In this document: positions 1-64,000 of the stretch, in pieces | Layout of the letters: each line of letters opens with the position of its first letter | Position numbering within the stretch: the first letter of the stretch is position 1 | From: Selenomonas sputigena | GTDB lineage: Bacteria > Bacillota > Negativicutes > Selenomonadales > Selenomonadaceae | NCBI RefSeq assembly: GCF_026015965.1 | Contig: NZ_CP110383.1 | Location: 715,808-779,807, forward strand | Length of the DNA stretch: 64,000 nucleotides | Direction of reading: 5' to 3' | Made by a program: the position numbers and the translations under genes | Notes under the pieces: model-generated | Told to the model about the DNA's origin: nothing | Database searches by the model: none | Seen by the model: the letters and a program-made list of their open reading frames with translations, nothing else

Positions 1-1572
1 TGTATAGGTTTCTCGGTTAGAGTCTGGTATGTAGGGATGAAGCATAAACGGGTATCCGGGAGTATCCCAAGGAGTCACTGTCGTTGAATCTAAGATGTAA
101 TGCCTAGTATTGTCTGTCGACGATGAAGTGGAATAGGATATTCCAAGTTTTTGCAAAACAGCTTCTAGTGCCGAATCTGCTCTCTCAAGTATGCAATGTC
201 CGTTTTCCTCTATTTTGGCTAGAGCTTCTTTTGTATCTGTATTTTGGATATACTGTACTCCGCTGGAAAAAACAATAGCATAGCTTATTCGAGGTAATGC
301 TTCCTCTAAGAGTTGAACAATTCTGGGCGACTGTGATGAAACGGCAGCGGCAACTGCAGCAGCCGCTGCCGCATGATTGTTCTTCGTCCCACTAGTTGCC
401 GAAGTCGCACCAGAACCCGCATTCCCACCGATCGCCTTAGCCGCCGCAGCTCCTACAATCGCACTGACGATCTGTGCGGTGCCGGGATCCTTGATCTTCT
501 TGATCTCGCCGATGATCGCCTCGTTTACGCCTGCGCCAATGGCGCCAGAAGCAAACCCTGCGCCTGTGATCTGGCTCATGATGCCGCCGATGATGGCGTG
601 GACGGCAACTTTTCTGCCGCTGCCGTCGTCGGGGAGGTTATGGGCAAGGCGGAAAGCTTCTTCGCCGAAGGCTTTGGCAAGTTCCTGTTGCTCTTCAATT
701 TTTTGCTTGTCAAAGATGCGTCCAAGCTCATTCAAAGCGTTGTTCGTATCACGACTGAGGGCAGAGATGTCCTGCGTGGGATTCTTGCGAATGTCGATTG
801 TTCCCGGTGCAACGGCAGAAGTTGTCGTGCTATTCGCATCGCCCTTGGCAGGCATGGAAAGGCTGGGGGAGAGGCCTATGGTGTTATAGACCTTGTTCTT
901 CGCTTGTCGGCTCATCTTTTCATAGCTGCCGTAGTGGTGATACTCGGCGCCTATGCTCTTTGAACTGTAGTCCGCACCGTTCTTCAAATCGCTGAAAGAG
1001 AACGTCCCTGTCGAGAGGCGGTTCTTTCCCGCCTCCGCTTCGCTTGCGATGACCGCGCCCTTGAGGTTGGTGTTCTTTTCGACGTAGATGTCGAAGCCGC
1101 CTTTTCCAGCGAAGATGCCGGACTGGCCTCTGGCGCTTCTATAGTGGGAGTCGATCGTTCCCCTGCCCGCCGAAAGGCCGAACGTGGGCTTGGAGAATTT
1201 TCCCGCGCGAATATCCCACGAGAGATCGAAGCCTGCCGATGTGTTCTTCTCCTCGTAGGTTTCTTTTTCCTGCAAGGTCTCGATGTTGAGATTGCCGCCG
1301 ATCTTTGCCGTGACCTTATTGCCCTGCACTGTGCTGCCGAGGATGTTCGTATCCTTGCCGCTTTTGATCTGCAGGGTGTCTTTCGCAGCGATCTCCGTCG
1401 GGGTATAGGTCGAGGCATTTTCCTTGCTGTTTCCCTGTGCTTTGCTTGCACTTAGACTGAGTCCTGAGAGTCCTTGTGGGCTAAAGGAGACGCCGATGCC
1501 GGCGGAGCTTGCTTCGTTCTCGCTCGTCGTGCGGTTGCTGTTTTCTCCAGCGAGCAGCTCTATGTTTTTCAT
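1..1572 (-). CDS. Orphan CdiA/hemagglutinin toxin cassette 1, runs off left edge
   Basis: Reads leftwards from ATG at 1572 with no stop before base 1, so the C-terminus is missing. It has no signal peptide or two-partner-secretion domain: the frame opens inside hemagglutinin-type repeats (motifs SGKDTNILGSTVQG, GGNLNIETLQ) and an in-frame stop lies a few codons upstream. The shared body (GQSGIFAGKG, GAEYHHYGSY, a Gly/Ala-rich pretoxin stretch) ends with SGTKNN at about 376-393; after it a unique tail of at least 125 residues begins with an alanine run. CdiA-like proteins deliver such tails as toxins; here the cassette is probably silent unless recombined onto a full-length gene. The tail family is not recognised. 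Confidence 0.75.
   Translation of the reverse strand, partial: MKNIELLAGENSNRTTSENEASSAGIGVSFSPQGLSGLSLSASKAQGNSKENASTYTPTEIAAKDTLQIKSGKDTNILGSTVQGNKVTAKIGGNLNIETLQEKETYEEKNTSAGFDLSWDIRAGKFSKPTFGLSAGRGTIDSHYRSARGQSGIFAGKGGFDIYVEKNTNLKGAVIASEAEAGKNRLSTGTFSFSDLKNGADYSSKSIGAEYHHYGSYEKMSRQAKNKVYNTIGLSPSLSMPAKGDANSTTTSAVAPGTIDIRKNPTQDISALSRDTNNALNELGRIFDKQKIEEQQELAKAFGEEAFRLAHNLPDDGSGRKVAVHAIIGGIMSQITGAGFASGAIGAGVNEAIIGEIKKIKDPGTAQIVSAIVGAAAAKAIGGNAGSGATSATSGTKNNHAAAAAAVAAAVSSQSPRIVQLLEEALPRISYAIVFSSGVQYIQNTDTKEALAKIEENGHCILERADSALEAVLQKLGISYSTSSSTDNTRHYILDSTTVTPWDTPGYPFMLHPYIPDSNRETYT
380..1572 (-). repeat. Hemagglutinin/pretoxin body, copy A
   Basis: Copy of the toxin-cassette body, closely matching 5745-6776 along its length and 2813-3594 over its C-terminal part. 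Homology ends abruptly after SGTKNN, the point where the toxin tails diverge. Confidence 0.8.
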
Positions 1573-1651
1573 GATCCTAACAATACGGTATTAATTGAAA
1601 GGAGTTAGTGTATCACCGTTTATCGAATGATTTTGGCAATAAAGATGTTGT

Positions 1652-2365
1652 TTAATTTTTATGAATTCCACAAATCAAATCTCGAAAGAGAGATAGGGGA
1701 AAGGATTGATCCAATGTTATTTTTTCTAGGGGTTCATGATCGTCTGAGGTGGTTTTTAATATTTGTTTTATGGTATATTTTAATGAATTTAGTCGGTTTT
1801 GAAAATGGGTGTTCTCTTGTGAACGATCCCATACTCTGCAGTATTTACCCCAATCAAACAATACATATATCTCTATATCGTTCCATTGTTGTTGTTGTTG
1901 TTGTTTGGCTTCGTGGAAAACAAGATTCTTTTTGATATGTAATTGAATCTCTTGAAGTGTGTGTATAACCTTTGTGAAATGATTATTTCCGAAGTTAATA
2001 CGAAGTGTTCGTCCATAGAGAGAAGGCATTGCCGTTAGTAAATATTGTTTCCTTAAAGCATCTTTTTCTTTGATATATTGTTGGTCATATTTCTTATCCC
2101 AATACGCATGGCGAATGAAAATATCCTGTTGATAAGATATTTTCCTTTCTTTTGCATAAATCATGAAAGATGAGATTTTTTTATTGGGAATAAATTCTCG
2201 GAGTCTAAAAATTTGCTCATAAGGTTCATCTTGATTATCATAAATAAAAATGGGTTCTTCTGTATAGTGTGTGGCAATACTTTCATATCTTAATAAGAGT
2301 AGAGGTAGTACAGGTTTGCATTCTGTAATAATTTGCTTGCAATTTCCGGTTTCTATTGGATGCAT
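1652..2365 (-). CDS. Putative immunity protein of toxin cassette 2
   Basis: A 237-residue protein starting at ATG 2365 behind AAGGAGTG, 30 bases downstream of the toxin 2 stop (2396). No signal peptide or membrane span, so cytoplasmic. It contains a run of six glutamines coded by a CAA microsatellite (TTG repeat on the plus strand, about 1885-1903) that could slip. No family recognised. Its position directly after a toxin tail is the standard place for a cognate immunity gene in CDI and polymorphic toxin loci; function is inferred from context only. Confidence 0.5.
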   Translation of the reverse strand: MHPIETGNCKQIITECKPVLPLLLLRYESIATHYTEEPIFIYDNQDEPYEQIFRLREFIPNKKISSFMIYAKERKISYQQDIFIRHAYWDKKYDQQYIKEKDALRKQYLLTAMPSLYGRTLRINFGNNHFTKVIHTLQEIQLHIKKNLVFHEAKQQQQQQWNDIEIYVLFDWGKYCRVWDRSQENTHFQNRLNSLKYTIKQILKTTSDDHEPLEKITLDQSFPLSLFRDLICGIHKN

Positions 2366-2395
2366 TTATGGTACACTCCTTATAAATAACTCTGT

Positions 2396-3628
2396 TTATT
2401 TTCTAGGTTCCACATCTGCAACATGCTTAGGTTCACCGCCTTTTTTGGGAACACTATAAACTTCACCTGTTTTTGGATTCCAATATAAGTCGGATTTCGA
2501 TTTTCCTGTCTGTTTTTTTACTTCTCGCGTAAAATCTTCGCCACCTAATTCATCAATTTTATCTTTAGGCATTCGTTTTAGTTCAAAGCCACTTTTAGCC
2601 CAAACAATAAAATCTTATATTTCAGAACCTATTGTGTCACCATTTGTATCTAGCCATGCACCGATATCCTCAGAGTATTCGGCGATGGCCTTAGGTATTC
2701 CGTCAATCGTATTGCTTATGGATTGGTTTCCTTTTTCATCCGTTATAAGAACATATCCCATCGCGAAAACCAATGCTGTTAAAGCCATTTCAGGAATCGC
2801 AACAGCCGCATTATTGTTCTTCGTCCCGCTTGCCGCAGCAGTCGCACCAGCACCGGCATTGCCGCCGACCGCCTTAGCTGCTGCAGCACCTACAATAGCG
2901 CTGACGATCTGTGCCGTGCCGGGATCCTTGATCTTCTTGATCTCGCCGATGATCGCCTCGTTTACGCCTGCACCGATGGCGCCAGAAGCAAAGCCAGCAC
3001 CTGTGATCTGGCTCATGATGCCGCCGATGATGGCGTGGACGGCGACTTTTCTGCCGCTGCCGTCGTCGAGGAGGTTATGGGCAAGACGGAAGGCTTCTTC
3101 GCCGAAAGCCTTGGCAAGTTCCTGTTGCTCTTCAATTGTTTGCTTGTCAAAGATTCTGCCCAGCTCATTCAGCGTGTTCGTTGTGTCGCGGTTCAAGGCA
3201 GAGATATTCTGCGTAGGATTCTCGCGAATGTCGATGGTTCCCTGCGCTACAGCAGAACTGGTCGTGCTGTTTGCATCGCCTTTGGCAGGCATGGAGAGGT
3301 TGGGGGAGAGGCCTATGGTGTTGTAGACCTTGTTCTTCTTCTTCTGGCTCATCTTGTCATAGCTGCCGTAGTGGTGATACTCCGCGCCAATGCTCTTCGA
3401 GCTGTAGTCTGCGCTGTTCTCCAAGTCGCTGAACGAGAACGTCCCCGTGCTGAAGCGATTCTTTTCCTTATCCGCTTCGCTTGCAATGACCGCGCCCTTG
3501 AGGTCAGTGTTCTTTTCGACGTAGATGTCGAAGCCGCCTTTGCCTGCGAAGATGCCGGACTGGCCTCTGGCGCTTCTATAGTGGGAGTCGATCAAATTTG
3601 AATTCTTTCTACCATATATTGTTTGCAT
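2396..3628 (-). pseudogene. Orphan toxin cassette 2, interrupted by in-frame TAA
   Basis: The first 337 codons (3628 to 2618) give a hemagglutinin body from IDSHYRSARG through SGTKNN (about 2814-2831) to a tail with one likely membrane span (ALTALVFAMGYVLI). TAA at 2615-2617 stops it, but the same frame continues 72 codons to TAA at 2396, through residues WAKSGFELKR and LYWNPKTGEVYSVPKKGG, a typical end of a secreted nuclease-type toxin. The toxin is therefore split by one nonsense codon. The 5' end is a junction: homology to the other bodies begins at about 3594, and the first dozen codons overlap the preceding immunity-like gene in another frame. Toxin family not assigned. Confidence 0.7.
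2813..3594 (-). repeat. Hemagglutinin/pretoxin body, copy B (short)
   Basis: About 780 bases matching the 3' two thirds of copies A and C. The right edge at 3594 falls inside the end of an unrelated gene (3592-4044), which marks a recombination junction. Confidence 0.8.
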
Positions 3629-4044
3629 TCTCCAGTTTCGAGACTTTTTACTGTGACATTTATATCTGATTTAGTAATAACCTCAACAAAGAAATTTAAT
3701 GAGATTATTATATAATGTAAAGGTTTTTCATATTCGAATAAATCTCCCATATATTTTTTAGTAAATGAATCATATTTTCCATTACATATTCTATAAAGTA
3801 CGTTATCAAATTGTTTTCGGCGATAATACTCAAATTCTCTATCTTCATAAGGATAAAAAAGCCAGTTGGCTTCATCAACACAATGAAATGAAATATCTCC
3901 GAGAAAATCTAAAGATATTTCATGTGAAATACTCTTCAGAAAGACTATTAAATTTTCAAAATCACCAGTTTGTAGACGCATAGAATAATCTCCTGGCGGG
4001 ATCATTCCTGGATTGACTTCCACCCATTTTTCATTTTCCATCAT
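3592..4044 (-). CDS. Putative immunity protein with recombined 3' end
   Basis: ATG at 4044 follows AGAGG with 8 bases spacing; a GTG at 4053 is a less likely start. About 150 residues, acidic and aromatic-rich (WLFYPYEDREFEYY), no signal peptide. Its stop TGA (3592-3594) is created exactly where hemagglutinin body copy B begins, so the native C-terminus may be lost. The last residues contain LETGECKQ, echoing IETGNCKQ at the start of the 1652-2365 product. It probably protected against a toxin whose tail is no longer present. No family recognised. Confidence 0.5.
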   Translation of the reverse strand: MMENEKWVEVNPGMIPPGDYSMRLQTGDFENLIVFLKSISHEISLDFLGDISFHCVDEANWLFYPYEDREFEYYRRKQFDNVLYRICNGKYDSFTKKYMGDLFEYEKPLHYIIISLNFFVEVITKSDINVTVKSLETGECKQYMVERIQI

Positions 4045-4166
4045 GAAAGACACCTCTTTTACTTTGGAAGTTTACCGTTGAAATTAAGAGCCTTTGACAA
4101 GATTTTAAGAGCATCTTGCCCGTTCCTTCATCTTGCATGGGCATGGGGATGACGAGATGTCAATAT

Positions 4167-4787
4167 TTACTTATCTTGGTGTATATTATTGTGCTGTAGA
4201 ACATGCTTTTTCCAAAGATGATATTTGTTTGTAAATAGAAGATCTTTGATTGTAAATTGGGCTTCATTGTTCTCCGCTGTATAAGCAGCTATATATTCCT
4301 GCCCGGCTGGTATTTTTGTATAGCCTCTTTGATTCAAATATAATTCTGCATCTATATGCAGAGAAATCGCGTGTATATGCTCGGCAGTATCATAATCCAA
4401 GCCGCAACGCCCTTCTATCATATCCTCCAAACCATTTTCATCATAATTTTTTATGGAAAAATTATGCACTATGCGAAATACCGGACAAATTTTTGAAATA
4501 CTGAGACGGGATTTAAAACAAGCATAGAAACTGCTCGTTTCAATAGCAGAATACCAGATCTGCCAATTTTTCGATGGGTAGGTGCTTTCGTGAGCTTCTT
4601 CCTGCCAGTTACCCCATTTTGAGAATATGGCCAGCAAAGTATCGTCAATATTTAAATCCCTGCTGCATAATTGCCTATACAGCGTATCCTCCTTGTCGGC
4701 ATAAACCCTCATGATATGGGCCGACAACTTTTCTAGGAATTCCGCACGTTCGAAGTTGTCCATAAGATGCGGCTCACTCATCGGCAT
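4167..4787 (-). CDS. Putative immunity protein, distal gene of cassette 3
   Basis: About 206 residues. Three ATGs (4793, 4787, 4781) follow GGGAGG; 4787 gives the best spacing (9 bases). The gene overlaps the end of the preceding gene (stop at 4774), indicating translational coupling. Soluble, no signal peptide, Trp- and Tyr-rich middle (NWQIWYSAIETSSFYACF), which recalls some immunity families, but I cannot assign one. Role as immunity protein is inferred from its place behind toxin cassette 3. Confidence 0.45.
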   Translation of the reverse strand: MPMSEPHLMDNFERAEFLEKLSAHIMRVYADKEDTLYRQLCSRDLNIDDTLLAIFSKWGNWQEEAHESTYPSKNWQIWYSAIETSSFYACFKSRLSISKICPVFRIVHNFSIKNYDENGLEDMIEGRCGLDYDTAEHIHAISLHIDAELYLNQRGYTKIPAGQEYIAAYTAENNEAQFTIKDLLFTNKYHLWKKHVLQHNNIHQDK

Positions 4788-5352
4788 CTTCATGTGCCTC
4801 CCAATCATAGAGAAAATCTGTAAATAGAAACTCCCCCACGCAACCGTATTTCTTATTTGGTATAATGCTGTTAAACCACCCGACACCAACGGCATATTCC
4901 TCTGCCTCTGAATCATAAATCATGCGGTAGCCTTCCTTTGAAAAATAATTTGTTGCCCTTTCATGGAAATCTTTTTGTTCCTTGCAATATGGATTAGATG
5001 AAACGCCGCTCAGCTCATAACAAGCATATTTTTTTCCTTCCTTGGGCACCATAACATTAAAACCATATCGAATGGTAACAACAGGAATGAGTTTACATAT
5101 GAATAATTGCGCATCATACTGGATATGAAAATCTCCTCGCTTCTTTTCATGAAAAGTTACACAAAAAGCCCTTACGACAGAAGACATCCCATCTTCCAGA
5201 GAGTCCGAATATGCAACGCTGCTGTTCAAGAGATCATAAAATTCTTTTTTGAATTTCAAATTTTTTCTGCATAGCTGCATAAATCGCCCATGATTTGGTT
5301 TTCCGTAGAATGCTTCTATACATTGTATTATGTCTTTTCGCAATCGTTTCAA
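4774..5352 (-). CDS. Putative immunity protein, proximal gene of cassette 3
   Basis: About 192 residues starting at TTG 5352 (overlapping the toxin 3 terminal TGA at 5349-5351) or TTG 5343, which lies 9 bases after AAAGAG. No ATG is available in the first 24 codons. Basic N-terminus (KRLRKDIIQ), no signal peptide or membrane span. The overlap with the toxin frame indicates toxin-immunity coupling. Followed by a second overlapping immunity-like gene. Family not recognised. Confidence 0.5.
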   Translation of the reverse strand: MKRLRKDIIQCIEAFYGKPNHGRFMQLCRKNLKFKKEFYDLLNSSVAYSDSLEDGMSSVVRAFCVTFHEKKRGDFHIQYDAQLFICKLIPVVTIRYGFNVMVPKEGKKYACYELSGVSSNPYCKEQKDFHERATNYFSKEGYRMIYDSEAEEYAVGVGWFNSIIPNKKYGCVGEFLFTDFLYDWEAHEDADE

Positions 5353-6698
5353 CTCTTTCGTAAATTATGTTTACCTGATTTATCTGGAGGTTTTGTTTGA
5401 TTCATATCAATATCGAATTCCCCTAAATGTTCCCCTCGTTTGTATGTGTTTACTAGCCCGGTTTTTTCTACGGGATCCTCGCGCCAAGCATAGATCTCAA
5501 CCTAGAAGGGAGTGTTATATTCCGACAAGGGATGCGGCAAATGAATCCTTTTTGTGTTGTTCCCGCTGTTGGCCTCAATATCTAAATCGTAGATATTGCC
5601 GTCTCGATCTATGGTAACGGCAACTTTTTGTCCGGTTTTTTCTCTGTACAGCGGGATATACTCGTTTTCCCGCTGGGATTCGTATTCTTCGGTTATCAGT
5701 TGTTCTTCTAGCTGTTGCCTTATCTCAGGAATTTTCTCGTAGAGGTTATTCTTCGTCCCGCTCGCCGCCGCACTTGCACCAGAACCAGCATTCCCTCTGA
5801 CCGCCTTAGCTGCTGCAGCCCCTACAATCGCGCTGACGATCTGTGCGGTGGCGGGATCCTTGATCTTCTTGATCTCGCCGATGATCGCCTCGTTGACTCC
5901 TGCACCTATCGCACCAGAAGCAAAGCCTGCTCCCGTAATCTGGCTCATGATGCCGCCGATGATGGCATGGACGGCGACTTTTCTGCCGCTGCAGTCGTCG
6001 GGGAGGTTATGGGCGAGGCGGAAGGCTTCTTCGCCGAAGGTCTTGGCAAGCTCCTGTTGCTCTTCAATCTTTTGCTTGTCAAAGATGCGCCCGAGTTCGT
6101 TCAGAGCGTTGTTTGTATCACGATTGAGGGCAGAGATGTCCTGCGTGGGATTCTTGCGAATGTCGATTGTTCCCGGTGCAACGGCAGAAGTTGTCGTGCT
6201 GTTCGCATCGCCCTTGGCAGGCATGGAAAGGCTGGGGGAGAGGCCTATGGTGTTATAGACCTTGTTCTTCTCTTGGTGGCTCATCTTGTCATAGCTGCCG
6301 TAGTGGTGATACTCGGCGCCTATGCTCTTTGCGCTGTAGTTCGCACCGTTCTCCAAATCGCTGAAAGAGAACGTTCCCGTGCTGAGGCGGTTCTTTCCCG
6401 CATCCACTTCGCTTGCAATGACCGCGCCCTTGAGGTCGGTGTTCTTTTCGACGTAGATGTCGAAGCTGCCTTTTCCAGCGAAGATACCGGACTGGCCTCT
6501 GACGCTTCTATAGTGGGAGTCGATCATTCCTCGGTTCGCTGAAAGGCCGAACGTGGGCTTGGAGAATTTTCCCGCGCGAATATCCCACGAGAGATCGAAG
6601 CCTGCCGATGTGTTCTTCTCCTCGTAGGTTTCTTTTTCCTGCAAGGTCTCGATGTTGAGATTGCCGCCGATCTTGGCCGTGACCTTATTGCCCTGCAC
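5349..6698 (-). pseudogene. Orphan toxin cassette 3, interrupted by in-frame TAG
   Basis: The hemagglutinin body is open from about 6800 and can start at GTG 6698 (VQGNKVTAK); no ATG is near. SGTKNN lies at about 5748-5765. The tail starts LYEKIPEIRQQLEE, reads to NTPF and meets TAG at 5502-5504; the same frame then continues 50 codons (VEIYAWREDPVEK, YKRGEHLGEFDID) to TGA at 5349, which overlaps the immunity start. One base change (for example CAG to TAG) explains the interruption. The HLGEFD motif occurs near the C-terminus of several nuclease toxins, but I do not assign a family. Probably inactive as toxin. Confidence 0.7.
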
Positions 6699-6776
6699 TG
6701 TGCTGCCAAGGATGTTTGTATCCTTGCCTCTTTCGATCTGTAGGGCGTCTTTTGCGGCGATCTTCGTCGGGGTATA
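5745..6776 (-). repeat. Hemagglutinin/pretoxin body, copy C
   Basis: About 1.03 kb nearly identical to copy A. The right edge at about 6776 abuts unrelated coding sequence (6780-6934), giving a sharp recombination junction. Confidence 0.8.
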
Positions 6777-6779
6777 ATG

Positions 6780-6934
6780 TGCATAAAGTAGGTGTTTTCA
6801 TTGGCATAGAGCCAATACTTTAGGGATGTAAAATATTTTTGATGTGCGAAGTTTGAGTAAAATAAAAGGAAACCCAACGCGACGCATATTGCCGATATGT
6901 TATTTTTCAAACATGATAATGTGTTGTTTCCCAA
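6780..6934 (-). pseudogene. 5' fragment of a small membrane or immunity gene
   Basis: Starts at 6934 with about 50 codons including a hydrophobic segment (ISAICVALGFLLFY). At about 6776 it runs into hemagglutinin copy C in a different frame and then reads that repeat out of frame. It looks like the surviving start of an immunity gene cut by arrival of cassette 3. Confidence 0.4.
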
Positions 6935-7032
6935 GATTTTTCGACTCTAATTTTTCCTTACAGCGCATGTTTTGATGATTCTCTGTGCGCGGAAGCGTTC
7001 GTCCAGATGCGCTCATAGCGGAAAATAAAACA

Positions 7033-7899
7033 CTATATGGGAACACCTAATTTATATATTATATCATCAGAGTTCGAGCTTATTCGTTTTGAGCAGGCTA
7101 GGATAAACAAACAATACATATCTCCACGAAGGGTTCCTACAGCATACGAAAAACTCATATATTTAGAAATAGATAGCTTCCCACACTCTCCTTTATAGAA
7201 GAGGTAGACGCACTCCTCGCTAACTAAAATAAGCAAGTCTCTAATAATTTCAATAAAGTGTATCTGTTTCCACGATGGCACCTCTGCTGTTTCATTTATT
7301 CTTCCCAGATTATATTTAATCGGCGAATTGATCCTCTCTACTATATAGTTTTGATTCATATCAGTATATCCCAAAACACGTTTGGAAAAATCGGCATATG
7401 TAATGTTTTTTTGATAATCATATCTTATTGCCTTCTGGTAAAGGAGATAATCCCGATAAAATCCTTTGTCGATAGATTTCATATCTTTCTTGGAGATCTG
7501 CTCAATGACGGCGCGGGATATATCCACACAAAAGAACTGTTCACTATAATCACCGATATATACTTTGTCCTTTCTCCAATGATAACACATGGAATAAATT
7601 ACTTCCCGGTATACTGTTGGAATTTTTATGATCTTATACATCTGCTTTAGAAGGTCGATGTGTATAAATCGATTATTCTCCCTACAAAACAACAGAAATT
7701 CTCTTGTATCCGTATTTTTGTAGCAAGTTTCTATCATCAAGCCGTGCATAATCTCCATAGAATATATTGTTTTTAAATTTTCATCGTAAACAGTGATTCC
7801 TTTATGTCCGTCATTGACCACAATCATATCGTTCATATTTTCTATGAGGCATACTTCTTTTCCTCGCATAATACGTTTTCCCAAATTCGATACAATCAT
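7033..7899 (-). CDS. Putative immunity protein for the E3-like toxin
   Basis: 288 residues from ATG 7899, six bases after the toxin 4 stop codon and preceded by GGAGATGTGAAG. Repeated short beta-strand-like segments (IVVNDGHKGITVYDEN, KVYIGDYSEQFFCVD, YVERINSP) suggest a beta-propeller or WD-like fold; no signal peptide. Much larger than classical colicin E3 immunity proteins (about 85 residues), so if it neutralises the neighbour it is a different family. Immunity role is inferred from tight linkage. Confidence 0.5.
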   Translation of the reverse strand: MIVSNLGKRIMRGKEVCLIENMNDMIVVNDGHKGITVYDENLKTIYSMEIMHGLMIETCYKNTDTREFLLFCRENNRFIHIDLLKQMYKIIKIPTVYREVIYSMCYHWRKDKVYIGDYSEQFFCVDISRAVIEQISKKDMKSIDKGFYRDYLLYQKAIRYDYQKNITYADFSKRVLGYTDMNQNYIVERINSPIKYNLGRINETAEVPSWKQIHFIEIIRDLLILVSEECVYLFYKGECGKLSISKYMSFSYAVGTLRGDMYCLFILACSKRISSNSDDIIYKLGVPI

Positions 7900-7905
7900 A
7901 TTTCT

Positions 7906-8955
7906 TCACATCTCCAATTTCTTCGTAGAATCTGCGGTTCCCGGTCTAATTTCTCCAGTTTGAGGATCGGCTTCTCCCAAATGCTTTCCTCGTTTATCAA
8001 AAACCTCCAAATGAGCACTTTTACCGAAATGTTTCGTATCTCGATAATAATAACGATCTCCTTTTTTATATATCTTTACATGGTCTCGAGTTCTTCCTGT
8101 AAAACGATATTTTGGATTTCGCAATACAGTCTCTGAATCTAAAGGTATACGTCTGTCTCTTACATAGGCAGGAATATTATTGGTTTGGGGCTTGGAATCC
8201 GAAGCAAGGGAATGAGAAGCATCTTTGTTTGTCCCACGCGCTTCTGCTTTGTTAAACAGCTTCAGCAATCTGGGATACTTGCTGAGGTTTATGCCTTTGG
8301 CTGCTGCGCCGCCTGGAGCCAAGAAGATGAGGAGTTTTCCTGTTGTCTTTCCCAACTTTGCGGCTTGTTCTTTGGAATCCACATTATTGAAGTCATCTAG
8401 ATCGGAAAAGAGTTCACTTAGGAGTGCCGGAGGAATTTGTGCCGCTAATGCCGTCTTTTTTGCTATTTCATCTGCAAGACCTCGAATTTCCATGAAGAAT
8501 TTCCATGGATGCATTCCAGCATCGAGGAGTTCTTCACCTGCATCTATGCCGCTTTGCATGAGACATTCTGCGAAGTAATCCATATGCCCGCGTCGTCTGC
8601 CATGGAAGGGGATGGAGAGTTCCTGCGTTGGTTTTAGGTGCAGTTCTTCGCTTAGGGTCTCGTTCGACTCGAAAAAGATCGGCTTCCCGTCCTTTCCGAT
8701 GCCCAGATATGCATAGTTGCCTTGTAGTCTCCTGAAGTCGTCTGGATCTTGACCCTCCTAGGTGATTTCGCAGTCCCATCCCATGCTAGAGCCGTCCCCG
8801 TCATCGACCCAGACAATCATGCCTTTTTGTGGTTGATGGATTTCTACATCAAGGTCTTTTTTTGCATCGTATTGATAGTATCTCCCATTGTGGTAGGTCG
8901 CTTCCTTGTCATAGTATCTTTTATGTCCGTGACGATTGTATTTGATGGCATGGAA
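7906..8955 (-). pseudogene. Colicin E3-like rRNase toxin cassette 4, interrupted by TAG
   Basis: One frame runs from about 8955 to the stop at 7906, broken only by TAG at 8758-8760; the part after ATG 8583 is 225 residues. Segments upstream of the TAG (NGRYYQYDAKKD, WVDDGDGSS) and downstream (LQGNYAYLGIGKDGKP) form a pretoxin module unlike the SGTKNN bodies. The last 80 residues (RYYYRDTKHF, HLEVFDKRGKHLGEADPQTG) resemble the colicin E3/pyocin 16S rRNase domain, with Asp and His spaced as in the E3 active site (D-x-x-H) followed by Glu. Cytotoxic identity is moderate. The 5' end joins a hemagglutinin fragment out of frame. Confidence 0.6.
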
Positions 8956-9309
8956 GCTTCGTTTTTAAGGTCGCTGAAAGAGAACGTCCCTGTCGAGAGG
9001 CGGTTCTTTCCCGCATCTGCTTCGCTTGCAATGACCGCGCCCTTGAGGTCGGCATTCTTTTCGTTTTGGATGTGCGAAGCCTGCACATGGATCGTATTGC
9101 CGTAGATTCTGCCCGTGGCGTTGTTCTTGAGATTCGAGGCGGTGATAGCGGCTCCTTCGTCGGCTTGCATGAGGCCGCGATTTTCTATATCTGCCGTATG
9201 AATGGCGAGGCTTTTTCCGGAGATTTCTCCCACAGCCGTTTGCGTAAGGCTTCCTGTCGTTGCAAGGGAAAGCGTGCCGCCTGCGTTCATCGTCTTTTGA
9301 TTGTGGATG
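8955..9309 (-). pseudogene. Hemagglutinin fragment, truncated at both ends
   Basis: About 118 codons of filamentous-hemagglutinin repeat (NAGGTLSLATTGSL, HTADIENRGLMQADEG, HIQNEKNADLKG). Its last part matches bodies A-C (ASEADAGKNRLSTGTFSFSDL), then it is fused out of frame to the E3-like cassette near 8955. Upstream, beyond about 9310, phage sequence begins, so the rest of the adhesin is gone. Confidence 0.7.
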
Positions 9310-9385
9310 TTCGGCTACACGGAGAAGGATTGAAAAATTTTTCGATTCGGGCATAGAATGTCACTAAATGGCAGTCGATGTCCTC

Positions 9386-9415
9386 TTGATGTCACTGGGT
9401 TGATTTTGATATGAT
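9386..9415 (+). promoter_or_regulatory. Late-promoter-like site of the decayed prophage
   Basis: TTGATG (9386-9391), 18 bases, TATGAT (9410-9415). The element is conserved at 46269-46298 in the intact prophage, also just upstream of a terminator and an HNH gene. Confidence 0.45.
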
Positions 9416-9437
9416 AGAATCAGTAAGAGTAGGAAGA

Positions 9438-9473
9438 AGCCATCGAGGGAGAAATCCCGTCGGTGGCTTTTTT
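9438..9473 (+). terminator. Attenuator-like hairpin before HNH gene (copy)
   Basis: AGCCATCGA pairs with TCGGTGGCT around an inner GGGA-GAAA-TCCC stem-loop, followed by a T run. Same structure at 46321-46357. Confidence 0.65.
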
Positions 9474-9488
9474 GATGAAGGGGAAGCG

Positions 9489-9842
9489 ATGCCGAGGAAA
9501 CCGAAACGCCCATGTCGCTACGGTGGCTGTCCCAATTTGACGGGCAGCAAGAGCGGCTACTGCGAGAAGCATGAGAAACCGATGCAGAGGTACTACGAAC
9601 GTTTTGCTCGCGGCTACAGACAGCACGAGCGGTACGGCAGTGTGTGGCGAAAGATTCGTGACAGGCATCTGGCACGAGAACCGTTATGCGAGATGTGCAA
9701 AGAGCACGGACGCTTTGTGGCGGCGACACTCGTGCATCACATCAAGCCGCTTGGCGATGGCGGCACGCATGACGAGAGCAATCTCATGTCGCTCTGCATT
9801 AGCTGTCACGAGAAAATTCACCAAAGAAAAAAGCCGTCCTAA
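9489..9842 (+). CDS. Phage HNH endonuclease (decayed-prophage copy)
   Basis: About 117 residues from ATG 9489. Contains a CxxxxC plus CxxH-type cluster (CGGCPNL / GYCEKHEKP), C-E-M-C, and the HNH signature (LVHHIKPLGDGGTHDESNLMSLC, CHEKIH) with a catalytic His pair. It is intact and about 85-90 percent like the product of 46371-46733. In HK97-type phages such HNH proteins sit next to the terminase and assist cos cleavage and packaging. It is the only complete gene of the remnant morphogenesis block besides the holin. Confidence 0.85.
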   Translation: MPRKPKRPCRYGGCPNLTGSKSGYCEKHEKPMQRYYERFARGYRQHERYGSVWRKIRDRHLAREPLCEMCKEHGRFVAATLVHHIKPLGDGGTHDESNLMSLCISCHEKIHQRKKPS

Positions 9843-9851
9843 ATGAACAGC

Positions 9852-10133
9852 TTATTCATCGAATATATCTGCATGAGTTCCAGTTTCGACAAGGGTCAAG
9901 GTTAGGATGTCATTTTCAACGAGGTACACCAACAACCAATCAGGTTGAACATGACACTCGCGAAACCCCGCCCAATTTCCGTGGAGTTCGTGGTCACGGT
10001 ATTTGGCATCCAGCTTGTGTCCCTGCCGCAATTTATCGACAACATCATCTAATAGTTTGAGTTTCAAGCCGCGTTTTTTTGCACGCTTGTAACTTTTCTT
10101 ATAGGCGCTGGTGAATTTGATGCGATAAGTCAT
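9852..10133 (-). CDS. YafQ-family mRNA interferase toxin, module 1
   Basis: 93 residues, RelE/ParE superfamily. It shows the YafQ-type residues: H in RDHELHG, H-x-x-x-D-W in CHVQPDWLLVY, and a late His in GTHADIF. These proteins cleave mRNA on the ribosome and are neutralised by DinJ. Start ATG 10133 overlaps the antitoxin stop by 4 bases. Opposite in strand to the phage genes around it, as expected for an independently transcribed TA pair. Confidence 0.88.
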   Translation of the reverse strand: MTYRIKFTSAYKKSYKRAKKRGLKLKLLDDVVDKLRQGHKLDAKYRDHELHGNWAGFRECHVQPDWLLVYLVENDILTLTLVETGTHADIFDE

Positions 10134-10402
10134 TCTTCCAAGGCCCTCTTTAGCTCATCCATATTGTCGTAGCTGGGGACGTTCGGGTCGCGGGAGATTT
10201 TTCTTGCTTCGTCCATAGCGGCCAAAGTGCTTTGCTTATAATGGGGCATTTCGACAGAAAAAGGGATGCCTCCACGAAGAACGCACTGATGCAGAAACAT
10301 GTTAACGGCACCGGACATATCCAAGCCCAACCCGGAAAACAAAATCCCGGCCTGTTCCTTTATATCTCGGTCAATTCTTATTTGAGTAGGGACAGTTGAC
10401 AT
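10130..10402 (-). CDS. RelB/DinJ-family antitoxin, module 1
   Basis: About 90 residues from ATG 10402 (GGAG upstream; a GTG at 10411 is too close to it). The N-terminal ribbon-helix-helix (PTQIRIDRDIKEQAGILFSGLGLDMSGAVNMFL) binds the operator and the C-terminal helix binds YafQ. Operon order antitoxin then toxin with a 4-base overlap is typical. Probably autoregulated. Confidence 0.88.
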   Translation of the reverse strand: MSTVPTQIRIDRDIKEQAGILFSGLGLDMSGAVNMFLHQCVLRGGIPFSVEMPHYKQSTLAAMDEARKISRDPNVPSYDNMDELKRALEE

Positions 10403-10474
10403 GGTGATCACACTCCTTTCTTTTAGAAATAGTATAGCTTGTTTGGTTTACGATGTAAAGCGAAATTCTTACTC

Positions 10475-11018
10475 ATGACTGGGGAGGAGCAGTCAAATCT
10501 CCAAAAGCGCGCCATTGCTGGACCAGCGATGGGTCACGCGCAAAAAAAGAACGGTTCATAGAATTCCCCATGACGGAATTGGACGAAGCAGACCTTGCAG
10601 ATGCCGCAGAGCTTTTCGGTGCAGATATGCCGAATCCGAGTGAGTATCTGTCTGCTCGGCAAAGGAACGGCAAGCCTCTCGTCGCGGACGAGATTTTCCG
10701 CGAAACATGGCTGTGGCCCAAGGAGCGCGGCTGTGAGCGTCTGGTGAATCCACGACTCCTCGAAAGTTACGCGCAGGCCTTCGCCCGCTTCATCCAATGC
10801 GAGGAAGCTGTGAGTCAATACGGGCTCATTGGCAAGCATACGACGCGACAGGCGGTGCGATTGCAAGCCCCTTCGTTCAGATGGGGCAGGCATTCCAGAA
10901 GCAGTCTAACCTGCTTTGGTACGAGATTTTCGATATCGTGAAGCAGAACTGCACGACGACGTTCAGCGGCTCGTCGCAAGAAGACCGAATGGAGCAACTG
11001 CTCCGATCGAGGAAGTAA
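10475..11018 (+). pseudogene. P27-type small terminase remnant (copy 1)
   Basis: Matches 46975-47644. An internal deletion joins the upstream leader (near 10557) to the coding sequence at MTELDEADLADAAELFGAD, removing the N-terminal 40 codons of the intact gene. A one-base change near IGKH shifts the frame, after which the intact C-terminus (QKQSNLLWYEIFD, RMEQLLRSRK) is found in another frame up to 11018. Confidence 0.85.
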
Positions 11019-11044
11019 AAGAAGCACCAATCCATAGATAGTGC

Positions 11045-11213
11045 TTCTTGTTTTGCGCTACGGTTAATCGAGATCTTGGCTCAGGTCAAGTACTCCTGCA
11101 CAATACCAGAACCGTCCATTTAAAAATCCATTATCGTTTTTTTAGGTAGTTTCGGTAGAATTTCTTCCGGTATTGGGGGAAACAGCACTCAAGAACCTTA
11201 TGATTCTTTTATC
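11045..11213 (-). pseudogene. 3' remnant of an exported protein gene
   Basis: About 165 bases almost identical to the 3' end of the opposite-strand gene at 47690-48214 (for example DLSQDLD and the GLFWYCAG region). The rest of the gene is absent. Shows that the remnant once carried the same cargo gene after its small terminase. Confidence 0.8.
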
Positions 11214-11215
11214 TG

Positions 11216-11340
11216 TTCGTGGCGGCGACGCTCGTGCATCACATCAAGCCGCTCGGCGATGGCGGCACGCATGACGAGAGCAATCTCATGTCGCTCTCAT
11301 TAGCTGTCACGAGAAAATTCATCGGAGAAGCCGAGAAAGA
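11216..11340 (+). pseudogene. HNH endonuclease 3' fragment
   Basis: Matches 46600-46715 (VAATLVHHIKPLGDGGTHDESNLMSL), with a small deletion. Joined directly to the exported-protein remnant at about 11214, so this is a scrambled piece. Nothing else is seen between 11019 and 11365. Confidence 0.8.
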
Positions 11341-11365
11341 TAAAAGCCGACTCAAAAAGAATCGG

Positions 11366-11638
11366 CTAGAAGAGATCAGAGTGTGAACCTGTGCGGGAAG
11401 CGGCTAGGATAAGCTGTCCCTTGTCGATAGCATAGACGAGCAGCCAATCGGGAGCGACATGGCATTCACGAAACCCGATGTAATCACCGACAAGCGCGTG
11501 ATCGCGATGCTTTTCAGACAAGGGTTCTTCTGCGCAGAGTGTTTGCAGGACATCGTCCAGCTTTTTCATATTCGCCCCGCGTTTTCGCAGACGTTTCAAG
11601 TCCTTGCGAAATTGCGTGGTAGTTACGAGTTCAAGCAT
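11366..11638 (-). CDS. YafQ-family mRNA interferase toxin, module 2
   Basis: About 90 residues from ATG 11638, which overlaps the antitoxin stop (11631) as GATGCTTGA. Carries RDHALVGDYIGF, CHVAPDWLLVY and GSHSDLF, the same His/Asp/Trp/His pattern as module 1, but the sequence is clearly different, so the two pairs are not recent duplicates. Predicted ribosome-dependent mRNA endonuclease. Confidence 0.88.
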   Translation of the reverse strand: MLELVTTTQFRKDLKRLRKRGANMKKLDDVLQTLCAEEPLSEKHRDHALVGDYIGFRECHVAPDWLLVYAIDKGQLILAASRTGSHSDLF

Positions 11639-11924
11639 CGCCGTCCTCCTCACCTAAGTCTTTTAAAAGTGCACTTAGGGAACGATAGCGTTTTGCCTCG
11701 ATTTTCCCGTCCATAATGGCGCGCGCTTCATCGATGGCTAGTAGCGTCTCTTTATTGTAGCGCGGCAGCTTCGGCTGGAAGGGAAAGCCGCCCTCCATTA
11801 TGGATGCGTGCAGAAAGATGTTGATGGCATCGGTGATGGATATGCCGAAGCTGGAAAAGACATCCTCTGCTTGGGCTTTCACCGTAGGCTCGATGCGCAT
11901 GTTGATGGTGGCAGTTTTGGTCAT
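11631..11924 (-). CDS. RelB/DinJ-family antitoxin, module 2
   Basis: 97 residues from ATG 11924, directly after AAAGGAGGAATC. Ribbon-helix-helix N-terminus (ATINMRIEPTVKAQAEDVFSSFGISITDAINIFLH) and an acidic C-terminus (LGEEDGDA) that should wrap the toxin. An upstream in-frame start at 11990 lacks a ribosome site. Confidence 0.88.
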   Translation of the reverse strand: MTKTATINMRIEPTVKAQAEDVFSSFGISITDAINIFLHASIMEGGFPFQPKLPRYNKETLLAIDEARAIMDGKIEAKRYRSLSALLKDLGEEDGDA

Positions 11925-11999
11925 GATACGATTCCTCCTTTCATTTATTGTAATGCGAAAGTGAAGCAGATGCAAGCTGTGTTTTGGCATCCCCCGGGG

Positions 12000-12172
12000 G
12001 CGGTAAAATCTCCAAAAGTGCGCTATTGTCGGACCGACGATGGGTCACGCGCAAAAAAAGAACGGTTCATGGAATTCCCCATGACGGAATTGGACGGAGC
12101 AGACCTTGCAGATGCCGCAGAGCTTTTCGGTGCAGATATGCCGAATCCGAGTGAGTACCTGTCTGCGCGGCA
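12000..12172 (+). pseudogene. P27-type small terminase remnant (copy 2)
   Basis: Repeats 10496-10670 including the same leader-to-coding deletion, so it derives from copy 1 or from the same deleted ancestor. Ends after NPSEYLSAR, where it is joined to a ParB-methylase fragment through a short shared GCGCGGCA. Confidence 0.8.
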
Positions 12173-12287
12173 GTCTGCGCGAATTCGACTTCATCAATCC
12201 CGTCATCATTGACAAGAACTGCGGCATCCTCGCAGGTCACGGGCGCGTTGCCGCTGCCAAGGCGGAGGGGATGAAGAGTGTGCCAGA
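12173..12287 (+). pseudogene. ParB-domain methylase fragment
   Basis: Matches 49018-49131 (SLREFDFINPVIIDKN, GILAGHGRVAAAKAEGM). Only the ParB-like sulfiredoxin-fold part of the adenine/cytosine methylase survives. Confidence 0.85.
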
Positions 12288-12486
12288 AGCGCGTGGTGTA
12301 TCTGCCGACGAATAGTTTCTATCAGGTGCTCTCAGCAGAGGCCTATTCAAAGCACGGATTCAACATCCACGGCGTTGTGTTTGACGAACTTCACACGTAG
12401 CCGAATCGCAAGCTCTTTGACGTTATGACGAAAGGCTCGGGCGATGCGCGAATGCAACCGCTCTACTTCCTCATCACGACGGCGGG
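12288..12486 (+). pseudogene. Large terminase fragment with TAG
   Basis: Matches 55680-55872 (VYLPTNSFYQVLSAEAYSKHGFN, FDVMTKGSGDARMQ). TAG at 12398-12400 replaces the CAG (Gln) of the intact gene in the HTQPNRK segment. Joined to the next fragment in the Thr-Ala-Gly codons. Confidence 0.88.
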
Positions 12487-12803
12487 GACAAATCGCCGAG
12501 ATTATCGAGAGCAAGGCCGTCGAGTACGGATTCACGATGCAGGAAAACACGATGGGCTGGGCAAACGAGCGCGACCGCGACACCTGCATCCGCATCGAGA
12601 TTCGCAAAGAGACGGATTACGAGAAGACGGATTGGGAAGACCGCAAGGTTTTCCGAGACATCGAAGCCAACGCCAGAATTTGCCAGATGGGCGGACATCC
12701 CACGCCGGAGGAACTTTTGAAAGCCGCCGACGAGATTGCGCGAGGTGCGAAATTCACCGCCGAAATCAACGGCATGGAGCTTTCCTGCATCGAAACCTTC
12801 TGA
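12487..12803 (+). pseudogene. Fragment of the 108-residue late-region gene
   Basis: Matches codons 5-108 of the gene at 56938-57264 (AEIIESKA, YGFTMQENTMGWAN, ICQMGG). Only the start and the first codons are lost, so it is fused to the terminase fragment and could be translated from an upstream start at 12444. Function unknown. Confidence 0.8.
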
Positions 12804-12812
12804 GCCGAAAAA

Positions 12813-12842
12813 AGGAGCGCCGCTCGGAAAGGCGGTGCTCCT
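12813..12842 (+). terminator. Terminator copy after remnant gene
   Basis: AGGAGCGCCGC (12813-12823) pairs with GCGGTGCTCCT (12832-12842). Equivalent of the 14-bp stem at 57273-57308. Confidence 0.6.
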
Positions 12843-12883
12843 GCTTATTACATAATTTGTTCTTGGATATTCTATTGTTCTGT

Positions 12884-13285
12884 TCAATTCCAATATTTGC
12901 TCAACATGATATGGTTCATTCGACTGCCGAAGGAAAGATACTCTTCACCGCCGATGGCATAGCATCCGCCGCTTGAATAGCGGTCATCATAATCGATTTT
13001 CGGGATGCTTTTCAGATGATAAGCCTGTGCAAATTCATACGGAGTGTTTTCGCAGTTTAGTCCTGAGCGGTCAAGCGAAGCAGAACTCCCCCTCATAAGG
13101 ATGATGCGGTCAACCGTATTCGCGTCGAATGTGACTGCGATGCCTAGGCTACGATAATACCAACCATAGGTATTCACATAAGGAGATAGATTCCTTGTTT
13201 CTGTAGGAGCACCGAGTACTTGTGCCACATCAGCTGAGATCATACCGGCAAGGTTCTCGGACTTTATCCTCTGCTTCCAGACAAG
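12884..13285 (-). pseudogene. 3' part of an unknown cargo gene
   Basis: About 130 codons (AGMISADVAQVLGAPTE, YVNTYGWYYRSLGI, GGEEYLSFGSRMNHIM) on the strand opposite to the phage genes. Its 5' end is replaced at about 13285 by portal sequence. It occupies the slot between the 108-residue gene and portal, which in the intact prophage holds different opposite-strand cargo (57414-58746). Composition suggests an exported or envelope protein; no family recognised. Confidence 0.5.
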
Positions 13286-14033
13286 ATGGAAGTTAGCCGC
13301 GACAGCCGCACAGGGGGAATCTACTACACTTACACCAGAAGTGCGGAGGAGAATCCGAACTTCAAGGACAAAGGACAGATTCGTTTGCGGCGTGAGGATG
13401 TGTTGCATATTCCAGGACTAGGCTTCGACGGTCTTGTGGGCTATTCACCCATTGCTATGGCAAAGAATACCGTCGGCATCGCTCTGGCGACGGAGGAATA
13501 CGGCGCGGCATTTTCCGACATGGTGCGTGTCCAGGTGGTGTCTTGGAGTATCCGGGCGTATTGAAAGACCCGTCGAAGCTGCGCGAAAGCTGGCACGCCG
13601 TCTACGGCGGTGCGATGAATACGGGCAGAATCGCCGTTCTCGAAGAGGGCGTCAAGTATCAGCAGATTGCCATACCGCCAGAAGAAGCGCAGTTCCTTGA
13701 GACGAGGAAGTTCCAGATCGATGAGATTGCGCGGCTCTATCGCGTGCCGCCGCATATGATCGGCGACTTGGAGAAATCGAGCTTCAACAATATCGAGCAG
13801 CAATCCTTGGAGTTCGTCAAGTACACGCTGAATCCGTGAGTCGTGCGCTGGGAGCAGTCACTGCAGAAAGCCTTGCTTACGGATAAGGAGCGAGAGGAAT
13901 ATTTCATTCGCTTCAAGGTGGACGGGCTTTTGCGCGGGGACTACAAGAGCCGCATGGAAGGGTACGCTATCGGCAGACAGAACGGTTGGCTCTCCACGAA
14001 CGACATCCGAAGTCTTGAGGACCTCAATCCTCA
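13286..14033 (+). pseudogene. HK97-type portal fragment, frameshift and TGA
   Basis: Matches 59187-59930. A one-base deletion near 13515 (after YGAAF) shifts frame, and TGG of the intact LNPWVVRWE is TGA at 13837-13839. The end (SLEDLNP) is joined to capsid sequence. Confidence 0.88.
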
Positions 14034-14430
14034 ACGGCGACGGTGTGCACAAGCCGCAGGGGCTTATTGCTACGGGGCAGATTTCCCTCACCCAGCGGCG
14101 GCAGACATCAAGGCGGACGAGCCTCTTTCCTTCGTCTACACGCTCAAGCGTCCTACCGCAAGAATGCGGCATTTCTTGGCAACGACTAGACGCTTGCAAG
14201 TATCCGCAACTTAAGGACAACAATGGCGCCTATCTGTGGTAGCCCTCGTACCAGATGGGCGAACCCGACCGGCTGCTCGGCCATCCCGTGTATTCCTCAG
14301 CATATATGCCCGCTATCGCAGCGGGCAAGACCGTCATCGCATTCGGCGATTACTCCTACTATAACATCGGGGATCACGGCATCCGCGCCCTGCAGGAAAT
14401 CAAGGAACTGTTCGAGGGCAACAGTATGTT
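14034..14430 (+). pseudogene. Major capsid fragment with TAG
   Basis: Matches 61441-61835 (GDGVHKPQGL, NNGAYLW then PSYQMGEPDRLLG). TAG at 14240-14242 replaces CAG of the intact gene, and there is a small deletion near 14190. Confidence 0.88.
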
Positions 14431-14444
14431 AGGTGAGAGTGTCC

Positions 14445-14770
14445 ATGAGCGAACTGCGTCACCGAATTTCTATCCTACGTCCCGTCACGGATACAGATGA
14501 TGAGGGAAATATACTCGCGCAGTCCATGTAGGAGATTGCAAAGGCATGGGCGATTGTTCTGCCCTTTGCGGCGAAAATCTCCGACGGGTATGCGGAGAAG
14601 GTGCAGGAGGTGGATTATCGCGTAGTCATTCTCGTTACCGTGCGGATGTACGAGTGACGGATCGTATCCGTTGGGGGACAAAATGCTCACACCGATTGCG
14701 CCACCGTATCCGCTTGGCGGAAAGAAACGATGGCTTGTTCTGGAATGCAGGGAGTTGGTGGAGGATGCCT
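14445..14770 (+). pseudogene. Head-tail joining protein remnant with TAG
   Basis: ATG 14445 reads MSELRHRISILRPVTDTDDE, then TAG at 14529-14531, then EIAKAWAIVLPFAAKISDGYAE, which parallels the intact gene at 62287-62628. It loses frame after DYRVV. Downstream bases still resemble the intact 3' end (CRELVE). Confidence 0.8.
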
Positions 14771-14829
14771 GAACCGTCGTCTGCGCAGGATGAATCATCT
14801 GGGGAAATGGAAAAAGCAGGAGGTTTTTG

Positions 14830-15234
14830 ATGATGGATCAGATTTTAACAATACGCCTCTATGTAGCGGGCATCGGCATCGTGGTTGGGGCGTTCCTCGG
14901 CAGTTTCGGCGATCTGCTCTATGCCCTTGTTATGTTTGTGGCAACGGATTATGTTATGGGAGTTCTCCGTGCGATTGTGGAAAAGAAACTGTCGAGTGCC
15001 AGCGACTTCAAGGGAATCTGCAAGAAAGTTTGCATCTTCACCCTTGTCGGCGTGGCAAACGTGCTGGATACACACTTCATCGGCAGCAGCTGCCTCCTGC
15101 GCTCCGACGTGATCTTCTTCTACATCTCGAATGAGCGAATCTCCATCATCGAGAACGCAGTACGAATGGGGCTTCCCGTTCCGCAGAAATTGCAGGACAT
15201 GATGCACAGCATTAAAAATCAGGAGGGTACATAA
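14830..15234 (+). CDS. Phage holin family protein
   Basis: About 134 residues; ATGs at 14827 and 14830 follow AGGAGG. Three hydrophobic segments (YVAGIGIVVGAFLGSFG, LLYALVMFVATDYVMGVLRA, FTLVGVANVLDTHFI) and the C-terminal ISNERISIIENAVRMGLPVPQKLQDMM are typical of the TcdE/phage_holin_4 family, which permeabilises the inner membrane for endolysin release. The gene is intact although the surrounding prophage is ruined. A second, partial copy of its 3' end lies at 18282-18392. Confidence 0.85.
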   Translation: MMDQILTIRLYVAGIGIVVGAFLGSFGDLLYALVMFVATDYVMGVLRAIVEKKLSSASDFKGICKKVCIFTLVGVANVLDTHFIGSSCLLRSDVIFFYISNERISIIENAVRMGLPVPQKLQDMMHSIKNQEGT

Positions 15235-15235
15235 C

Positions 15236-15275
15236 AACTTCAATGCCCAGCGGATAATCGTCGGGCGTTGAAGTT
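15236..15275. terminator. Bidirectional terminator between holin and hxlR
   Basis: AACTTCAATGCCC pairs with GGGCGTTGAAGTT. It lies between convergent genes; a related structure follows the holin remnant at 18397-18430. Confidence 0.6.
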
Positions 15276-15291
15276 TGTGTGAAGCATATTT

Positions 15292-15626
15292 TTATTCTGC
15301 AAGCTCTTTATATCTGCACCCCCATTGTTTCATAGCTGCAATGATGGGATTTAGGGATTCGCCCAATGAAGAGAGTGCATATTCCACACGCGGCGGCACT
15401 TCAGGGTAAACGGTGCGCGTGATGATGCCGTCAGCCTCCATCTGTCGAAGACTGTCCGTCAGTACCTTCTGGCTGCTCCCCCCAGAGCTCTTTGCAATTC
15501 GTTAAAACGCCAAGGACGCAAGATGAGATTCCTGATAATAAGAAGCTTCCACTTGCTTCCAATCATGCTGACTGTCGTTGCGACATCGCATTCCGGAAGA
15601 TCTTCTTTTTTGGCATGACAAACCAT
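15292..15626 (-). pseudogene. HxlR-family transcriptional regulator, frameshifted
   Basis: Reads from ATG 15626 as VCHAKKEDLPECDVATTVS, SKWKLLIIRNLILRPWRFNELQRALGG and then shifts at a run of six C (plus strand, about 15478-15483). With one extra base the frame continues QKVLTDSLRQMEADGIITRTV, PPRVEYALSSLGESL to TAA at 15292. The N-terminal Cys pattern and winged helix are typical of HxlR redox or aldehyde sensors. A homopolymer indel may be real, phase-variable, or a sequence error. It diverges from the RiPP-like operon and probably repressed it. Confidence 0.8.
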
Positions 15627-15661
15627 CTCCTCACATTATATATGCAGCACTTAAAATGAAA

Positions 15662-15687
15662 TGTTACATACTATATATAATGTAACA
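15662..15687. promoter_or_regulatory. HxlR-type operator candidate 1
   Basis: Inverted repeat TGTTACAT, 10 AT-rich bases, ATGTAACA, in the hxlR upstream region. Shares the GTTAC/GTAAC core with the sites at 15754-15767 and 15790-15796. Confidence 0.5.
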
Positions 15688-15753
15688 GCCGCAAAATTTC
15701 AATAACCTGCCACTCTGTTATAGAAGAGTTTCTTTCGTTATACTTACTTTGAG

Positions 15754-15767
15754 GTAACGCAGGTTAC
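15754..15767. promoter_or_regulatory. HxlR-type operator candidate 2
   Basis: GTAAC-GCAG-GTTAC, 15 bases upstream of the -35 of the RiPP-like operon promoter. A further GGTTACAT half-site lies inside the promoter spacer. Confidence 0.45.
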
Positions 15768-15781
15768 AAAATTGTGCGTAC

Positions 15782-15810
15782 TTGCGGAAGGTTACATCCT
15801 TGAATATAAT
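15782..15810 (+). promoter_or_regulatory. Promoter of the RiPP-like operon
   Basis: TTGCGG (15782-15787), 17 bases, TATAAT (15805-15810), 52 bases before the precursor ATG. Confidence 0.55.
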
Positions 15811-15862
15811 CGAAATCCCAGGAGGCAATGATGCCTGCTGGATGTCGATAAGGAGGACGATC

Positions 15863-16075
15863 ATGGCGTTATCAAACCTTTCCGGATGGACGGAAGACAA
15901 GACTGCCAGCGGCTGCGGAGCAGCCTGCGGTGCAGGTGACAAGCCCAATGAGGAACCTGCTGCCTGCGGTGCTGATGACAAGCCTGCAGAAGCCCCTGCA
16001 GCCTGCGGTGCCGGCGACAAGCCACAAGAGAAGCCGTCGGCTTGCGGGTCTTCCTGCGGCGCAGGTGACAAATAA
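15863..16075 (+). CDS. Cys-rich ACG-repeat peptide, candidate RiPP precursor
   Basis: 70 residues from ATG 15863 behind AAGGAGGACGATC. A short leader (MALSNLSGWTEDKTASG) is followed by four or five imperfect repeats containing CGA and ACGAGDKP, AACGADDKP, AACGAGDKP, SACGSSCGAGDK. There are eight or so Cys and no signal peptide. It resembles the ACGX-repeat peptides that pair with SPASM radical SAM enzymes in Firmicutes; the modification is unknown and the core repeats with GDKP spacers differ from a simple ACGX array. The next gene is the radical SAM enzyme. I infer it is the substrate. Confidence 0.75.
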   Translation: MALSNLSGWTEDKTASGCGAACGAGDKPNEEPAACGADDKPAEAPAACGAGDKPQEKPSACGSSCGAGDK

Positions 16076-16112
16076 GATTGGGATAAAAACCTTTCTTGTT
16101 TGAGCAGAACGG

Positions 16113-16150
16113 GAATCCTCCAGCTTTATCAGGGTTGGAGGATTCTTTTT
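16113..16150 (+). terminator. Intrinsic terminator/attenuator after precursor
   Basis: GAATCCTCCA pairs with TGGAGGATTC, followed by TTTTT. Located between the precursor and the radical SAM gene, where partial termination would give more precursor than enzyme. Confidence 0.75.
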
Positions 16151-16204
16151 GAAAGAAAACAGCTGCGCAGATGATACAGTTGAAACGGACAACGGTGAAA
16201 GATC

Positions 16205-17254
16205 ATGAAACCATACTTTTCCTTTCAATGGCACATAACAGATGCATGTGACCAGAGGTGCAAGCACTGCTATATTTATTCCGCCGGCGACCATACCTGT
16301 ATTCTTTCCATGACATGGAAGCAGATGGAAAGCACCTTCTACAACTGCCTTGATTTCTGCGAAGTATATGGAAGAACGCCCTATTTTTATATTACGGGCG
16401 GTGATCCGATCCTGCATCCTGATTTCTGGAAACTGCTTAAACTGATTCACGATCATGCGATCAAGTTCACGATTCTCGGCAATCCGTTTCATCTGAATGA
16501 CCAGATTTGTCGGGAGTTGAAATGGTATGGCTGTGAGAAGTACCAGCTTTCTCTTGATGGACTCAGGGAAACGCACGATTGGTTCAGGAAGCCAGGCTCT
16601 TATGACTGTACCTTAGAAAAGATTGCCTGTCTCAACAAAGCGGGCATACGGAGCGTCATCATGACCACGGTATCCAAAACGAATCGTATGGAAGTATCAG
16701 GCATCATTGATGCGGTCGCGTTGGCGGGGGTGAATGTATTTGCCTTTTCCAGATACGTTCCGAGCGGCGATGATCTGGATGTGTCCATGACAGCGCAGGA
16801 ATATCGGGATCTGCTTGCTGTCTGCGATCAGAAGTTCAAAGAATATGCAGAGCAGGGGTGCGATACCTACTTCAACAAAAAGGATCACCTATGGACGTTG
16901 TATGAATACGAGACAGGGGCATTTAAGATTCCCCCAAACGCGAAGACCGGTATGATCTATGGCGGCTGCAACTGTGGAAACTGTCATATCACCATTCTTC
17001 CTTCCGGCGATATCTACGCTTGTCGCAGAGTAGCAGACAGCAAGGTCGGAAATGGTTTTGAAGACCGTCTTGCTGATGTATGGGTGACAAGCATGGAAAG
17101 TTATCGAGAATACGAGCGGTTTGGTAAATGTGCGCGATGCAAACTGCTTGCATGGTGCAGGGGCTGCCCTGCCGTGGCAAAGGGGACAAGCGGTAGCTTT
17201 TATGCCGAAGATCCGCAGTGCTGGGCAGATGAAAACGGAATACTGTTTCAATAA
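16205..17254 (+). CDS. Radical SAM/SPASM peptide-modifying enzyme
   Basis: 349 residues. CDQRCKHC near residue 15-22 is the CX3CX2C cluster that binds the SAM-cleaving 4Fe-4S centre; GGDPILHPDF is the GGE-like SAM motif. The C-terminus has SPASM-type cysteines (GGCNCGNC, YACRR, CARCKLLAWCRGCP, and a last Cys in PQCW) for auxiliary clusters. Such enzymes install thioether or C-C cross-links or epimerise peptides. It lies 129 bases after the Cys-rich peptide and 27 bases before an oxidoreductase in the same direction. The likely substrate is the ACG-repeat peptide. Cytoplasmic. The chemistry cannot be told from sequence. Confidence 0.88.
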   Translation: MKPYFSFQWHITDACDQRCKHCYIYSAGDHTCILSMTWKQMESTFYNCLDFCEVYGRTPYFYITGGDPILHPDFWKLLKLIHDHAIKFTILGNPFHLNDQICRELKWYGCEKYQLSLDGLRETHDWFRKPGSYDCTLEKIACLNKAGIRSVIMTTVSKTNRMEVSGIIDAVALAGVNVFAFSRYVPSGDDLDVSMTAQEYRDLLAVCDQKFKEYAEQGCDTYFNKKDHLWTLYEYETGAFKIPPNAKTGMIYGGCNCGNCHITILPSGDIYACRRVADSKVGNGFEDRLADVWVTSMESYREYERFGKCARCKLLAWCRGCPAVAKGTSGSFYAEDPQCWADENGILFQ

Positions 17255-17281
17255 AAACTCAAGATAAGAAGGATATGCCAC

Positions 17282-18247
17282 ATGAAAACAATGAGAGCGA
17301 TTGTGATCGATAAGCCGACAACAGCAGAAAATATCACGTTTTCAGAGGTCGCTGTTCCTGCAGGCAAACATGGTTGGGTTCTTGTAAAGATCAAGGCATT
17401 TGGACTGAACCATTCGGAGCAGATTATCTGGGAACATGAAATCCTGCGGGATTATATCAAGAAACCCGTCATCCCCGGCATTGAATGCGTAGGCGTGATC
17501 GAGGATGCGTCCGATACAGATCTGAGCGTTGGGCAAAAGGTGGTCGCCCTTATGGGCGGCATGGGGAGAAGCTTTGACGGCAGCTATGCCGAATATGCAC
17601 TTTTGCCGCGACAACATGTGTTTCCGGTCGATACGGAAATGAGCTGGGTCGAGATGGGCGCTGTTCCAGAAACCTACTATACCGCATGGGGATCGCTGAT
17701 GCAGCGTCTGCAGCTGAGGCGTGATGACACGCTTCTGATCCGCGGCGCAAGCTGCGCTCTGGGGTATGCCGCGATGCAGCTGGCCAAGGCACTTGGCTGT
17801 AAAATCATCGCAACCACACACCGGGACAAACACCTGCATTTGCTTCAGGAAGGCGGTGCGGATGAATCTGTCCTTGACGATGGAGAGATCGCCGACAAGA
17901 TTTGCGGAGCAACGAAGGCACTGGAACTGATCGGCTGCAAAACATTATTTGATACGATGCGGTCGGTAGAACCCGGCGGCATCATTTGTTATACCGGCGT
18001 TCTTGGAAATGTATTTGCATTCCAGAGCTTTTCGTCGCTGAATCACATACCAAATGGCGTATATCTGACCGGATTTCACTCGAATGATCCAACGGATGAT
18101 GATTTGAGGGACATTTTCAGTTTTATAGACAAGTATAACTTAAAGCCGCTCACCGGAGCGATATATCGTTTCGACGACATCAGGCAGGCGCTGATTGACC
18201 TTGATGGCCATAAGGTGCAGGGAAAGATTGTCATCTGCATGGAGTAA
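17282..18247 (+). CDS. MDR-family NADPH:quinone oxidoreductase-like protein
   Basis: 321 residues with a GroES-like N-terminal domain (FGLNHSEQI, PVIPGIECVGVI) and a Rossmann fold (RGASCALGYAAMQLAKALG). No zinc-binding Cys/His set is evident, so it belongs with zinc-independent quinone oxidoreductases/enoyl reductases. 27 bases after the radical SAM gene with AAGGAT upstream, so probably the same transcript. HxlR regulators often control such reductases. It may act in redox detoxification or in peptide maturation; the second is speculation. Confidence 0.85.
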   Translation: MKTMRAIVIDKPTTAENITFSEVAVPAGKHGWVLVKIKAFGLNHSEQIIWEHEILRDYIKKPVIPGIECVGVIEDASDTDLSVGQKVVALMGGMGRSFDGSYAEYALLPRQHVFPVDTEMSWVEMGAVPETYYTAWGSLMQRLQLRRDDTLLIRGASCALGYAAMQLAKALGCKIIATTHRDKHLHLLQEGGADESVLDDGEIADKICGATKALELIGCKTLFDTMRSVEPGGIICYTGVLGNVFAFQSFSSLNHIPNGVYLTGFHSNDPTDDDLRDIFSFIDKYNLKPLTGAIYRFDDIRQALIDLDGHKVQGKIVICME

Positions 18248-18281
18248 TGTGGATACATGAACGCGAATACGCAATCAGGCA

Positions 18282-18392
18282 TTTCTCTTCATCTCGAATG
18301 AAGGAATCTCAATTGTAGGACACGCAGCGAGGATGGGGCTTCCTGTACCGAAGAAATTACAGGACATGGTGCATAGTCTTAAAAATCAATAA
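18282..18392 (+). pseudogene. Holin 3' remnant
   Basis: Reads FLFISNEGISIVGHAARMGLPVPKKLQDMVHSLKNQ-like residues and a TAA, parallel to the end of the holin at 14830-15234. The following hairpin (CAACGCCCGGCG) is also shared. Together with 15114-15275 it flanks the RiPP-like island as a diverged direct repeat. Confidence 0.8.
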
Positions 18393-18500
18393 TTAGTTTA
18401 ACCTCAACGCCCGGCGAATGATCGTCGGGTTATTTTTATGCCTCCGAAGGTGGCCAAAAGTGCCGGTTTTGTCTGCTGTTCCATGAAGGGAGATGTTGAA

Positions 18501-18686
18501 ATGAGCAAGGAAGAAGGACTTGGGGAAGTGACGTATCAGATGGTGATGCGTGCTTCATGGAAAATGCTGCAGAGCGAACTTTTGTCAGAGAACGAGTATA
18601 TTGCCTTTGAAGCGAAAATGCGTGAGAAATATCGCCCCGTCATCGGGCTTCTATTTTCAGATATTGGCTCGCTATTGTGCGGATAG
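18501..18686 (+). CDS. Small SHOCT-like protein beside recombinase
   Basis: 61 residues from ATG 18501 (GGGAGATG upstream). The segment LLSENEYIAFEAKMREKYRPVIG has the short amphipathic C-terminal pattern of SHOCT-type proteins that are commonly encoded just upstream of large serine recombinases in Firmicutes elements. Function unknown; it may modulate the recombinase. Confidence 0.55.
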   Translation: MSKEEGLGEVTYQMVMRASWKMLQSELLSENEYIAFEAKMREKYRPVIGLLFSDIGSLLCG

Positions 18687-18720
18687 TACGGGAATATGAG
18701 CATGGAAAGGAGCAGATGAG

Positions 18721-19224
18721 ATGAAAATACGAAGAGTTGAACGCAGCGTTCCTGTCATGCGCCCGAAAATACGTGTAGCCACATATGCCCGCGTTTCTGT
18801 GGATACGCTTCACCACTCTCTTGCGGCGCAGGTCAGTTATTACAGCCCCCTCATCCAGAAGAATCCCGCATGGGAGTACGCAGGTGTTTACGCAGATGAA
18901 GGAATCACAGGCACAAGTACCGCGCATCGGACGGAGTTCAAGCGGCTGATTGCGGACTGCAACACCGGGAAGATCGATTTGGTGCTCGTCAAAAGCATCA
19001 GCTGCTTTGCCTGCGACACTGTAGATTGCCTTCATACCGTCCGACGCTTGAAAGAGAAGGGGATCGCCGTCCGTTTCGAGCGCGAGAACATTGATTCCAT
19101 GTCTGAGGACGGAGATGTCCAATGCGTGAAAATGATACAAAGGCTATCGCTGCCATACGTCGTGAAACCGCAGTATACAAGGGATTTCAGAGATTTCTCT
19201 GTCTGGAAGCTCGTTGATTTTTGA
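18721..19224 (+). pseudogene. Large serine recombinase, truncated and mutated
   Basis: The N-terminal catalytic domain is present: YARVSVD with the nucleophilic Ser, and YADEGITGTS. The usual KSISRFARNTVD motif reads SISCFACDTVD, so both Arg positions are Cys (CGC to TGC). The protein ends after about 168 residues, losing the recombinase and zinc-ribbon domains found in the usual 500-residue family members. After SMSEDGD the sequence no longer fits the family. It is the likely ex-integrase of an element here, and dead. Confidence 0.8.
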
Positions 19225-19270
19225 CGATGTTCAGCGATTTTTCGCTCGATGGAAGATTGACCAACTGGCA

Positions 19271-19295
19271 GGGGTGTCAAAGTGTTTGACACCCC
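19271..19295. repeat. Perfect 11-bp inverted repeat
   Basis: GGGGTGTCAAA-GTG-TTTGACACCCC in the 19225-19683 spacer. No T run follows, so it looks more like an operator than a terminator. Apart from this, a possible 28-codon ORF at 19297-19383 (MAHSKGKISEFMKAYGNW...) and the promoter at 19597-19640, I see nothing in this spacer. Confidence 0.6.
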
Positions 19296-19596
19296 TATGG
19301 CACACTCGAAAGGAAAAATATCAGAGTTCATGAAGGCTTACGGGAACTGGCTTCACGAGCATTTTTACGACTCGGATTTTTGACACCCTTGTCGAGAATC
19401 AGCCATTGACATTTTGCTTAAATAACGGTCTTCAAAAACGTATGCCAGTTATGGACGTTCTGTCATAGGCATAAATCTTAAGCAGGAATAGAGAACCCAA
19501 TTGTCGAAAACAAATATTAATATAGGTATTTATGGGAAGGAAGAAGAGCCAACTTGAATGAAGGAAACACTCGATAGATAGTGAATTTCTTGAAAA

Positions 19597-19640
19597 AGTT
19601 ATATATAACTATTGACGGCTGCGCAACGTTATACTATAAT
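19597..19640 (+). promoter_or_regulatory. Promoter with overlapping palindrome
   Basis: TTGACG (19612-19617), 17 bases, TATAAT (19635-19640). Just upstream is the palindrome AGTTATATATAACT (19597-19610); a partial copy, AGTTATATATAAT, follows at 19656-19668. Placement suggests repression or autoregulation of the methylase operon. Confidence 0.65.
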
Positions 19641-19689
19641 TTGATTATGTCATATAGTTATATATAATCATTTATGGGAGGGGTTGCCT

Positions 19690-21462
19690 GTGGCTCTCGA
19701 AACATCAAGTCAAGCGCCGTTCATGTTGCTTTCTAAAGAAGAACTGCTTGCCTTGAAAGACATGCCCAACAAGGATGTGGCGCGGGATGGCATGAATCTG
19801 CTTCGAGCAAAATTCGTGCCTGATTTGGCGGATTTCGTGTCTTTTGCGTTATTGGCATATTGGAAGAAGTCTGTTCCAGACGATAATAAAGAGACCTTGA
19901 GGAATTTGACAGAGTGGTTGGTAGAAGATGATTCTGTAAAGATAAAGCTTCGTAATGTATTAGGAAACTGTTTCCGTGAAATCATCGCATTTGCTGATGA
20001 ATGGAGTTCGAAGGAACTGCTTGCCGTGATTGTGAATGATTTCTCGTGGTATGCTAAAAATGATGGAAAGCGAAGCGGGTTGTCCGATACACCGAAGCCA
20101 TTTGCATATATAGCGAGGGAATTGCTCTGTATTGGCGCGGGGGAAACGGTGCTCGACTACTGCTCGGGGACGGCAGGGTTTATCCTTGATGCCTATCTGC
20201 ACACAGAAGCTGCAAAGTATTATGGAACGGAAATTTCCACCGAGGCTGCCATTGTAAGCAAAATAAGGGCGTTGTTCTTGGGCGATGCGCTTTTTATTCG
20301 TCAAGGCAACAGCGTGACTGCTGAACTCAATGCGGATAAAGTATTCGCTGACCCGCCCTTTGGCATGAAAGATGATTATGGCATAGAAAAATGGCGGCCA
20401 CAAGATACCGGCCTCGCCCTTGTTTATGAAAGCATTCCCAGAACCCGGCGTATGGATTGGGCATTTGTGCTGTCTGCTCTTACCAGACAAAAAGACGGCG
20501 GGAGAACGGTCATATTGACCTACGACAGCCTGTTGTTCCGAGCCTCTAAGGGCGAGCAGGAAATGCGTCGTAGACTTGTGAAAAGCGGACGTTTGGAGTC
20601 AGTTATTGCTTTGCCTCAAGGGATTCTTCCTGCGACCAATATTCTGTGTGACTTGTTGGTGTTTAGTCATGGCAATACCAGCGTAAAGATGGTGGATGCA
20701 AGAGATTGCAGAGTAAAAGAGCGTTTCACCAGCGAAATGACGCAGGAAAACCTGGATGAAGTTTTGCGGCGAGTGAGCGAAGTGACGGACTACAGCCGCA
20801 CGGTATCCCACGAGGAGATTGCCGAGCGGGAATATGGTCTAAGCCCCGTGGATTATATGGCGTCTGCTCGTATCAAGGTTGAAAATGGTGTACCCTTGGG
20901 GAATTTACTTATTTCGTTAGAACGAGGGCAGCTTGTGCCGGCGGCAAAGCTGGAGGCGCTTTCCACCAAGGAAGAAACAGAATTTCAATATCTCATGCTT
21001 AAGGACGTCGAGGATGATGCCATCCGCACGCCTCTGCCATACTTGACAGACATACCGGAAGCATGGGACAAGTACTGTGTAACGACAGGAAGTCTGGTCA
21101 TATCTCGCAGTGCGCCGATAAAGGTCGCCATCATTCCCGATTTGAAGGGGAAGAAGGTTCTAGCCAACGGCAATATGTATTTTATGAAACTTGACGAGAA
21201 CCGTGTAAACTCCATCTATGTGCTTTGCTACCTAAAAAGTCGGGAGGGTATCAAGCAAATAGAATTTCTATCAAAAGGCTGTTCTATTACAACGCTTTCC
21301 ATTAAGGACTTGCAAAAGATTCTCATCCCTATGCTACCTATCGAGGAACAGGCAGAGCTTGCGGAGAAATATACATCGCTCCGCCGTCACATTGCCTCGC
21401 TGAAACGACAAGAGCGTGAATTGGAGGGTAAAATTGCCTCCCTCATAGAGGAGGTGCATTGA
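19690..21462 (+). CDS. N6-adenine methylase fused to specificity-like domain
   Basis: About 590 residues from GTG 19690 (GGGAGGGG six bases upstream; the TTG at 19684 is too close). An HsdM-like N-terminal helical part, SAM motif I (LDYCSGTAGFI), catalytic FADPPFGM, then from about residue 390 a target-recognition-like half (EYGLSPVDYMASARIKVENG, GCSITTLSIKDLQKILIPMLP, coiled coil ending). This is a methylase-S fusion rather than a three-subunit type I enzyme. It overlaps the next small gene by 4 bases. No nuclease is adjacent, so it may be an orphan methylase or part of a defence pair. Confidence 0.85.
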   Translation: MALETSSQAPFMLLSKEELLALKDMPNKDVARDGMNLLRAKFVPDLADFVSFALLAYWKKSVPDDNKETLRNLTEWLVEDDSVKIKLRNVLGNCFREIIAFADEWSSKELLAVIVNDFSWYAKNDGKRSGLSDTPKPFAYIARELLCIGAGETVLDYCSGTAGFILDAYLHTEAAKYYGTEISTEAAIVSKIRALFLGDALFIRQGNSVTAELNADKVFADPPFGMKDDYGIEKWRPQDTGLALVYESIPRTRRMDWAFVLSALTRQKDGGRTVILTYDSLLFRASKGEQEMRRRLVKSGRLESVIALPQGILPATNILCDLLVFSHGNTSVKMVDARDCRVKERFTSEMTQENLDEVLRRVSEVTDYSRTVSHEEIAEREYGLSPVDYMASARIKVENGVPLGNLLISLERGQLVPAAKLEALSTKEETEFQYLMLKDVEDDAIRTPLPYLTDIPEAWDKYCVTTGSLVISRSAPIKVAIIPDLKGKKVLANGNMYFMKLDENRVNSIYVLCYLKSREGIKQIEFLSKGCSITTLSIKDLQKILIPMLPIEEQAELAEKYTSLRRHIASLKRQERELEGKIASLIEEVH

Positions 21463-21998
21463 CTTTGCTGTCTGAAAATGATTTTGCCGGATTGGTGGAT
21501 GAGGTGCAGGACAAAATCTATCAGCAAATGGAATTCGCTTGGAAGAATCACCAACTGGACGACTATTTGCGGCAAATCGGTCTGGGGGATTTGGCAATCC
21601 GGCAACCAGCGAGTGATTGGGACGATTCTCTCTCGCATGGCAAAATTATCGTATTCGGAGAAGCTGCCGCTAGGGAAAACGATATTGTCAAATCCATAAC
21701 CAGCCAAGGTGTTTCCAAGGATAGGGTGGAACTTCACCTTGGTTATGACGAGTTCAAGCGGTATAGGTTTGGCGATCTTCAGTACAACAGCGCGTATCGA
21801 CTGATACTGGCAGGGCCGCTTCCGCATTCTACGAACGACAAGGGCGGCTATTCCAGCGTTATTGCGAGGATGGAACAGGAGGAAGGTTTTACCAAATTGG
21901 TAAAGCTGTCCAGCAATGGCAGGCTAAAAATTACGAAAACAAATATAAAGGAAGCCGTACAGCGGGAAATCGAATCAGGATATTTGGCTGTAGGCTGA
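21459..21998 (+). CDS. Conserved-looking partner of the methylase, unknown
   Basis: 179 residues from TTG 21459, overlapping the methylase stop (ATTGA) and therefore translationally coupled. Soluble, with a possible nucleotide- or ligand-binding segment (HGKIIVFGEAA) and a basic C-terminus (NGRLKITKTNIKEAVQREIESGYL). I do not recognise the family. Coupling suggests it works with the methylase, for example as effector or regulator; that is inference. Confidence 0.6.
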   Translation: MTLLSENDFAGLVDEVQDKIYQQMEFAWKNHQLDDYLRQIGLGDLAIRQPASDWDDSLSHGKIIVFGEAAARENDIVKSITSQGVSKDRVELHLGYDEFKRYRFGDLQYNSAYRLILAGPLPHSTNDKGGYSSVIARMEQEEGFTKLVKLSSNGRLKITKTNIKEAVQREIESGYLAVG

Positions 21999-22048
21999 TC
22001 TCTTGTGGAAACAAAGATAAAAGATAGAAATGGAGATTTAAGAGGGTT

Positions 22049-22726
22049 ATGGCTGTGAAAAAATCAGAATTGTATTCGCTCCTATGGGAGGCTTGCAATA
22101 AACTTCGGGGAGGCGTGGAGCCTGCCCGCTATAAGGATTATGTTCTTGTGCTGCTGTTTTTCAAATATGTGTCCGACCGATACAAAGGGGAGCGGCGCGC
22201 CGATTTTACGGTAAACCAAGGCGCGTCCTTCGATGAACTCATTGAGGCAAAATACACACCTAATGTGGCGGAGACGGTGGATAAAATCCTCCAGAAGTTC
22301 TTGGAGGACAACCATCTTTCCGGCGCTCTGCCGGACGTCAATTTCAATAACCCGGACGAACTTGGTACGGGCAAGGAACTGGTGGACAAGGTGTCCGGAC
22401 TGATCGCCATATTCGAAAATCCTGCCATTGAATTCAAGAGCAATCGCGCCAGCGGCGATGACATCATCGGTGACGCCTACGAATATTTCATGATGAAGTT
22501 CGCCCAAGAGTCCGGCAAGAGCAAGGGCCAGTTTTATACCCCTAGCGAAGTCTCCCGCATTATTGCCCGCTTGATTGGCATTGGGGACATCAAGCCCAGC
22601 CTCACGAAGAAGTGGACGCTTTACGACAAAAGCACCGCGAGAATGATACACCTGAAATGGCGCAGAAGTGCCTTGAAATCACTGGAATTCGGAGGTTTTA
22701 CAGGTTATTCGGGCAAGGCAGCATAG
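22049..22726 (+). pseudogene. hsdM: Truncated type I methylase subunit HsdM
   Basis: The HsdM N-terminal domain (LWEACNKLRGGVEPARYKDYVLVLLFFKYVSDRY) and the start of the catalytic domain (GQFYTPSEVSRIIARL) are intact up to TLYD. There the invariant SAM motif (PxCGxG) should follow, but the sequence changes to an unrelated tail that stops at 22726. Without SAM-binding and NPPF motifs it cannot methylate. Confidence 0.85.
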
Positions 22727-22761
22727 ATGGAATCTAGAGTGGGAGACGAAAATAGTCGGTT

Positions 22762-22815
22762 CGATAGAATACCCTGAAACGATAGAAAAAGCTATCGTTT
22801 CAGGGTATTCTATCG
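22762..22815. repeat. 24-bp perfect inverted repeat, 6-base loop
   Basis: Left arm 22762-22785 (CGATAGAATACCC...), loop AAAAAG, right arm 22792-22815 fully complementary. Far longer than a usual terminator stem. It lies just after the truncated hsdM. Confidence 0.9.
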
Positions 22816-22859
22816 TTAAAATGTAAGAACGAGGTGAATGCAGGTTTCTGTAAGGCGTG

Positions 22860-22956
22860 AGGACATATGTACAGCGTGACGCTATGATGTACCATCGCCA
22901 GAATCGGGCGCAAAAGGAAACTGTGCCCTTTGGCGTGGCGGCTGAACATATGTCCT
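22860..22956. repeat. 97-bp segment bounded by 16-bp inverted repeats
   Basis: AGGACATATGTACAGC (22860-22875) faces GCTGAACATATGTCCT (22941-22956), one mismatch. Could be a MITE-like element or an excision scar. No ORF inside. Confidence 0.6.
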
Positions 22957-22969
22957 GAAAGTTTGCAAT

Positions 22970-23863
22970 CTATTCGTTGTCCTTCACATCATTTTCCGAT
23001 ATTGCTGCATCTGCGCTCACCTCAATCATCTGCGTAACCACATGATTAAGCTCCGAGGCATTCTTACTCGTGATGCTCGGTTTCCTTGTTTCACTTTCGA
23101 TGGCTCTCCGAGCATTTCCGGCTACTTTGCCGCCCCGCTTGGCTACGGAAATACTTTGAGAAAAACCTTGCGGCTGCTCGGCAGCGGAAAATTCCCTGGT
23201 CGCGGTTTCTGCCAGCATATTCAGCACCAGTTCCGTGGTGCTCATGTTGTCGCGCAGACTCTCTTTTTTGAGCCCTTTCAGATTTTTGTACTGACGGGTG
23301 GTCATTCCGCTCCATGCGCGAGTGAGTTCATCGGTTAAAATGGCGTACTCCTTTCCTTGTTTGACGCCGCGCTCTTTCCATTCGTCGGTGAGTTCTTTGC
23401 GGGCGCTGATCGCCATGAGCCGCTGGTTGATCCATTCCCGTGTGTAGCCTTTATGCTCGTAGGTAGATACCAGTCGCTCGGCGATAAGTTCTGGGTCAAG
23501 GGTTTCGTCAATGCGTTCTCGTCCCACCTGTGCCAGCCAGAGCTTGAGCGGCTCGGCCTTTTTTGATGGAATGGACTGGATAAGGCGGAGAAGCTGCTCA
23601 GTGTTGGCGACATCCGTAAGGCGGCGTTTGCCATCAGCGGCTTTCAATCGCAAACCGTGACAATTTGTCACGGTTTCATTTCCCTCTTCTTTGAGTCGTT
23701 GTTTTAGTTTTCGCCAATACGCTGTTGGATTCTTGCTTTCTGTCAGCACGCCTATCACATCAACGATGGAGAAATACCACGCCTCTTCATCTTCGCTCCA
23801 AGCGGTGCGGATAGGTTGATTTTCAAAAAGTTGGAGATTTTCGTTGCATGTGTTCTCTTTCAT
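22970..23863 (-). CDS. BRO/DinD-like antirepressor-family protein
   Basis: 297 residues. A BRO-N-like N-terminus (FENQPIRTAWSEDEEAWYFSIVDVIGVLTES, YWRKLKQRL) is followed by a DinD-type middle (DETLDPELIAERLVSTYEHKGYTREWINQRL) and a C-terminal tail. BRO-N domains bind DNA; DinD-like genes often ride with type I restriction loci and mobile elements. It lies 101 bases downstream of hsdR on the same strand. Role may be regulation of the element or modulation of RecA-type repair. Confidence 0.75.
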   Translation of the reverse strand: MKENTCNENLQLFENQPIRTAWSEDEEAWYFSIVDVIGVLTESKNPTAYWRKLKQRLKEEGNETVTNCHGLRLKAADGKRRLTDVANTEQLLRLIQSIPSKKAEPLKLWLAQVGRERIDETLDPELIAERLVSTYEHKGYTREWINQRLMAISARKELTDEWKERGVKQGKEYAILTDELTRAWSGMTTRQYKNLKGLKKESLRDNMSTTELVLNMLAETATREFSAAEQPQGFSQSISVAKRGGKVAGNARRAIESETRKPSITSKNASELNHVVTQMIEVSADAAISENDVKDNE

Positions 23864-23964
23864 GGCATAGCCTTTCTGCCTGAGTGGCTGGGAGTCGGAA
23901 ATACATACCTTTTTCTGGACACCTTGTCAATCGATGTTTTTGCATGATTTTTGCTCCGTACATG

Positions 23965-26900
23965 CTAGGCTGCCTTAGGTGCAGCATTGGTGTTGATGCC
24001 ATCGATGACGGCGAGGATGTTTTTAATCATGTTTGGCTCGAAAACTTCGCCTATGGAAAGACCGCCAAGGTTTTCACTGTCGCTGAGGTCTTGTCGATCC
24101 ATTGTGCCGTTTTGTACCAACCAATCCATGATGCACTTTACGAGACCGATTTGCTCTTCGCTATATACGCTTTCGTCAAGAAATGCAGAGAAGGCTTTTT
24201 GCGCTGCTTCCTGTGTGAGTCCTGTAAGGCTTCGGACGAATTTTCCTAAAGGCATATCCTGCGTTTCTTCCGGGAGCATTTTTCGATACTCTTCCTGGCT
24301 GCCAACTTCGTGCCAAAAGATTTCTTCTAAGATAGAGATGTCGCTGTCATCAAGAGGAAGATTATTCTTCAGTTTTACGAGAACGGGGGTGTTTTCATTT
24401 TCCTTCACATAGCGGGAGGCGCGTTCGTAGTAATCGTCTAATGTGTTGCCCGTTCCTAGTCGTTCCCCTTCGCGTTCAAAGATAACGGCATCCGTGATAT
24501 TGATTTCTTTCAGCTTCATTTCTTTCTTCAGATACTGCATGAGTCCTCGCAGTTCCTTGCGAATACTCTCGATCTTTATAATGCTGGCGTTTGGCCAAAA
24601 TTCTTCGGTCGAGATCGCCGTCAGCGTATCCTTGGCCTTAATCACGTCTGGTATGGTGGCTTTTTGAGAGAGTTTCACGGCAATCAGACGGATTTTCTTG
24701 CTATATCCGTCAAATGCTTTATCATCGTGCTGCGCCCTAGAAAGCATCATGCGATACATGATTACATCCAGTCGTTTTGCTGATTCATCCTCGTTCACGG
24801 CAGGAATCAGCGGGGCGATGTTGTGCACGAGTTCCTCTGAAGATATTACTTCCAAGCACTCAAATGCTTTTATGCTAGAAAATTTCTCCACATATTCAAG
24901 GTTTTGGCGAACTTGGAATTGTAGCGAATTTAAGGCAGAAATGGCTTCCACAGCTTCACTTACCAGTTCCTTTCGGTAGCCTATTAGATCGGACTGTTGG
25001 TATTCTATTGCCTGCAGTTCCTTCATCATCTTCACCTTCAAACTGAAGGTGAGTTCAGAGAGGGATGTCACTCCATCGACTTCTTTTCCTTTGGGGTTGT
25101 TGGCAAAATAGGTGCAGTTTCCCATGTAATCGAAGATATAGAATTCTTTTTTGTCTTCGCCAGGGCCGAATAAATCTGCGCAGAGCCTTGTGCCGCGCCC
25201 AAACATTTGCCAGAACTTGGCTTTTGAGAATACGGGCTTATAAAACACTAAATTGAGAATTTCCGGCACATCTATGCCTGTATCCAGCATGTCTACGGAG
25301 ATGGCGATTTGCGGGAACTTGTCTTTGTCTTCAAAATCCTCCAATAGCTTTTTACGATACTTTTCCTTGTTGTCGATCACTCGTGCAAAACGTCCCTTGT
25401 ACTCGGGGTAGAGTTTATCAAACTGCTTCTTGATAAAATCGGCATGGTTGTGATTTTTGGCGAAGATGATGGTCTTGCCTAGCTTGTCGCCGCCGTCCAC
25501 CTTTATCCCCTTTAACATTATCTCCGTAAGGACTCGCTGAGTGGTGTTCGCATTGAAATACACACGATCCATCTCTGAGGAAGAAATAAATTCTGGCATA
25601 TCATCATCCTCGTCAAAGGCATCCTCATAGCGTTCCCTGTCCTCTGGCGATAATTTATCATAGCTTATGCCCTCGGTGGGAATGCTGTAGAGTTTTTCAA
25701 TGCAGTGGTAATCTGCAAGATACTTGTTTGCCAGAGCCTCTTCATATTCATAGGCAAAGGTTGGCATATCGTTTTCCAAATCGAAAAAATCATAGGTGTT
25801 GTGATCGACGTCCGTTTTGGGAGTAGCTGTAAGACCTATCAACAAGGCGTCAAAATACTCGAAAATGGCGCGATATTTTTTGAAAATGCTGCGGTGTGCC
25901 TCGTCGATGACGATGAGGTCGAAATGGGCGGGCGTGAAAAGCTTTTGCCCGTCTGCAGTTTTCATGTCATCAATGGCGTTCATGATGGTGGGGTAGGTAG
26001 AGAAAATCGCCCGATCGGTGGGCTTGTCATCGCCACGCTCTAAAAGATTGCAGGTGGAGAGATTTGGCATATGCATGGTGAATGCCTTTTTCGCCTGCCG
26101 CACCAAATCTATACGGTCGGCGAGAAAAAGAATATTGGTTATATAGTTGTGCGCCAAGAGTACGTCGATGAGCGAAATAACTGTCCGAGTCTTGCCAGAT
26201 CCGGTAGCCATTACCCACAGAACCTTTCGCTTGTTGTTGCCATATTCATTGCAAGCCCTCTGGATGGCAATTTTCTGATAGGGGCGATTGCTGATGTCGT
26301 CATTGATCGCGAGTTGACGGAATGGCTTTTTTTGATTTCGGCGATTCATGATGCGTTCCATATCCCTCTTGGCGAATACGGAATAAACCTTGCGGGGGGC
26401 ATAGTTCGTGTCGTCCCAAAACCATGTGGTATAACCGTTGGTATAAAAGATCAGCGGGCGCTGCCCCGTCATTTGCTCCAAACAATCGGCATAGAGTCGG
26501 GCTTGCTCTCTGCCTACCTCGGCATCAATCCCCGTTTTTTTAGCTTCCACTACGGCTAAAGGTTTGTGATTGTTGCCGTAAAGGACATAGTCGACCCGTC
26601 CTCCTCCGGCGGTGGAAGGCATGCCACTAACAGAAACCTCTGTGAGGCAGTCCTCGCCAAATGTCCAGCCCATCTCCTTGAGGTCAACGTCGATGATGGT
26701 GCGGCGGGTGTCCGCTTCGGTCTTGGCGGCGGCAGCGGATACTGCAAATGTATGTGTCACTTCATTCTTTTTGCGAAGTTCGGCAAGTTCTGCTTTGAGG
26801 TTGAACATTTCTTTTGCCAAGGATTCACGCTCTTTGGTCTTTTGGGAAAGTTCATCCTTGAGAGTTTCCCACTCTTTATTTGAAATGGACTGATTTTTGT

Positions 26901-27324
26901 CAGCAGCTAAAATGGATTCATCAAAGGCACGTTCCGTATAGGATTTGCCGTAGCAGTAGTCGATGAACTGGACAAATTCAAACAGGTTTGCCAGAGCAAG
27001 GATGGCTTCTTTATATGTAACTTGCTTATTCGTGTGTGCAGAGAAATTTCCAAGTTTAATGATGAAGCGAAGGCAATTTAGGATTTTATTATCGACAGAG
27101 TCTGTGAAGGATGGGTTATATACGAGGGCTGAGAAATTATCCTTGTAGGGGAGACGCAAAGTATCATCTACGGAATAGAGCCATTTTACGGCAAGTTCCG
27201 CACTTTTTCGGACACCAAGAGCAGAGAGTGCAGGGCTTACAGAGATAGACTTTTCTGCCTCAATGCAGGCCTCGGCAAAGGCTGCAAATTGCGTTTCCTT
27301 CTTCAAAAAGTCAAAGTTCGTCAT
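23965..27324 (-). CDS. hsdR: Type I restriction enzyme R subunit
   Basis: 1119 residues. An N-terminal DUF4145-like helical region, a PD-(D/E)xK nuclease (VDYVLYGNN ... AVVEAKK around 240-265), Walker A ATGSGKTRT near 370, DEAH (VIDEAHRSIF) near 470, SF2 motifs GLTATP and the motif VI-like MFGRGTRL, then a C-terminal HsdM-contact domain. It translocates and cleaves unmodified DNA as HsdR2M2S. It overlaps the silent hsdS cassette end by 14 bases and is last of the hsdMS...R order. Confidence 0.93.
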   Translation of the reverse strand: MTNFDFLKKETQFAAFAEACIEAEKSISVSPALSALGVRKSAELAVKWLYSVDDTLRLPYKDNFSALVYNPSFTDSVDNKILNCLRFIIKLGNFSAHTNKQVTYKEAILALANLFEFVQFIDYCYGKSYTERAFDESILAADKNQSISNKEWETLKDELSQKTKERESLAKEMFNLKAELAELRKKNEVTHTFAVSAAAAKTEADTRRTIIDVDLKEMGWTFGEDCLTEVSVSGMPSTAGGGRVDYVLYGNNHKPLAVVEAKKTGIDAEVGREQARLYADCLEQMTGQRPLIFYTNGYTTWFWDDTNYAPRKVYSVFAKRDMERIMNRRNQKKPFRQLAINDDISNRPYQKIAIQRACNEYGNNKRKVLWVMATGSGKTRTVISLIDVLLAHNYITNILFLADRIDLVRQAKKAFTMHMPNLSTCNLLERGDDKPTDRAIFSTYPTIMNAIDDMKTADGQKLFTPAHFDLIVIDEAHRSIFKKYRAIFEYFDALLIGLTATPKTDVDHNTYDFFDLENDMPTFAYEYEEALANKYLADYHCIEKLYSIPTEGISYDKLSPEDRERYEDAFDEDDDMPEFISSSEMDRVYFNANTTQRVLTEIMLKGIKVDGGDKLGKTIIFAKNHNHADFIKKQFDKLYPEYKGRFARVIDNKEKYRKKLLEDFEDKDKFPQIAISVDMLDTGIDVPEILNLVFYKPVFSKAKFWQMFGRGTRLCADLFGPGEDKKEFYIFDYMGNCTYFANNPKGKEVDGVTSLSELTFSLKVKMMKELQAIEYQQSDLIGYRKELVSEAVEAISALNSLQFQVRQNLEYVEKFSSIKAFECLEVISSEELVHNIAPLIPAVNEDESAKRLDVIMYRMMLSRAQHDDKAFDGYSKKIRLIAVKLSQKATIPDVIKAKDTLTAISTEEFWPNASIIKIESIRKELRGLMQYLKKEMKLKEINITDAVIFEREGERLGTGNTLDDYYERASRYVKENENTPVLVKLKNNLPLDDSDISILEEIFWHEVGSQEEYRKMLPEETQDMPLGKFVRSLTGLTQEAAQKAFSAFLDESVYSEEQIGLVKCIMDWLVQNGTMDRQDLSDSENLGGLSIGEVFEPNMIKNILAVIDGINTNAAPKAA

Positions 27325-27994
27325 GTTCTACGCTCCTTCGATGTAAACTTTTGCAAATCCGTCTGTCCGAATTTGTATACGATGAAAACATTGCTGATAG
27401 CAGGGCGGTTTTTAGCGAGATTTGTCGATGCATCAAAACAGCAAATTTCGATTTGTCGGCCTGTTCGACAAAGGCGGCAAATTCGTTTTGTAGGTCGAGG
27501 GGAGGGACAAATACAACAAGGGATTTTAGTCTTTCTTGCGATATGTTTGACATAGATTGCGCTGAACCCGTAGCCAGTTTTTTGATTTTCGGACGGAATA
27601 CATCGTGATTGATTAGCTTCCATAGAAAGATCGGATGAATGTTTTTGTTAGGAATCAATCGAAAAATCAAGTCTGGCATCATCAAATTTTCGGGAGTTTG
27701 CCAAACATAAGCACACATTCCGACAAGGTCAGGTGTATTTTTTCTCGTAAATAATAAATCTCCCGCATGAATCTCTGCTTGTTTTACAAAATCAGCATCT
27801 GAATGAAGAGCTTTATTTTCTTGAGGGTTGTATACGCCATAAGTTGCAGCACTTAATTTGAGTAGCCCAGGGGATGTTCCTTGCCGTTCGTTGCTATCAC
27901 ATATAAAACTCTTTCCGCTTTCGATTTTTTGTAAACATTCACTAAGGAAACCCATTTTCCACCCCTTCGGATTCGTCACAGGGTCACCGAACAA
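27311..27994 (-). pseudogene. Silent hsdS target-recognition cassette
   Basis: About 227 codons with only TTG (27994) as start; homology to hsdS begins at about 28012, directly after the integrase stop. It contains FGDPVTNPKGW, one target-recognition domain, then PPLDLQNEFAAFVEQADKSK, the same flanks as the second half of the hsdS at 29058-30158, but a different recognition domain between. The extreme C-terminus departs from HsdS. Best read as a donor cassette for recognition-domain swapping. Confidence 0.7.
27444..27506 (-). repeat. Direct repeat inside hsdS cassettes, copy 1
   Basis: About 62 bases identical to 29128-29190, coding LDLQNEFAAFVEQADKSK. Confidence 0.9.
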
Positions 27995-28012
27995 CTCTAT
28001 AAACCGTGATTT
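27957..28012 (-). repeat. Direct repeat at hsdS recombination border, copy 1
   Basis: About 56 bases with roughly 90 percent identity to 29631-29686, coding KSRF..FGDPVTNPKGW. Confidence 0.85.
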
Positions 28013-28017
28013 GAAAC

Positions 28018-29013
28018 CTATGCGATGTACCTGCGATGCGAGATTTTCACATTGTTTTGATCGACCATAGCATATTCCATCGTGGTGTCAATTTTGCTAT
28101 GACCTAAGAGCTGCTGAACTTGCTCGATGGGCATACCTTTATCGATGGCTTTCGTGGCTAGGGTACGGCGGAACTTATGCGGATGTACCTTTGGGATTCC
28201 CAGCATACGCCCCATATTTCGGAGGCGAATCTCTACGCCGCTGATTTGCAAACGATGATGGGGGTTCAAAAGAGAGACGAAGAGAGCCGGGTCATCGTCC
28301 GAGCGGCTGTCCAGATAATTTTTTAAGTGAATTTTCGTTCGTGCATCGAAGTACACGGGACGCTCTTTGCTGCCTTTCCCCAATACGACGCACTCCCGGC
28401 TTTCGAAGTCGATATCAGCGCGATTGAGCCTTACCAATTCACCAACACGCATTCCCGTGGAAGCCAGGAGATCAATCATAGCTAAATCTCGGATATTGGT
28501 GCAATTATCCCGCATTTGCTCCAAAGCCTCGTCCGTGTAAGTTTCTTTGACAACTTTAGCCGTCTTGATTTTGTGGATGCGACGCACCGGACTTTTAAGG
28601 ATGTAGTTCTCTTCCTCCAGCCAGGCAAAAAAACTAGAGAGAATGCGCCGGATATTATCGATATTCGCCTTGCTGCACTGATGCTTCTCTTGATAGTCTG
28701 ACAGATATTTCCGTAAATCATCTGTGGTGATATGGGTGACGTGATTTTCGAGGCTATCCAACACCTTGCGGAGAGTGGTCTGATAGTAGCGGATAGTTTT
28801 TTCACTGCATCCTTCCACCTTCTTGGCAGCGATAAACGTGGCAATCAGTTCGTCGTTGGTCACCGTGTCCATAGGATCGCTTGTCCTCGGGCAATCAATG
28901 ATTTCTTTGTCGATCAAGCATCGTGTCAACACCGTTTGAAGGTGTGCCATTTGGGCGTTATCTAAAAAAGGGAGCATTCCTTGCATGATTTCGGTCATCA
29001 GATGCTCTTTCAT
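28018..29013 (-). CDS. Tyrosine recombinase within hsd locus
   Basis: 331 residues: SAM-like N-terminal core-binding domain (TFIAAKKVEGCSEKTIRYYQTTL) and catalytic domain with Arg (STGMRVGELVRLNR), H-x-x-R (HPHKFRRTLAT), LLGHSKIDTT and Tyr (MEYAMV). Members of this XerD-like group sit in type I loci and move hsdS target-recognition segments. Here it lies between the expressed hsdS and a silent cassette, all on the same strand. The gene could also be an element integrase, but no attachment site is visible. Confidence 0.88.
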   Translation of the reverse strand: MKEHLMTEIMQGMLPFLDNAQMAHLQTVLTRCLIDKEIIDCPRTSDPMDTVTNDELIATFIAAKKVEGCSEKTIRYYQTTLRKVLDSLENHVTHITTDDLRKYLSDYQEKHQCSKANIDNIRRILSSFFAWLEEENYILKSPVRRIHKIKTAKVVKETYTDEALEQMRDNCTNIRDLAMIDLLASTGMRVGELVRLNRADIDFESRECVVLGKGSKERPVYFDARTKIHLKNYLDSRSDDDPALFVSLLNPHHRLQISGVEIRLRNMGRMLGIPKVHPHKFRRTLATKAIDKGMPIEQVQQLLGHSKIDTTMEYAMVDQNNVKISHRRYIA

Positions 29014-29057
29014 ATTGAATTACCTCTTTCTACCGACCACTGACGCCACAGATTTAA

Positions 29058-30158
29058 TCAACCAAAATACTTTTGCAGTAGGGCTTCTTTCAGTAATTCG
29101 TGCTTTTTTAAGAGTTCTTGGATTACCAATTTCGATTTGTCGGCCTGTTCGACAAAGGCGGCAAATTCGTTTTGTAGGTCGAGGGGAGGAAGTGGAACAT
29201 ATAATCCTGACAGAATTTGTTGATTGAGATTCTGTATGTTGGCACCTCTGCCAGTCATTCTATGTCGCATTGATTCGTGTTTGAGAACCTGCAACAGATA
29301 ACTAATAGTCAACCGCTCTTTATCGGCAAGTCGAAAGCGTATGCAAAAACCACTGAACACAGTTGGTATCTCGTTGGGATAAACAGCCAAACAACGTCCC
29401 ACCAGATTTTTATTGCCATTTGAGCGAACGAAGACAATATCTTCATTCTGTAATAGATATTCTTTAGAAGGCTTATCATTGAGTGAAACGATCGGAAGTG
29501 TTGATGTATCATCAATAATAGATAAATTTTGAAAATCTCCGACGCCTAGACAATGTAATTCAACACCGTTTTCCCCCTTATGAAAATTCATGCCGTTTTT
29601 GCAGTCCCCCATATCCGATAACGGCGCAATTTCCCACCCCTTCGGATTCGTCACAGGATCACCGAACATCTCTACAAACCGTGACTTTACGAGCTCTTCA
29701 AGATGGGCTATTTGTGCGTGGAGTGTGTCTATCGCTTTATCGACTAGGATCAATATGCTTGAGATTTCTTGCTGTTTATCTCTGGATGGGATGTTAAGCG
29801 GCTCATGCTTGTAGTCTTTAAAATAAATGTGTGGAATCGTGGATCCAGTGTAGTATTTTTCAAGATGCATGAATTGTACTGCATAATAGAGGTAATTGAC
29901 ATCAATGCTATCTTTGGGTAGCAGATATTGCATTGTGCCTATAACCGAGGAATACGGTGGCAAAGAAAACACACGCCCGATGCCAGCTCCGTCTTTGACC
30001 ACGGCTATATATTGCTGCTCCTGCTTATAAAAATTTACAAACCCAATGAGTCCACTTGCCCCATAGATGGGATATTGTCCTTTGTGACCCACTAAATCTT
30101 TTTGGGCGATATTTGATGACATCGAGCTACACGCATCCGCCAATGTTGACAGGCTCAT
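29058..30158 (-). CDS. hsdS: Type I specificity subunit HsdS
   Basis: 366 residues with two target-recognition domains separated by a conserved helix (VDKAIDTLHAQIAHLEELVKSRFVEMFGDP) and ended by another (AFVEQADKSKLVIQELLKKHELLKEALLQ). The first half (GHKGQYPIYGASGLIGF) and second half read different half-sites. Start overlaps the previous half-hsdS by 4 bases. It directs methylation and restriction by HsdM/HsdR. The second recognition domain is bounded by the direct repeats shared with the silent cassette. Confidence 0.88.
   Translation of the reverse strand: MSLSTLADACSSMSSNIAQKDLVGHKGQYPIYGASGLIGFVNFYKQEQQYIAVVKDGAGIGRVFSLPPYSSVIGTMQYLLPKDSIDVNYLYYAVQFMHLEKYYTGSTIPHIYFKDYKHEPLNIPSRDKQQEISSILILVDKAIDTLHAQIAHLEELVKSRFVEMFGDPVTNPKGWEIAPLSDMGDCKNGMNFHKGENGVELHCLGVGDFQNLSIIDDTSTLPIVSLNDKPSKEYLLQNEDIVFVRSNGNKNLVGRCLAVYPNEIPTVFSGFCIRFRLADKERLTISYLLQVLKHESMRHRMTGRGANIQNLNQQILSGLYVPLPPLDLQNEFAAFVEQADKSKLVIQELLKKHELLKEALLQKYFG
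29128..29190 (-). repeat. Direct repeat inside hsdS, copy 2
   Basis: Partner of 27444-27506, same orientation. Confidence 0.9.
29631..29686 (-). repeat. Direct repeat at hsdS recombination border, copy 2
   Basis: Partner of 27957-28012, same orientation, 1674 bases apart; recombination between them would excise the integrase and swap the recognition domain. Confidence 0.85.
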
Positions 30159-30697
30159 GCCGCCACCTCCTCAAAGTCAGCGACAAGCCGTGATTTGACG
30201 AGATCCTCAGTCTTTTCCGTCAGAAGATTGCACATCTCAATCGCTTGGTCTATGTCCTCCAGATTTTTCACAATCTCTCGCTGTTCTTCTAAAGAAATCA
30301 ACGGGATTTCAATATTCTCAAGTATGCCTTTTGAAATAGCTTTGAATGTACTCCCTGTTCCTTTTGCATTTAGTTCAGGCACACGACTACTCAAGAAATA
30401 AAATATATAATCTTTCAGGCATTTTAATGAAACAACCTGTATTGCCGCTAAACCTCGCCCTATGCAACATTCTTGATCTGCAACATTTAATGCGCCGATA
30501 GGAGCACGTACAGAAATTAGAATATCGTCTTTATGGGCATATTTTTTAGGGGATGAACACCAAACTCTTACATTTGGATGTGCTTTTCCAAAATCGGCAT
30601 TTCCCTGAAAAAAAGGAATACCTTCGCGCACAATATTATAAGATGCAGAATCTGGGGACTGTCCCATCGTTATGGTAGCAATTTCATTGAGTTTCAT
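30155..30697 (-). CDS. hsdS: Half-length HsdS specificity protein
   Basis: 180 residues with a single target-recognition domain (ITMGQSPDSASYN, GIPFFQGNADFG, GTGSTFKAISKGILENIEIPLI) and one conserved helix (LEEQREIVKNLEDIDQAIEM). Half-S proteins can dimerise to give a functional symmetric S. Overlaps hsdM by 4 bases upstream and the longer hsdS by 4 bases downstream, so all three are coupled. It may be a product of cassette rearrangement. Confidence 0.82.
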   Translation of the reverse strand: MKLNEIATITMGQSPDSASYNIVREGIPFFQGNADFGKAHPNVRVWCSSPKKYAHKDDILISVRAPIGALNVADQECCIGRGLAAIQVVSLKCLKDYIFYFLSSRVPELNAKGTGSTFKAISKGILENIEIPLISLEEQREIVKNLEDIDQAIEMCNLLTEKTEDLVKSRLVADFEEVAA

Positions 30698-32184
30698 AGT
30701 CGCTCCTCCAGCCGTGTCAGAACATCGTCCAATTTGTGATAAAGTCCTCGAATGTCCTGCATAATCTCCGCAACAGGTGGATACTCCAGAGGCGTATACT
30801 CAATCTTCTTGTATTTATTGATGGACAGGTCATAACCGTTTTGCCGGATTTCCTCCGCCGACACCATAAAACTCTGGTCGGTGCGGCTGCGGCTTTTTTC
30901 GGCATCAAGATTTTCAAAACGCGTTACGATATCATTGATGTCGCCGCCTGTTCCTAAATCATCTCGCTTATCGTCGAGCGAATATCCGTCGGATTTCATG
31001 TCATAGAACCAAACGTCATCCGTACCGCCGGAACCTGTCTTGGTGAAAATGAGGATGGCTGTTGATACCCCGGAATAAGGCTTGAAAACGCCAGATGGCA
31101 TGGAGATGACCGCTGAGAGTTTGTTGTTGTCAACCAGTTCTTTCCGTAAATCCTTATGTGCCCTGGACGATCCGAAGAGGACTCCATCCGGGACGATGCA
31201 AGCGCAACGGCCTCCTGCGTCAAGCAATCGCAGGAAAAGCGCCACAAAAAGCAGCTCTGTTTTCTTCGTATCAACTTTCGATATGAGATTGGCCGCTACG
31301 GTATTGTTGTCCAGCGATCCCTTAAACGGGGGATTGGCGAGGATGAGAGTGTATTGATCTGCGTCGGTGTTGTTTTTCGACAGGGAATCGTTGAAACGAA
31401 TATTCGCATTGTCCATGCCGTGAAGGATGGTGTTCATGGCCGTGATTCGGAGCATGGTTTGGTCGGTGTCGTAGCCTGTGAACATTTCATCTTGAAAATG
31501 GTCACGAATTTTCCGGTTGGTACGTAGCTGAGAATCATAATGCTCCTTGATGAAATTTCCGGCTCCCACGAGGAAGCCGCCTGTGCCGCAGGCCGGATCT
31601 ATGATAAAATCCTTTAGCGTCGGCTTCATCATGCGCACCATCATCCGGATAATGTGGCGCGGCGTGCGGAATTGTCCGATGCGCCCGGCAGTCTGGATTC
31701 TGCCGATCATATATTCGTAGAGATCGCCCTTGAGGTCTTTGTCTTTCAACGGAAGTTCATCAATGGCGGTGACGACTTTTTCTGTGATGAGAGGATTCGG
31801 CAGGGCGAAGGTGGCGTCCTGCATATAGCGGGCATAGGCGCTCTTGCGGCTGTCTTTTTCCCTAGGATTTGGTTCTCCTTTCAAGGTTTTAATGAAGGGA
31901 AACACCTTCGTCCCCAGTATTTCGTGTATCTCCTCGGCCTTTTTGTCTCGGAAGATATGCCACCGCATGGCTTGTCCTTCGTCGTTTTGGGGGAATATTC
32001 GTCTGCCGTTCGCAATGCCCAAGAGAGCGTCATTCTTTTCATTATCTGTTTCAACATCATCTAAAGACTTAATGAAAAAAAGATACGTAAGCTGCTCAAT
32101 GACGGTCAAAGGATTCGCCAGCCCGTAAGAGTACATATCATTCCAGATGCTGTCGATTTTGTTTTTGAGTTCGCCCGTAATCAA
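30694..32184 (-). CDS. hsdM: Type I modification subunit HsdM
   Basis: 496 residues. N-terminal helical HsdM domain (YLFFIKSLDDVE), GQFRTPRHIIRMMV, SAM motif DPACGTGGFLVGA and catalytic ANPPF. Adenine-N6 methylase core of the complex. First gene of the hsd operon; its start at 32184 is 38 bases beyond the ImmA stop, so transcription may come from the immR/immA promoter or a local one. Complete and apparently functional. Confidence 0.93.
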   Translation of the reverse strand: MITGELKNKIDSIWNDMYSYGLANPLTVIEQLTYLFFIKSLDDVETDNEKNDALLGIANGRRIFPQNDEGQAMRWHIFRDKKAEEIHEILGTKVFPFIKTLKGEPNPREKDSRKSAYARYMQDATFALPNPLITEKVVTAIDELPLKDKDLKGDLYEYMIGRIQTAGRIGQFRTPRHIIRMMVRMMKPTLKDFIIDPACGTGGFLVGAGNFIKEHYDSQLRTNRKIRDHFQDEMFTGYDTDQTMLRITAMNTILHGMDNANIRFNDSLSKNNTDADQYTLILANPPFKGSLDNNTVAANLISKVDTKKTELLFVALFLRLLDAGGRCACIVPDGVLFGSSRAHKDLRKELVDNNKLSAVISMPSGVFKPYSGVSTAILIFTKTGSGGTDDVWFYDMKSDGYSLDDKRDDLGTGGDINDIVTRFENLDAEKSRSRTDQSFMVSAEEIRQNGYDLSINKYKKIEYTPLEYPPVAEIMQDIRGLYHKLDDVLTRLEERL

Positions 32185-32222
32185 CGCCTTCCTCCTAACT
32201 TATATACATAGTTTACGCTTCA

Positions 32223-33155
32223 TTAGAGTTCACATTGTTCAAAGCAGAAGCCCTGCCTGATACGGAAAACCATCGCGCCGCACTGTTCGCAGAAAACAGT
32301 ATCACATTTTTGACGATTGCCGCATGGTTTGTTTTCTGAGTTCTTTGGTGATGGCTTCAGAACCGTGCCGCAGTAAGGGCAGTAGTTCGCACTGCTGCTG
32401 TGCCGTCCGCCACAGTAGGGGCATTCGTCGGGATGCCGCAGAAATCTTGCCTTGGGTTTGATATACTTGGGACGTGGTTGATTTTGCGAGATAAACTCTG
32501 GCATCAATATATCATCCTTGTCCATGCAGACCGTGATTTCCTTGCAGTAATCGGCAAATCGCTCCTGTGTCAGAATGACATTGGTTGGGATAAATTGATA
32601 ATCCTCCGTGGCCTTGACATATCTGTTCTGCGCCGCCTTATCAGAAATGCCGCAGATCATAGTGATGGCTTTTTCGTCATACACATCGAGACTGCGCATC
32701 AGCCACTTTGAGGCCAGCACCTCCCCGGCGAACATATCTGCTTCAAATTCCAGCTGATCGTACAGTTCCAGCGGAAGCTCTGATTTGACGATTTTTGTCA
32801 GATGGTTGTCTCGCAGATGTCCCAAGTATATATGCCCAATCTCATGTAGCTTCGTCCAAAGCAGCCGGCCAGGAGGTATAGTATCGGCAGCATTGATGAG
32901 GATTCTATACTTGTTTGCCTTTACATCGTACATTGACAGCCCGTCTTGACTGCGCATGACGTGGTCTAGGACATGCTGCTCGTTTTCACCAATTTCGTGG
33001 GCAAGTTGATGGACGTACTTGAGCTCCCAATTGTGGTGCTGGTTGATGATATCCTCCGGATTCACCGGGAGCCAACGGATATCATGCTCACGGAGGAATT
33101 GATGAGCGCTGCAGAAAATACGCAGTGCACGTTCACTGCTGCTTGGAAAAGGCAT
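32223..33155 (-). CDS. immA: ImmA/IrrE metallopeptidase with C-terminal zinc ribbons
   Basis: 310 residues. The ImmA domain has HEIGHIYLGH (HExxH) and a downstream Glu in EFEADMFAGEVL for zinc. In ICEBs1-like elements ImmA cleaves ImmR to induce the element. Unusually, a C-terminal 80-residue extension carries CPYCGGRH, NYCPYCG and CDTVFCEQCG, two or three zinc ribbons that may sense DNA or partner proteins. Overlaps immR by 23 bases. Confidence 0.85.
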   Translation of the reverse strand: MPFPSSSERALRIFCSAHQFLREHDIRWLPVNPEDIINQHHNWELKYVHQLAHEIGENEQHVLDHVMRSQDGLSMYDVKANKYRILINAADTIPPGRLLWTKLHEIGHIYLGHLRDNHLTKIVKSELPLELYDQLEFEADMFAGEVLASKWLMRSLDVYDEKAITMICGISDKAAQNRYVKATEDYQFIPTNVILTQERFADYCKEITVCMDKDDILMPEFISQNQPRPKYIKPKARFLRHPDECPYCGGRHSSSANYCPYCGTVLKPSPKNSENKPCGNRQKCDTVFCEQCGAMVFRIRQGFCFEQCEL

Positions 33156-33639
33156 CAGGATAAAGCGACTCCATGACTTTCTTTACCTTCTCCAAGTCTT
33201 CGTCCGTCAAAGTGGCTCCAGCTTTGACGATGGCTTTTAGCTTGGGATTTTGTACGAAATCGGCAATGGTGCTATCGTCTTCCGTAGCGCGGAAAGCAGC
33301 CTGCGTTTTGGCAAGAGCGGCCGCATCGATGAACTGACTGCTGTTTGCCGTCCTTGCTACAGCGCGAATTTCATCGTCGTTGGCTTTCACATCACTGACC
33401 TTAAGTTTCGTGATAGCGGATTCTATTTGCTCCCTTTTTTGAATATTGACCATTGTTTCCAAGGGGACATCCAAGACAACCGCGATCTTTGCAAGCATAT
33501 CCACTTGCGGTTCTCGCGCACCAGACTCAATATAGTCGATGTAAGATTTGGATATTCCTGTCCTGGTGCTGAGGTTTTTGGCAGAAATCTTTTTGTTTCG
33601 CCGTTCATCTTTGATGTAAGCGCCCAGTTTTAAACCCAT
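33133..33639 (-). CDS. immR: ImmR-like XRE repressor
   Basis: 168 residues with an N-terminal helix-turn-helix (ISAKNLSTRTGISKSYIDYIESGAREP) and a C-terminal region that would be the ImmA cleavage target. It likely represses the divergent early promoter at 33673-33701 through the ACCACAAATAGTGGT-type sites. Pairing with ImmA marks the immunity region of the prophage. Confidence 0.87.
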   Translation of the reverse strand: MGLKLGAYIKDERRNKKISAKNLSTRTGISKSYIDYIESGAREPQVDMLAKIAVVLDVPLETMVNIQKREQIESAITKLKVSDVKANDDEIRAVARTANSSQFIDAAALAKTQAAFRATEDDSTIADFVQNPKLKAIVKAGATLTDEDLEKVKKVMESLYPDAFSKQQ

Positions 33640-33672
33640 GATAGCCTCCTTTCGATAAGTGTGATAATAATG

Positions 33673-33701
33673 TTGACAATGACCACAAATAGTGGTAATA
33701 T
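33673..33701 (+). promoter_or_regulatory. Early promoter with repressor site in spacer
   Basis: TTGACA, 17 bases, TAATAT. The spacer contains ACCACAAATAGTGGT (33682-33696), an inverted repeat that fits ImmR binding. Confidence 0.7.
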
Positions 33702-33767
33702 GTAATGGTTGAATGATTGATGGTCAAGCTCGTGCAATAGAAAGCGCGAGTTTTTATTTGACCACAG

Positions 33768-33785
33768 CCTACCACAAATAGTAGG
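33768..33785. promoter_or_regulatory. Second ImmR-type operator
   Basis: CCTACCACAAATAGTAGG shares CCACAAATAGT with the first site 86 bases away. A TTGACA on the minus strand (33788-33793) suggests it overlaps the immR promoter. Confidence 0.6.
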
Positions 33786-33823
33786 CATTTGTCAATAAAA
33801 ATCTACATTGGGGGAGGAATTCT

Positions 33824-34003
33824 ATGAGAGTGTTTCGGAAAGTCGGCGAAGGAATGGAAGAGGTGCGGAATTTGGACAAAAAGCGTGTCTTTGACAAGAG
33901 TAAGGATGATAGACTTATTGAGATTCGTCGTCAGCATTGCGTTACGAGAATCACAGCGAATGCCGACAAGACGATGAACATCTCTCATTGTTACGAGAAA
34001 TAA
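33824..34003 (+). CDS. Small early protein, 59 residues
   Basis: ATG 33824 follows GGGGGAGGAATTCT, one of the strongest ribosome sites in the window. Basic, soluble product (MRVFRKVGEGMEEVRNLDKK..., ending NISHCYEK). First gene of the rightward early operon, 40 bases after the operator. Small early proteins at this place are often Xis-like or anti-repressors, but no helix-turn-helix is obvious and the family is unknown. A terminator follows immediately. Confidence 0.65.
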   Translation: MRVFRKVGEGMEEVRNLDKKRVFDKSKDDRLIEIRRQHCVTRITANADKTMNISHCYEK

Positions 34004-34022
34004 ATATTTATCCGCGAGAGCG

Positions 34023-34075
34023 CCAGACGACAGTGCGGGTACCGACCAGTTATCGGTATCTCGCTGTCGTTTTTT
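34023..34075 (+). terminator. Terminator after first early gene
   Basis: ACGACAGTGCGGGTACCGA pairs imperfectly with TCGGTATCTCGCTGTCGT and is followed by TTTTTTA. Confidence 0.65.
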
Positions 34076-34224
34076 ATTTAGAAGAATAATAGCGAAGCCT
34101 TAGTGAGCACAAGGGCATTTCATATGTATGCGCTTCTATGTAGAAAGATTTCTAAGGAGGTGATAGGAAAAATCAAATTCGGTTTCCCTAAGTAGTCAAT
34201 CTGTTGTCCAAGATGGCCATAGGA

Positions 34225-34344
34225 CGGCGGGATGCGGATAGGGATGCTGACAGGTAACGAGCTTGTCAGTAGCTCTATGCTCCCACCGTGCTTCTTTACG
34301 CCCATTTTCGGATAGAAGCCCATGCGTAGTTTTGCATCCCGCCG
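34225..34344 (+). ncRNA. Candidate structured leader RNA (three-way junction)
   Basis: CGGCGGGATGC (34225-34235) is perfectly complementary to GCATCCCGCCG (34334-34344). Between them are two further stems: CTGACA/TGTCAG (about 34246-34269, extended by GGGA/TCCC) and GCTTCT/AGAAGC (about 34289-34318). The structure ends 29 bases before the 34374 start. Nothing else is seen in 34076-34373. No known riboswitch class recognised. Confidence 0.45.
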
Positions 34345-34373
34345 TTCGGCAAGAACGAAAGGAAGGCAAAACT

Positions 34374-34919
34374 ATGAGCGACACCATCAAAGACTATTTC
34401 ATTCCGCTGGAAGTCGATTCCCAAATGATTCGGGATTTCGACATTGATCGAAAGACGGTCAAATGGCGTATGGTTGGCAATCGTCGGGTAAGAGTCGTGA
34501 TGATTCCGGTGACGGAGGATGTGTATCGCGAGTATATGCGTACGACATGGCGCGAGCAGAAGCAGGAGATACGGGCGAAGAGCCTTTGCATTTATAAGGA
34601 TTGGGAAAATGCCTGTGACCATGACTGCGAACATTGCACACAGCCTGTATTTTTAGAATCCTCCATCAACTTTATGGAGGATGACGAACGGCTTTCCGTC
34701 AATCTGGAGGATTCCTGCATTGAAAAGATCATGTTGGAGCAGCTGGCTGAAGCGATGGAGGAGCTTACTCCTGCAGAGCGGGATTTGCTTGAACGAATCA
34801 AAGCAGGAGAATCCGAGCGCACCATCGCAAAAGCTCTCGGCTACAAGTCTAAGATGAGTATTCGTAAGAAAAAAGAAAAACTTTTCGCCCTTCTCCGAAA
34901 AAAATTGGGAATGTGGTGA
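34374..34919 (+). CDS. Phage sigma-70-region-4-like HTH protein
   Basis: 181 residues from ATG 34374 (AAGGAAGG upstream). The C-terminal half (ELTPAERDLLERIKAGESERTIAKALGYKSKMSIRKKKEKLFALLRKKLG) is a sigma region 4-type helix-turn-helix; the middle has CDHDCEHC, a possible metal site. Such proteins act as phage or element transcription regulators. It lies behind the structured leader, which may control it. Not a complete sigma factor, since regions 1-2 are absent. Confidence 0.7.
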   Translation: MSDTIKDYFIPLEVDSQMIRDFDIDRKTVKWRMVGNRRVRVVMIPVTEDVYREYMRTTWREQKQEIRAKSLCIYKDWENACDHDCEHCTQPVFLESSINFMEDDERLSVNLEDSCIEKIMLEQLAEAMEELTPAERDLLERIKAGESERTIAKALGYKSKMSIRKKKEKLFALLRKKLGMW

Positions 34920-34963
34920 CCATTTCGCCGGTTTCTGTCCGCCCTCTAGTGAAAGGGGGGAAC
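34913..34963 (+). repeat. Hairpin-containing intergenic repeat, copy 1
   Basis: Shares GTGGTGACCA, TTTCTGTCCGCCCTC and a GGGGG arm with 40168-40220. CCCTCT/AGGG forms a small stem just before the next start. Confidence 0.75.
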
Positions 34964-34968
34964 AAGTG

Positions 34969-35070
34969 ATGCGAAAGAAAGAAATCGCAGCCGTGCTGAT
35001 GGCAATCAGTCTGATTGCTAGAAATGCCGCAAAGAAGATTTTGCTGAAAGGAACTGATTCTAATGGTTGA
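34969..35070 (+). CDS. 33-residue basic peptide
   Basis: ATG 34969 follows GGGGGGAACAAGTG. Product MRKKEIAAVLMAISLIARNA... is a basic amphipathic helix. Its stop overlaps the ATG of the next gene (35063), so it may be a leader peptide that couples translation. Too short for family assignment. Confidence 0.45.
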   Translation: MRKKEIAAVLMAISLIARNAAKKILLKGTDSNG

Positions 35071-35314
35071 TTTGAAAGACTTGCCCAAGGTGCTGTGTGA
35101 TGCAGCCGATGCGCTGGAAAAGGCGATGCCGCACAGCAGCGAGCCTGCAAAAAGCGTAGGACTCGAAGAGGTGCGTGCCGTTCTCGTGCGCAAGAGTGCG
35201 GCGGGAAAGCGGGAGGCGGTCAAGGCGCTGATTACGAAGTATGGCGCGGAACGCTTGAGCGATATCCCGGACGAAAATTACGCTGCGATGCGCGAAGAAG
35301 CGGAGGCGCTCTGA
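35063..35314 (+). CDS. Small early phage protein, unknown
   Basis: 83 residues, helical and charged (LPKVLCDAADALEKAM, KREAVKALITKYGAERLSDIPDENYAAMREEAEAL). Such small proteins regularly precede DUF2800 genes in Firmicutes phages and may be part of the recombination/replication module. The stop overlaps the DUF2800 ATG by one base. Confidence 0.65.
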   Translation: MVDLKDLPKVLCDAADALEKAMPHSSEPAKSVGLEEVRAVLVRKSAAGKREAVKALITKYGAERLSDIPDENYAAMREEAEAL

Positions 35315-36441
35315 TGGGGGCACATGCACTGCTGCCGCCGTCGGCAGCACTTCGGTGGATGAACTGCCCGCCGTCCGCGCGGCTTGAGGGAGAGTTTCCC
35401 TCTGCTGCAAGCAAGGCTGCCGCCGAAGGGACGGCGGCGCACGCGCTCTGCGAGCATAAGCTGCGCAAGCTTCTGCATCTGCGCAGCAAGCGGCCGCATT
35501 CGGATTTCGAGGATGAAGAGATGGAGCGCTGCTCGGATGATTATGTCGCATTCGTGCAGGAACAGATGCGGAAAATCCCCTCGCCGATGACGCTTGTCGA
35601 GCAGCGTCTTGACCTTACGCGCTATGTGCCGGAAGCTTTCGGGACGGCGGACTGCATCATCGTCGGAGGAGATACGCTCTGCGTCATCGACTTCAAGTAC
35701 GGCATGGGCGTGCTCGTGGAAGCGGAGCGCAATCCACAGATGATGCTTTACGCGCTCGGCGCATTGGAACTGCTCGACGGAGTCTATGATATCCGAACCG
35801 TTTCCATGAGCATCTTCCAACCGCGCAGGGAGAATGTATGCACATGGTCGCTCACGAAAGACGAACTTCTGCGATGGGCAAAAGATGAGCTTGCAGAAAA
35901 GGCAAGGCTCGCCTATGCAGGAGAGGGAGAATTCTGCGCAGGTGTGTGGTGCACGTTTTGCCGTGCCTCCGCTCGCTGCCGGGCGCGTGCGGAGGCAAAG
36001 CTGCGCATGGCAAGAGAGGAATTCAAGCTTCCGCCGCTCATTACGGACGAGGAAATCGAGGAAGTCCTCAGTGAAATCCCCGACCTTATCAAGTGGGCGA
36101 ACGCTATTCTCGCCTATGCGACAGATGCGGCAGTCAATCATGGCAAGCGATGGAAGGGCTTCAAGGTCGTGGAGGGGCGCTCTGTTCGCAAGTACAAAGA
36201 TGAAAGTTCTGCTGCAAGAGCGGCGGAAGCCGCAGGCTATACGGACATCTTCGATAAGAAGCTCATTACGCTGACACAAATGGAAAAGCTGATGGGAAAG
36301 AAAGCGTTCATGGAGATTCTTGGCAATCTTGTTGTAAAACCGCCCGGAAAGCCGGCGCTCGTGCCACTTTCAGATAAACGTCCGGCAATTCAGGCAGGTA
36401 ATGCACAGGCCGAATTTACAGATATTATGGAGGGAAATTAA
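35314..36441 (+). CDS. DUF2800 phage nuclease (PD-(D/E)xK, Cas4/RecB-like)
   Basis: 375 residues. LLPPSAALRWMNCPPSARLE at the N-terminus is the DUF2800 opening; GTADCIIVGGDTLCVIDFKYGMG holds the D...D-x-K nuclease motif; C-terminal cysteines (CAGVWCTFCRASARCRA) could bind an Fe-S cluster as in Cas4/AddB. Works with the DUF2815 protein next to it in phage DNA recombination or end processing. Cytoplasmic. Confidence 0.88.
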   Translation: MGAHALLPPSAALRWMNCPPSARLEGEFPSAASKAAAEGTAAHALCEHKLRKLLHLRSKRPHSDFEDEEMERCSDDYVAFVQEQMRKIPSPMTLVEQRLDLTRYVPEAFGTADCIIVGGDTLCVIDFKYGMGVLVEAERNPQMMLYALGALELLDGVYDIRTVSMSIFQPRRENVCTWSLTKDELLRWAKDELAEKARLAYAGEGEFCAGVWCTFCRASARCRARAEAKLRMAREEFKLPPLITDEEIEEVLSEIPDLIKWANAILAYATDAAVNHGKRWKGFKVVEGRSVRKYKDESSAARAAEAAGYTDIFDKKLITLTQMEKLMGKKAFMEILGNLVVKPPGKPALVPLSDKRPAIQAGNAQAEFTDIMEGN

Positions 36442-36442
36442 C

Positions 36443-37000
36443 ATGGCTATGAAAAACCTTAACACGAAGGTTATCACGGGCAAGGTTCGCCTTTCCTATG
36501 CGAACGTATGGGAGCCGGCATCCATCAATGGCGGTGAGGAGAAATACTCCGTCAGTCTCATCATTCCGAAGTCGGACATGACGACCATCGGAGCGATTCA
36601 GGCGGCGGTGGATGCCGCCATCGAGGCGGGAATCGGCAAGTTCGGCGGCAAAAAGCCGAACAAGGCGTTGATCAAGCTGCCGCTGCGCGATGGTGACGTC
36701 GAACGTCCTGAGGACGAAAACTACAAGGACGCCTATTTCATCAACGCAAACTCCCGGACGGCTCCGCAGATTGTCGACCGCAAGGTGCAGCCGATTCTGG
36801 ATCGCGATGAGGTGTATTCCGGCTGCTATGCGCGTGTGAGCATCACGCTGTATGCGTTTAACAGCAACGGGAACAAGGGAATCGCCTGCGGCTTGGGGAA
36901 CATTCAGAAACTTGAGGATGGCGAACCGCTCGGCGGCCGCACGACCGCCGCTGCGGATTTTGCAAGTGTCGACGACGATGAAGAGGACTTCCTCAACTAA
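36443..37000 (+). CDS. DUF2815 ssDNA-binding-like protein
   Basis: 185 residues from ATG 36443 (GGAGGGAAATTAAC upstream), one base after the previous stop. Beta-rich (ITGKVRLSYANVWEP, VSLIIPKSD, GCYARVSITLYAFNSNG) with a very acidic tail (DDDEEDFLN), the typical form of a phage single-strand DNA-binding protein. DUF2800, DUF2815 and PolA-like genes form a conserved replication trio. Confidence 0.85.
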   Translation: MAMKNLNTKVITGKVRLSYANVWEPASINGGEEKYSVSLIIPKSDMTTIGAIQAAVDAAIEAGIGKFGGKKPNKALIKLPLRDGDVERPEDENYKDAYFINANSRTAPQIVDRKVQPILDRDEVYSGCYARVSITLYAFNSNGNKGIACGLGNIQKLEDGEPLGGRTTAAADFASVDDDEEDFLN

Positions 37001-37013
37001 GTCTATAGGGATG

Positions 37014-37040
37014 GGCAGCGGTGAGAGCCGCTGCCTGTTT
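37014..37040 (+). terminator. Attenuator hairpin before DNA polymerase
   Basis: GGCAGCGG-TGAGAG-CCGCTGCC then TGTTTT. Likely lowers polymerase expression relative to the binding protein. Confidence 0.6.
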
Positions 37041-37055
37041 TATGGGAGGGCGAAT

Positions 37056-38993
37056 ATGAAATCCATCAGTATAGATATCGAAACATTTTCCAGTGTGCTG
37101 CTCGCCAAAGCAGGCGTTTACAAGTATGCGGCATCGGAAGATTTTGAAGTCCTGCTGTTCGGTTATGCCGCAGACGGCGGAACGGTGCATGTCGTGGATT
37201 TGGCAAATGGGGAAACGATTCCGGCAGAGATTCTTGCGGCATTGACGGATGATCGTGTCATCAAATGGGCATTCAATGCCATGTTTGAGCGTGTGTGCTT
37301 GTCGCGATACCTTGGCGTCAGACTGCGGCCGAACGCATGGCGATGCTCCATGGTTTGGGCGGCGACGCTTGGCCTGCCCTTATCCCTCAAGGATGTGGGA
37401 GCTGTGCTGCGTCTTGAACGACAGAAGATGGAAGAGGGCAAGGACCTTGTCCGCTATTTCTGCACACCTTGTAAAGCGACAAAAAGCAACGGCGGCAGGA
37501 CGTGCAATCTGCCTGCGGATGCTTCGGAGAAGTGGGAGATGTTCAAAGCATACAATAAACGCGATGTGGAAACGGAAATGGCGATTCAGGAAAGATTGAA
37601 GAAGTTTCCTGTGCCGGAGAGCGAGTGGGAAAACTACGTCATAGACCAGGAAATCAACGACCGTGGCATTGCTGTAGATGCGGAATTTGCAGTGCAGGCA
37701 ATTCGCTGCGACGAGCGCAGCAAGTCGCTCTGTCTTGCGAGGGCGAAAATCCTTACAGGGCTTGAAAATCCAAACTCTCCGCTGCAGCTTATGGACTGGC
37801 TGCGCGGGAAGGGGATACAAACGGAATCTCTGGCAAAGAGCGAAGTGGCGGAGATGCTCAAGGCGGCGACGGGAGATGTGCGGGAAGTATTGGAACTTCG
37901 GCAGAGACTCGCCAAGATAAGCGTCAGGAAATACATGGCGATGGAGTCGGTCATGTGCGCAGATCATCGTGCCCGCGGCCTGTTTCAATTTTATGGAGCA
38001 AACCGAACGGGGAGATTCGCAGGGCGGCTCATCCAGCTGCAAAATCTGCCGAAGAATAATATCGCGCCTTTGACAGAGGTTCGCACGCTCGTGAAAGACG
38101 GTTCGTTCGACCTTTTGGATATGCTCTATGACAGTACGGCAGATGTGCTTTCACAGCTGATTCGCACGGCTTTTGTTCCGCGTCCTGGTACGCGTTTCAT
38201 CGTCGCGGACTACTCTGCAATCGAAGCGAGGGTGCTTGCATGGCTTGCAGGCGAACAATGGGTGCTGGACGTGTTCAGAAAGAACGGAGATATTTACTGC
38301 GAAACGGCATCGCGCATGTTTCACTGCAAGGTGGAAAAGCATGGTGAGAATGCGGAACTTCGTCAGAAAGGAAAGCAGGCGGTTTTGAGCTGTGGCTACG
38401 GCGGCTCTGTCGGCGCGCTCATTGCCATGGGCGCAGTCGAATCCGGCATGAAGGAAGAGGAACTTCAACCGCTTGTGGATTTGTGGCGCACGTCGAATCC
38501 TCATATTGTGCGGTTCTGGTGGGATGTGGATCGCGCTGTCAAAAATTGCGTGCGGCATCGCACACCTGTGGAAACGCACGGCATTCGCTGTGCATGGAAG
38601 AGCGGCATCCTGTTCATCCGGCTGCCAAGCGGCAGGAATTTGGCATATGCAAAGCCGCGCATGGGCAAGAATCGGTTTGGAGGGGAGTCCGTCACCTATG
38701 AAGGTCTTGGGATTGGGAGAAAGTGGGAGCGTATCGAGACGTTCGGAGGCAAACTTGTGGAAAACATCACGCAGGCGACGGCACGCGATCTGCTCGTCTT
38801 TGCAATGAAGCGACTGCGGAAAGAAGGTTTCTCCATCGTGATGCATGTCCATGATGAAATCGTGCTTGAAGTGCCGAAAGGCATCTCATCGGTCGAAGAA
38901 ATATGCTCCATCATGGCGGAGAATCCACCATGGGCGAGAGAACTGCCGCTGAAAGCTGACGGATATGAGTGTGATTTTTATCGGAAAGACTAA
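37056..38993 (+). CDS. Phage family A DNA polymerase
   Basis: 645 residues from ATG 37056 (GGGAGGGCGAAT upstream). N-terminal 3'-5' exonuclease (SIDIETFSS, FNAMFERVCLSRYLG), polymerase motif A (FIVADYSAIEARVLAWLAG), O-helix region with RQKGKQAVLSCGYGG, and motif C (VMHVHDEIVLEV). Replicates the phage genome, with the primase-helicase downstream. It lacks a 5'-3' exonuclease domain, as usual for phage forms. Confidence 0.93.
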   Translation: MKSISIDIETFSSVLLAKAGVYKYAASEDFEVLLFGYAADGGTVHVVDLANGETIPAEILAALTDDRVIKWAFNAMFERVCLSRYLGVRLRPNAWRCSMVWAATLGLPLSLKDVGAVLRLERQKMEEGKDLVRYFCTPCKATKSNGGRTCNLPADASEKWEMFKAYNKRDVETEMAIQERLKKFPVPESEWENYVIDQEINDRGIAVDAEFAVQAIRCDERSKSLCLARAKILTGLENPNSPLQLMDWLRGKGIQTESLAKSEVAEMLKAATGDVREVLELRQRLAKISVRKYMAMESVMCADHRARGLFQFYGANRTGRFAGRLIQLQNLPKNNIAPLTEVRTLVKDGSFDLLDMLYDSTADVLSQLIRTAFVPRPGTRFIVADYSAIEARVLAWLAGEQWVLDVFRKNGDIYCETASRMFHCKVEKHGENAELRQKGKQAVLSCGYGGSVGALIAMGAVESGMKEEELQPLVDLWRTSNPHIVRFWWDVDRAVKNCVRHRTPVETHGIRCAWKSGILFIRLPSGRNLAYAKPRMGKNRFGGESVTYEGLGIGRKWERIETFGGKLVENITQATARDLLVFAMKRLRKEGFSIVMHVHDEIVLEVPKGISSVEEICSIMAENPPWARELPLKADGYECDFYRKD

Positions 38994-38996
38994 AAA

Positions 38997-39030
38997 GTGT
39001 TCGGACTGCATATACATACAGTCCGAACAC
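38997..39030 (-). terminator. Terminator between convergent genes
   Basis: GTGTTCGGACTG pairs perfectly with CAGTCCGAACAC. On the minus strand the stem is followed by TTTTTA, so it ends the 39679-39041 transcript; it may also stop the polymerase transcript. Confidence 0.75.
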
Positions 39031-39040
39031 ATGGGGGCTT

Positions 39041-39679
39041 TCATGGATTTTTCCGATTGAAGTAATCAATCCATTTAGGCTCAATGGGCGTGTAAGTCAT
39101 GCCTTCAAAAAAGGCAGCCCTTTGATACTCTTGAAAAATCAGTGAAACTGTACCGTTTCCAGACAAGAAATAGTCGTCCGGGATGGTATGATCGCATTCT
39201 CGGTAAGGCACCCTTGATTTTATGTTGAGGAATTTATTCTTCTCGTTGTAGAGTGGAAAATCGAAAAGTGTACTGAAATCTTCATTAACTAAGTGGATAA
39301 AATATCGCAAAGGGACTTTTTCACCTGAGTGTTTGTTGTATACGAGACCAGTATGTATAGTATGCCCATGTACTCCTCCCCTCCAACGGTAATCATGAAG
39401 GATTAAAGAAACATAGTCAGCATTCTCGAATCGGAGTTCATATGTAAATTTTCCATCGATAAATTCTCCGTTTCGATAGTCGATTCGGAACTTCTCAATA
39501 TATCTATATAAATCCGAATTGATTTTATTTTGAGCGACAGCATTTTCCGTGTACACAATAGGATAGTGCATTTCATAATTAACAGCCCTGTCAGTGCCGG
39601 TGCCCACACTCGCAGATGCATATGAGCAGAGAAAAGTGAGCAGCGAAAAAAGAAGCAGAACCTTTTTCAAGCATTTCAT
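39041..39679 (-). CDS. Exported DUF3298/PdaC-like protein (cargo)
   Basis: 212 residues with a signal peptide (KKVLLLFSLLTFLCSYASA). The body fits the DUF4163/DUF3298 pattern (YPIVYTENAVAQNKIN, YVSLILHDYRWRGGVHGHT, GLVYNKHSGEKVPL), found in RsiV and PdaC-type envelope proteins. It stands opposite to the phage genes, so is probably expressed in the lysogen and acts in the envelope. RNA ends at the hairpin at 38997-39030. Confidence 0.75.
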   Translation of the reverse strand: MKCLKKVLLLFSLLTFLCSYASASVGTGTDRAVNYEMHYPIVYTENAVAQNKINSDLYRYIEKFRIDYRNGEFIDGKFTYELRFENADYVSLILHDYRWRGGVHGHTIHTGLVYNKHSGEKVPLRYFIHLVNEDFSTLFDFPLYNEKNKFLNIKSRVPYRECDHTIPDDYFLSGNGTVSLIFQEYQRAAFFEGMTYTPIEPKWIDYFNRKNP

Positions 39680-39696
39680 TTCTCATCACTCCTTAT

Positions 39697-40119
39697 TCAT
39701 ATCAATATCCCGTTGCAGTGGTCAATCTCGTGCTGGATGATCTGTGCCGTAAAGCCGGAGAATGTATCTTTCTGTTTGTGAAATTTCATGTTGCGGTAAG
39801 TGACTTCAATCCACTCATACCGTATCGCTTTTCGCTGTCCAAGGAGGGAAAGACAGCCTTCTTCTGTTTCATATTGCTTGGCGGATGTTTTTGTAATTTC
39901 CGGATTCAGCATCACGACATGGGATTTTCCTATGCATATAGCTATGATGCGTTTCCGCGCTCCGATCATGTTGGCGGCAAGGCCTACGCAGTGTCCGACA
40001 TGCGCCTTGAGGGTATCAAGCAGATCGTTCGCAAGGGAAAGGTCAGCTTTTGCCGCTTTTTCCGATGGCTGCGCGAGAAATACAGTATCCGTGATGATTG
40101 GCCGTACCATCTGTTTCAC
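39697..40119 (-). CDS. def: Peptide deformylase, prophage-borne
   Basis: 140 residues. Motif 1 is GLAANMIG (usual GxGxAAxQxG, with Asn for Gln), motif 2 EGCLSL, motif 3 QHEIDHCNGIL, together holding the Cys and two His that bind the metal and the catalytic Glu. It removes formyl groups from new proteins. It lies in a two-gene opposite-strand cargo block with the DUF3298 gene 17 bases downstream. Short for a housekeeping enzyme but comparable to the compact type 1-like phage and Firmicutes forms. Confidence 0.88.
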   Translation of the reverse strand: MKQMVRPIITDTVFLAQPSEKAAKADLSLANDLLDTLKAHVGHCVGLAANMIGARKRIIAICIGKSHVVMLNPEITKTSAKQYETEEGCLSLLGQRKAIRYEWIEVTYRNMKFHKQKDTFSGFTAQIIQHEIDHCNGILI

Positions 40120-40167
40120 CCTTTCGTTGTTTGATGTATTCGCTTAGATAAATAAAATTTCCTGCAC

Positions 40168-40220
40168 GTGGTGACCAATATGCCTCTTTCTGTCCGCCCT
40201 CTTTTGAGAGGGGGATGAAC
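40168..40220 (+). repeat. Hairpin-containing intergenic repeat, copy 2
   Basis: Matches 34913-34963. Here the stem CCCTCT-TTTG-AGAGGG is perfect, indicating that base pairing rather than sequence is kept. Lies 46 bases before the antirepressor start. Confidence 0.75.
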
Positions 40221-40265
40221 GTTCCCCATCATCACGAATTGACCATGTATTGGAGGGAATCGCTT

Positions 40266-40946
40266 ATGAATGATTTGCAGGTTTTGGAGCATGATGCAGT
40301 GCGGGTGATGACCACGGAGCAGCTTGCGGAGGCGTATGGTTGTGAAGGTCGGAACATCAGTGACAATTTCAAGAACAACGAAGACCGCTTTCAGGAAGGC
40401 ACGCACTACTTCCGCCTTGAGGGCACGGAATTGAAGGACTTCAAGAGGCAGTCCGAAAATATCGGATTGCCTGTGAGCAAGTTCGCCTCTGCGATTTATC
40501 TCTGGACGAAGCGGGGAGCGGCGCGTCACTGCAAAATGCTGGGGACGAATCGTGCATGGGATGTCTTTGAGGAGTTGGAAGAAAGCTACTTCAATCCCGT
40601 CAAGAACATGATGCCGGAGGAGGTTCTTCTGCATACTGTTCAGAGACTCGTAGAGCAGGCGAAGGCGATCAAGGCTGCAAATGCTCGTCTTGACAAGGTG
40701 GATGCGCGGCTTATGGAGGTCGAATCCAAGCAGATGACCATCGACCAGCAGCATTATACAATCATCGGCTATGCCAATCTCACGGGGGTTCGGGGCGTGA
40801 GCCGGGAAATTGCAGCATCTCTTGGGCGCAAAGCTTCGAAGATGTCCAGAAAGCAAGGCTACCACATCGGCAAAGAATATGATGCCAAGTATGGCATGGT
40901 GAACACCTATCATGTCGATGTGCTGCAGGAAGTTTTTAGAAGCTGA
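40266..40946 (+). CDS. ORF6N-domain phage antirepressor
   Basis: 226 residues from ATG 40266 (GGAGGGAATCGCTT upstream). ORF6N N-terminus (VRVMTTEQLAEAYGCEGRNISDNFKNNEDRF, HYFRLEG), a central coiled-coil (AIKAANARLDKVDARLMEVE) and a C-terminal region (GYHIGKEYDAKYGMVNTYHVD). Such proteins bind DNA and counter phage repressors. Located at the start of the second early block. Confidence 0.85.
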   Translation: MNDLQVLEHDAVRVMTTEQLAEAYGCEGRNISDNFKNNEDRFQEGTHYFRLEGTELKDFKRQSENIGLPVSKFASAIYLWTKRGAARHCKMLGTNRAWDVFEELEESYFNPVKNMMPEEVLLHTVQRLVEQAKAIKAANARLDKVDARLMEVESKQMTIDQQHYTIIGYANLTGVRGVSREIAASLGRKASKMSRKQGYHIGKEYDAKYGMVNTYHVDVLQEVFRS

Positions 40947-41077
40947 GTGAACTGCACGCACAAACGCCCACTTTGTGGATATTGTGCGGTGCCCTTACAG
41001 AAACCTAGCCAATCGGTCTGAGGATTTCTTTGGGGTTTTATGCTAAAAACCATCATGTGAACAGGGAGCGTGACGTC

Positions 41078-41485
41078 ATGCTATATTTCAATGAGGCGCA
41101 TTATCCGGATCCGACGGCGGGCGAGGCGATGAGGAACATCGAAAACTGCGAGAACGCCTATTTGCCGCTCATCTATGTTTGTTCGGCGTACCGAAGCAAT
41201 CCGTCCGTCAATATTCGACGAGCACGGGAGTATTGCCGCTTCGCCGTGCGGAAGGGCTGCATTCCGCTTGCGCCGCATCTTCTTTTTCCGCAGTTTCTTT
41301 CAGAGAAAAAGGATCGTGCGCTTGCGATGCGCATGAACTTCGTTCTCCTGCGCAAATGCCGCGAACTTTGGGCGTTCGGCGCGGAGATTACCGAGGGGAT
41401 GCAGTGTGAGATTGACAAGGCGCGAGTCTTGCGTCTGCCGATTCGCTGCTTCAGCACGAAATGTGAGGAGGTCGTATGGGAATGA
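41078..41485 (+). CDS. DUF4406/DUF7768-like nucleoside-type protein
   Basis: 135 residues from ATG 41078. The sequence YVCSAYRSNPSVNIRRAREYCRFAVRKGCIPLAPHLLFPQFL and ELWAFGAEITEGM follows the nucleoside 2-deoxyribosyltransferase-like fold of DUF4406/DUF7768, with the S-A-Y-R loop and a conserved Glu. Members are frequent in phages; enzymatic activity is uncertain. Overlaps the primase gene by 10 bases. Confidence 0.7.
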   Translation: MLYFNEAHYPDPTAGEAMRNIENCENAYLPLIYVCSAYRSNPSVNIRRAREYCRFAVRKGCIPLAPHLLFPQFLSEKKDRALAMRMNFVLLRKCRELWAFGAEITEGMQCEIDKARVLRLPIRCFSTKCEEVVWE

Positions 41486-43755
41486 CCATCGCCAACCTCA
41501 AGGAAAAGAAAATCTGGATTTGCTGGAAGTACATCGAAAAAGACGGCAAGCGAAAGAAGAAACCTTGTGCTGCGGGCGGCGGCATCACGGGTGTGAATCA
41601 TGCCTATCGGGCAAGTTGGGTGACATTCGAGGAAGCGCGGCGGGCGGCTGAGGAATCATCCTATGCCGGAGTGGGGTTCATTATCCCGAAAGGGATGTAC
41701 TTCCTCGACATTGACCACAGGGATGCGGCTGATGCTATGGTGCAGCTGCAGATCCGCAGGCATGAAACTTATGCCGAAAAATCGGTCAGCGGAAACGGCA
41801 TCCATCTTTACGGCTGCTGTGACTATGACCGCATTCCGAAGAAGAAAAACGAGAAGGGCGAGGAAAAGCTCGATCCGAAGTTCTATGTCAAGAATCCGCA
41901 TAATGGCATGGAACTTTACATCGGAGGGCTGACCAACCGATTTGCCGTATTTACGGGCGATGTTGTGCATGACGTGCCGTTCGCCGACGGGACGGAAGCC
42001 GTGCTTACCACGTTGCGGAAGGATATGCTGCGAAAGAAGCCCGTGAACTGGATATCGAAGGAGGATGGTGACCGCGCCGTTTTCGACATTGTCTGCTCTC
42101 TGCGAAAAGCGAAAAACGGCGGAAAGTTCGAGCGGCTCTTCGATCGCGGTGACATCACGGAGTACAGTAGCGCGTCGGAAGCGGATGCAGCACTCTGTGC
42201 CTTGATCGCTTTTCGGACGGGAGATGATGCGGCGCTGATTGATGCCGTTTTTCGCCAGTCTGCCCTTTATCGGCAAAAATGGGAGCGTGAGGATTATCGA
42301 GCGGCGACCATTCGTACGGGAATTGAAGCCTGTCACGGCGTGTTCCATGCATCAGCGATGGAGCATCCGAAATTCATTCGTTTCAACGCAAAAGGAATCC
42401 CCTTCATCAGTTGCCCGGCGCTGGCGGACTACATCCGTAAGAATCTACATTACATCTTTGTCCGCGACAGCGCACGGCATGGCGTTCTGCGCTACGTTTA
42501 TGAAGGCGGCGTGTACCGTCTCTATGCGGATGATATGCTCAAGGGACTCATCAAGAACTGCATTGCGTCCTACGATGCAGAACTTATCGAGATGCGGAAA
42601 GTGGACGAGGCTTTCCGCATCCTCACAACGGATTTGAACTACATCAAAGACTCTGACCTCAATGCAGACGAGGACATCATCAACTTTCAAAACGGCATTC
42701 TGCACCTCGCCGCGATGGAGTTGACGGAACACGCGCCCGATCTTCTCTCCACCATACAGATTCCGTGCGCATGGTCGGACGAAGAAACTGCAACGCCTGC
42801 ATTCGACGCTTTCATGCATACGCTTACGGACGGGGATGCGGAAATTGAGCGTCTGCTGCTCGAATTCATCGGTGCGTGTCTTTCCAACGTCAAGGGATGG
42901 CGCATGAAGAAGGCGCTCTTTATGTACGGTGCAGGAGATACGGGAAAATCCCGGCTCAAATGTCTGGTGGAGCAGCTGCTCGGGCGAGGAAATTACATTG
43001 GCATCGACCTTCGCGAGATCGAGGCGCGATTCGGCACGGGGCTGATTTACGGTATGCGGCTTGCAGGAAGTTCGGACATGAGCTTTATCACCGTAGATGA
43101 ACTCAAGACCTTCAAGAAATGCACGGGTGGGGACAGTATCTTTGCAGAATTCAAGGGGCAGAACGGATTCGAGTTCACCTTCAATGGGCTGTTCTGGTTC
43201 TGCATGAATCAGCTGCCGAGGTTTGGCGGTGACGACGGGCAGTGGGTTCACGAACGCATCATGCAGGTGCATTGCAAGAATGCCATCCCTCTGGAAAAGC
43301 AGGACAGGCATCTCGGCGAAAAGCTTTATGCAGAGCGCGAGGGAATCGTCCGTAAGGCCGTCCATGCTCTGCAGATGGTCATTCAAAACGGCTACCGCTT
43401 TACGGAACCGCAATCCGTCATAAAAGCAAGGGAAGCATACATGGTCGAGAATAATTCGGTGCTTGCTTTCCATGCGGAATGCATGATGAAGCGCCCCGAG
43501 GGAGCAAAATGCGGCGAGGTCACAACAGGGAAAGTCTACCGCATTTATCAGGTTTGGTGCAGGGACAACAACAACGGCTACGCCAAGACGGCGCGGGAGT
43601 TTAGAGCCACGCTGGCTCGGTATTACCGTACAGATTTCAGCGCCATGACCGTTCGGCGAAGTTACGGCAGCGTTTATAAGGATTTGATTTTGACGGAAGA
43701 TGCGCTTCGTGAATACACGACGCATTACAATGAGCCTGAGGATGATTTTTTGTGA
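41476..43755 (+). CDS. P4-type phage primase-helicase
   Basis: 759 residues. An N-terminal PrimPol-like part (GVGFIIPKGMYFLDIDHRD, SGNGIHLYGCCDYD), a D5_N linker, then an SF3/D5 helicase with Walker A GAGDTGKSR near residue 490 and WFCMNQLPRFGGDDG (sensor). Initiates and unwinds phage DNA replication. Its stop lies inside the first GTGACAG repeat of the candidate origin. Confidence 0.9.
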   Translation: MGMTIANLKEKKIWICWKYIEKDGKRKKKPCAAGGGITGVNHAYRASWVTFEEARRAAEESSYAGVGFIIPKGMYFLDIDHRDAADAMVQLQIRRHETYAEKSVSGNGIHLYGCCDYDRIPKKKNEKGEEKLDPKFYVKNPHNGMELYIGGLTNRFAVFTGDVVHDVPFADGTEAVLTTLRKDMLRKKPVNWISKEDGDRAVFDIVCSLRKAKNGGKFERLFDRGDITEYSSASEADAALCALIAFRTGDDAALIDAVFRQSALYRQKWEREDYRAATIRTGIEACHGVFHASAMEHPKFIRFNAKGIPFISCPALADYIRKNLHYIFVRDSARHGVLRYVYEGGVYRLYADDMLKGLIKNCIASYDAELIEMRKVDEAFRILTTDLNYIKDSDLNADEDIINFQNGILHLAAMELTEHAPDLLSTIQIPCAWSDEETATPAFDAFMHTLTDGDAEIERLLLEFIGACLSNVKGWRMKKALFMYGAGDTGKSRLKCLVEQLLGRGNYIGIDLREIEARFGTGLIYGMRLAGSSDMSFITVDELKTFKKCTGGDSIFAEFKGQNGFEFTFNGLFWFCMNQLPRFGGDDGQWVHERIMQVHCKNAIPLEKQDRHLGEKLYAEREGIVRKAVHALQMVIQNGYRFTEPQSVIKAREAYMVENNSVLAFHAECMMKRPEGAKCGEVTTGKVYRIYQVWCRDNNNGYAKTAREFRATLARYYRTDFSAMTVRRSYGSVYKDLILTEDALREYTTHYNEPEDDFL

Positions 43756-43960
43756 CAGCAGTGATCGTCCGGTGACAGGAAAAGCGAAAAACTGTCACTG
43801 GCGCAAAGTCTTGTCAGTATTGGGATTACGAAGCGTGAGTGATAGCAGTGACAGTTCTTTTATCTTTTATATATAGGGAAAAAAGAAAAGTCAGGAAGAA
43901 AGAAAAGTTAAAAATATTTATATATATAAAGATATAGGCGGCAACTGTCACTACTGTCAC
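43752..43960. other. Candidate replication origin with GTGACAG iterons
   Basis: Six copies of GTGACAG or its complement at 43752, 43772, 43792, 43848, 43945 and 43954; the first three are exactly 20 bases apart. An A/T-rich stretch (43855-43935) separates the two groups. Placement directly after the primase-helicase fits a phage origin. No gene is seen in 43756-43988. Confidence 0.5.
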
Positions 43961-43988
43961 TATGCACCTATGGAAGCGAGGAATATCA

Positions 43989-44261
43989 ATGCGAGAGCGT
44001 GATTTGGAAACATTCACTAAAACGTACATAGAATCGCACGGCGGACTTGCACTGAAGTTCATATCTCCGGGATATGTGGGCGTGCCGGATCGGCTTGTGC
44101 TCATGCCGGGCGGGAAGATGTGCTTCATGGAACTCAAGGCGTTCGGCAAAAGTCCGCGCCCTTTGCAGGTACGGTGTATCGACAAACTGCGTGCACTTGG
44201 TTTCAAAGTGTTCGTGGTTGACGGAAAGGAACAGATCGGAGGGATTCTTGATGCGTTATGA
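43989..44261 (+). CDS. VRR-NUC domain protein
   Basis: 90 residues from ATG 43989. The sequence GVPDRLVLMPGGKMCFMELKAFGKSP has the D...E-x-K nuclease core of VRR-NUC domains, associated with Holliday junction or flap cleavage. Overlaps the SNF2 gene by 11 bases; the VRR-NUC plus SNF2 pair is common in Firmicutes phages. Confidence 0.88.
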   Translation: MRERDLETFTKTYIESHGGLALKFISPGYVGVPDRLVLMPGGKMCFMELKAFGKSPRPLQVRCIDKLRALGFKVFVVDGKEQIGGILDAL

Positions 44262-45600
44262 ACCGCATTTCTATCAGACGTATGTCAAGGAATTCATTCT
44301 CTCACACAAAGAAGCGGCGATATTTCTGGACTGTGGGCTTGGCAAAACGGTCGTCACGCTTACGGCACTCGAAGAACTGCTGCATGATTTCTTCGAAATC
44401 GGCAAGGTGCTCGTCATCGCCCCGCTGCGTGTGGCGCGGGATACATGGCCGTCGGAGATCGCAAAATGGGAGCATACGAAAAACATCCGCGCTTCCGTGG
44501 TTATGGGGACGGCAAAGGAACGCACGGCGGCTTTGCTGAAACATGCCGAGGTTTACATCATCAACCGTGAGAATGTGAAGTGGCTGATCGAAGAGAGCAA
44601 TATGCCCATGGACTTCGACATGATCGTCATCGACGAGCTTTCCTCGTTTAAATCTTATCAGGCAAAACGGTTTCGTGCGCTTATGAAACTGCGTCCGTCA
44701 GTCAAACGCATCGTTGGATTGACGGGCACGCCATCGGCGAACGGTCTCATGGATCTCTGGGCAGAGTTTCGGATTCTGGACATGGGAAAACGACTTGGAA
44801 GATTCATCTCCCATTACCGCGATGCTTATTTCCTTCCAGACAAACGGAATCAGCAGATGGTGTTCAGCTACAAGCTGCGTGAAGGCGCGGAAGATGCCAT
44901 CTATCGACGCATCGAAGATATCACCGTTTCCATGCGCGCCATAGAATATCTTAAAATGCCGGCTCTCATATCGAATATCGTGCCTGTCGCCCTGGATGCG
45001 CGTGAACGAAAACTCTATGACGATATGAAACGAGATATGGTCATCGCAGTCGAAAACGAAGAGATTGACGCTGTCAGCGCAGCAGCGCTCTCCAACAAGC
45101 TGCTTCAGATGGCGAATGGAGCAGTCTATGCGGATGGTAGGAAAGTCATCCGACTCCACGACCGAAAGCTTGATGCTCTGGAAGATTTGGCAGAAAGTGC
45201 GAATGGGAAGTCTGTCCTCATCGTCTATTGGTACAAGCACGATCTTGAGCGCATCCAATCGCGCCTGTCTGTGCGTGAAATTCGGTCGAGTGAGGATATC
45301 GAAGCGTGGAATGCGGGAGAAATTCTCCTTGGCGTCATCCATCCTGCAAGTGCGGGGCACGGGCTCAATCTTCAGTTTGGCGGTTCAACTCTCGTCTGGT
45401 TTGGATTGACATGGAGCTTAGAGCTTTATCAACAGACAAATGCGCGTCTTTATCGGCAGGGGCAGAAGGATACGGTGGTTATTCATCACATCGTTGCTGC
45501 TGGGACGATGGATGAGAAGGTTATGGAAGCACTCGAACACAAGGACAAGACGCAGGCGGCTCTGATTGACGCCGTAAAAGCGGAGGTGAAAAGCAGATGA
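44251..45600 (+). CDS. Phage SNF2-family helicase
   Basis: 449 residues from ATG 44251. Walker A GLGKTVVTL, motif II DELSSFK, SAT-like GLTGTPSANG, and the C-terminal helicase half with SAGHGLNLQFGG and QTNARLYRQGQKDTV. ATP-dependent DNA translocase likely acting with VRR-NUC in replication fork processing or recombination. The stop overlaps the next gene by 4 bases. Confidence 0.9.
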   Translation: MRYEPHFYQTYVKEFILSHKEAAIFLDCGLGKTVVTLTALEELLHDFFEIGKVLVIAPLRVARDTWPSEIAKWEHTKNIRASVVMGTAKERTAALLKHAEVYIINRENVKWLIEESNMPMDFDMIVIDELSSFKSYQAKRFRALMKLRPSVKRIVGLTGTPSANGLMDLWAEFRILDMGKRLGRFISHYRDAYFLPDKRNQQMVFSYKLREGAEDAIYRRIEDITVSMRAIEYLKMPALISNIVPVALDARERKLYDDMKRDMVIAVENEEIDAVSAAALSNKLLQMANGAVYADGRKVIRLHDRKLDALEDLAESANGKSVLIVYWYKHDLERIQSRLSVREIRSSEDIEAWNAGEILLGVIHPASAGHGLNLQFGGSTLVWFGLTWSLELYQQTNARLYRQGQKDTVVIHHIVAAGTMDEKVMEALEHKDKTQAALIDAVKAEVKSR

Positions 45601-45815
45601 TACGGTCATACGAGAATCTGGCGAACGCCGTCATCGAGCAGGCGGTGAAAGATTATCGACGGGCGAGGGTGAAACTCGCCAAGGAGGCCGGAGATGTCAT
45701 GGCGCTCAAGATGCGCAGGGAAACAGAGCGGTTCTTCCGTTCCGCATGGTTCGGTCAGCTGACGGCTTTGGACGGCGAGCTTCTGCTCGAAAAGCTGGAG
45801 GAGGAGTCTGAATGA
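45597..45815 (+). CDS. Small phage protein, unknown
   Basis: 72 residues, helical and charged (AVIEQAVKDYRRARVKLAKEAG, LLLEKLEEESE). Starts and ends with 4-base overlaps, so it is coupled between SNF2 and the DUF1492 gene. Found at this place in related prophages; function unknown. Confidence 0.7.
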   Translation: MIRSYENLANAVIEQAVKDYRRARVKLAKEAGDVMALKMRRETERFFRSAWFGQLTALDGELLLEKLEEESE

Positions 45816-46240
45816 CGGCAAAAGAGTACTTGGCGCAGGCGCGGAATATCGACCAGCGCATCAATGACAAGCTTGCCTATGTGGCGTAGCTGCATGATAT
45901 GGCAACGAACGTTAGCGCGGTCATCAGCAATATGCCGAAGAGTCCGAGTCCGAACAATCAGAAGATGGAAAGCATCATTGTGCGGCTCGCGGACACAGAA
46001 GCGGAAATCAATGCGGACATCGACCGTCTGGTGACTCTGAAACTTGAGATTATGAATACAATCTGGCAGGTCGAGGACGCAAAAGCCTGCGCCGTTCTTG
46101 AGCGACGCTACCACAGCTTTAAATCGTGGGAGGAAATCGCAGCCGAACTGAATGTCAGCGTGCGATGGGTGCATAAGATTCACGGCAAGGCGCTGGAAGA
46201 TGTAGAAAAATTTTTGAAAAAGGACAGGGAAATGCACTAG
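45812..46240 (+). pseudogene. DUF1492 late regulator interrupted by TAG
   Basis: ATG 45812 reads MTAKEYLAQARNIDQRIN, then TAG at 45887-45889 (after LAYVA), and continues in frame LHDMATNVSAVISNMPKS to TAG at 46238. Restored length about 142 residues. The C-terminus (KSWEEIAAELNVSVRWVHKIHGKALEDVEK) is a sigma-4-like helix-turn-helix, typical of DUF1492/ArpU-like activators of phage late genes. Reinitiation at ATG 45899 could still make the DNA-binding part. It immediately precedes the late promoter and terminator. Confidence 0.8.
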
Positions 46241-46268
46241 ACTGCACAAGAGTTCACAAAGGTTCATA

Positions 46269-46298
46269 TTGCGTTCACTAGGTTGATTTTGATATGAT
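46269..46298 (+). promoter_or_regulatory. Candidate late promoter
   Basis: TTGCGT, 18 bases, TATGAT (46293-46298). Conserved in the remnant prophage at 9386-9415 while flanking sequence differs. Confidence 0.5.
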
Positions 46299-46320
46299 AG
46301 AATCAGCAAGAATAGGAAGA

Positions 46321-46357
46321 AGCCATCGAGGGAGAAATCCCGTCGGTGGCTTTTTTG
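46321..46357 (+). terminator. Late-operon attenuator hairpin
   Basis: AGCCATCGA/TCGGTGGCT outer stem, GGGA-GAAA-TCCC inner stem-loop, then TTTTTT. It sits between promoter and HNH gene, so late transcription must read through it. Confidence 0.75.
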
Positions 46358-46370
46358 TTGGAGGTGCGAG

Positions 46371-46733
46371 ATGCCGAGGAAACCGAAACGCCCGTGCCGC
46401 ATAACAGGCTGCCCGAATCTAACAGACAAGAAGAGCGGCTACTGCGAGAAGCACGAGAAGCCGATGCAGCGGCACTACGAACGATTCACTCGTGGCTACA
46501 GACAGCATGAGCGGTACGGCAGTGCGTGGCGTAGGATTCGCGACCGTCATTTGATGCGAGAACCGCTGTGCGAGATGTGCAGAGCGCACGGACGCTTTGT
46601 GGCGGCGACGCTCGTGCATCACATCAAGCCGCTCGGCGATGGCGGCACGCATGACGAGAGCAATCTCATGTCGCTCTGCGTGTCGTGTCATGAGCGGATT
46701 CATCATAGAAGATGTGAAAAAAATAGACCGTAG
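46371..46733 (+). CDS. Phage HNH endonuclease
   Basis: 120 residues from ATG 46371 (GGAGGTGCGAG upstream). Zinc cysteines (GCPNL, GYCEKHEKP, CEMCRAHG) and HNH core LVHHIKPLGDGGTHDESNLMSLCVSCHERIH. Adjacent to the P27 small terminase, as in cos-type HK97-like phages where the HNH protein is needed for terminase cleavage. First late gene behind the attenuator. Confidence 0.9.
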   Translation: MPRKPKRPCRITGCPNLTDKKSGYCEKHEKPMQRHYERFTRGYRQHERYGSAWRRIRDRHLMREPLCEMCRAHGRFVAATLVHHIKPLGDGGTHDESNLMSLCVSCHERIHHRRCEKNRP

Positions 46734-46748
46734 CGAAATGCTACGGTC
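46716..46748 (-). terminator. Leftward terminator overlapping HNH stop
   Basis: GACCGTAGC-GAAAT-GCTACGGTC followed on the minus strand by TATTTTTTT. It implies a leftward transcript from about 46940. In that 46749-47083 spacer a minus-strand ATG (46833) behind AAAGGAGTG starts a hydrophobic reading frame (VSNISTTVSFITMLIS) with no stop before the hairpin; a small type I toxin or antisense RNA is possible but unproven. Confidence 0.55.
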
Positions 46749-47083
46749 ATAAAAGTCTAGGCTGAGTCCGTCAATACCCGTATACGTTGAAATCAACATG
46801 GTGATAAAAGACACTGTTGTTGAAATGTTAGATACCATAGGCAACACTCCTTTGATAGATAATGAACCTAAGTGCTCCATGTCAGGCATTATCTTTAGAG
46901 TTTGTTGCAAGTATTGTTGGACTCCCTGGAGCAACTAAATTATACATCATTTCGCGTGAAAAGTCTAGTTTAGCCCCCGGGGGGAGGTAAAATCTCCAAA
47001 ACCGCGCCATTGCTGGACCGGCGATGGATCACGCGCGAAAAAAGACCAGTTCAAACGGGGTATTAAAGAAACGAGGTGAAACG

Positions 47084-47644
47084 ATGGCGAAGGACGGCAC
47101 GCACCGAGGCGGCAGGCGCATCCGTGCGGGAGACAAGCCCGACGCTCTGGTGGACAAGATTGCAGGCGGCAGGGCGGCAAACATCATGGAGCTTCCCATG
47201 ATGGAACTGGACGGAGCAGACCTTGCAGATGCAGCAGAGCTTTTCGGTGCAGATATGCCGAATCCGAGCGAGTACCTGTCGGCACGGCAACGAAACGGTA
47301 AGCCGCTCGGCGCGGATGATATTTTCCGCGAAACATGGCTGTGGCTCAAGGAGCGAGGATGCGAGCGATTGGTGAATCCACGCTTGCTCGAAAGTTACGC
47401 GCAGGCCTTCGCCCGTTTCATCCAATGCGAGGAAGCTGTGAGCCAATACGGGCTTATCGGCAAGCATCCGACGACAGGCGGCGCGATTGCAAGCCCCTTC
47501 GTTCAGATGGGGCAGGCATTCCAGAAGCAGTCCAACTTGCTCTGGTACGAGATTTTCGACATCGTGAAGCAGAACTGCACGACGACGTTCAGCGGCTCGC
47601 CGCAGGAAGACCGAATGGAGCAGCTGCTCCGATCGAGGAAATAA
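47084..47644 (+). CDS. P27-family phage small terminase subunit
   Basis: 186 residues from ATG 47084 behind GAGGTGAAACG. Opening MAKDGTHRGGRRIRAGDKPD and the P27 core (NPSEYLSARQRNGKPLGAD, FRETWLWLKERG, YAQAFARFIQCEEAVSQYGLIGKHPTTGGAI) are complete. It recognises phage DNA for packaging with TerL. Unusually, TerL is about 7.6 kb downstream. Confidence 0.9.
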   Translation: MAKDGTHRGGRRIRAGDKPDALVDKIAGGRAANIMELPMMELDGADLADAAELFGADMPNPSEYLSARQRNGKPLGADDIFRETWLWLKERGCERLVNPRLLESYAQAFARFIQCEEAVSQYGLIGKHPTTGGAIASPFVQMGQAFQKQSNLLWYEIFDIVKQNCTTTFSGSPQEDRMEQLLRSRK

Positions 47645-47689
47645 AAGAAGCACCAATCCGTAGATAGCGCTTCTTGGTTTGTGCTACGG

Positions 47690-48214
47690 TTAATCGAGAT
47701 CTTGGCTCAGGTCAAGTACTCCTGCACAATACCAGAACAGTCCATTTAAAAATCCATTATCGTTTTTGTAGGTAGTTTCGGTAGAATTTCTTCCGGTATT
47801 GGGGGAAACAGCACTCAAGAACCTTATGACTCTTTTATCTGTCTTATATGTGCTGAAGCGCATGACCTCCGGAGAATGCTTAGCAGCATTTCCATGGCCA
47901 TCGGCACCACCCGAGCCATAATAGACCAGACAGGAAATAATTGCCACACCATCTGAGAGCTCATACTTACAGCTCGTCTTATCCAAAAAAATAGTTCCGT
48001 ATTCAGTAAGCCCTACGAGAGGATAATTCATGTCCCCGTACATATAGTTATCTTGTATCTTGTCGCCTTGTTTTGGAAATGCCGGGATTGTCCCCGTTGT
48101 GTTTTTGTATATCCGTTCTTTATTGGTAATATCATAGCCTTCGTAGGGGCTGGCATATGCTGTCATGACAGAAAGCAAAAAAATGCTGAGTAGAGAGAAT
48201 ATCATCTTTTTCAT
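47690..48214 (-). CDS. Exported cargo protein 1
   Basis: 174 residues with a signal peptide (MIFSLLSIFLLSVMTAYA). The mature part (NTTGTIPAFPKQGDKIQDNY, YGTIFLDKTSCKYELSDGVAI) matches no family I recognise. Opposite in strand to phage genes; together with the next gene it forms a cargo block between small terminase and methylase. Its 3' end is repeated at 11045-11213 in the remnant prophage. Confidence 0.65.
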   Translation of the reverse strand: MKKMIFSLLSIFLLSVMTAYASPYEGYDITNKERIYKNTTGTIPAFPKQGDKIQDNYMYGDMNYPLVGLTEYGTIFLDKTSCKYELSDGVAIISCLVYYGSGGADGHGNAAKHSPEVMRFSTYKTDKRVIRFLSAVSPNTGRNSTETTYKNDNGFLNGLFWYCAGVLDLSQDLD

Positions 48215-48248
48215 GGTTTAGTTCCTCTTTTCTGGTAGCTAAAAGATT

Positions 48249-48824
48249 CTACTTTGATTGTTCGAATCCAATCTCATAGGATATAACCTTTCTTGTATCG
48301 TTATCTATGTCCAGCAGAACATAGTTTACTGTATTGGTATAAACAAAGGTTTTCACGGATGGTTCATTTTGAATTATCGTGTTCGGATTTCCGCATGATT
48401 CTTTTACTTTGGATTCTGGCCAACCGATTGCAGCAAAGTTTTCGATATCTGGGCTTTCATTTTTTCCATTGACTATTCGGGGATACACTTTGATAGTACT
48501 TATATGATTGTCTATTGTCGTGATCGTACCGTAATTGAACATAATCTGTTCAACGCGAGTTCTTCCCACTTGAATAGGCCCGGATGAGTTTACTGCTTTT
48601 CCAAGAAGATATTCTGCATCTACCAAGTTTATATGCTCACCTAATCCTATGCGAACAAAAGAAAGCGTGGGGAAGCGATTGTTGATGGAACATAGTTGTG
48701 CTTTGAAGATAACACGAGCACTTGGTCGGTTGATTGGAGGGGCTTCTATGGCATATGAAATTGCCGGTATACAGATGAGGATGGAGAGAAAACAGATACA
48801 TTGGCTGACCGCTCTGTTTAGCAT
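48249..48824 (-). CDS. Exported cargo protein 2
   Basis: 191 residues with a signal peptide (CICFLSILICIPAISYAI). The C-terminal half (NFAAIGWPESKVKESCGNPNTIIQNEPSVKTFVY) resembles small envelope proteins with a SmpA/OmlA-like G-x-P-x-x-V pattern, but I do not assign it. First gene of the opposite-strand pair, 34 bases upstream of cargo protein 1. Confidence 0.6.
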   Translation of the reverse strand: MLNRAVSQCICFLSILICIPAISYAIEAPPINRPSARVIFKAQLCSINNRFPTLSFVRIGLGEHINLVDAEYLLGKAVNSSGPIQVGRTRVEQIMFNYGTITTIDNHISTIKVYPRIVNGKNESPDIENFAAIGWPESKVKESCGNPNTIIQNEPSVKTFVYTNTVNYVLLDIDNDTRKVISYEIGFEQSK

Positions 48825-48915
48825 CTCATATCAATCCTTTCCCGAGAGTAATCTACACAAATTGATTCGGCAATAGCCGTAAAAAATCCTGCTCGATCAA
48901 GAAGGAGGTTAAAGA

Positions 48916-50178
48916 TTGGATAAAACAACATCTGAGATGAAGCTCGTACCCATCGACAAACTCGTGCCCTATGCCAACAACGCACGGACACATTCGCAGG
49001 AGCAGATCAACAAGCTGCGCGGCAGTCTGCGCGAGTTCGGCTTCATCAATCCCGTCATCATCGACAAGGACTATGGCATCCTCGCAGGGCACGGACGTGT
49101 TGCTGCTGCCAAGGCGGAGGGTATGGAGAGCGTACCTTGTGTCTTTGCCGAGCATCTGACCGAAGCGCAGAAGAAAGCCTACATCCTCGCGGATAACCGC
49201 TTCGCGCTCGATGCGGGATGGGACGAGGAAATGCTACGCATCGAGATGGAAGCCTTGCAGGGCATGGACTTCGATGTATCTCTCACCGGCTTCGACGAAG
49301 CGGAGATTGCCGATTTGCTCTCAACGGACGACGAAGCGCAGGAGGACGATTTTGATGTGGATGCCGAATTGCAGAAACCTTGTGTCACTCAACCGGGCGA
49401 CCTTTGGCATCTGGGAAAGCATCGCGTCCTCTGCGGAGATTCGACAAAACTCGAAAGCTATGAGCGTCTGCTCGGCAACGAGAAGGTCAACCTCGTCTGC
49501 ACGGACCCGCCGTATATGGTGAAGCTCGAAAGCACGTCGGGGAAAATCAAGAACGACGATTTGAATGACAAGGACGCCTACGAATTTCTCAAATCTGCCT
49601 TCACGGCATTCCACTCCGCGATGGCAGTGGATGCTTCCATCTACGTATTCTACGCAACGGCAAAAGCCTGCATCTTTCATGACGCTTATGAAGATGCGGG
49701 CTTTAAAGTTGGTGCGGGACTTGTGTGGAAGAAGGATCGCCTCGTACTCACGCGTACGGACTGGAAGTACATCCACGAACCCATCATCTGGGGCTGGCGC
49801 AAGGATGGCAAGCATAAGTGGTACGGCGACCAGAAGCAGACGACAGTCTTTTCTTTCGACCGCATCAAGGACTCGAAAAAGGACGGCTGCGGTCATCCGT
49901 CCTCGAAGCCCGTGCCGCTTCTGGCATATCTCATCAAGCAGTGTACGCAGACAAACGGCATCGTGCTCGACGGTTTCCTCGGCTCGGCATCGACGCTCAT
50001 CGCCTGTGAGCAGTTGGGGCGCATCTGCTACGGCGTGGAGCTTGAGCCGAAGTTCGTGGATGTAGCGGTGGAAAGATACATTCAGAGCAAAGATGGAGTG
50101 CCAGAAGATGTGTATTTGGAGCGCGATGGAGAGCGTATTCCGTATGTGAATGTAGCGAAATCAAAGGAGGAAGAGTGA
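48916..50178 (+). CDS. ParB-domain DNA methylase
   Basis: 420 residues from TTG 48916, supported by AGGAGG seven bases upstream. The N-terminal ParB-like nuclease fold (LVPYANNARTHSQEQINKL, GHGRVAAAK) is followed by a beta-class N4/N6 methylase with TDPPYMV and the C-terminal FLGSASTLIACEQLGR SAM motif. Such late-region methylases probably protect packaged DNA from host restriction. Overlaps the amidase gene start. Confidence 0.9.
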   Translation: MDKTTSEMKLVPIDKLVPYANNARTHSQEQINKLRGSLREFGFINPVIIDKDYGILAGHGRVAAAKAEGMESVPCVFAEHLTEAQKKAYILADNRFALDAGWDEEMLRIEMEALQGMDFDVSLTGFDEAEIADLLSTDDEAQEDDFDVDAELQKPCVTQPGDLWHLGKHRVLCGDSTKLESYERLLGNEKVNLVCTDPPYMVKLESTSGKIKNDDLNDKDAYEFLKSAFTAFHSAMAVDASIYVFYATAKACIFHDAYEDAGFKVGAGLVWKKDRLVLTRTDWKYIHEPIIWGWRKDGKHKWYGDQKQTTVFSFDRIKDSKKDGCGHPSSKPVPLLAYLIKQCTQTNGIVLDGFLGSASTLIACEQLGRICYGVELEPKFVDVAVERYIQSKDGVPEDVYLERDGERIPYVNVAKSKEEE

Positions 50179-50720
50179 TGCGTGTATTTTTGAATCCAGG
50201 ACACGCCCCAAACGGAGAGCCGGATCCCGGAGCCTGCGGCTGGGGGATTAGGGAATGCGACATTGCAAAGAATGTCGCAGATTTGGTGGCGGGCTATCTC
50301 ACTGCCGCAGGTGTGGAGGTCGTGGGAAATCTCCAATCGGACAGTTTGGAGGAAGTCGTCGATGCCTCCAACGAGAGCGAAGCCGACCTTTTCATCTCCA
50401 TCCACTGCAATGCCTGCAACGGGAATGCGCGAGGCACGGAAGTCTGGTATTACCACCGAAGCGCATACGGAGAAATGCTTGCCGATTGCATTCGCCATCA
50501 GATCGTCGATGTGCTCGGCACGGCAGATCGCGGCAGCAAAGGCGCGAAGCCCGGCGTCAACGGCTTGTATGTTCTGAACAACACGGGCGCGACAGCGGTC
50601 TTGGTGGAGCTTGCCTTTATCGACAACGAACAGGATGCACAGCTTCTGCGCGACAAACAGGATGAATTTGCCCGTGCCATCGCACGCGGCGTAACGGATT
50701 ACGAACAGGAGGTTTTTTAG
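50178..50720 (+). CDS. N-acetylmuramoyl-L-alanine amidase (endolysin-like)
   Basis: 180 residues from ATG 50178, which overlaps the methylase stop (TGATG). Amidase_3 fold: NPGHAPNGEPDPGA with zinc His, Glu in WGIRECDIAKN, SIHCNACNG with the second His, and VELAFIDNEQD with the catalytic Glu. Cleaves peptidoglycan. Its place between the methylase and packaging genes, away from a holin, is unusual for a lysis gene. Confidence 0.9.
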   Translation: MRVFLNPGHAPNGEPDPGACGWGIRECDIAKNVADLVAGYLTAAGVEVVGNLQSDSLEEVVDASNESEADLFISIHCNACNGNARGTEVWYYHRSAYGEMLADCIRHQIVDVLGTADRGSKGAKPGVNGLYVLNNTGATAVLVELAFIDNEQDAQLLRDKQDEFARAIARGVTDYEQEVF

Positions 50721-51014
50721 ATGGTGGATTGGAAAATGCTGCAAAGCGAGCTGAAGGTTCATGCGGTGGACTTCGTGCGAAAAGAAGCGAAAGAGGCGGC
50801 AGTACTCTGGGTCAAGGAGAAGGGGCTTCCCACAGCGAAGGAAATCGCATCTGCCTACATCGCCGCTCTGAAGGAAAGCGCCGAGAAGGAAACGGGCTGG
50901 TGCCGCTTCCGAGACTGCGTGTTCCTGCCGGGCGTGGTGCAGGGGGCACTCTGGCTTGCGGGCAATATGCTCGACCGCATGACGGCGGTGCAAAATACCA
51001 CGAATCGGGCATAA
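50721..51014 (+). CDS. Small late-region protein, unknown
   Basis: 97 residues immediately after the amidase stop. Charged N-terminal helix (LQSELKVHAVDFVRKEAKEA) and a hydrophobic C-terminal segment (FLPGVVQGALWLAGNML) that could be a single membrane span. Linkage to the amidase suggests a lysis helper, which is inference. Confidence 0.6.
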   Translation: MVDWKMLQSELKVHAVDFVRKEAKEAAVLWVKEKGLPTAKEIASAYIAALKESAEKETGWCRFRDCVFLPGVVQGALWLAGNMLDRMTAVQNTTNRA

Positions 51015-51019
51015 ACCGC

Positions 51020-51055
51020 TTGCTATATTTCTGCTTTTGAGGGATGTATGTAGTG
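51020..51055 (+). promoter_or_regulatory. Repeated promoter-like motif, site A
   Basis: TTGCTATATTTCTGC then TTTTGAGGGATGTATG. One of four sites with TTGCTAT, a 15-base spacer and a purine-T-A-T-A-rich end; 26 bases before the next ATG. Confidence 0.55.
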
Positions 51056-51081
51056 AAACTATTTCAAGGGAGGAATGCACC

Positions 51082-51801
51082 ATGAAGATTCATTACAGCA
51101 TCACGAAAGAGCAGCGGAAGAAGTTGGTCGAAGTAGTCGGCAAGGCGCTCGGCGTGACGGCTTCCTATTGCGGCGCACCATCATTTTCCTACAGGGTGGG
51201 AGCGTTCGAAATCACGCGAGACGGATGCCTCTGCTTTGCCGACGATGCGGATGAAGCGGAAGTCGAGCGCGTGCGCACGGCACTTCGAGAGGTGGGCTTT
51301 GTCGCGGAGGAAGATCCATTCGAGGTGGCGATGGCAGAATCCGAGGAAGAGGCAACGACCGATGACGAGAACAGCCTCACCATCAGCCTCCCGCGCAGCT
51401 CTTTCACGGAAACGGCGCTGAAGAATCTGGACGCGCTCCTTGCCAGCAAAGGGAAGCTGATTCAAAAAGCGTTCAACATTGAGAAGGCGACGTACACGCT
51501 GACCGAAGAGACGATCAAATTCGCATGGTTTCATGGGAAGATCGCCGAAGATACGGTACGCGCCTACACGGATTTCATCAGCAAGCTCTGCGAAATGGCG
51601 CAGAAGCAGAAACGCGCCGTGGCAAAAGAGAAGGCCGTGGAGAACGAGAAGTACGCCTTCCGCTGCTTCCTCCTGCGCCTTGGCATGATCGGCGATGATT
51701 ACAAGACGAGCCGCAGGATTTTGCTGCAGAACCTCACAGGCAGCAGTGCCTTCAAATGTGGGCATCGAAGGGAGGTGGCAAGCCATGAAGTTTCCGAGTA
51801 G
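51082..51801 (+). CDS. Virulence-protein-like late gene of amidoligase cassette
   Basis: 239 residues from ATG 51082 (GGGAGGAATGCACC upstream). The N-terminal half is labelled virulence-related protein in similar phages (IHYSITKEQRKKLVEVVGKALGV, YRVGAFEITRDGCL); the C-terminus (YAFRCFLLRLGMIGDDYKTSRRILLQNLTGSSAFK) recurs in almost the same form at the end of the amidoligase (MRTWLMRLGFIGWEFATARDIL), suggesting a shared interaction module. Overlaps the DUF4314 gene by 17 bases. Confidence 0.7.
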   Translation: MKIHYSITKEQRKKLVEVVGKALGVTASYCGAPSFSYRVGAFEITRDGCLCFADDADEAEVERVRTALREVGFVAEEDPFEVAMAESEEEATTDDENSLTISLPRSSFTETALKNLDALLASKGKLIQKAFNIEKATYTLTEETIKFAWFHGKIAEDTVRAYTDFISKLCEMAQKQKRAVAKEKAVENEKYAFRCFLLRLGMIGDDYKTSRRILLQNLTGSSAFKCGHRREVASHEVSE

Positions 51802-52021
51802 GGAGCAGATCGCCGCGCTTCGGCGAATGTACCCGGCAGGAACGACGGTGGAGCTTATCTCGATGGAGGACGCGCAAGCCCCGCCGCCTAGAACCTTGGG
51901 TGAAGTGCAGGGCGTAGACGACGCGGGGCAGATTCTCGTGCATTGGCAAACAGGCTCCACGCTGAATCTCATCCCGGATGTCGATTCCTTCCGCATCGTG
52001 AGAGGAGGAAGCAATCCATGA
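51785..52021 (+). CDS. DUF4314 protein
   Basis: 78 residues from ATG 51785. FPSREQIAALRRMYPAGTTVELISM and GEVQGVDDAGQILVHWQTGSTLNLIPDVDSFRIV are the complete DUF4314 pattern, a small beta-barrel of unknown function. Regularly encoded with the virulence-like, DUF5049 and amidoligase genes. Stop overlaps the next ATG. Confidence 0.88.
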   Translation: MKFPSREQIAALRRMYPAGTTVELISMEDAQAPPPRTLGEVQGVDDAGQILVHWQTGSTLNLIPDVDSFRIVRGGSNP

Positions 52022-52200
52022 GCGATGTGATTTTTCGCCAGATTATGACCATTCGCGATACCGGGAGCGTGAATATGTTCGACGTTCCTGCCGTCCAGCG
52101 CATGGCATTCGAGAGCGGCTTCTACGAACTGGTCTGCTTCATCGAGGAGCATCGAGAAGCGTACGTACACTTCATTCTGACGGGAGAGGAGCCGCCTTGA
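52018..52200 (+). CDS. DUF5049 protein
   Basis: 60 residues. IMTIRDTGSVNMFDVPAVQRMAFESGFYELVCFIEEHREAYVHFILTG fits DUF5049, a small helical protein. Starts with a 4-base overlap with DUF4314 and belongs to the same cassette. Function unknown. Confidence 0.85.
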   Translation: MSDVIFRQIMTIRDTGSVNMFDVPAVQRMAFESGFYELVCFIEEHREAYVHFILTGEEPP

Positions 52201-52240
52201 AAATCTTCCATCCTGTGCCGGACTTTCACGGAAATATGAC

Positions 52241-52277
52241 TTGCTATCATCCTCGCTTTGAGGCATATATACACATG
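52241..52277 (+). promoter_or_regulatory. Repeated promoter-like motif, site B
   Basis: TTGCTAT, 15 bases, GCATATATACACATG. Ends 41-80 bases before the possible starts of the next gene. Confidence 0.6.
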
Positions 52278-52357
52278 AACGAAGAAAATAATGCCACACA
52301 GAAAGCGAGAAAAAGAAAATGAAAAACGCAGAAGCAAGATGGCCGAAGGAAGGCACG

Positions 52358-52597
52358 ATGGAAAAGCTCGAAGAAATGCGCTTTTCAACATGCGGTGCGG
52401 TACTGCGGTATGGCGAACAGGTTCTCGTGGTCGGGCGCGAGTTTCGGGGCTTCCACGCAGCGGTCTACGAGATGGTCGAAACGCCTGCGGAAACGGGATT
52501 CGCGGACATCGAATGCCGCCTGAACCTTGTCGAAGCCGCCACTGAGCTTTTCGAGGACGGCGGCCACGCGATGGCTTGGTGCATGGCGCACATCTAA
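52358..52597 (+). CDS. Small late-region protein, unknown
   Basis: 79 residues from ATG 52358, chosen because GAAGGAAGG precedes it; an ATG at 52319 has a weaker site. Sequence VLRYGEQVLVVGREFRGFHAAVYEMVETPAETGFADIECRLNLVEAATELFEDGG is compact and hydrophobic-patterned. Preceded by promoter-like motif B. No family recognised. Confidence 0.6.
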   Translation: MEKLEEMRFSTCGAVLRYGEQVLVVGREFRGFHAAVYEMVETPAETGFADIECRLNLVEAATELFEDGGHAMAWCMAHI

Positions 52598-52620
52598 GGA
52601 AGCACTGATAAATGACAGCC

Positions 52621-52674
52621 GCTCCTCCTGACCTTTATAATACATAGTTCCAGAATAGTATTCGGGGCAGAGGA
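52621..52674. repeat. Inverted repeat near convergent gene ends
   Basis: GCTCCTCCT (near 52621) and AGGAGGAGC (near 52670), nine paired bases around an AT-rich loop. Probably a terminator for the genes that converge here. Confidence 0.5.
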
Positions 52675-52678
52675 GGAG

Positions 52679-53395
52679 CTACATTACGCCCCATACGACC
52701 GCGATCACGAGTGCGGGGAGGAAGTTCGCGACGCGGATGTAGGGGAGGGTCATGAGATTCGTACCGACGGCGAAAATGAGGATGTTGCCCACATAGCTGA
52801 GATTATGGAGCGCGGCGTTCGTCATGAACGGCTCGATCACACCCGCCGCGAGGAAGACCGCACCTTCGAAGATGCCGACGGAGAGCGCGGAGAAGATGCA
52901 GCCCTTTCCGAGCGTCGCCGTGAGCAGGAGGATGACAATGCCGTCGAGGACGCTTTTCGCAAAGAGGACAGAGGGATCGGCGAGCAGGCGGTCGTTCACT
53001 GCACCGATGACCGACATCGCGCCGACGCAGATAGTGAGCGAGGCGGAGACAAAGCCGTTGATGAAATGCGTGTCGCCCGTGCTGCCTGAGATGCGTTTCA
53101 GCCATGCGCCGAAAGAAGTCATGCAATCCTCGATGTTGAGGATCTCGCCGATGATCGCTCCGCCGATGAGGGCGGCGAGCATCATGTCGATACCGATGAA
53201 GGAAATCCGGCCGTCTGTGTCGATCACGAGCATTTTGCTGAGTACTCCGCCGAGTCCAAGGAAGATCACGGCGAGCGCACAGGCTCGCATGATGGTCTGG
53301 TGGAATCGCTCCGCAAGGAAGCGCCCGCACCCAAGTCCAAGGAGGCCGCCAAGCACAACAGCAATCACATTCGCGGCAACGCCAATTCCGGGCAT
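52679..53395 (-). CDS. DUF554 membrane protein (cargo)
   Basis: 238 residues from ATG 53395 (AAAGGATG upstream; earlier in-frame ATGs lack a site). Six or seven membrane segments (GVAANVIAVVLGGLLGLG, CALAVIFLGLGG, MMLAALIGGAIIGEIL, AVFLAAGVIEPF, ILIFAVGTNLM, ALVIAVVWGVM) as in the DUF554/YdfK family, normally a chromosomal inner-membrane protein of unknown, possibly transporter, function. Opposite to phage genes and higher in GC, so likely acquired cargo. Confidence 0.85.
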   Translation of the reverse strand: MPGIGVAANVIAVVLGGLLGLGCGRFLAERFHQTIMRACALAVIFLGLGGVLSKMLVIDTDGRISFIGIDMMLAALIGGAIIGEILNIEDCMTSFGAWLKRISGSTGDTHFINGFVSASLTICVGAMSVIGAVNDRLLADPSVLFAKSVLDGIVILLLTATLGKGCIFSALSVGIFEGAVFLAAGVIEPFMTNAALHNLSYVGNILIFAVGTNLMTLPYIRVANFLPALVIAVVWGVM

Positions 53396-53586
53396 ATTTC
53401 CACATCCTTTCACGCTAGAGAATCCATTGTACCTCATTGTGTGATGTATGTAAACAGTCATTGCATGAGTACAAAAACCGGGAAGATTGCAAGTTTAATT
53501 GTCACATTGTTCTGCCAAACGGAAGATACGCCGAGAAATTGTCGAAAAAATCTCTTGAAAATCCCCAAGTATACACGAATATTCGC

Positions 53587-53623
53587 TTGCTATATGTGTC
53601 TTTTAGAGGCATATATGTACATG
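53587..53623 (+). promoter_or_regulatory. Repeated promoter-like motif, site C
   Basis: TTGCTAT, 15 bases, GCATATATGTACATG; 42 bases before the amidoligase ATG. Confidence 0.6.
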
Positions 53624-53664
53624 AAAACAGAAAACAGGGCAAGCAAAGAAAGGGGATTTCAAAA

Positions 53665-54624
53665 ATGAAGGCAGCGACGGCAAGGCAGATCGAGAACATG
53701 AAGAAGCAGACTATCGGCGTGGAAGTCGAGATGTACGGCATCAGCCGCAGGGACGCAGCGGCAATCGCGGCAGACTTCTTCGGAACGGGAGACTTCAAAG
53801 ACACGGCAAGGTGCAACGGCTACTGCACTTGGAGCGCATGGGACGACCAGGGACGCGAGTGGAAATTCCAGCGCGACGTCAGCATCGAAGCCGCAAGCAG
53901 CACTGAGCAGACCGAACTGGTCACGCCCATCCTGCACTACGAGGACATCGAGCGCCTGCAGGAACTCCTGCGGAGACTGCGCCACGCGAGAGCGAAGAGC
54001 AACCCCGCCCACATGTGCGGCGTACACATCCACATCGGCAAGGGCAGCCACACGGCGCAGACACTCAGAAACCTCGCCAACCTGATGGCAAGCCACGAAA
54101 GCTTCCTGATCGCCGCCATGCGCATCGACCAGAGCCGACTCGGACGCTACTGCCGCACGGTGAACCGCACCTTCCTCGACCGCCTCAACAAGGAAAAGCC
54201 CCAGACGATGGAAAAACTCGCGGACATCTGGTACGAAGGAAACAGCGCAAGAGAGGGCAGAGAGCACCGCTACAACGGATCAAGATACCATTGCCTGAAC
54301 CTCCACGCGACCTTCACCAAAGGCACCATCGAATTCCGCCTCTTCCAATTCGCGAACCCCACGGCAGAGCGCAGGGGCGGCCTCCACGCAGGCGAACTCA
54401 AGAGCTACATCCAGCTTTGCCTTGCCCTTTCCGAAGCGGCGAAAAACCTCAAGACCGCAAGCCCCAAAGAACCGCAGAGGGAAAACCCCAAATTCGCGAT
54501 GCGAACCTGGCTGATGCGCCTCGGCTTCATCGGCTGGGAATTTGCCACGGCAAGGGATATTCTCACGAAGAACCTTGCAGGCGACGCCGCTTTCCGCTTC
54601 GGCAGGAGCACCCCTTCGGCATAA
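53665..54624 (+). CDS. Phage amidoligase (Amidoligase_2)
   Basis: 319 residues from ATG 53665 (GGGGATTTCAAAA upstream). Glutamine-synthetase-like fold motifs GVEVEMYG, the HxH-containing MCGVHIHIGKGSH, RYHCLNLHAT and GTIEFRLFQFA. Amidoligases of this group form amide or isopeptide bonds on peptides or proteins using ATP and are predicted to tag or cap peptide groups. Encoded with a gamma-glutamylcyclotransferase, as known for phage cassettes. Substrate unknown. The C-terminal module is shared with the 51082 gene product. Confidence 0.88.
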   Translation: MKAATARQIENMKKQTIGVEVEMYGISRRDAAAIAADFFGTGDFKDTARCNGYCTWSAWDDQGREWKFQRDVSIEAASSTEQTELVTPILHYEDIERLQELLRRLRHARAKSNPAHMCGVHIHIGKGSHTAQTLRNLANLMASHESFLIAAMRIDQSRLGRYCRTVNRTFLDRLNKEKPQTMEKLADIWYEGNSAREGREHRYNGSRYHCLNLHATFTKGTIEFRLFQFANPTAERRGGLHAGELKSYIQLCLALSEAAKNLKTASPKEPQRENPKFAMRTWLMRLGFIGWEFATARDILTKNLAGDAAFRFGRSTPSA

Positions 54625-54640
54625 GAGCCGAAGCCAGCCC

Positions 54641-54661
54641 CGCCCGCCAACAGGCGGGCTT
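54641..54661 (+). terminator. Short GC hairpin after amidoligase
   Basis: GCCCGCC-AACA-GGCGGGC with no long T run; may attenuate or stabilise the mRNA 3' end. Confidence 0.45.
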
Positions 54662-54708
54662 CGGGCAGTAGAAGGGATGTTCCTTCGGAAGCGGAAAGGA
54701 TGAGGAAG

Positions 54709-55185
54709 ATGAAAACGAAGATGTACATCGCCTACGGCTCCAACATGGACTTGGAGCAGATGCAGCATCGCTGCCCAGAAGCGGAACTTCTGGGAACGGG
54801 GCGTTTAGAGAACTGGCGGCTGATGTTCAAGGGAAGCAAAACCGGGGCGTATGCGACCATCGAACGCGAGAAAGGGCAGAACGTGCCGATCCTGCTCTGG
54901 CGCATCACGAAGATGGACGAGGAGCGGCTTGACCGCTACGAGGGATTTCCGACGTTCTACTACAAGCGCACGATTCAAGTCGTGAAAACCGATGCCGACG
55001 GAAAGCCCTGCGGCACGACGCGCGGCATGGCGTACATCATGCACGAGGAGAGGAAGCTCGGCATTCCCCCCATGGAGTACTTCGACATTCTCCACAGAGC
55101 TTACTGTCGCTTCGGCTTCGACAGGAAGATTCTCGAAGAAGCCTACGGATACACATGGGAGTGGGGGCGCAAGGCGAAAAGATGA
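54709..55185 (+). CDS. Gamma-glutamylcyclotransferase-like protein
   Basis: About 158 residues from ATG 54709; ATGs at 54700 and 54721 are alternatives. GGCT/AIG2 fold with YGSNMDLEQM at the N-terminus and the catalytic Glu in DRYEGFPTFYYKR. Such enzymes release 5-oxoproline from gamma-glutamyl amines or peptides and could reverse or trim the amidoligase product. About 85 bases after the amidoligase. Confidence 0.88.
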   Translation: MKTKMYIAYGSNMDLEQMQHRCPEAELLGTGRLENWRLMFKGSKTGAYATIEREKGQNVPILLWRITKMDEERLDRYEGFPTFYYKRTIQVVKTDADGKPCGTTRGMAYIMHEERKLGIPPMEYFDILHRAYCRFGFDRKILEEAYGYTWEWGRKAKR

Positions 55186-55207
55186 GACGGAAATATAGTT
55201 TGAGGAG

Positions 55208-56848
55208 ATGCTTTCGGGCATCTCCTTTTGCGTTGGGGGTGATGAACTGCGGAAACTGACGGACTACAAGCCGACAAAGTTCATGGCAAAAAGCTCCAAG
55301 TATGACAAAGCCGCTGCGGACTACGCTGTGGGCTTTATCGAGTGTCTGTGCCACACGAAGGGAACATGGGCGGGAAAGCCGTTCGAACTCATCGATTGGC
55401 AGGAGCGCATCATCCGCGATCTCTTCGGTATCTTGAAGCCGAACGGCTATCGGCAGTTCAACACGGCGTATGTTGAGATTCCCAAGAAGCAAGGAAAATC
55501 AGAGCTTGCAGCCGCCGTTGCACTGCTCCTTTGCTGCGGCGATGGGGAAGAGCGCGCCGAAGTCTATGGCTGCGCCGCCGACCGTCAGCAGGCGAGCATC
55601 GTGTTCGAGGTCGCCGCCGATATGGTGCGCATGTGCCCTGCGCTCGGCAAGCGAGTGAAACTCCTCGCCTCACAGAAGCGCATGGTGTATCTGCCGACGA
55701 ACAGCTTCTATCAGGTGCTTTCGGCGGAGGCCTATTCAAAGCACGGATTCAATATCCACGGTGTCGTGTTCGACGAATTGCACACACAGCCAAATCGCAA
55801 GCTCTTTGACGTTATGACGAAAGGCTCCGGCGATGCGCGAATGCAGCCGCTTTACTTCCTTATCACGACGGCAGGAACGGATACGCAGTCTATCTGCTAC
55901 GAGACGCACCAGAAAGCGAAGGACATTCTCGAAGGGCGAAAGATTGATCCGACCTTCTATCCTGTCATCTATGGAGCGAAGGAGGACGAGGACTGGACAG
56001 ATCCCGAGGTATGGAAGCGGTCGAATCCGTCGCTCGGCATCACGGTCGGCATCGACAAGGTACAGGCGGCTTGTGACTCTGCACGGCAGAACCCCGCTGA
56101 GGAGAACAGTTTCCGTCAGCTTCGCCTGAACCAATGGGTCAAGCAGTCCGTGCGCTGGATGCCGATGGATAAGTGGGATGCGTGCGCTATGCCTGTGGAT
56201 GCCGAAGCCTTGAAGGGGCGCGTCTGCTACGGCGGTCTTGACCTCTCGTCGACGACGGATGTCACAGCATTCGTGCTTGTATTTCCTCCGACGGATGAAG
56301 ATGAGTCTTTTGCCGTGCTTCCGTATTTCTGGATTCCCGAGGAGAACATCGACCTGCGTGTGCGGCGCGATCATGTGCCTTACGACGTATGGCAGAAACA
56401 AGGCTTCCTGCAGACGACCGAGGGCAATGTCGTGCATTATGGCTTCATCGAAAAGTTTATTGAGAAACTGGGCGAGAAGTACAACATCCGCGAGATCGCC
56501 TTCGACCGATGGGGCGCAGTGCAGATGGTGCAGAATCTTGAGGGGATGGGCTTCACCGTCGTCCCTTTCGGGCAGGGATTCAAGGATATGAGTCCGCCGA
56601 CGAAGGAGTTGATGAAGCTGACGCTGGAAAAGAAAATAGCGCACGACGGGCATCCCGTCCTGCGCTGGATGGCAGACAATATTTTCATCCGCACAGACCC
56701 AGCGGGGAACATCAAGGCGGACAAGGAGAAGTCCACCGAGAGAATTGACGGCGTGATCGCGCTGATTATGGCGCTCGACCGTGCGATTCGCTGTGGCAAC
56801 GATGCATCTGCGTCGGTGTATGATGAGCGAGGAATTTTGGTGTTTTAG
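55208..56848 (+). CDS. terL: Phage large terminase subunit
   Basis: 546 residues. Walker A EIPKKQGKSELAA, Walker B VVFDELHTQPN, and the RNase H-like nuclease with GGLDLSSTTDVTAF and later Asp residues (IDGVIALIMALD). Packages phage DNA with the P27 small subunit. The annotated ATG 55208 sits directly on GAGGAG; the conserved part begins near LRKLTDYKPTKFM, so the true start may be later. A 200-base internal piece is duplicated in the remnant (12288-12486). Confidence 0.92.
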   Translation: MLSGISFCVGGDELRKLTDYKPTKFMAKSSKYDKAAADYAVGFIECLCHTKGTWAGKPFELIDWQERIIRDLFGILKPNGYRQFNTAYVEIPKKQGKSELAAAVALLLCCGDGEERAEVYGCAADRQQASIVFEVAADMVRMCPALGKRVKLLASQKRMVYLPTNSFYQVLSAEAYSKHGFNIHGVVFDELHTQPNRKLFDVMTKGSGDARMQPLYFLITTAGTDTQSICYETHQKAKDILEGRKIDPTFYPVIYGAKEDEDWTDPEVWKRSNPSLGITVGIDKVQAACDSARQNPAEENSFRQLRLNQWVKQSVRWMPMDKWDACAMPVDAEALKGRVCYGGLDLSSTTDVTAFVLVFPPTDEDESFAVLPYFWIPEENIDLRVRRDHVPYDVWQKQGFLQTTEGNVVHYGFIEKFIEKLGEKYNIREIAFDRWGAVQMVQNLEGMGFTVVPFGQGFKDMSPPTKELMKLTLEKKIAHDGHPVLRWMADNIFIRTDPAGNIKADKEKSTERIDGVIALIMALDRAIRCGNDASASVYDERGILVF

Positions 56849-56872
56849 GGGATTGTATACTCACATAAGGTC

Positions 56873-56908
56873 TTGCTATTTCTCGGATAGTACGGGAATA
56901 TACACATG
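56873..56908 (+). promoter_or_regulatory. Repeated promoter-like motif, site D
   Basis: TTGCTAT, 15 bases, GGAATATACACATG; 30 bases before the next ATG. A weaker relative (CGCTATTGTGCGGATAGTACGGGAATATGAGCATG) lies at 18670-18704 before the recombinase. Confidence 0.6.
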
Positions 56909-56937
56909 CCGAAAGGGAAAACTGAAGAAACAAGAAA

Positions 56938-57264
56938 ATGACGAAGAAGGAAATTGCCGAGATCATCGAGAGCAAGGCCGCCGAGTACGGATTCACGATG
57001 CAGGAAAACACGATGGGTTGGGCAAACGCGAGCGACCGCGACACCTGCATCCGCATCGAGATTCGCAAAGAAACGGATTACGAGAAGACGGATTGGGAAG
57101 CTCGCAAGGTTTTCCGAGATATCAAAGCCAACGCCAGCATTTGCCAGATGGGCGGAAACTCCACGCCGGAGGAACTTTTGAAAGCCGCCGACGAGATCGC
57201 GCGGGGCGCGAAATTCACCGCCGAAATCAACGGCATGAATCTTTCCTGCATCGAAATCTTCTAA
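56938..57264 (+). CDS. 108-residue late-region protein, unknown
   Basis: Soluble, with an N-terminal helix (KKEIAEIIESKAAEYGF) and a repeated-helix C-terminus (PEELLKAADEIARGAKFTAEING). Its own promoter-like motif D and a strong terminator enclose it, so it is a separate transcription unit within the late genes. A nearly complete copy survives in the remnant (12487-12803), a sign that it is a stable member of this phage group. Function unknown. Confidence 0.7.
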   Translation: MTKKEIAEIIESKAAEYGFTMQENTMGWANASDRDTCIRIEIRKETDYEKTDWEARKVFRDIKANASICQMGGNSTPEELLKAADEIARGAKFTAEINGMNLSCIEIF

Positions 57265-57272
57265 GCCGAAAC

Positions 57273-57308
57273 AACAGGAGCGCCGCTCGAAAAGGCGGCG
57301 CTCCTGTT
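57273..57308 (+). terminator. Strong 14-bp terminator stem
   Basis: AACAGGAGCGCCGC pairs perfectly with GCGGCGCTCCTGTT around TCGAAAAG. Ends the 108-residue gene unit. Confidence 0.8.
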
Positions 57309-57413
57309 CGTCGCATAAATCCTTCGAATAGCATACGGTGGGTATATCATCATAGCGCTCAATCGAGCGATTCATTGTGGGAATAGTGTGCGCTTTTTGA
57401 TAGGTTTAGAGGA

Positions 57414-57797
57414 TCAATAGCACCAGTGTTCCTTAACGGTGTACGGCCATCCTAAAGCATTCATGCAAAATTTAAATACCTGATTCCCGGGCAAGACTAC
57501 CGTCATATGCGTTCCATCCATTGTACTTGTTTCATATCTCCACATATCGGTTTTGTATTTGAGAAAGGTCCAGTTGACGATATCAAGCAATTCTCCGTTT
57601 CGCACGTTCTTAGTCGATACTTTGAAATGTCTTTCTGTATCCGATGTATCGCCTCTAAGCGTATCATCCATTACATAAACATCAATGTTTTCAGAGTTCC
57701 AGTGGCTTACCCATACATCTTTTGCCTCACAGATGTATGTCGGCAAGAAAACGGTGACAGCCAAGATCAAAGCCGTGATAGAAAAGATTTTTTTCAT
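57414..57797 (-). CDS. Exported cargo protein 3
   Basis: 127 residues with a signal peptide (IFSITALILAVTVFLPTYICEA). Mature part (DVWVSHWNSENIDVYVMDDTLR, HMTVVLPGNQVFKFCMNALGWPY) is small and aromatic; no family recognised. Opposite strand, downstream of the GIY-YIG gene. Likely a lysogen-expressed envelope protein. Confidence 0.6.
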   Translation of the reverse strand: MKKIFSITALILAVTVFLPTYICEAKDVWVSHWNSENIDVYVMDDTLRGDTSDTERHFKVSTKNVRNGELLDIVNWTFLKYKTDMWRYETSTMDGTHMTVVLPGNQVFKFCMNALGWPYTVKEHWCY

Positions 57798-57855
57798 TTT
57801 GGGTTCCTCCGTTTCGATGATTTACATTTGACTCGCGTCGCAAACATCGCAATTT

Positions 57856-58746
57856 TCATTTCAGCATCATTTTTTCGTATTCTTTGAGGGTTGTTCCACT
57901 TTCTGTTTTCCAAGCCATCAAACCATTCGTAGATTGTCCTATAAGAAATTTTGCAGCGGCAGATGGACTGGAGAAAAGCATATCTTCCAAGAGAATGCCA
58001 TTGGATATACGGGCGTTTCTTCTGCGCTTGCTTATTCCAGCAGATATTGTTTCATCCTCCACGGGGGAGACATCGCTTCCCTGTAAGACGACAAATCCTT
58101 CTGCCGTACGCTTGCCGTTAGCCTCGATGGTTTGACCGAGTTTCCGTATTCTTCTTGATAGACGGAAAAGCACATCCGTTGTTTCTTCTGCAGAGTGTGA
58201 TAACGTCCCTTCTGATATTGGCGTTGAGAGTGGCTCGAAAATCTTGTGCCCTAATACGCCCATGATTATACAGGCTTTTTCGGTAAACTCTTCCAGTTCG
58301 CTTTCTTTTTCCTCGGTTATATTTCCCTGTGTTGGTTCATTTTCATTTTTTAGTTCGTATCGATGAGCATCTATTGCAAGATTGTAAAACTTATTTTCAA
58401 GAAAGCTTATTTCAGTAGGACCGAAAGAGTTGTTTGAGGTAGTGAAGACAACCACCTCGTTCCAATAATCATTTTTCCTGTGCTCAAACAATCGATAGAG
58501 GATGCCTTTTTCATTTTTCCGAATGCCAGCCTGTCCTATATAGGCGAGGGGTTTTTCGGTTTCGTCAGATGTGCCAAAGAGAAAATATACACCGCTTTGT
58601 TTTAGATCGTCACGATCGGTACACTTTTCAAGAGCTGTTCTTGGAATTTTATAGACTGTGCCAGTCCAGTTGGATAAGGTGCATTTTATGCGTCCGACTG
58701 GTGTGTTGTCCATAAGAAATACATTGATGTTTTTCCCATGTGCCAT
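57856..58746 (-). CDS. GIY-YIG nuclease-family protein with DUF4357
   Basis: 296 residues. GVYFLFGTSDETEKPLAYIGQAG is the GIY-YIG core, followed by LYRLFEHRKNDYWNEVVVF and the catalytic-type Glu in FLENKFYNLA. The C-terminus (NARISNGILLEDMLFSSPSAAAKFLIGQSTNGLMAWKT) is a DUF4357 domain. Such proteins are widespread, plausibly defence or homing-related nucleases. Inserted head-to-head 40 bases from the portal gene. Confidence 0.85.
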   Translation of the reverse strand: MAHGKNINVFLMDNTPVGRIKCTLSNWTGTVYKIPRTALEKCTDRDDLKQSGVYFLFGTSDETEKPLAYIGQAGIRKNEKGILYRLFEHRKNDYWNEVVVFTTSNNSFGPTEISFLENKFYNLAIDAHRYELKNENEPTQGNITEEKESELEEFTEKACIIMGVLGHKIFEPLSTPISEGTLSHSAEETTDVLFRLSRRIRKLGQTIEANGKRTAEGFVVLQGSDVSPVEDETISAGISKRRRNARISNGILLEDMLFSSPSAAAKFLIGQSTNGLMAWKTESGTTLKEYEKMMLK

Positions 58747-58785
58747 TTTATTCTCCCTAGTCCTAATCGAAAGGTTGCTGATAGC

Positions 58786-60045
58786 ATGAACTTCTTCTCA
58801 AAACTCTTCCGCTCACGGGATAAGCCGCAAAACCTCTGCCGCTTCGGCGGTTGGCCATTCATGTTCGGTAAGTCTGCTGCAGGGCAGAATGTCAACGAGT
58901 TCACGGCAATGCAGACCATGGCGGTGTATGCCTGTGTCCGCATCCTTGCGGAGTCTATCGCGGGATTGCCGCTTCATGTGTATGAGTATCGCGGAAACGG
59001 AAAAGAGCGTGTGCCGGAGCATCCGCTCTATTTTCTTCTCCACGATGCGCCCAACCCTGAGATGACCTCTTTCATATTTCGAGAGACTTCCATGATACAC
59101 CTGCTTCTGTGGGGAAATTCCTACGCATAAATTTTGCGTGATGGGCGAGGACGCGTGATGGGGCTGTACCCGCTTCTGCCCAATCGCATGAGTGTCGGAC
59201 GCGATGAATCTGGGGAAATCGTTTACACTTACACACCGATGAGCGAGTCCAATCCGCAGCTCAAAGGACAGCGGCAGATTACTCTGCGGCGCGAGGATGT
59301 GCTCCATATCCCTGGACTCGGCTTCGACGGTCTTGTCGGTTACAGTCCCATCGCCATGGCGAAGAACGCCATCGGCATTGCGCTTGCAACGGAGGAATAC
59401 GGCGCGGCATTCTTCCGCAACGGTGCGCGTCCGGGCGGTGTCTTGGAACATCCGGGTGTTTTGAAAGACCCGTCGAAGCTGCGCGAGAGCTGGCACGCCG
59501 TTTACGGCGGCACGATGAATACGGGCAGGATTGCTGTGCTCGAAGAGGGCGTCAAGTATCAGCAAATTGCTATCCCGCCCGAAGAAGCGCAGTTCCTTGA
59601 AACGAGGAAGTTCCAGATCGACGAGATTGCGCGGCTCTATCGCGTGCCGCCGCACATGATCGGCGACTTGGAAAAATCCAGCTTCAACAACATTGAGCAG
59701 CAGTCCCTTGAGTTCGTCAAATACACGCTGAATCCGTGGGTGGTGCGCTGGGAGCAGTCGCTGCAGAAAGCCCTGCTTACGGATAAGGAGAGGAAGGAGT
59801 ATTTCATCCGCTTCAAGGTGGACGGGCTTTTGCGTGGAGATTACAAGAGCCGCATGGAAGGGTATGCCATCGGCAGGCAGAATGGCTGGCTCTCCGCGAA
59901 CGACATCCGAAGCCTCGAAGACCTCAATCCAATTGAGGGTGACGAAGGCGGCGACCTCTATCTCATCAACGGCAGCATGACGAAACTCAAGGATGCTGGA
60001 TTGTTTGCAAACAACTGGAAGGAAGGGAATGACGGTGAAACGTAA
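58786..60045 (+). pseudogene. HK97-type portal protein interrupted by TAA
   Basis: ATG 58786 gives 114 codons (FFSKLFRSRDKPQN, VYACVRILAESIAGLPLHVYEY) to TAA at 59128-59130 after GNSYA; the frame then continues ILRDGRGRVMGLYPLLPNRM through IPGLGFDGLVGYSPIAMA and EEAQFLETRKFQIDEIARLYRVPPHMIGD to 60045. Restored length is 419 residues, normal for the family. A TTG at 59134 could restart translation but the product would lack the N-terminal quarter. Portals are essential for packaging, so the prophage is probably defective unless the stop is suppressed or is a sequence error. Confidence 0.85.
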
Positions 60046-60730
60046 ATTTTGGAACTGGGTACGAAACGAGGGAGAAAGGCGGACGCTGCTTCTCGACGGT
60101 GAGATTTCTGACGAGACGTGGTTCGGCGATGAAGTCACGCCTGCAATATTTCGCGAGGAGCTTCATGCGGCAGAGGGAGATGTCGTTCTCTGGATTAACT
60201 CGCCCGGCGGAGACTGCTTTGCGGCGGCGCAAATCTACAACATGCTGATGGACTATCCGGGCAAGGTCAACGTCAGAATTGATGGCCTTGCGGCATCGGC
60301 GGCATCTGTCATCGCGATGGCAGGTTCGACCGTGGAAATATCTCCTGTAGGCATGGTAATGATCCACAATCCTATGACCATTTCCATCGGTGACGTGCAG
60401 GAGATGGAACGCGCCATCGCACTGCTTGCCGAGGTCAAGGAAAGCATCATCAATGCTTATGAAATCAAGACGGGGATGTCACGAGCGAAGATTTCGCGGC
60501 TCATGGATGCCGAGACGTGGATGAATGCAAAGAAGGCAGTGGAGCTGGGATTTGCCGATGCTATTCTCTATGAAGATCGGGAATATTCCGCAGGTGATGC
60601 GGCAGACGGGGTGATCTTCTCTCGCGCCGCCGTCACAAACTCGCTGCTCTCGAAATTCGGGCAGGGCAAGCAAATGAACAAAGTCGATGCGGAGTCGCTG
60701 AAAAGGCGGCTCTTTTCTATTGCACACTGA
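60029..60730 (+). CDS. ClpP-like phage head maturation protease
   Basis: 233 residues from ATG 60029 (GGAAGGGA upstream), overlapping the portal end by 17 bases. ClpP fold with WINSPGGDCFAAAQIY, catalytic Ser in LAASAASVIAMAG and His in MVMIHNPMT. Processes the capsid protein scaffold (delta domain) during prohead assembly. Confidence 0.92.
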   Translation: MTVKRKFWNWVRNEGERRTLLLDGEISDETWFGDEVTPAIFREELHAAEGDVVLWINSPGGDCFAAAQIYNMLMDYPGKVNVRIDGLAASAASVIAMAGSTVEISPVGMVMIHNPMTISIGDVQEMERAIALLAEVKESIINAYEIKTGMSRAKISRLMDAETWMNAKKAVELGFADAILYEDREYSAGDAADGVIFSRAAVTNSLLSKFGQGKQMNKVDAESLKRRLFSIAH

Positions 60731-60743
60731 GGGAGGAAATAAC

Positions 60744-61919
60744 ATGGATAAGATTTTGGCAATACGTGAAAAGCGTGTGGCTCTCTGGGAGCAGGCAAAG
60801 ACGTTCTTGGATGAACACACGCAGGAAGGCAGCCTCTCGGCAGAGGATGCCAAAGCATACGAGCAGATGGAAAGCGAGGTTCTCGCGCTCGGCAAGGACA
60901 TCGAGCGCATGGAGCGGCAGGCGATTCTCGATGCGGAAATGGCAAAACCGACGTCGGTGGCAATCACCAATCTGCCGGGCGCATCTTTGGGCAAAGAGCA
61001 GACGGGCAGGGCGAGCGACGCCTACCGTGCCACGATGCTCAAGGCGCTGCGCACGAACTTCAGGCAGATTGAAAATGTGCTGCAGGAAGGTACGGACGCC
61101 AGCGGCGGCTATCTCGTACCGGAGGAGTACGACAAGCGCCTTATCGACGTACTCAGCGAGGAGAATGTCCTGCGTTCCCTTGCGACGACGATCACGACGA
61201 GCGGCAAGCACAAGATCAACATCGCGGCCACGAAGCCTGCGGCATCTTGGATTGAGGAAGGCGCACCTCTTACCTTTGGCGATGCGACCTTCGACCAGAT
61301 CGTTCTCGATGCGCACAAACTGCACGTTGCGGTCAAGGTCACGGAAGAGCTGCTCTATGACAATGCCTTCAAACTCGAAAGCTACCTCATCGAGCAGTTC
61401 GGCAAGGCGCTCGGCAATGCCGAAGAGGATGCCTTCCTCAATGGCAACGGCGTGCATAAGCCGAAGGGGCTTCTTGCTACGGGGCAGACTTCCCTCACCA
61501 CGGCGGCAGCCGACATCAAGGCGGACGAGCTTCTTTCCTTCGTCTACAGCCTCAAGCGTCCATACCGCAAGAATGCGGCGTTCCTCGTCAACGACCAGAC
61601 GCTTGCAAGCATCCGCAAGCTCAAGGACAACAACGGCGCATATCTGTGGCAGCCCTCGTACCAGATGGGCGAACCCGACCGTCTGCTCGGCTATCCCGTC
61701 CACACCTCGGCATATATGCCTGCGGCTGCGGCAGGGAAGATCGCACTTGCTTTCGGCGACTACGCCTACTACAACATCGGCGATCGCGGCACGCGCTCTT
61801 TGCAGGAACTCAAGGAGCTTTTCGCGGGGAACGGCATGGTGGCGTACCTTATGAAGGAGCGCGTCGACGGCAAGCTTGTTCTGGCAGAAGCCGTGCAGTT
61901 GCTGAAAATCAAGGGATAA
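60744..61919 (+). CDS. HK97-family major capsid protein
   Basis: 391 residues from ATG 60744 (GGGAGGAAATAAC upstream). The N-terminal coiled-coil delta domain (EKRVALWEQAKTFLDEHTQEGSLSAEDAKAYEQMESE) would be removed by the ClpP-like protease; the HK97 fold begins near DASGGYLVPEEYDKRLIDVL and ends LVLAEAVQLLKIKG. Forms the icosahedral shell. An internal 400-base segment is copied in the remnant at 14034-14430. Confidence 0.93.
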   Translation: MDKILAIREKRVALWEQAKTFLDEHTQEGSLSAEDAKAYEQMESEVLALGKDIERMERQAILDAEMAKPTSVAITNLPGASLGKEQTGRASDAYRATMLKALRTNFRQIENVLQEGTDASGGYLVPEEYDKRLIDVLSEENVLRSLATTITTSGKHKINIAATKPAASWIEEGAPLTFGDATFDQIVLDAHKLHVAVKVTEELLYDNAFKLESYLIEQFGKALGNAEEDAFLNGNGVHKPKGLLATGQTSLTTAAADIKADELLSFVYSLKRPYRKNAAFLVNDQTLASIRKLKDNNGAYLWQPSYQMGEPDRLLGYPVHTSAYMPAAAAGKIALAFGDYAYYNIGDRGTRSLQELKELFAGNGMVAYLMKERVDGKLVLAEAVQLLKIKG

Positions 61920-61950
61920 GGCAAAAGAAGAGGAAGAGGAAAAGGAAAAG

Positions 61951-61986
61951 GAAAAGCCGCTACATCAATGGGTGCAGCGGCTTTTT
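61951..61986 (+). terminator. Terminator after capsid gene
   Basis: AAAAGCCGCT pairs with AGCGGCTTTTT. Preceded by a 34-base all-purine tract (61923-61956). Sets off the highly expressed capsid from connector genes. Confidence 0.7.
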
Positions 61987-62011
61987 CTATGCTGAAAGGA
62001 GATGCGTTCCT

Positions 62012-62287
62012 ATGCTTGTATCGCTCGAAGAAATCAAGGGTTATCTGCGCATCGATTCGGATGCCGAAGACAGCCTACTCACCTCCTTTGCCGATACGGC
62101 GGAGCAGCTTTCGCTGGCGATTCTGCGTGCCAAGTCGTGGAAGGAAGTCAAGAAGCAGGAAGCGGCACGGACGGCGATTCTCTATGCTGTCGCGTATCTC
62201 TACGAGCATCGCGAGGAGGCTGACCATCGGAAGCTCGCACTGACGCTTCGGGCGTTGCTTTTCGGAGAGCGAAAAGAGAGTTTTTGA
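62012..62287 (+). CDS. Phage head-tail connector (gp6-like)
   Basis: 91 residues from ATG 62012 (AAAGGAGATGCG upstream). VSLEEIKGYLRIDSDAEDSLLTSFADTAEQLSLAIL is the gp6-like adaptor pattern of HK97-type phages. Binds under the portal. Stop overlaps the next ATG. Confidence 0.9.
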   Translation: MLVSLEEIKGYLRIDSDAEDSLLTSFADTAEQLSLAILRAKSWKEVKKQEAARTAILYAVAYLYEHREEADHRKLALTLRALLFGERKESF

Positions 62288-62628
62288 TGTACGTCAACAT
62301 TGGCGAACTGCGCCACCGCATCACGGTGCTGCGCCCGAGAAATGCGCCCGACGAGGCGGGCAATCTCGTCGAGCAGAGTCGCGAGAGATATTGTATCTGT
62401 TGGGCGAAGGTCTTGCCGTTTGCAGCAAAAATCTCGGACGGGTATGCCGAGCAGGTCAAGGAAGTCGAGTATCGCGTGGTCGTTCGCTATCGGGAAGACA
62501 TTCGAGATACGGATTTCATCCAATGGGAAAACAAGACTTTGGCAATCAAAGCGCCGCCTTATGGCATGGACGGCAGGAAGCGTTGGCTCGTGATTGAGTG
62601 CAGGGAGTTGGTGGAAGATGAGCCGTGA
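62287..62628 (+). CDS. Head-tail joining/head closure protein
   Basis: 113 residues. MYVNIGELRHRITVLRPRNAPDEAGN and FAAKISDGYAEQVKEVEYRVVVRYREDI are typical of SPP1 gp16-like stopper proteins (phage_H_T_join). Seals the capsid exit. A degraded copy lies at 14445-14770. Confidence 0.9.
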   Translation: MYVNIGELRHRITVLRPRNAPDEAGNLVEQSRERYCICWAKVLPFAAKISDGYAEQVKEVEYRVVVRYREDIRDTDFIQWENKTLAIKAPPYGMDGRKRWLVIECRELVEDEP

Positions 62629-63007
62629 CTATATTTCAACACGCGAGCTTTTGAATAGTATGGGCAAGGGCGCTATGAATGTAGCGAAAAAGGCGCTGGC
62701 AGAAGGAGCAGAAGCCGTTAAGACGGAGGCGAAAAGCCGCTGTCCCGTCTATCGGGGACGAGACAAGCGTGTCGTGCCGGGTGCGCTCCGGGATTCCATC
62801 CACTGCGTCAAGCGCGGGGGCGGTATCTCGTGGCGCATCGTTGCGGATGCCACGGCACAGGACGGTACGGCTTACGGCAAGCTCGTCGAGTTCAGCCCGA
62901 AGATCAACAAGCCGTTTCTCTATCCCGCACTCGATGCCGAGCGGGACGCCATCAAGAAGAACATCGTCGAAGCCGTCAAGGCGGCACTGCGGAGGGAAGG
63001 AAGATGA
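62618..63007 (+). CDS. HK97 gp10-family tail-joining protein
   Basis: 129 residues from ATG 62618, overlapping the previous gene by 11 bases. ALAEGAEAVKTEAKSRCPVYRG, GALRDSIHCVKRG and YGKLVEFSPKINKPFLYPALD match the HK97-gp10 family, which forms the tail attachment ring. Confidence 0.9.
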   Translation: MSRDYISTRELLNSMGKGAMNVAKKALAEGAEAVKTEAKSRCPVYRGRDKRVVPGALRDSIHCVKRGGGISWRIVADATAQDGTAYGKLVEFSPKINKPFLYPALDAERDAIKKNIVEAVKAALRREGR

Positions 63008-63357
63008 GCATAGCCAGCAAGGTTTATCAAGCATTGGCGAGATACAAGCCGCTTACAAGACTGCTCCATCGGAACGGCATCTATCATGGCAGAAGCCCCG
63101 ATGCAGGAAGCTATCTCGTCCTCGTGTATTCCATCATCTCCGACGTTCCCGCGCTGTCGGCGGACGGCATGGAGATGGAGCGGCGCGTGACCGTGCGACT
63201 GCACATTCTCACGAAGGACGGCGCGTATGAAAAAATTGAGGATGCCGCGAGGAAGGTCATGGACAGTCTCGGTTTTCGCCGCTATCAGTCGATGGAGCTG
63301 GCGGAAAAGCATGTCTTTGTAAAAATCATGGATTTCAGAACAGGAGTTGAAGCATAA
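63004..63357 (+). CDS. DUF3168 tail completion protein
   Basis: 117 residues, 4-base overlaps on the left and one base on the right. SIASKVYQALARYKPLTRLL and LVYSIISDVPALSADGMEMERRVTVRLHILTKDG are the DUF3168 (gp17-like) pattern. Forms the tail terminator. Confidence 0.88.
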   Translation: MSIASKVYQALARYKPLTRLLHRNGIYHGRSPDAGSYLVLVYSIISDVPALSADGMEMERRVTVRLHILTKDGAYEKIEDAARKVMDSLGFRRYQSMELAEKHVFVKIMDFRTGVEA

Positions 63358-63953
63358 TGCCAAGTCCAACCGTAACCGCGCCTGCCGCCAATCTCACGAG
63401 CGGGCAGTTTATCAATGTGGAAAAGCTTCATATCGCCAAGATGCTGACGGACGTACCGAACGGCGCGGCGACGTATGAACCGCCCATCAGTCTGGGCAAA
63501 ATTCTGCGAAAAGTGGACATCAAGCCCAAGACGAGCCAGGCAGAACTTTTTGCCGACGGGCAGTCCGTAGATACGGCGGCCAATACCGCCTCGTATGACC
63601 TGACCTTCGATACGTCGGCACTCCCCTTGGAATACGTCGCCTATCTTTTCGGGCACAAGATTGACAAGGGTGTCATGACAGCGAACAAGGACGACGTGCC
63701 GCCGTATTTCGCCGTCATGTTCCAGTCGGACAAGAGGAACGGCAAGAAGAGGTTCACAAAATTTTTCAAAGTCCAATTTGTCGAGCCTTCGGAATCGGGC
63801 AACACGAAGGAAGAGAACATCAAGTACGATACGCCGACCATCTCGGCGAAGGCGATCTATCGCCTGTCGGACGGGCAGTCGTATGCGAAAGCCGACGAGG
63901 AGGCGACGGGCTTCATTGCCGAAACCGGAACGAAGTGGTACGAAAGCGTTTGA
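63357..63953 (+). CDS. Major tail protein, phi13 family
   Basis: 198 residues. NVEKLHIAKMLTDVPNGAATYEPPISLGKI and SYDLTFDTSALPLEYVAYLFGHKIDKGVM, FAVMFQSDKRNGKKRF fit the phi13-type tube protein of long-tailed siphoviruses. Builds the tail tube. Confidence 0.9.
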   Translation: MPSPTVTAPAANLTSGQFINVEKLHIAKMLTDVPNGAATYEPPISLGKILRKVDIKPKTSQAELFADGQSVDTAANTASYDLTFDTSALPLEYVAYLFGHKIDKGVMTANKDDVPPYFAVMFQSDKRNGKKRFTKFFKVQFVEPSESGNTKEENIKYDTPTISAKAIYRLSDGQSYAKADEEATGFIAETGTKWYESV

Positions 63954-63969
63954 GAGGAGATGAGCCGAC

Positions 63970-64000
63970 GTGGAAACACCAACCATCACGCTCTATGGCA
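63970..64000 (+). CDS. Start of next tail gene (partial)
   Basis: GTG 63970 behind GAGGAGATGAGCC reads METPTITLYG before the window ends. Position and sequence fit a tail assembly chaperone; too short to be sure. Confidence 0.45.
   Translation, partial: METPTITLYG

Follow-up and report, generated by a model that had tools for sequence, protein, structure and literature searches.

The locus analysed here, in a stretch of 64,000 nucleotides referred to as the window, is an ACGX-type RiPP operon (acgA-acgM), and with moderate confidence we propose that, together with its usual redox partners, it works as a cytosolic defence against redox or electrophile (perhaps metal) stress. In profile searches the precursor matched the NCBIfam family "ACGX-repeat peptide" (TIGR04341; 70 bits against a cut-off of 28, residues 1-70), and the maturase matched "rSAM_ACGX" (TIGR04340; 569.5 bits against a cut-off of 400). 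Since both genes score above the NCBIfam cut-offs, the locus belongs to an already named family and is not a new pairing; acgA and acgM are the names used in PGAP for ACGX precursor and maturase genes. The features of the locus are the following:

15292..15626, minus strand: gene of an HxlR (DUF24)-family regulator, in two frames (15626-15459 and 15441-15292) with a frameshift; PF01638 above cut-off for both pieces
15754..15783, plus strand: operator-like stretch with the inverted repeat GTAAC..GTTAC (15754-15767) and TGTGCGTACTT (15773-15783); motif counts upstream of acgA
15863..16075, plus strand: acgA, 70-residue ACGX-repeat precursor with a MALSNLSGW leader; TIGR04341 match, repeats, six of six Cys in CG
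16112..16150, plus strand: hairpin and T5 between acgA and acgM, a likely attenuator; folding energy compared with shuffles
16205..17254, plus strand: acgM, radical SAM/SPASM maturase of 349 residues; TIGR04340, invariant Cys, structure model
17282..18247, plus strand: MDR-family oxidoreductase, quinone-oxidoreductase-like; PF08240 (ADH_N), PF00107 (ADH_zinc_N) and PF13602 above cut-off

The initial annotation had described a RiPP-like locus that resembles ACGX-repeat systems and has SPASM, MDR and HxlR genes, and the profile matches bear this out: the gene following the precursor encodes a SPASM radical SAM enzyme (PF04055 and PF13186 above cut-off), and next to it lies an MDR oxidoreductase, whose best NCBIfam match, the PIG3 quinone oxidoreductase, is below cut-off (138 against 297 bits). 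It had also regarded the Asp-Lys(-Pro) spacers, taken together with the linked oxidoreductase and an HxlR gene, as an unfamiliar combination. This view had to be given up, as both acg genes carry NCBIfam names and the layout is the usual one of ACGX loci, common across the relatives. Compared with the named system, gene order, repeat and leader are alike and nothing essential differs. The family name was already known; the links to HxlR, oxidoreductases and SirTM, on which the NCBIfam names seen are silent, come from the present comparison. The statement that product and chemistry are undescribed holds for the open literature searched, in which we found no description of the product, its role or its chemistry.

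Conserved layout of ACGX loci

The relatives compared were the best 80 of 520 loci and 21 loci from the window's class, a non-random sample of 101 that contains some near-copies. Parablautia intestinalis D8-82 is one cultured carrier, and relatives with an intact locus occur in Lachnospiraceae. Left out of this table were other radical SAM genes of the same genome (L002-L007), the window itself (L001) and L109, which is the same gene as L106; L051 and L099, apparently one locus in two collections, were both counted. The tree was made without L054, L062, L104-L107 and L109.

The start codon of acgA is the ATG at 15863, preceded by AAGGAGG, and the gene contains a DNA repeat with a 39-nt period in three copies. 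Together with the six CG-embedded Cys and the TIGR04341 match, these features confirm the 70-residue peptide with leader and Cys repeats that had been proposed before. In the family Gly followed Cys for 545 of the 548 precursor Cys (91 peptides), a count that is slightly circular because the choice of ORF required at least two CG motifs. The leader pattern M[AS]LxxL/IxxW was found in 88 of the 91 precursors, and the core residues are A, G, C, K, P, D, S and E, hydrophobic and aromatic ones being nearly absent. In the window acgA lies directly 5' of acgM on the same strand with a gap of 129 nt. In all 96 loci whose upstream flank exceeds 297 nt the precursor adjoined acgM, at a median distance of 103 nt. 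Homologues without a Cys-rich neighbour, which the initial annotation had named as evidence against its reading, were not the rule: the precursor was present in 96 of 102 loci, and the six misses all had at most 297 nt upstream.

The attenuator suggested earlier is likely in the window, where T5 follows a hairpin (about 16112-16145) with a folding energy of -24.9 kcal/mol (z -4.8; none of 200 shuffles was equally good), although it was not among the listings of a simple terminator scan. Of the 80 distinct intergenic stretches that were at least 40 nt long, window included, only 14 had a hairpin with a T-run (3.4 expected from shuffles), and therefore the attenuator was rejected as a trait of the family.

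The upstream regulator was of the HxlR type in 76 and of the LysR type in 11 of the 101 loci; neither was found in four of the 81 loci with at least 1400 nt upstream (L059, L067, L091 and L103). An N-terminal Cys was kept in all 77 HxlR homologues. The HxlR resembles the redox_TF regulators RrpA/RrpB, with scores below the cut-offs of these. The motif [AT]GTGC[GC]TNCTT 5' of acgA is tied to HxlR: it occurred in 59 of 77 HxlR-type loci, four of six loci where no regulator was found and none of 11 LysR-type loci, a count that includes near-copies. Among 89 distinct upstream regions, 65 contained AAGTACGCAC; the commonest 10-mer of one single-base shuffle occurred in three. As to the HxlR gene of the window, the initial annotation was right about its presence, and the gene is divergent and matches PF01638. 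It lies outside the segment originally assigned to the locus, and no intact reading frame for it was found in the window, the frame being split in two. This is the only broken copy among the 74 homologues uncut by a contig or locus end.

Downstream of acgM, an oxidoreductase (MDR, nitroreductase or PNPOx-ferredoxin) was found within 2 kb in 95 of 96 loci with at least 600 nt there. It was present in all 53 loci with 5 kb downstream; for the region 1-5 kb upstream the count was none of 47. An MDR homologue lay within 5 kb in 60 of the 101 loci. Since three oxidoreductase families share one slot, possibly none of them is specific to the ACGX peptide. Within 5 kb there was also a SirTM sirtuin homologue in 40 and a Zn-macrodomain in 35 of the 101 loci, both counts being lower bounds because the flanks were short. 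The window's genome (G000) gave no SirTM match with a query that matched 18 of 398 genomes; in the SirTM table, G669 and G526, whose TIGR04340 scores did not reach the cut-off, were counted as genomes lacking ACGX.

Twenty-eight clusters of neighbour genes were listed, and seven of them were scanned in Pfam. No conserved exporter or protease was seen beside the loci. An exporter may nevertheless exist for the peptide, given the seven-cluster scope of the scan and an ABC-transporter-like cluster found in six loci at scattered positions. Taken together, the neighbour genes point to an intracellular role in redox stress rather than to an antibiotic. If so, the layout of redox-type regulator, Cys-Gly repeat peptide, radical SAM maturase, oxidoreductase and, often, SirTM and macrodomain would mean that ACGX, presumed to be a bacteriocin, is rather a redox-stress system of anaerobes of the gut and rumen, and one that can be tested.

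The maturase and its expected chemistry

Invariant in 34 AcgM sequences were the radical SAM CX3CX2C cysteines (C15, C19 and C22) and eight Cys of the SPASM region (C255, C257, C273, C309, C312, C318, C321 and C339). The structure model of AcgM had a pLDDT of 85.6, with values below 50 at residues 17-22 and 26-29, and its nearest solved structures were SuiB, SkfB and anSME; by sequence, the best match among solved structures was SkfB (4.3e-10). A role as a defence gene was discarded, as the viperin models of PADLOC scored 55.9 bits as compared with 569.5 for ACGX.

The second NCBIfam family for AcgM was SbtM (TIGR04082), with 158.2 bits over the whole length of AcgM (next family, 110 bits), and all 35 ACGX maturases examined matched this profile. 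SbtM from Geobacter was reportedly described by Lewis in 2021 as a thio(seleno)oxazole maturase. According to PMC11002830, four hydrogens are lost and a thiooxazole is formed. Both systems use small Cys-containing precursors. No other named family is closer to AcgM than SbtM, and by analogy we predict a loss of four H (thiooxazole) per modified Cys of AcgA; the 2 Da per Cys (thioether) that the initial annotation had proposed to look for seems less likely. The chemistry of AcgM may, however, differ, since AcgM is far below the SbtM cut-off of 350 bits and aligns to positions 198-515 of the 516-position profile, the first ~197 positions being absent. No selenocysteine signal is known here. When 398 genomes from the phylum of the window were searched for SbtM, there were no matches, the controls being equally silent, and no SbtM label was found among the plasmid matches listed (60 of 105).

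Proposed working and alternative explanations

In the working that we propose, an HxlR/DUF24 repressor whose N-terminus carries a single redox Cys would occupy the putative operator (the GTGCGTACTT region) upstream of acgA and be released by thiol or electrophile stress. The attenuator of the window locus would yield acgA in excess over the enzymes. AcgM, having no extra N-terminal domain, would recognise the short MALSNLxGW leader. In every A-C-G unit it would oxidise the Cys, with a 5-thiooxazole (-4 H per Cys) as the most likely outcome, by analogy with SbtM. As no conserved exporter or protease was seen beside the locus, the multiply modified peptide would remain in the cytosol and, with the co-transcribed oxidoreductase, help to protect against redox or electrophile stress, perhaps also against metals. 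Its predicted site of action is intracellular, under thiol, electrophile or oxidative stress. With its HxlR gene broken, the window itself cannot operate the regulation as drawn.

A sactipeptide- or ranthipeptide-like product, in which AcgM links the sulfur of each Cys with a carbon in a neighbouring residue (-2 Da per Cys) and the thioether-ring repeat is exported as an antimicrobial, would agree with the SPASM class of AcgM, with the proximity of its model to the RiPP maturases SuiB and SkfB, and with weak matches to the PapB, StsB and SkfB models. We consider it unlikely, because the scores for the PapB-type ranthipeptide maturase (NF047865; 58.7 bits, cut-off 340) and StsB (57.3 bits, cut-off 625) are far below that for SbtM, and neither a transporter nor a peptidase is prominent in the 105 additional proteins encoded downstream in 32 loci with SirTM (MatE 3, ABC 2 and MFS 2; 25 of 89 Pfam families listed). 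The core, almost without hydrophobic or aromatic residues, also argues against an antimicrobial; to our knowledge, known sactibiotics have cores of a different composition. Somewhat more doubtful is that Cys-Gly thiooxazoles chelate copper or another soft metal like the MNIO-made bufferins, by an oxygen-free radical SAM route suiting anaerobes. Thiooxazole peptides bind copper and have Cys-Gly also within their Lys-Cys-Gly and EGKCG motifs (PMC12538549, PMC12452194), repeated or motif-bound Cys-Gly units being common to ACGX and to bufferins, fontiphorin and bulbicupramide, and the bulbicupramide cluster is likewise without a nearby protease. The enzyme class differs, however, and bufferins, whose role is copper handling, have Sec signals, whereas none was visible by eye in AcgA. 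No metal transporter or metal sensor was recognised in the 28 neighbour clusters listed (seven scanned in Pfam), and the genes accompanying the locus encode oxidoreductases and, in many cases, the SirTM pair. The ACGX system would offer an oxygen-free route to thiooxazole peptides.

The most speculative reading, to which we give little credence, makes the modified peptide a ribosomally made analogue of lipoyl-GcvH-L that is built on sulfur heterocycles: a small redox carrier with thiooxazoles or other Cys-derived groups, cycled between reduced and oxidised states by the MDR, nitroreductase or PNPOx-ferredoxin of the same transcript, switched off when SirTM ADP-ribosylates the acidic residue after nearly every CG, and restored by the Zn-macrodomain. 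Many ACGX loci share SirTM, Zn-macrodomain and oxidoreductases with the extended operon of S. aureus and S. pyogenes, but no GcvH or LplA was among the 25 of 89 families listed for the 105 downstream proteins, and the window's genome is without a SirTM match. If true, ACGX would be the missing target of many SirTM/macrodomain pairs without GcvH-L, and the window version a minimal form without the ADP-ribosylation switch. Targets of SirTM outside GcvH-L operons are posed as an open question in PMC11490716, and ACGX is a concrete candidate.

The window copy was probably acquired horizontally. The cassette lies among prophage remnants, between a holin gene and the diverged 3' end of a second holin, and a same-genus genome (G239) is without the locus. 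No tRNA was found in the window, and an Rfam search of positions 8000-24000 gave no match. A phage-borne family was rejected: 50,697 phage records gave three matches at 22-24% identity, and on the single IMG/VR contig with a 51% AcgM homologue no ACGX precursor was found. The holin setting, the absence from G239, the missing SirTM match and the unique HxlR frameshift (one of 74) would all suit decaying prophage cargo that makes nothing useful. This appears improbable to us, as the reading frames of acgA, acgM and the MDR gene are uninterrupted and can be aligned with relatives over their whole length. Loss of the repressor could just keep the operon on, and the frameshift adjoins a run of C and could be a sequencing error.

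The ACGX locus of the window and its precursor

The window encodes a Cys-rich precursor peptide (acgA) and its radical SAM/SPASM maturase (acgM) in the following arrangement:

14827-15265: holin gene side of the cassette (PF05105)
15626-15292, minus strand: divergent HxlR-type gene
15863-16075, plus strand: acgA, Cys-rich peptide gene, 70 aa
about 16112-16150, plus strand: hairpin with T-run
16205-17254, plus strand: acgM, radical SAM/SPASM gene, 349 aa
17282-18247, plus strand: MDR oxidoreductase gene
18286-18429: second, diverged copy of the holin 3'-end with the stretch after it

Because maturase and peptide exceed the cut-offs of NCBIfam TIGR04340 (rSAM_ACGX; 569.5 bits, cut-off 400) and TIGR04341 (ACGX-repeat peptide; 70 bits, cut-off 28), and because homologues are annotated as acgA and acgM in a Roseburia plasmid record, the locus is a member of the named ACGX system. 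This is a known, chemically uncharacterised kind, to which the window adds a new example; no papers on ACGX peptides were found in the open PubMed Central subset.

Relatives were collected from a species-genome collection (the 80 best among 520 stretches that encode relatives) and from 380 searched genomes of the window's class, where matches were obtained in 21, in 20 of them over the cut-off, with flanks of only about 1.5 kb per side. The resulting comparison set of 101 loci (80 + 21; the window and one duplicate left out) contains near-copies, and L051 and L099 resemble one and the same locus. By record labels, the ACGX genes keep company across Lachnospiraceae, Oscillospiraceae, Selenomonadaceae and Spirochaetota records and a Methanosphaera plasmid; some MAG contigs, e.g. 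Succinivibrio and Prevotella, may be mis-binned.

The window AcgA begins with MALSNLSGW and has six Cys, each followed by Gly, its Cys units being underlain by a 39-nt DNA repeat. Among 91 different peptides, Gly followed 545 and Ala preceded 529 of 548 Cys, counts that are slightly circular because ORFs were selected for at least two such motifs. An acidic residue was present within the next four positions after 362 of 370 CG units (leaving aside the leading member of each CGxxCG doublet and any unit followed by fewer than three residues). Asp/Glu-Lys occurred in all 91 peptides and DKP in 59, and the start M[AS]LxxL/IxxW was found in 88; in L080, one of the three exceptions, the ORF start is uncertain. 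The Methanosphaera peptide, outside the 91, has ACG[TGS]E units instead.

Regulation and predicted maturase chemistry

Among 89 distinct regions ahead of acgA, 65 contain the conserved stretch AAGTACGCAC, the commonest 10-mer of the control (one single-base shuffle) being found in 3. With near-copies included, a form of it was present in 59 of 77 HxlR-type loci, in none of the 11 LysR-type loci and in 4 of 6 loci where no regulator was found; this presence in HxlR-type and absence from LysR-type loci ties the stretch to HxlR. DUF24 regulators, to which HxlR belongs, sense the redox state by an N-terminal Cys, and this residue is kept in 77/77 HxlR homologues. The protein resembles RrpA/RrpB (NCBIfam redox_TF), with scores below their cut-offs. 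The frame of the window HxlR gene is broken, the sole case among 74 homologues uncut by a contig or locus end.

The next NCBIfam family for AcgM was the thio(seleno)oxazole maturase SbtM (TIGR04082), with 158 bits over the whole protein, followed by heme b synthase (110 bits), and SbtM was matched by all 35 AcgM sequences tested. Since 158 bits is below the SbtM cut-off of 350, AcgM was not assigned to this family. PMC11002830 describes SbtM substrates as losing four hydrogens with formation of thiooxazole, for which PMC12668002 and PMC12538549 give an absorbance near 305 nm. From the sequence similarity, the chemistry of AcgM would be akin to thiooxazole formation by SbtM. The predicted structure (pLDDT 85.6, but lower than 50 in the cluster-binding loop at residues 17-22 and 26-29) has a SPASM fold and comes closest to SuiB, SkfB and anSME.

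Neighbouring oxidoreductases and SirTM

A precursor was present in 96 of 102 loci, the window counted, and the six loci in which none was seen all have at most 297 nt of upstream sequence. In the 101 loci, the genes lying no more than 5 kb away included HxlR (76 loci), LysR (13, in 11 of them upstream and divergent), MDR (60), nitroreductase (53), PNPOx-ferredoxin (36), SirTM (40), macrodomain (35) and glyoxalase (11); these counts are non-independent because the loci are mutually related and were chosen by similarity to the window. The 81 loci with at least 1400 nt upstream had HxlR (67), LysR (10) or neither (4). Where 600 nt or more of downstream sequence was available (96 loci), an MDR, nitroreductase or PNPOx-ferredoxin gene lay at most 2 kb downstream in 95, the exception (L084) having a nitroreductase at 2.3 kb. 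All 53 loci with 5 kb downstream had such a gene within 2 kb, on the same strand throughout; in the control, none of the 47 loci with 5 kb upstream had one 1-5 kb upstream. MDR is the only oxidoreductase type in the window cassette. No dedicated exporter or protease was seen among the larger neighbour clusters, the Pfam scan covering seven cluster representatives and 105 further downstream proteins from 32 loci (for the latter, 25 of 89 families listed); an ABC-transporter-like cluster occurred at scattered positions in 6 loci.

In a Selenomonadaceae-centred form of the operon (L092-L098, L100, L104, L106, L108) LysR replaces HxlR, nitroreductase (11/11) and glyoxalase (10/11) stand downstream instead of MDR, and many precursor spacers contain SGDKV. 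The archaeal rumen plasmid pNP174 of Methanosphaera sp. ISO3-F5 (L113, 4440-8024) carries an ACGX module of a regulator, an ACG[TGS]E-type precursor, acgM in two ORFs, MDR and a PNPOx-ferredoxin-like gene. An AcgM homologue matching the ACGX model (51% identical, 4941-6026) is encoded on a 504-kb contig (L110, IMG/VR 3300028886_000026), on which no ACGX precursor was found.

The constant partners of ACGX loci are oxidoreductases, the regulator is of the redox-sensing kind and many loci also bear SirTM and a Zn-macrodomain; a role in redox stress would fit these partners. The macrodomain scored 342 against a cut-off of 272 for NCBIfam protein-ADP-ribose hydrolase and also matched solved structures, and the best solved match of the sirtuin was 5a3a (E 1.5e-70), the S. 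pyogenes SirTM. Among 398 sampled genomes of the window's phylum, ACGX was over the cut-off in 9 and SirTM was matched in 18, namely in 6 of the 9 ACGX genomes vs 12 of the 389 others (Fisher p 2.7e-7, kinship ignored). In four of the nine, SirTM sat on the strand of the ACGX genes, no more than 3.5 kb downstream; in G605 and G695 the matches were on other contigs, weak or partial, and G641, G243 and the window's genome had none. Lipoylated GcvH-L, a partner of an oxidoreductase, is the target known for SirTM (PMC4518038), and other targets are stated to be unknown (PMC11490716). Together with the frequent linkage of SirTM to ACGX, these statements raise the possibility that AcgA is a SirTM target.

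Origin of the window cassette

A tree of 96 AcgM rows placed the window protein in a starred group whose 80 rows come mostly from Lachnospiraceae and Oscillospiraceae, not with the LysR-type rows of Selenomonadaceae, its own family; its position inside the group is weakly supported (82/78). The nearest match of the window protein by identity is L008 (87%), and the group holds one further pair of Selenomonadaceae rows (L051/L099). The AcgM of G227, a genome of the same family, is identical to that of a Selenomonadaceae (Schwartzia) record. ACGX is absent from the same-genus genome G239, and the holin 3'-end copies (79% over 103 nt, 83% over 30 nt) bracket the cassette. Because of the tree position, the ACGX-less relative and the bracketing copies, the cassette was probably acquired horizontally and stands amid prophage remnants, where it is likely a moron-like insertion or duplication.

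By eye, apparent phage gene pieces surround the cassette. Just downstream, at 18721-19224, an ORF of only 167 aa holds a serine recombinase N-terminal piece (PF00239). PADLOC models for a type I methyltransferase and a type I specificity subunit are matched by the first and the last part, respectively, of one 592-aa ORF (19684-21462); the next ORF (21459-21998) matched no PADLOC model. DNA around the holin gene is matched at 71-76% by other stretches of the same genome (G000:C1:777517-786390), a hint of another, related prophage that begins close to the window end, from about 61710 onward.
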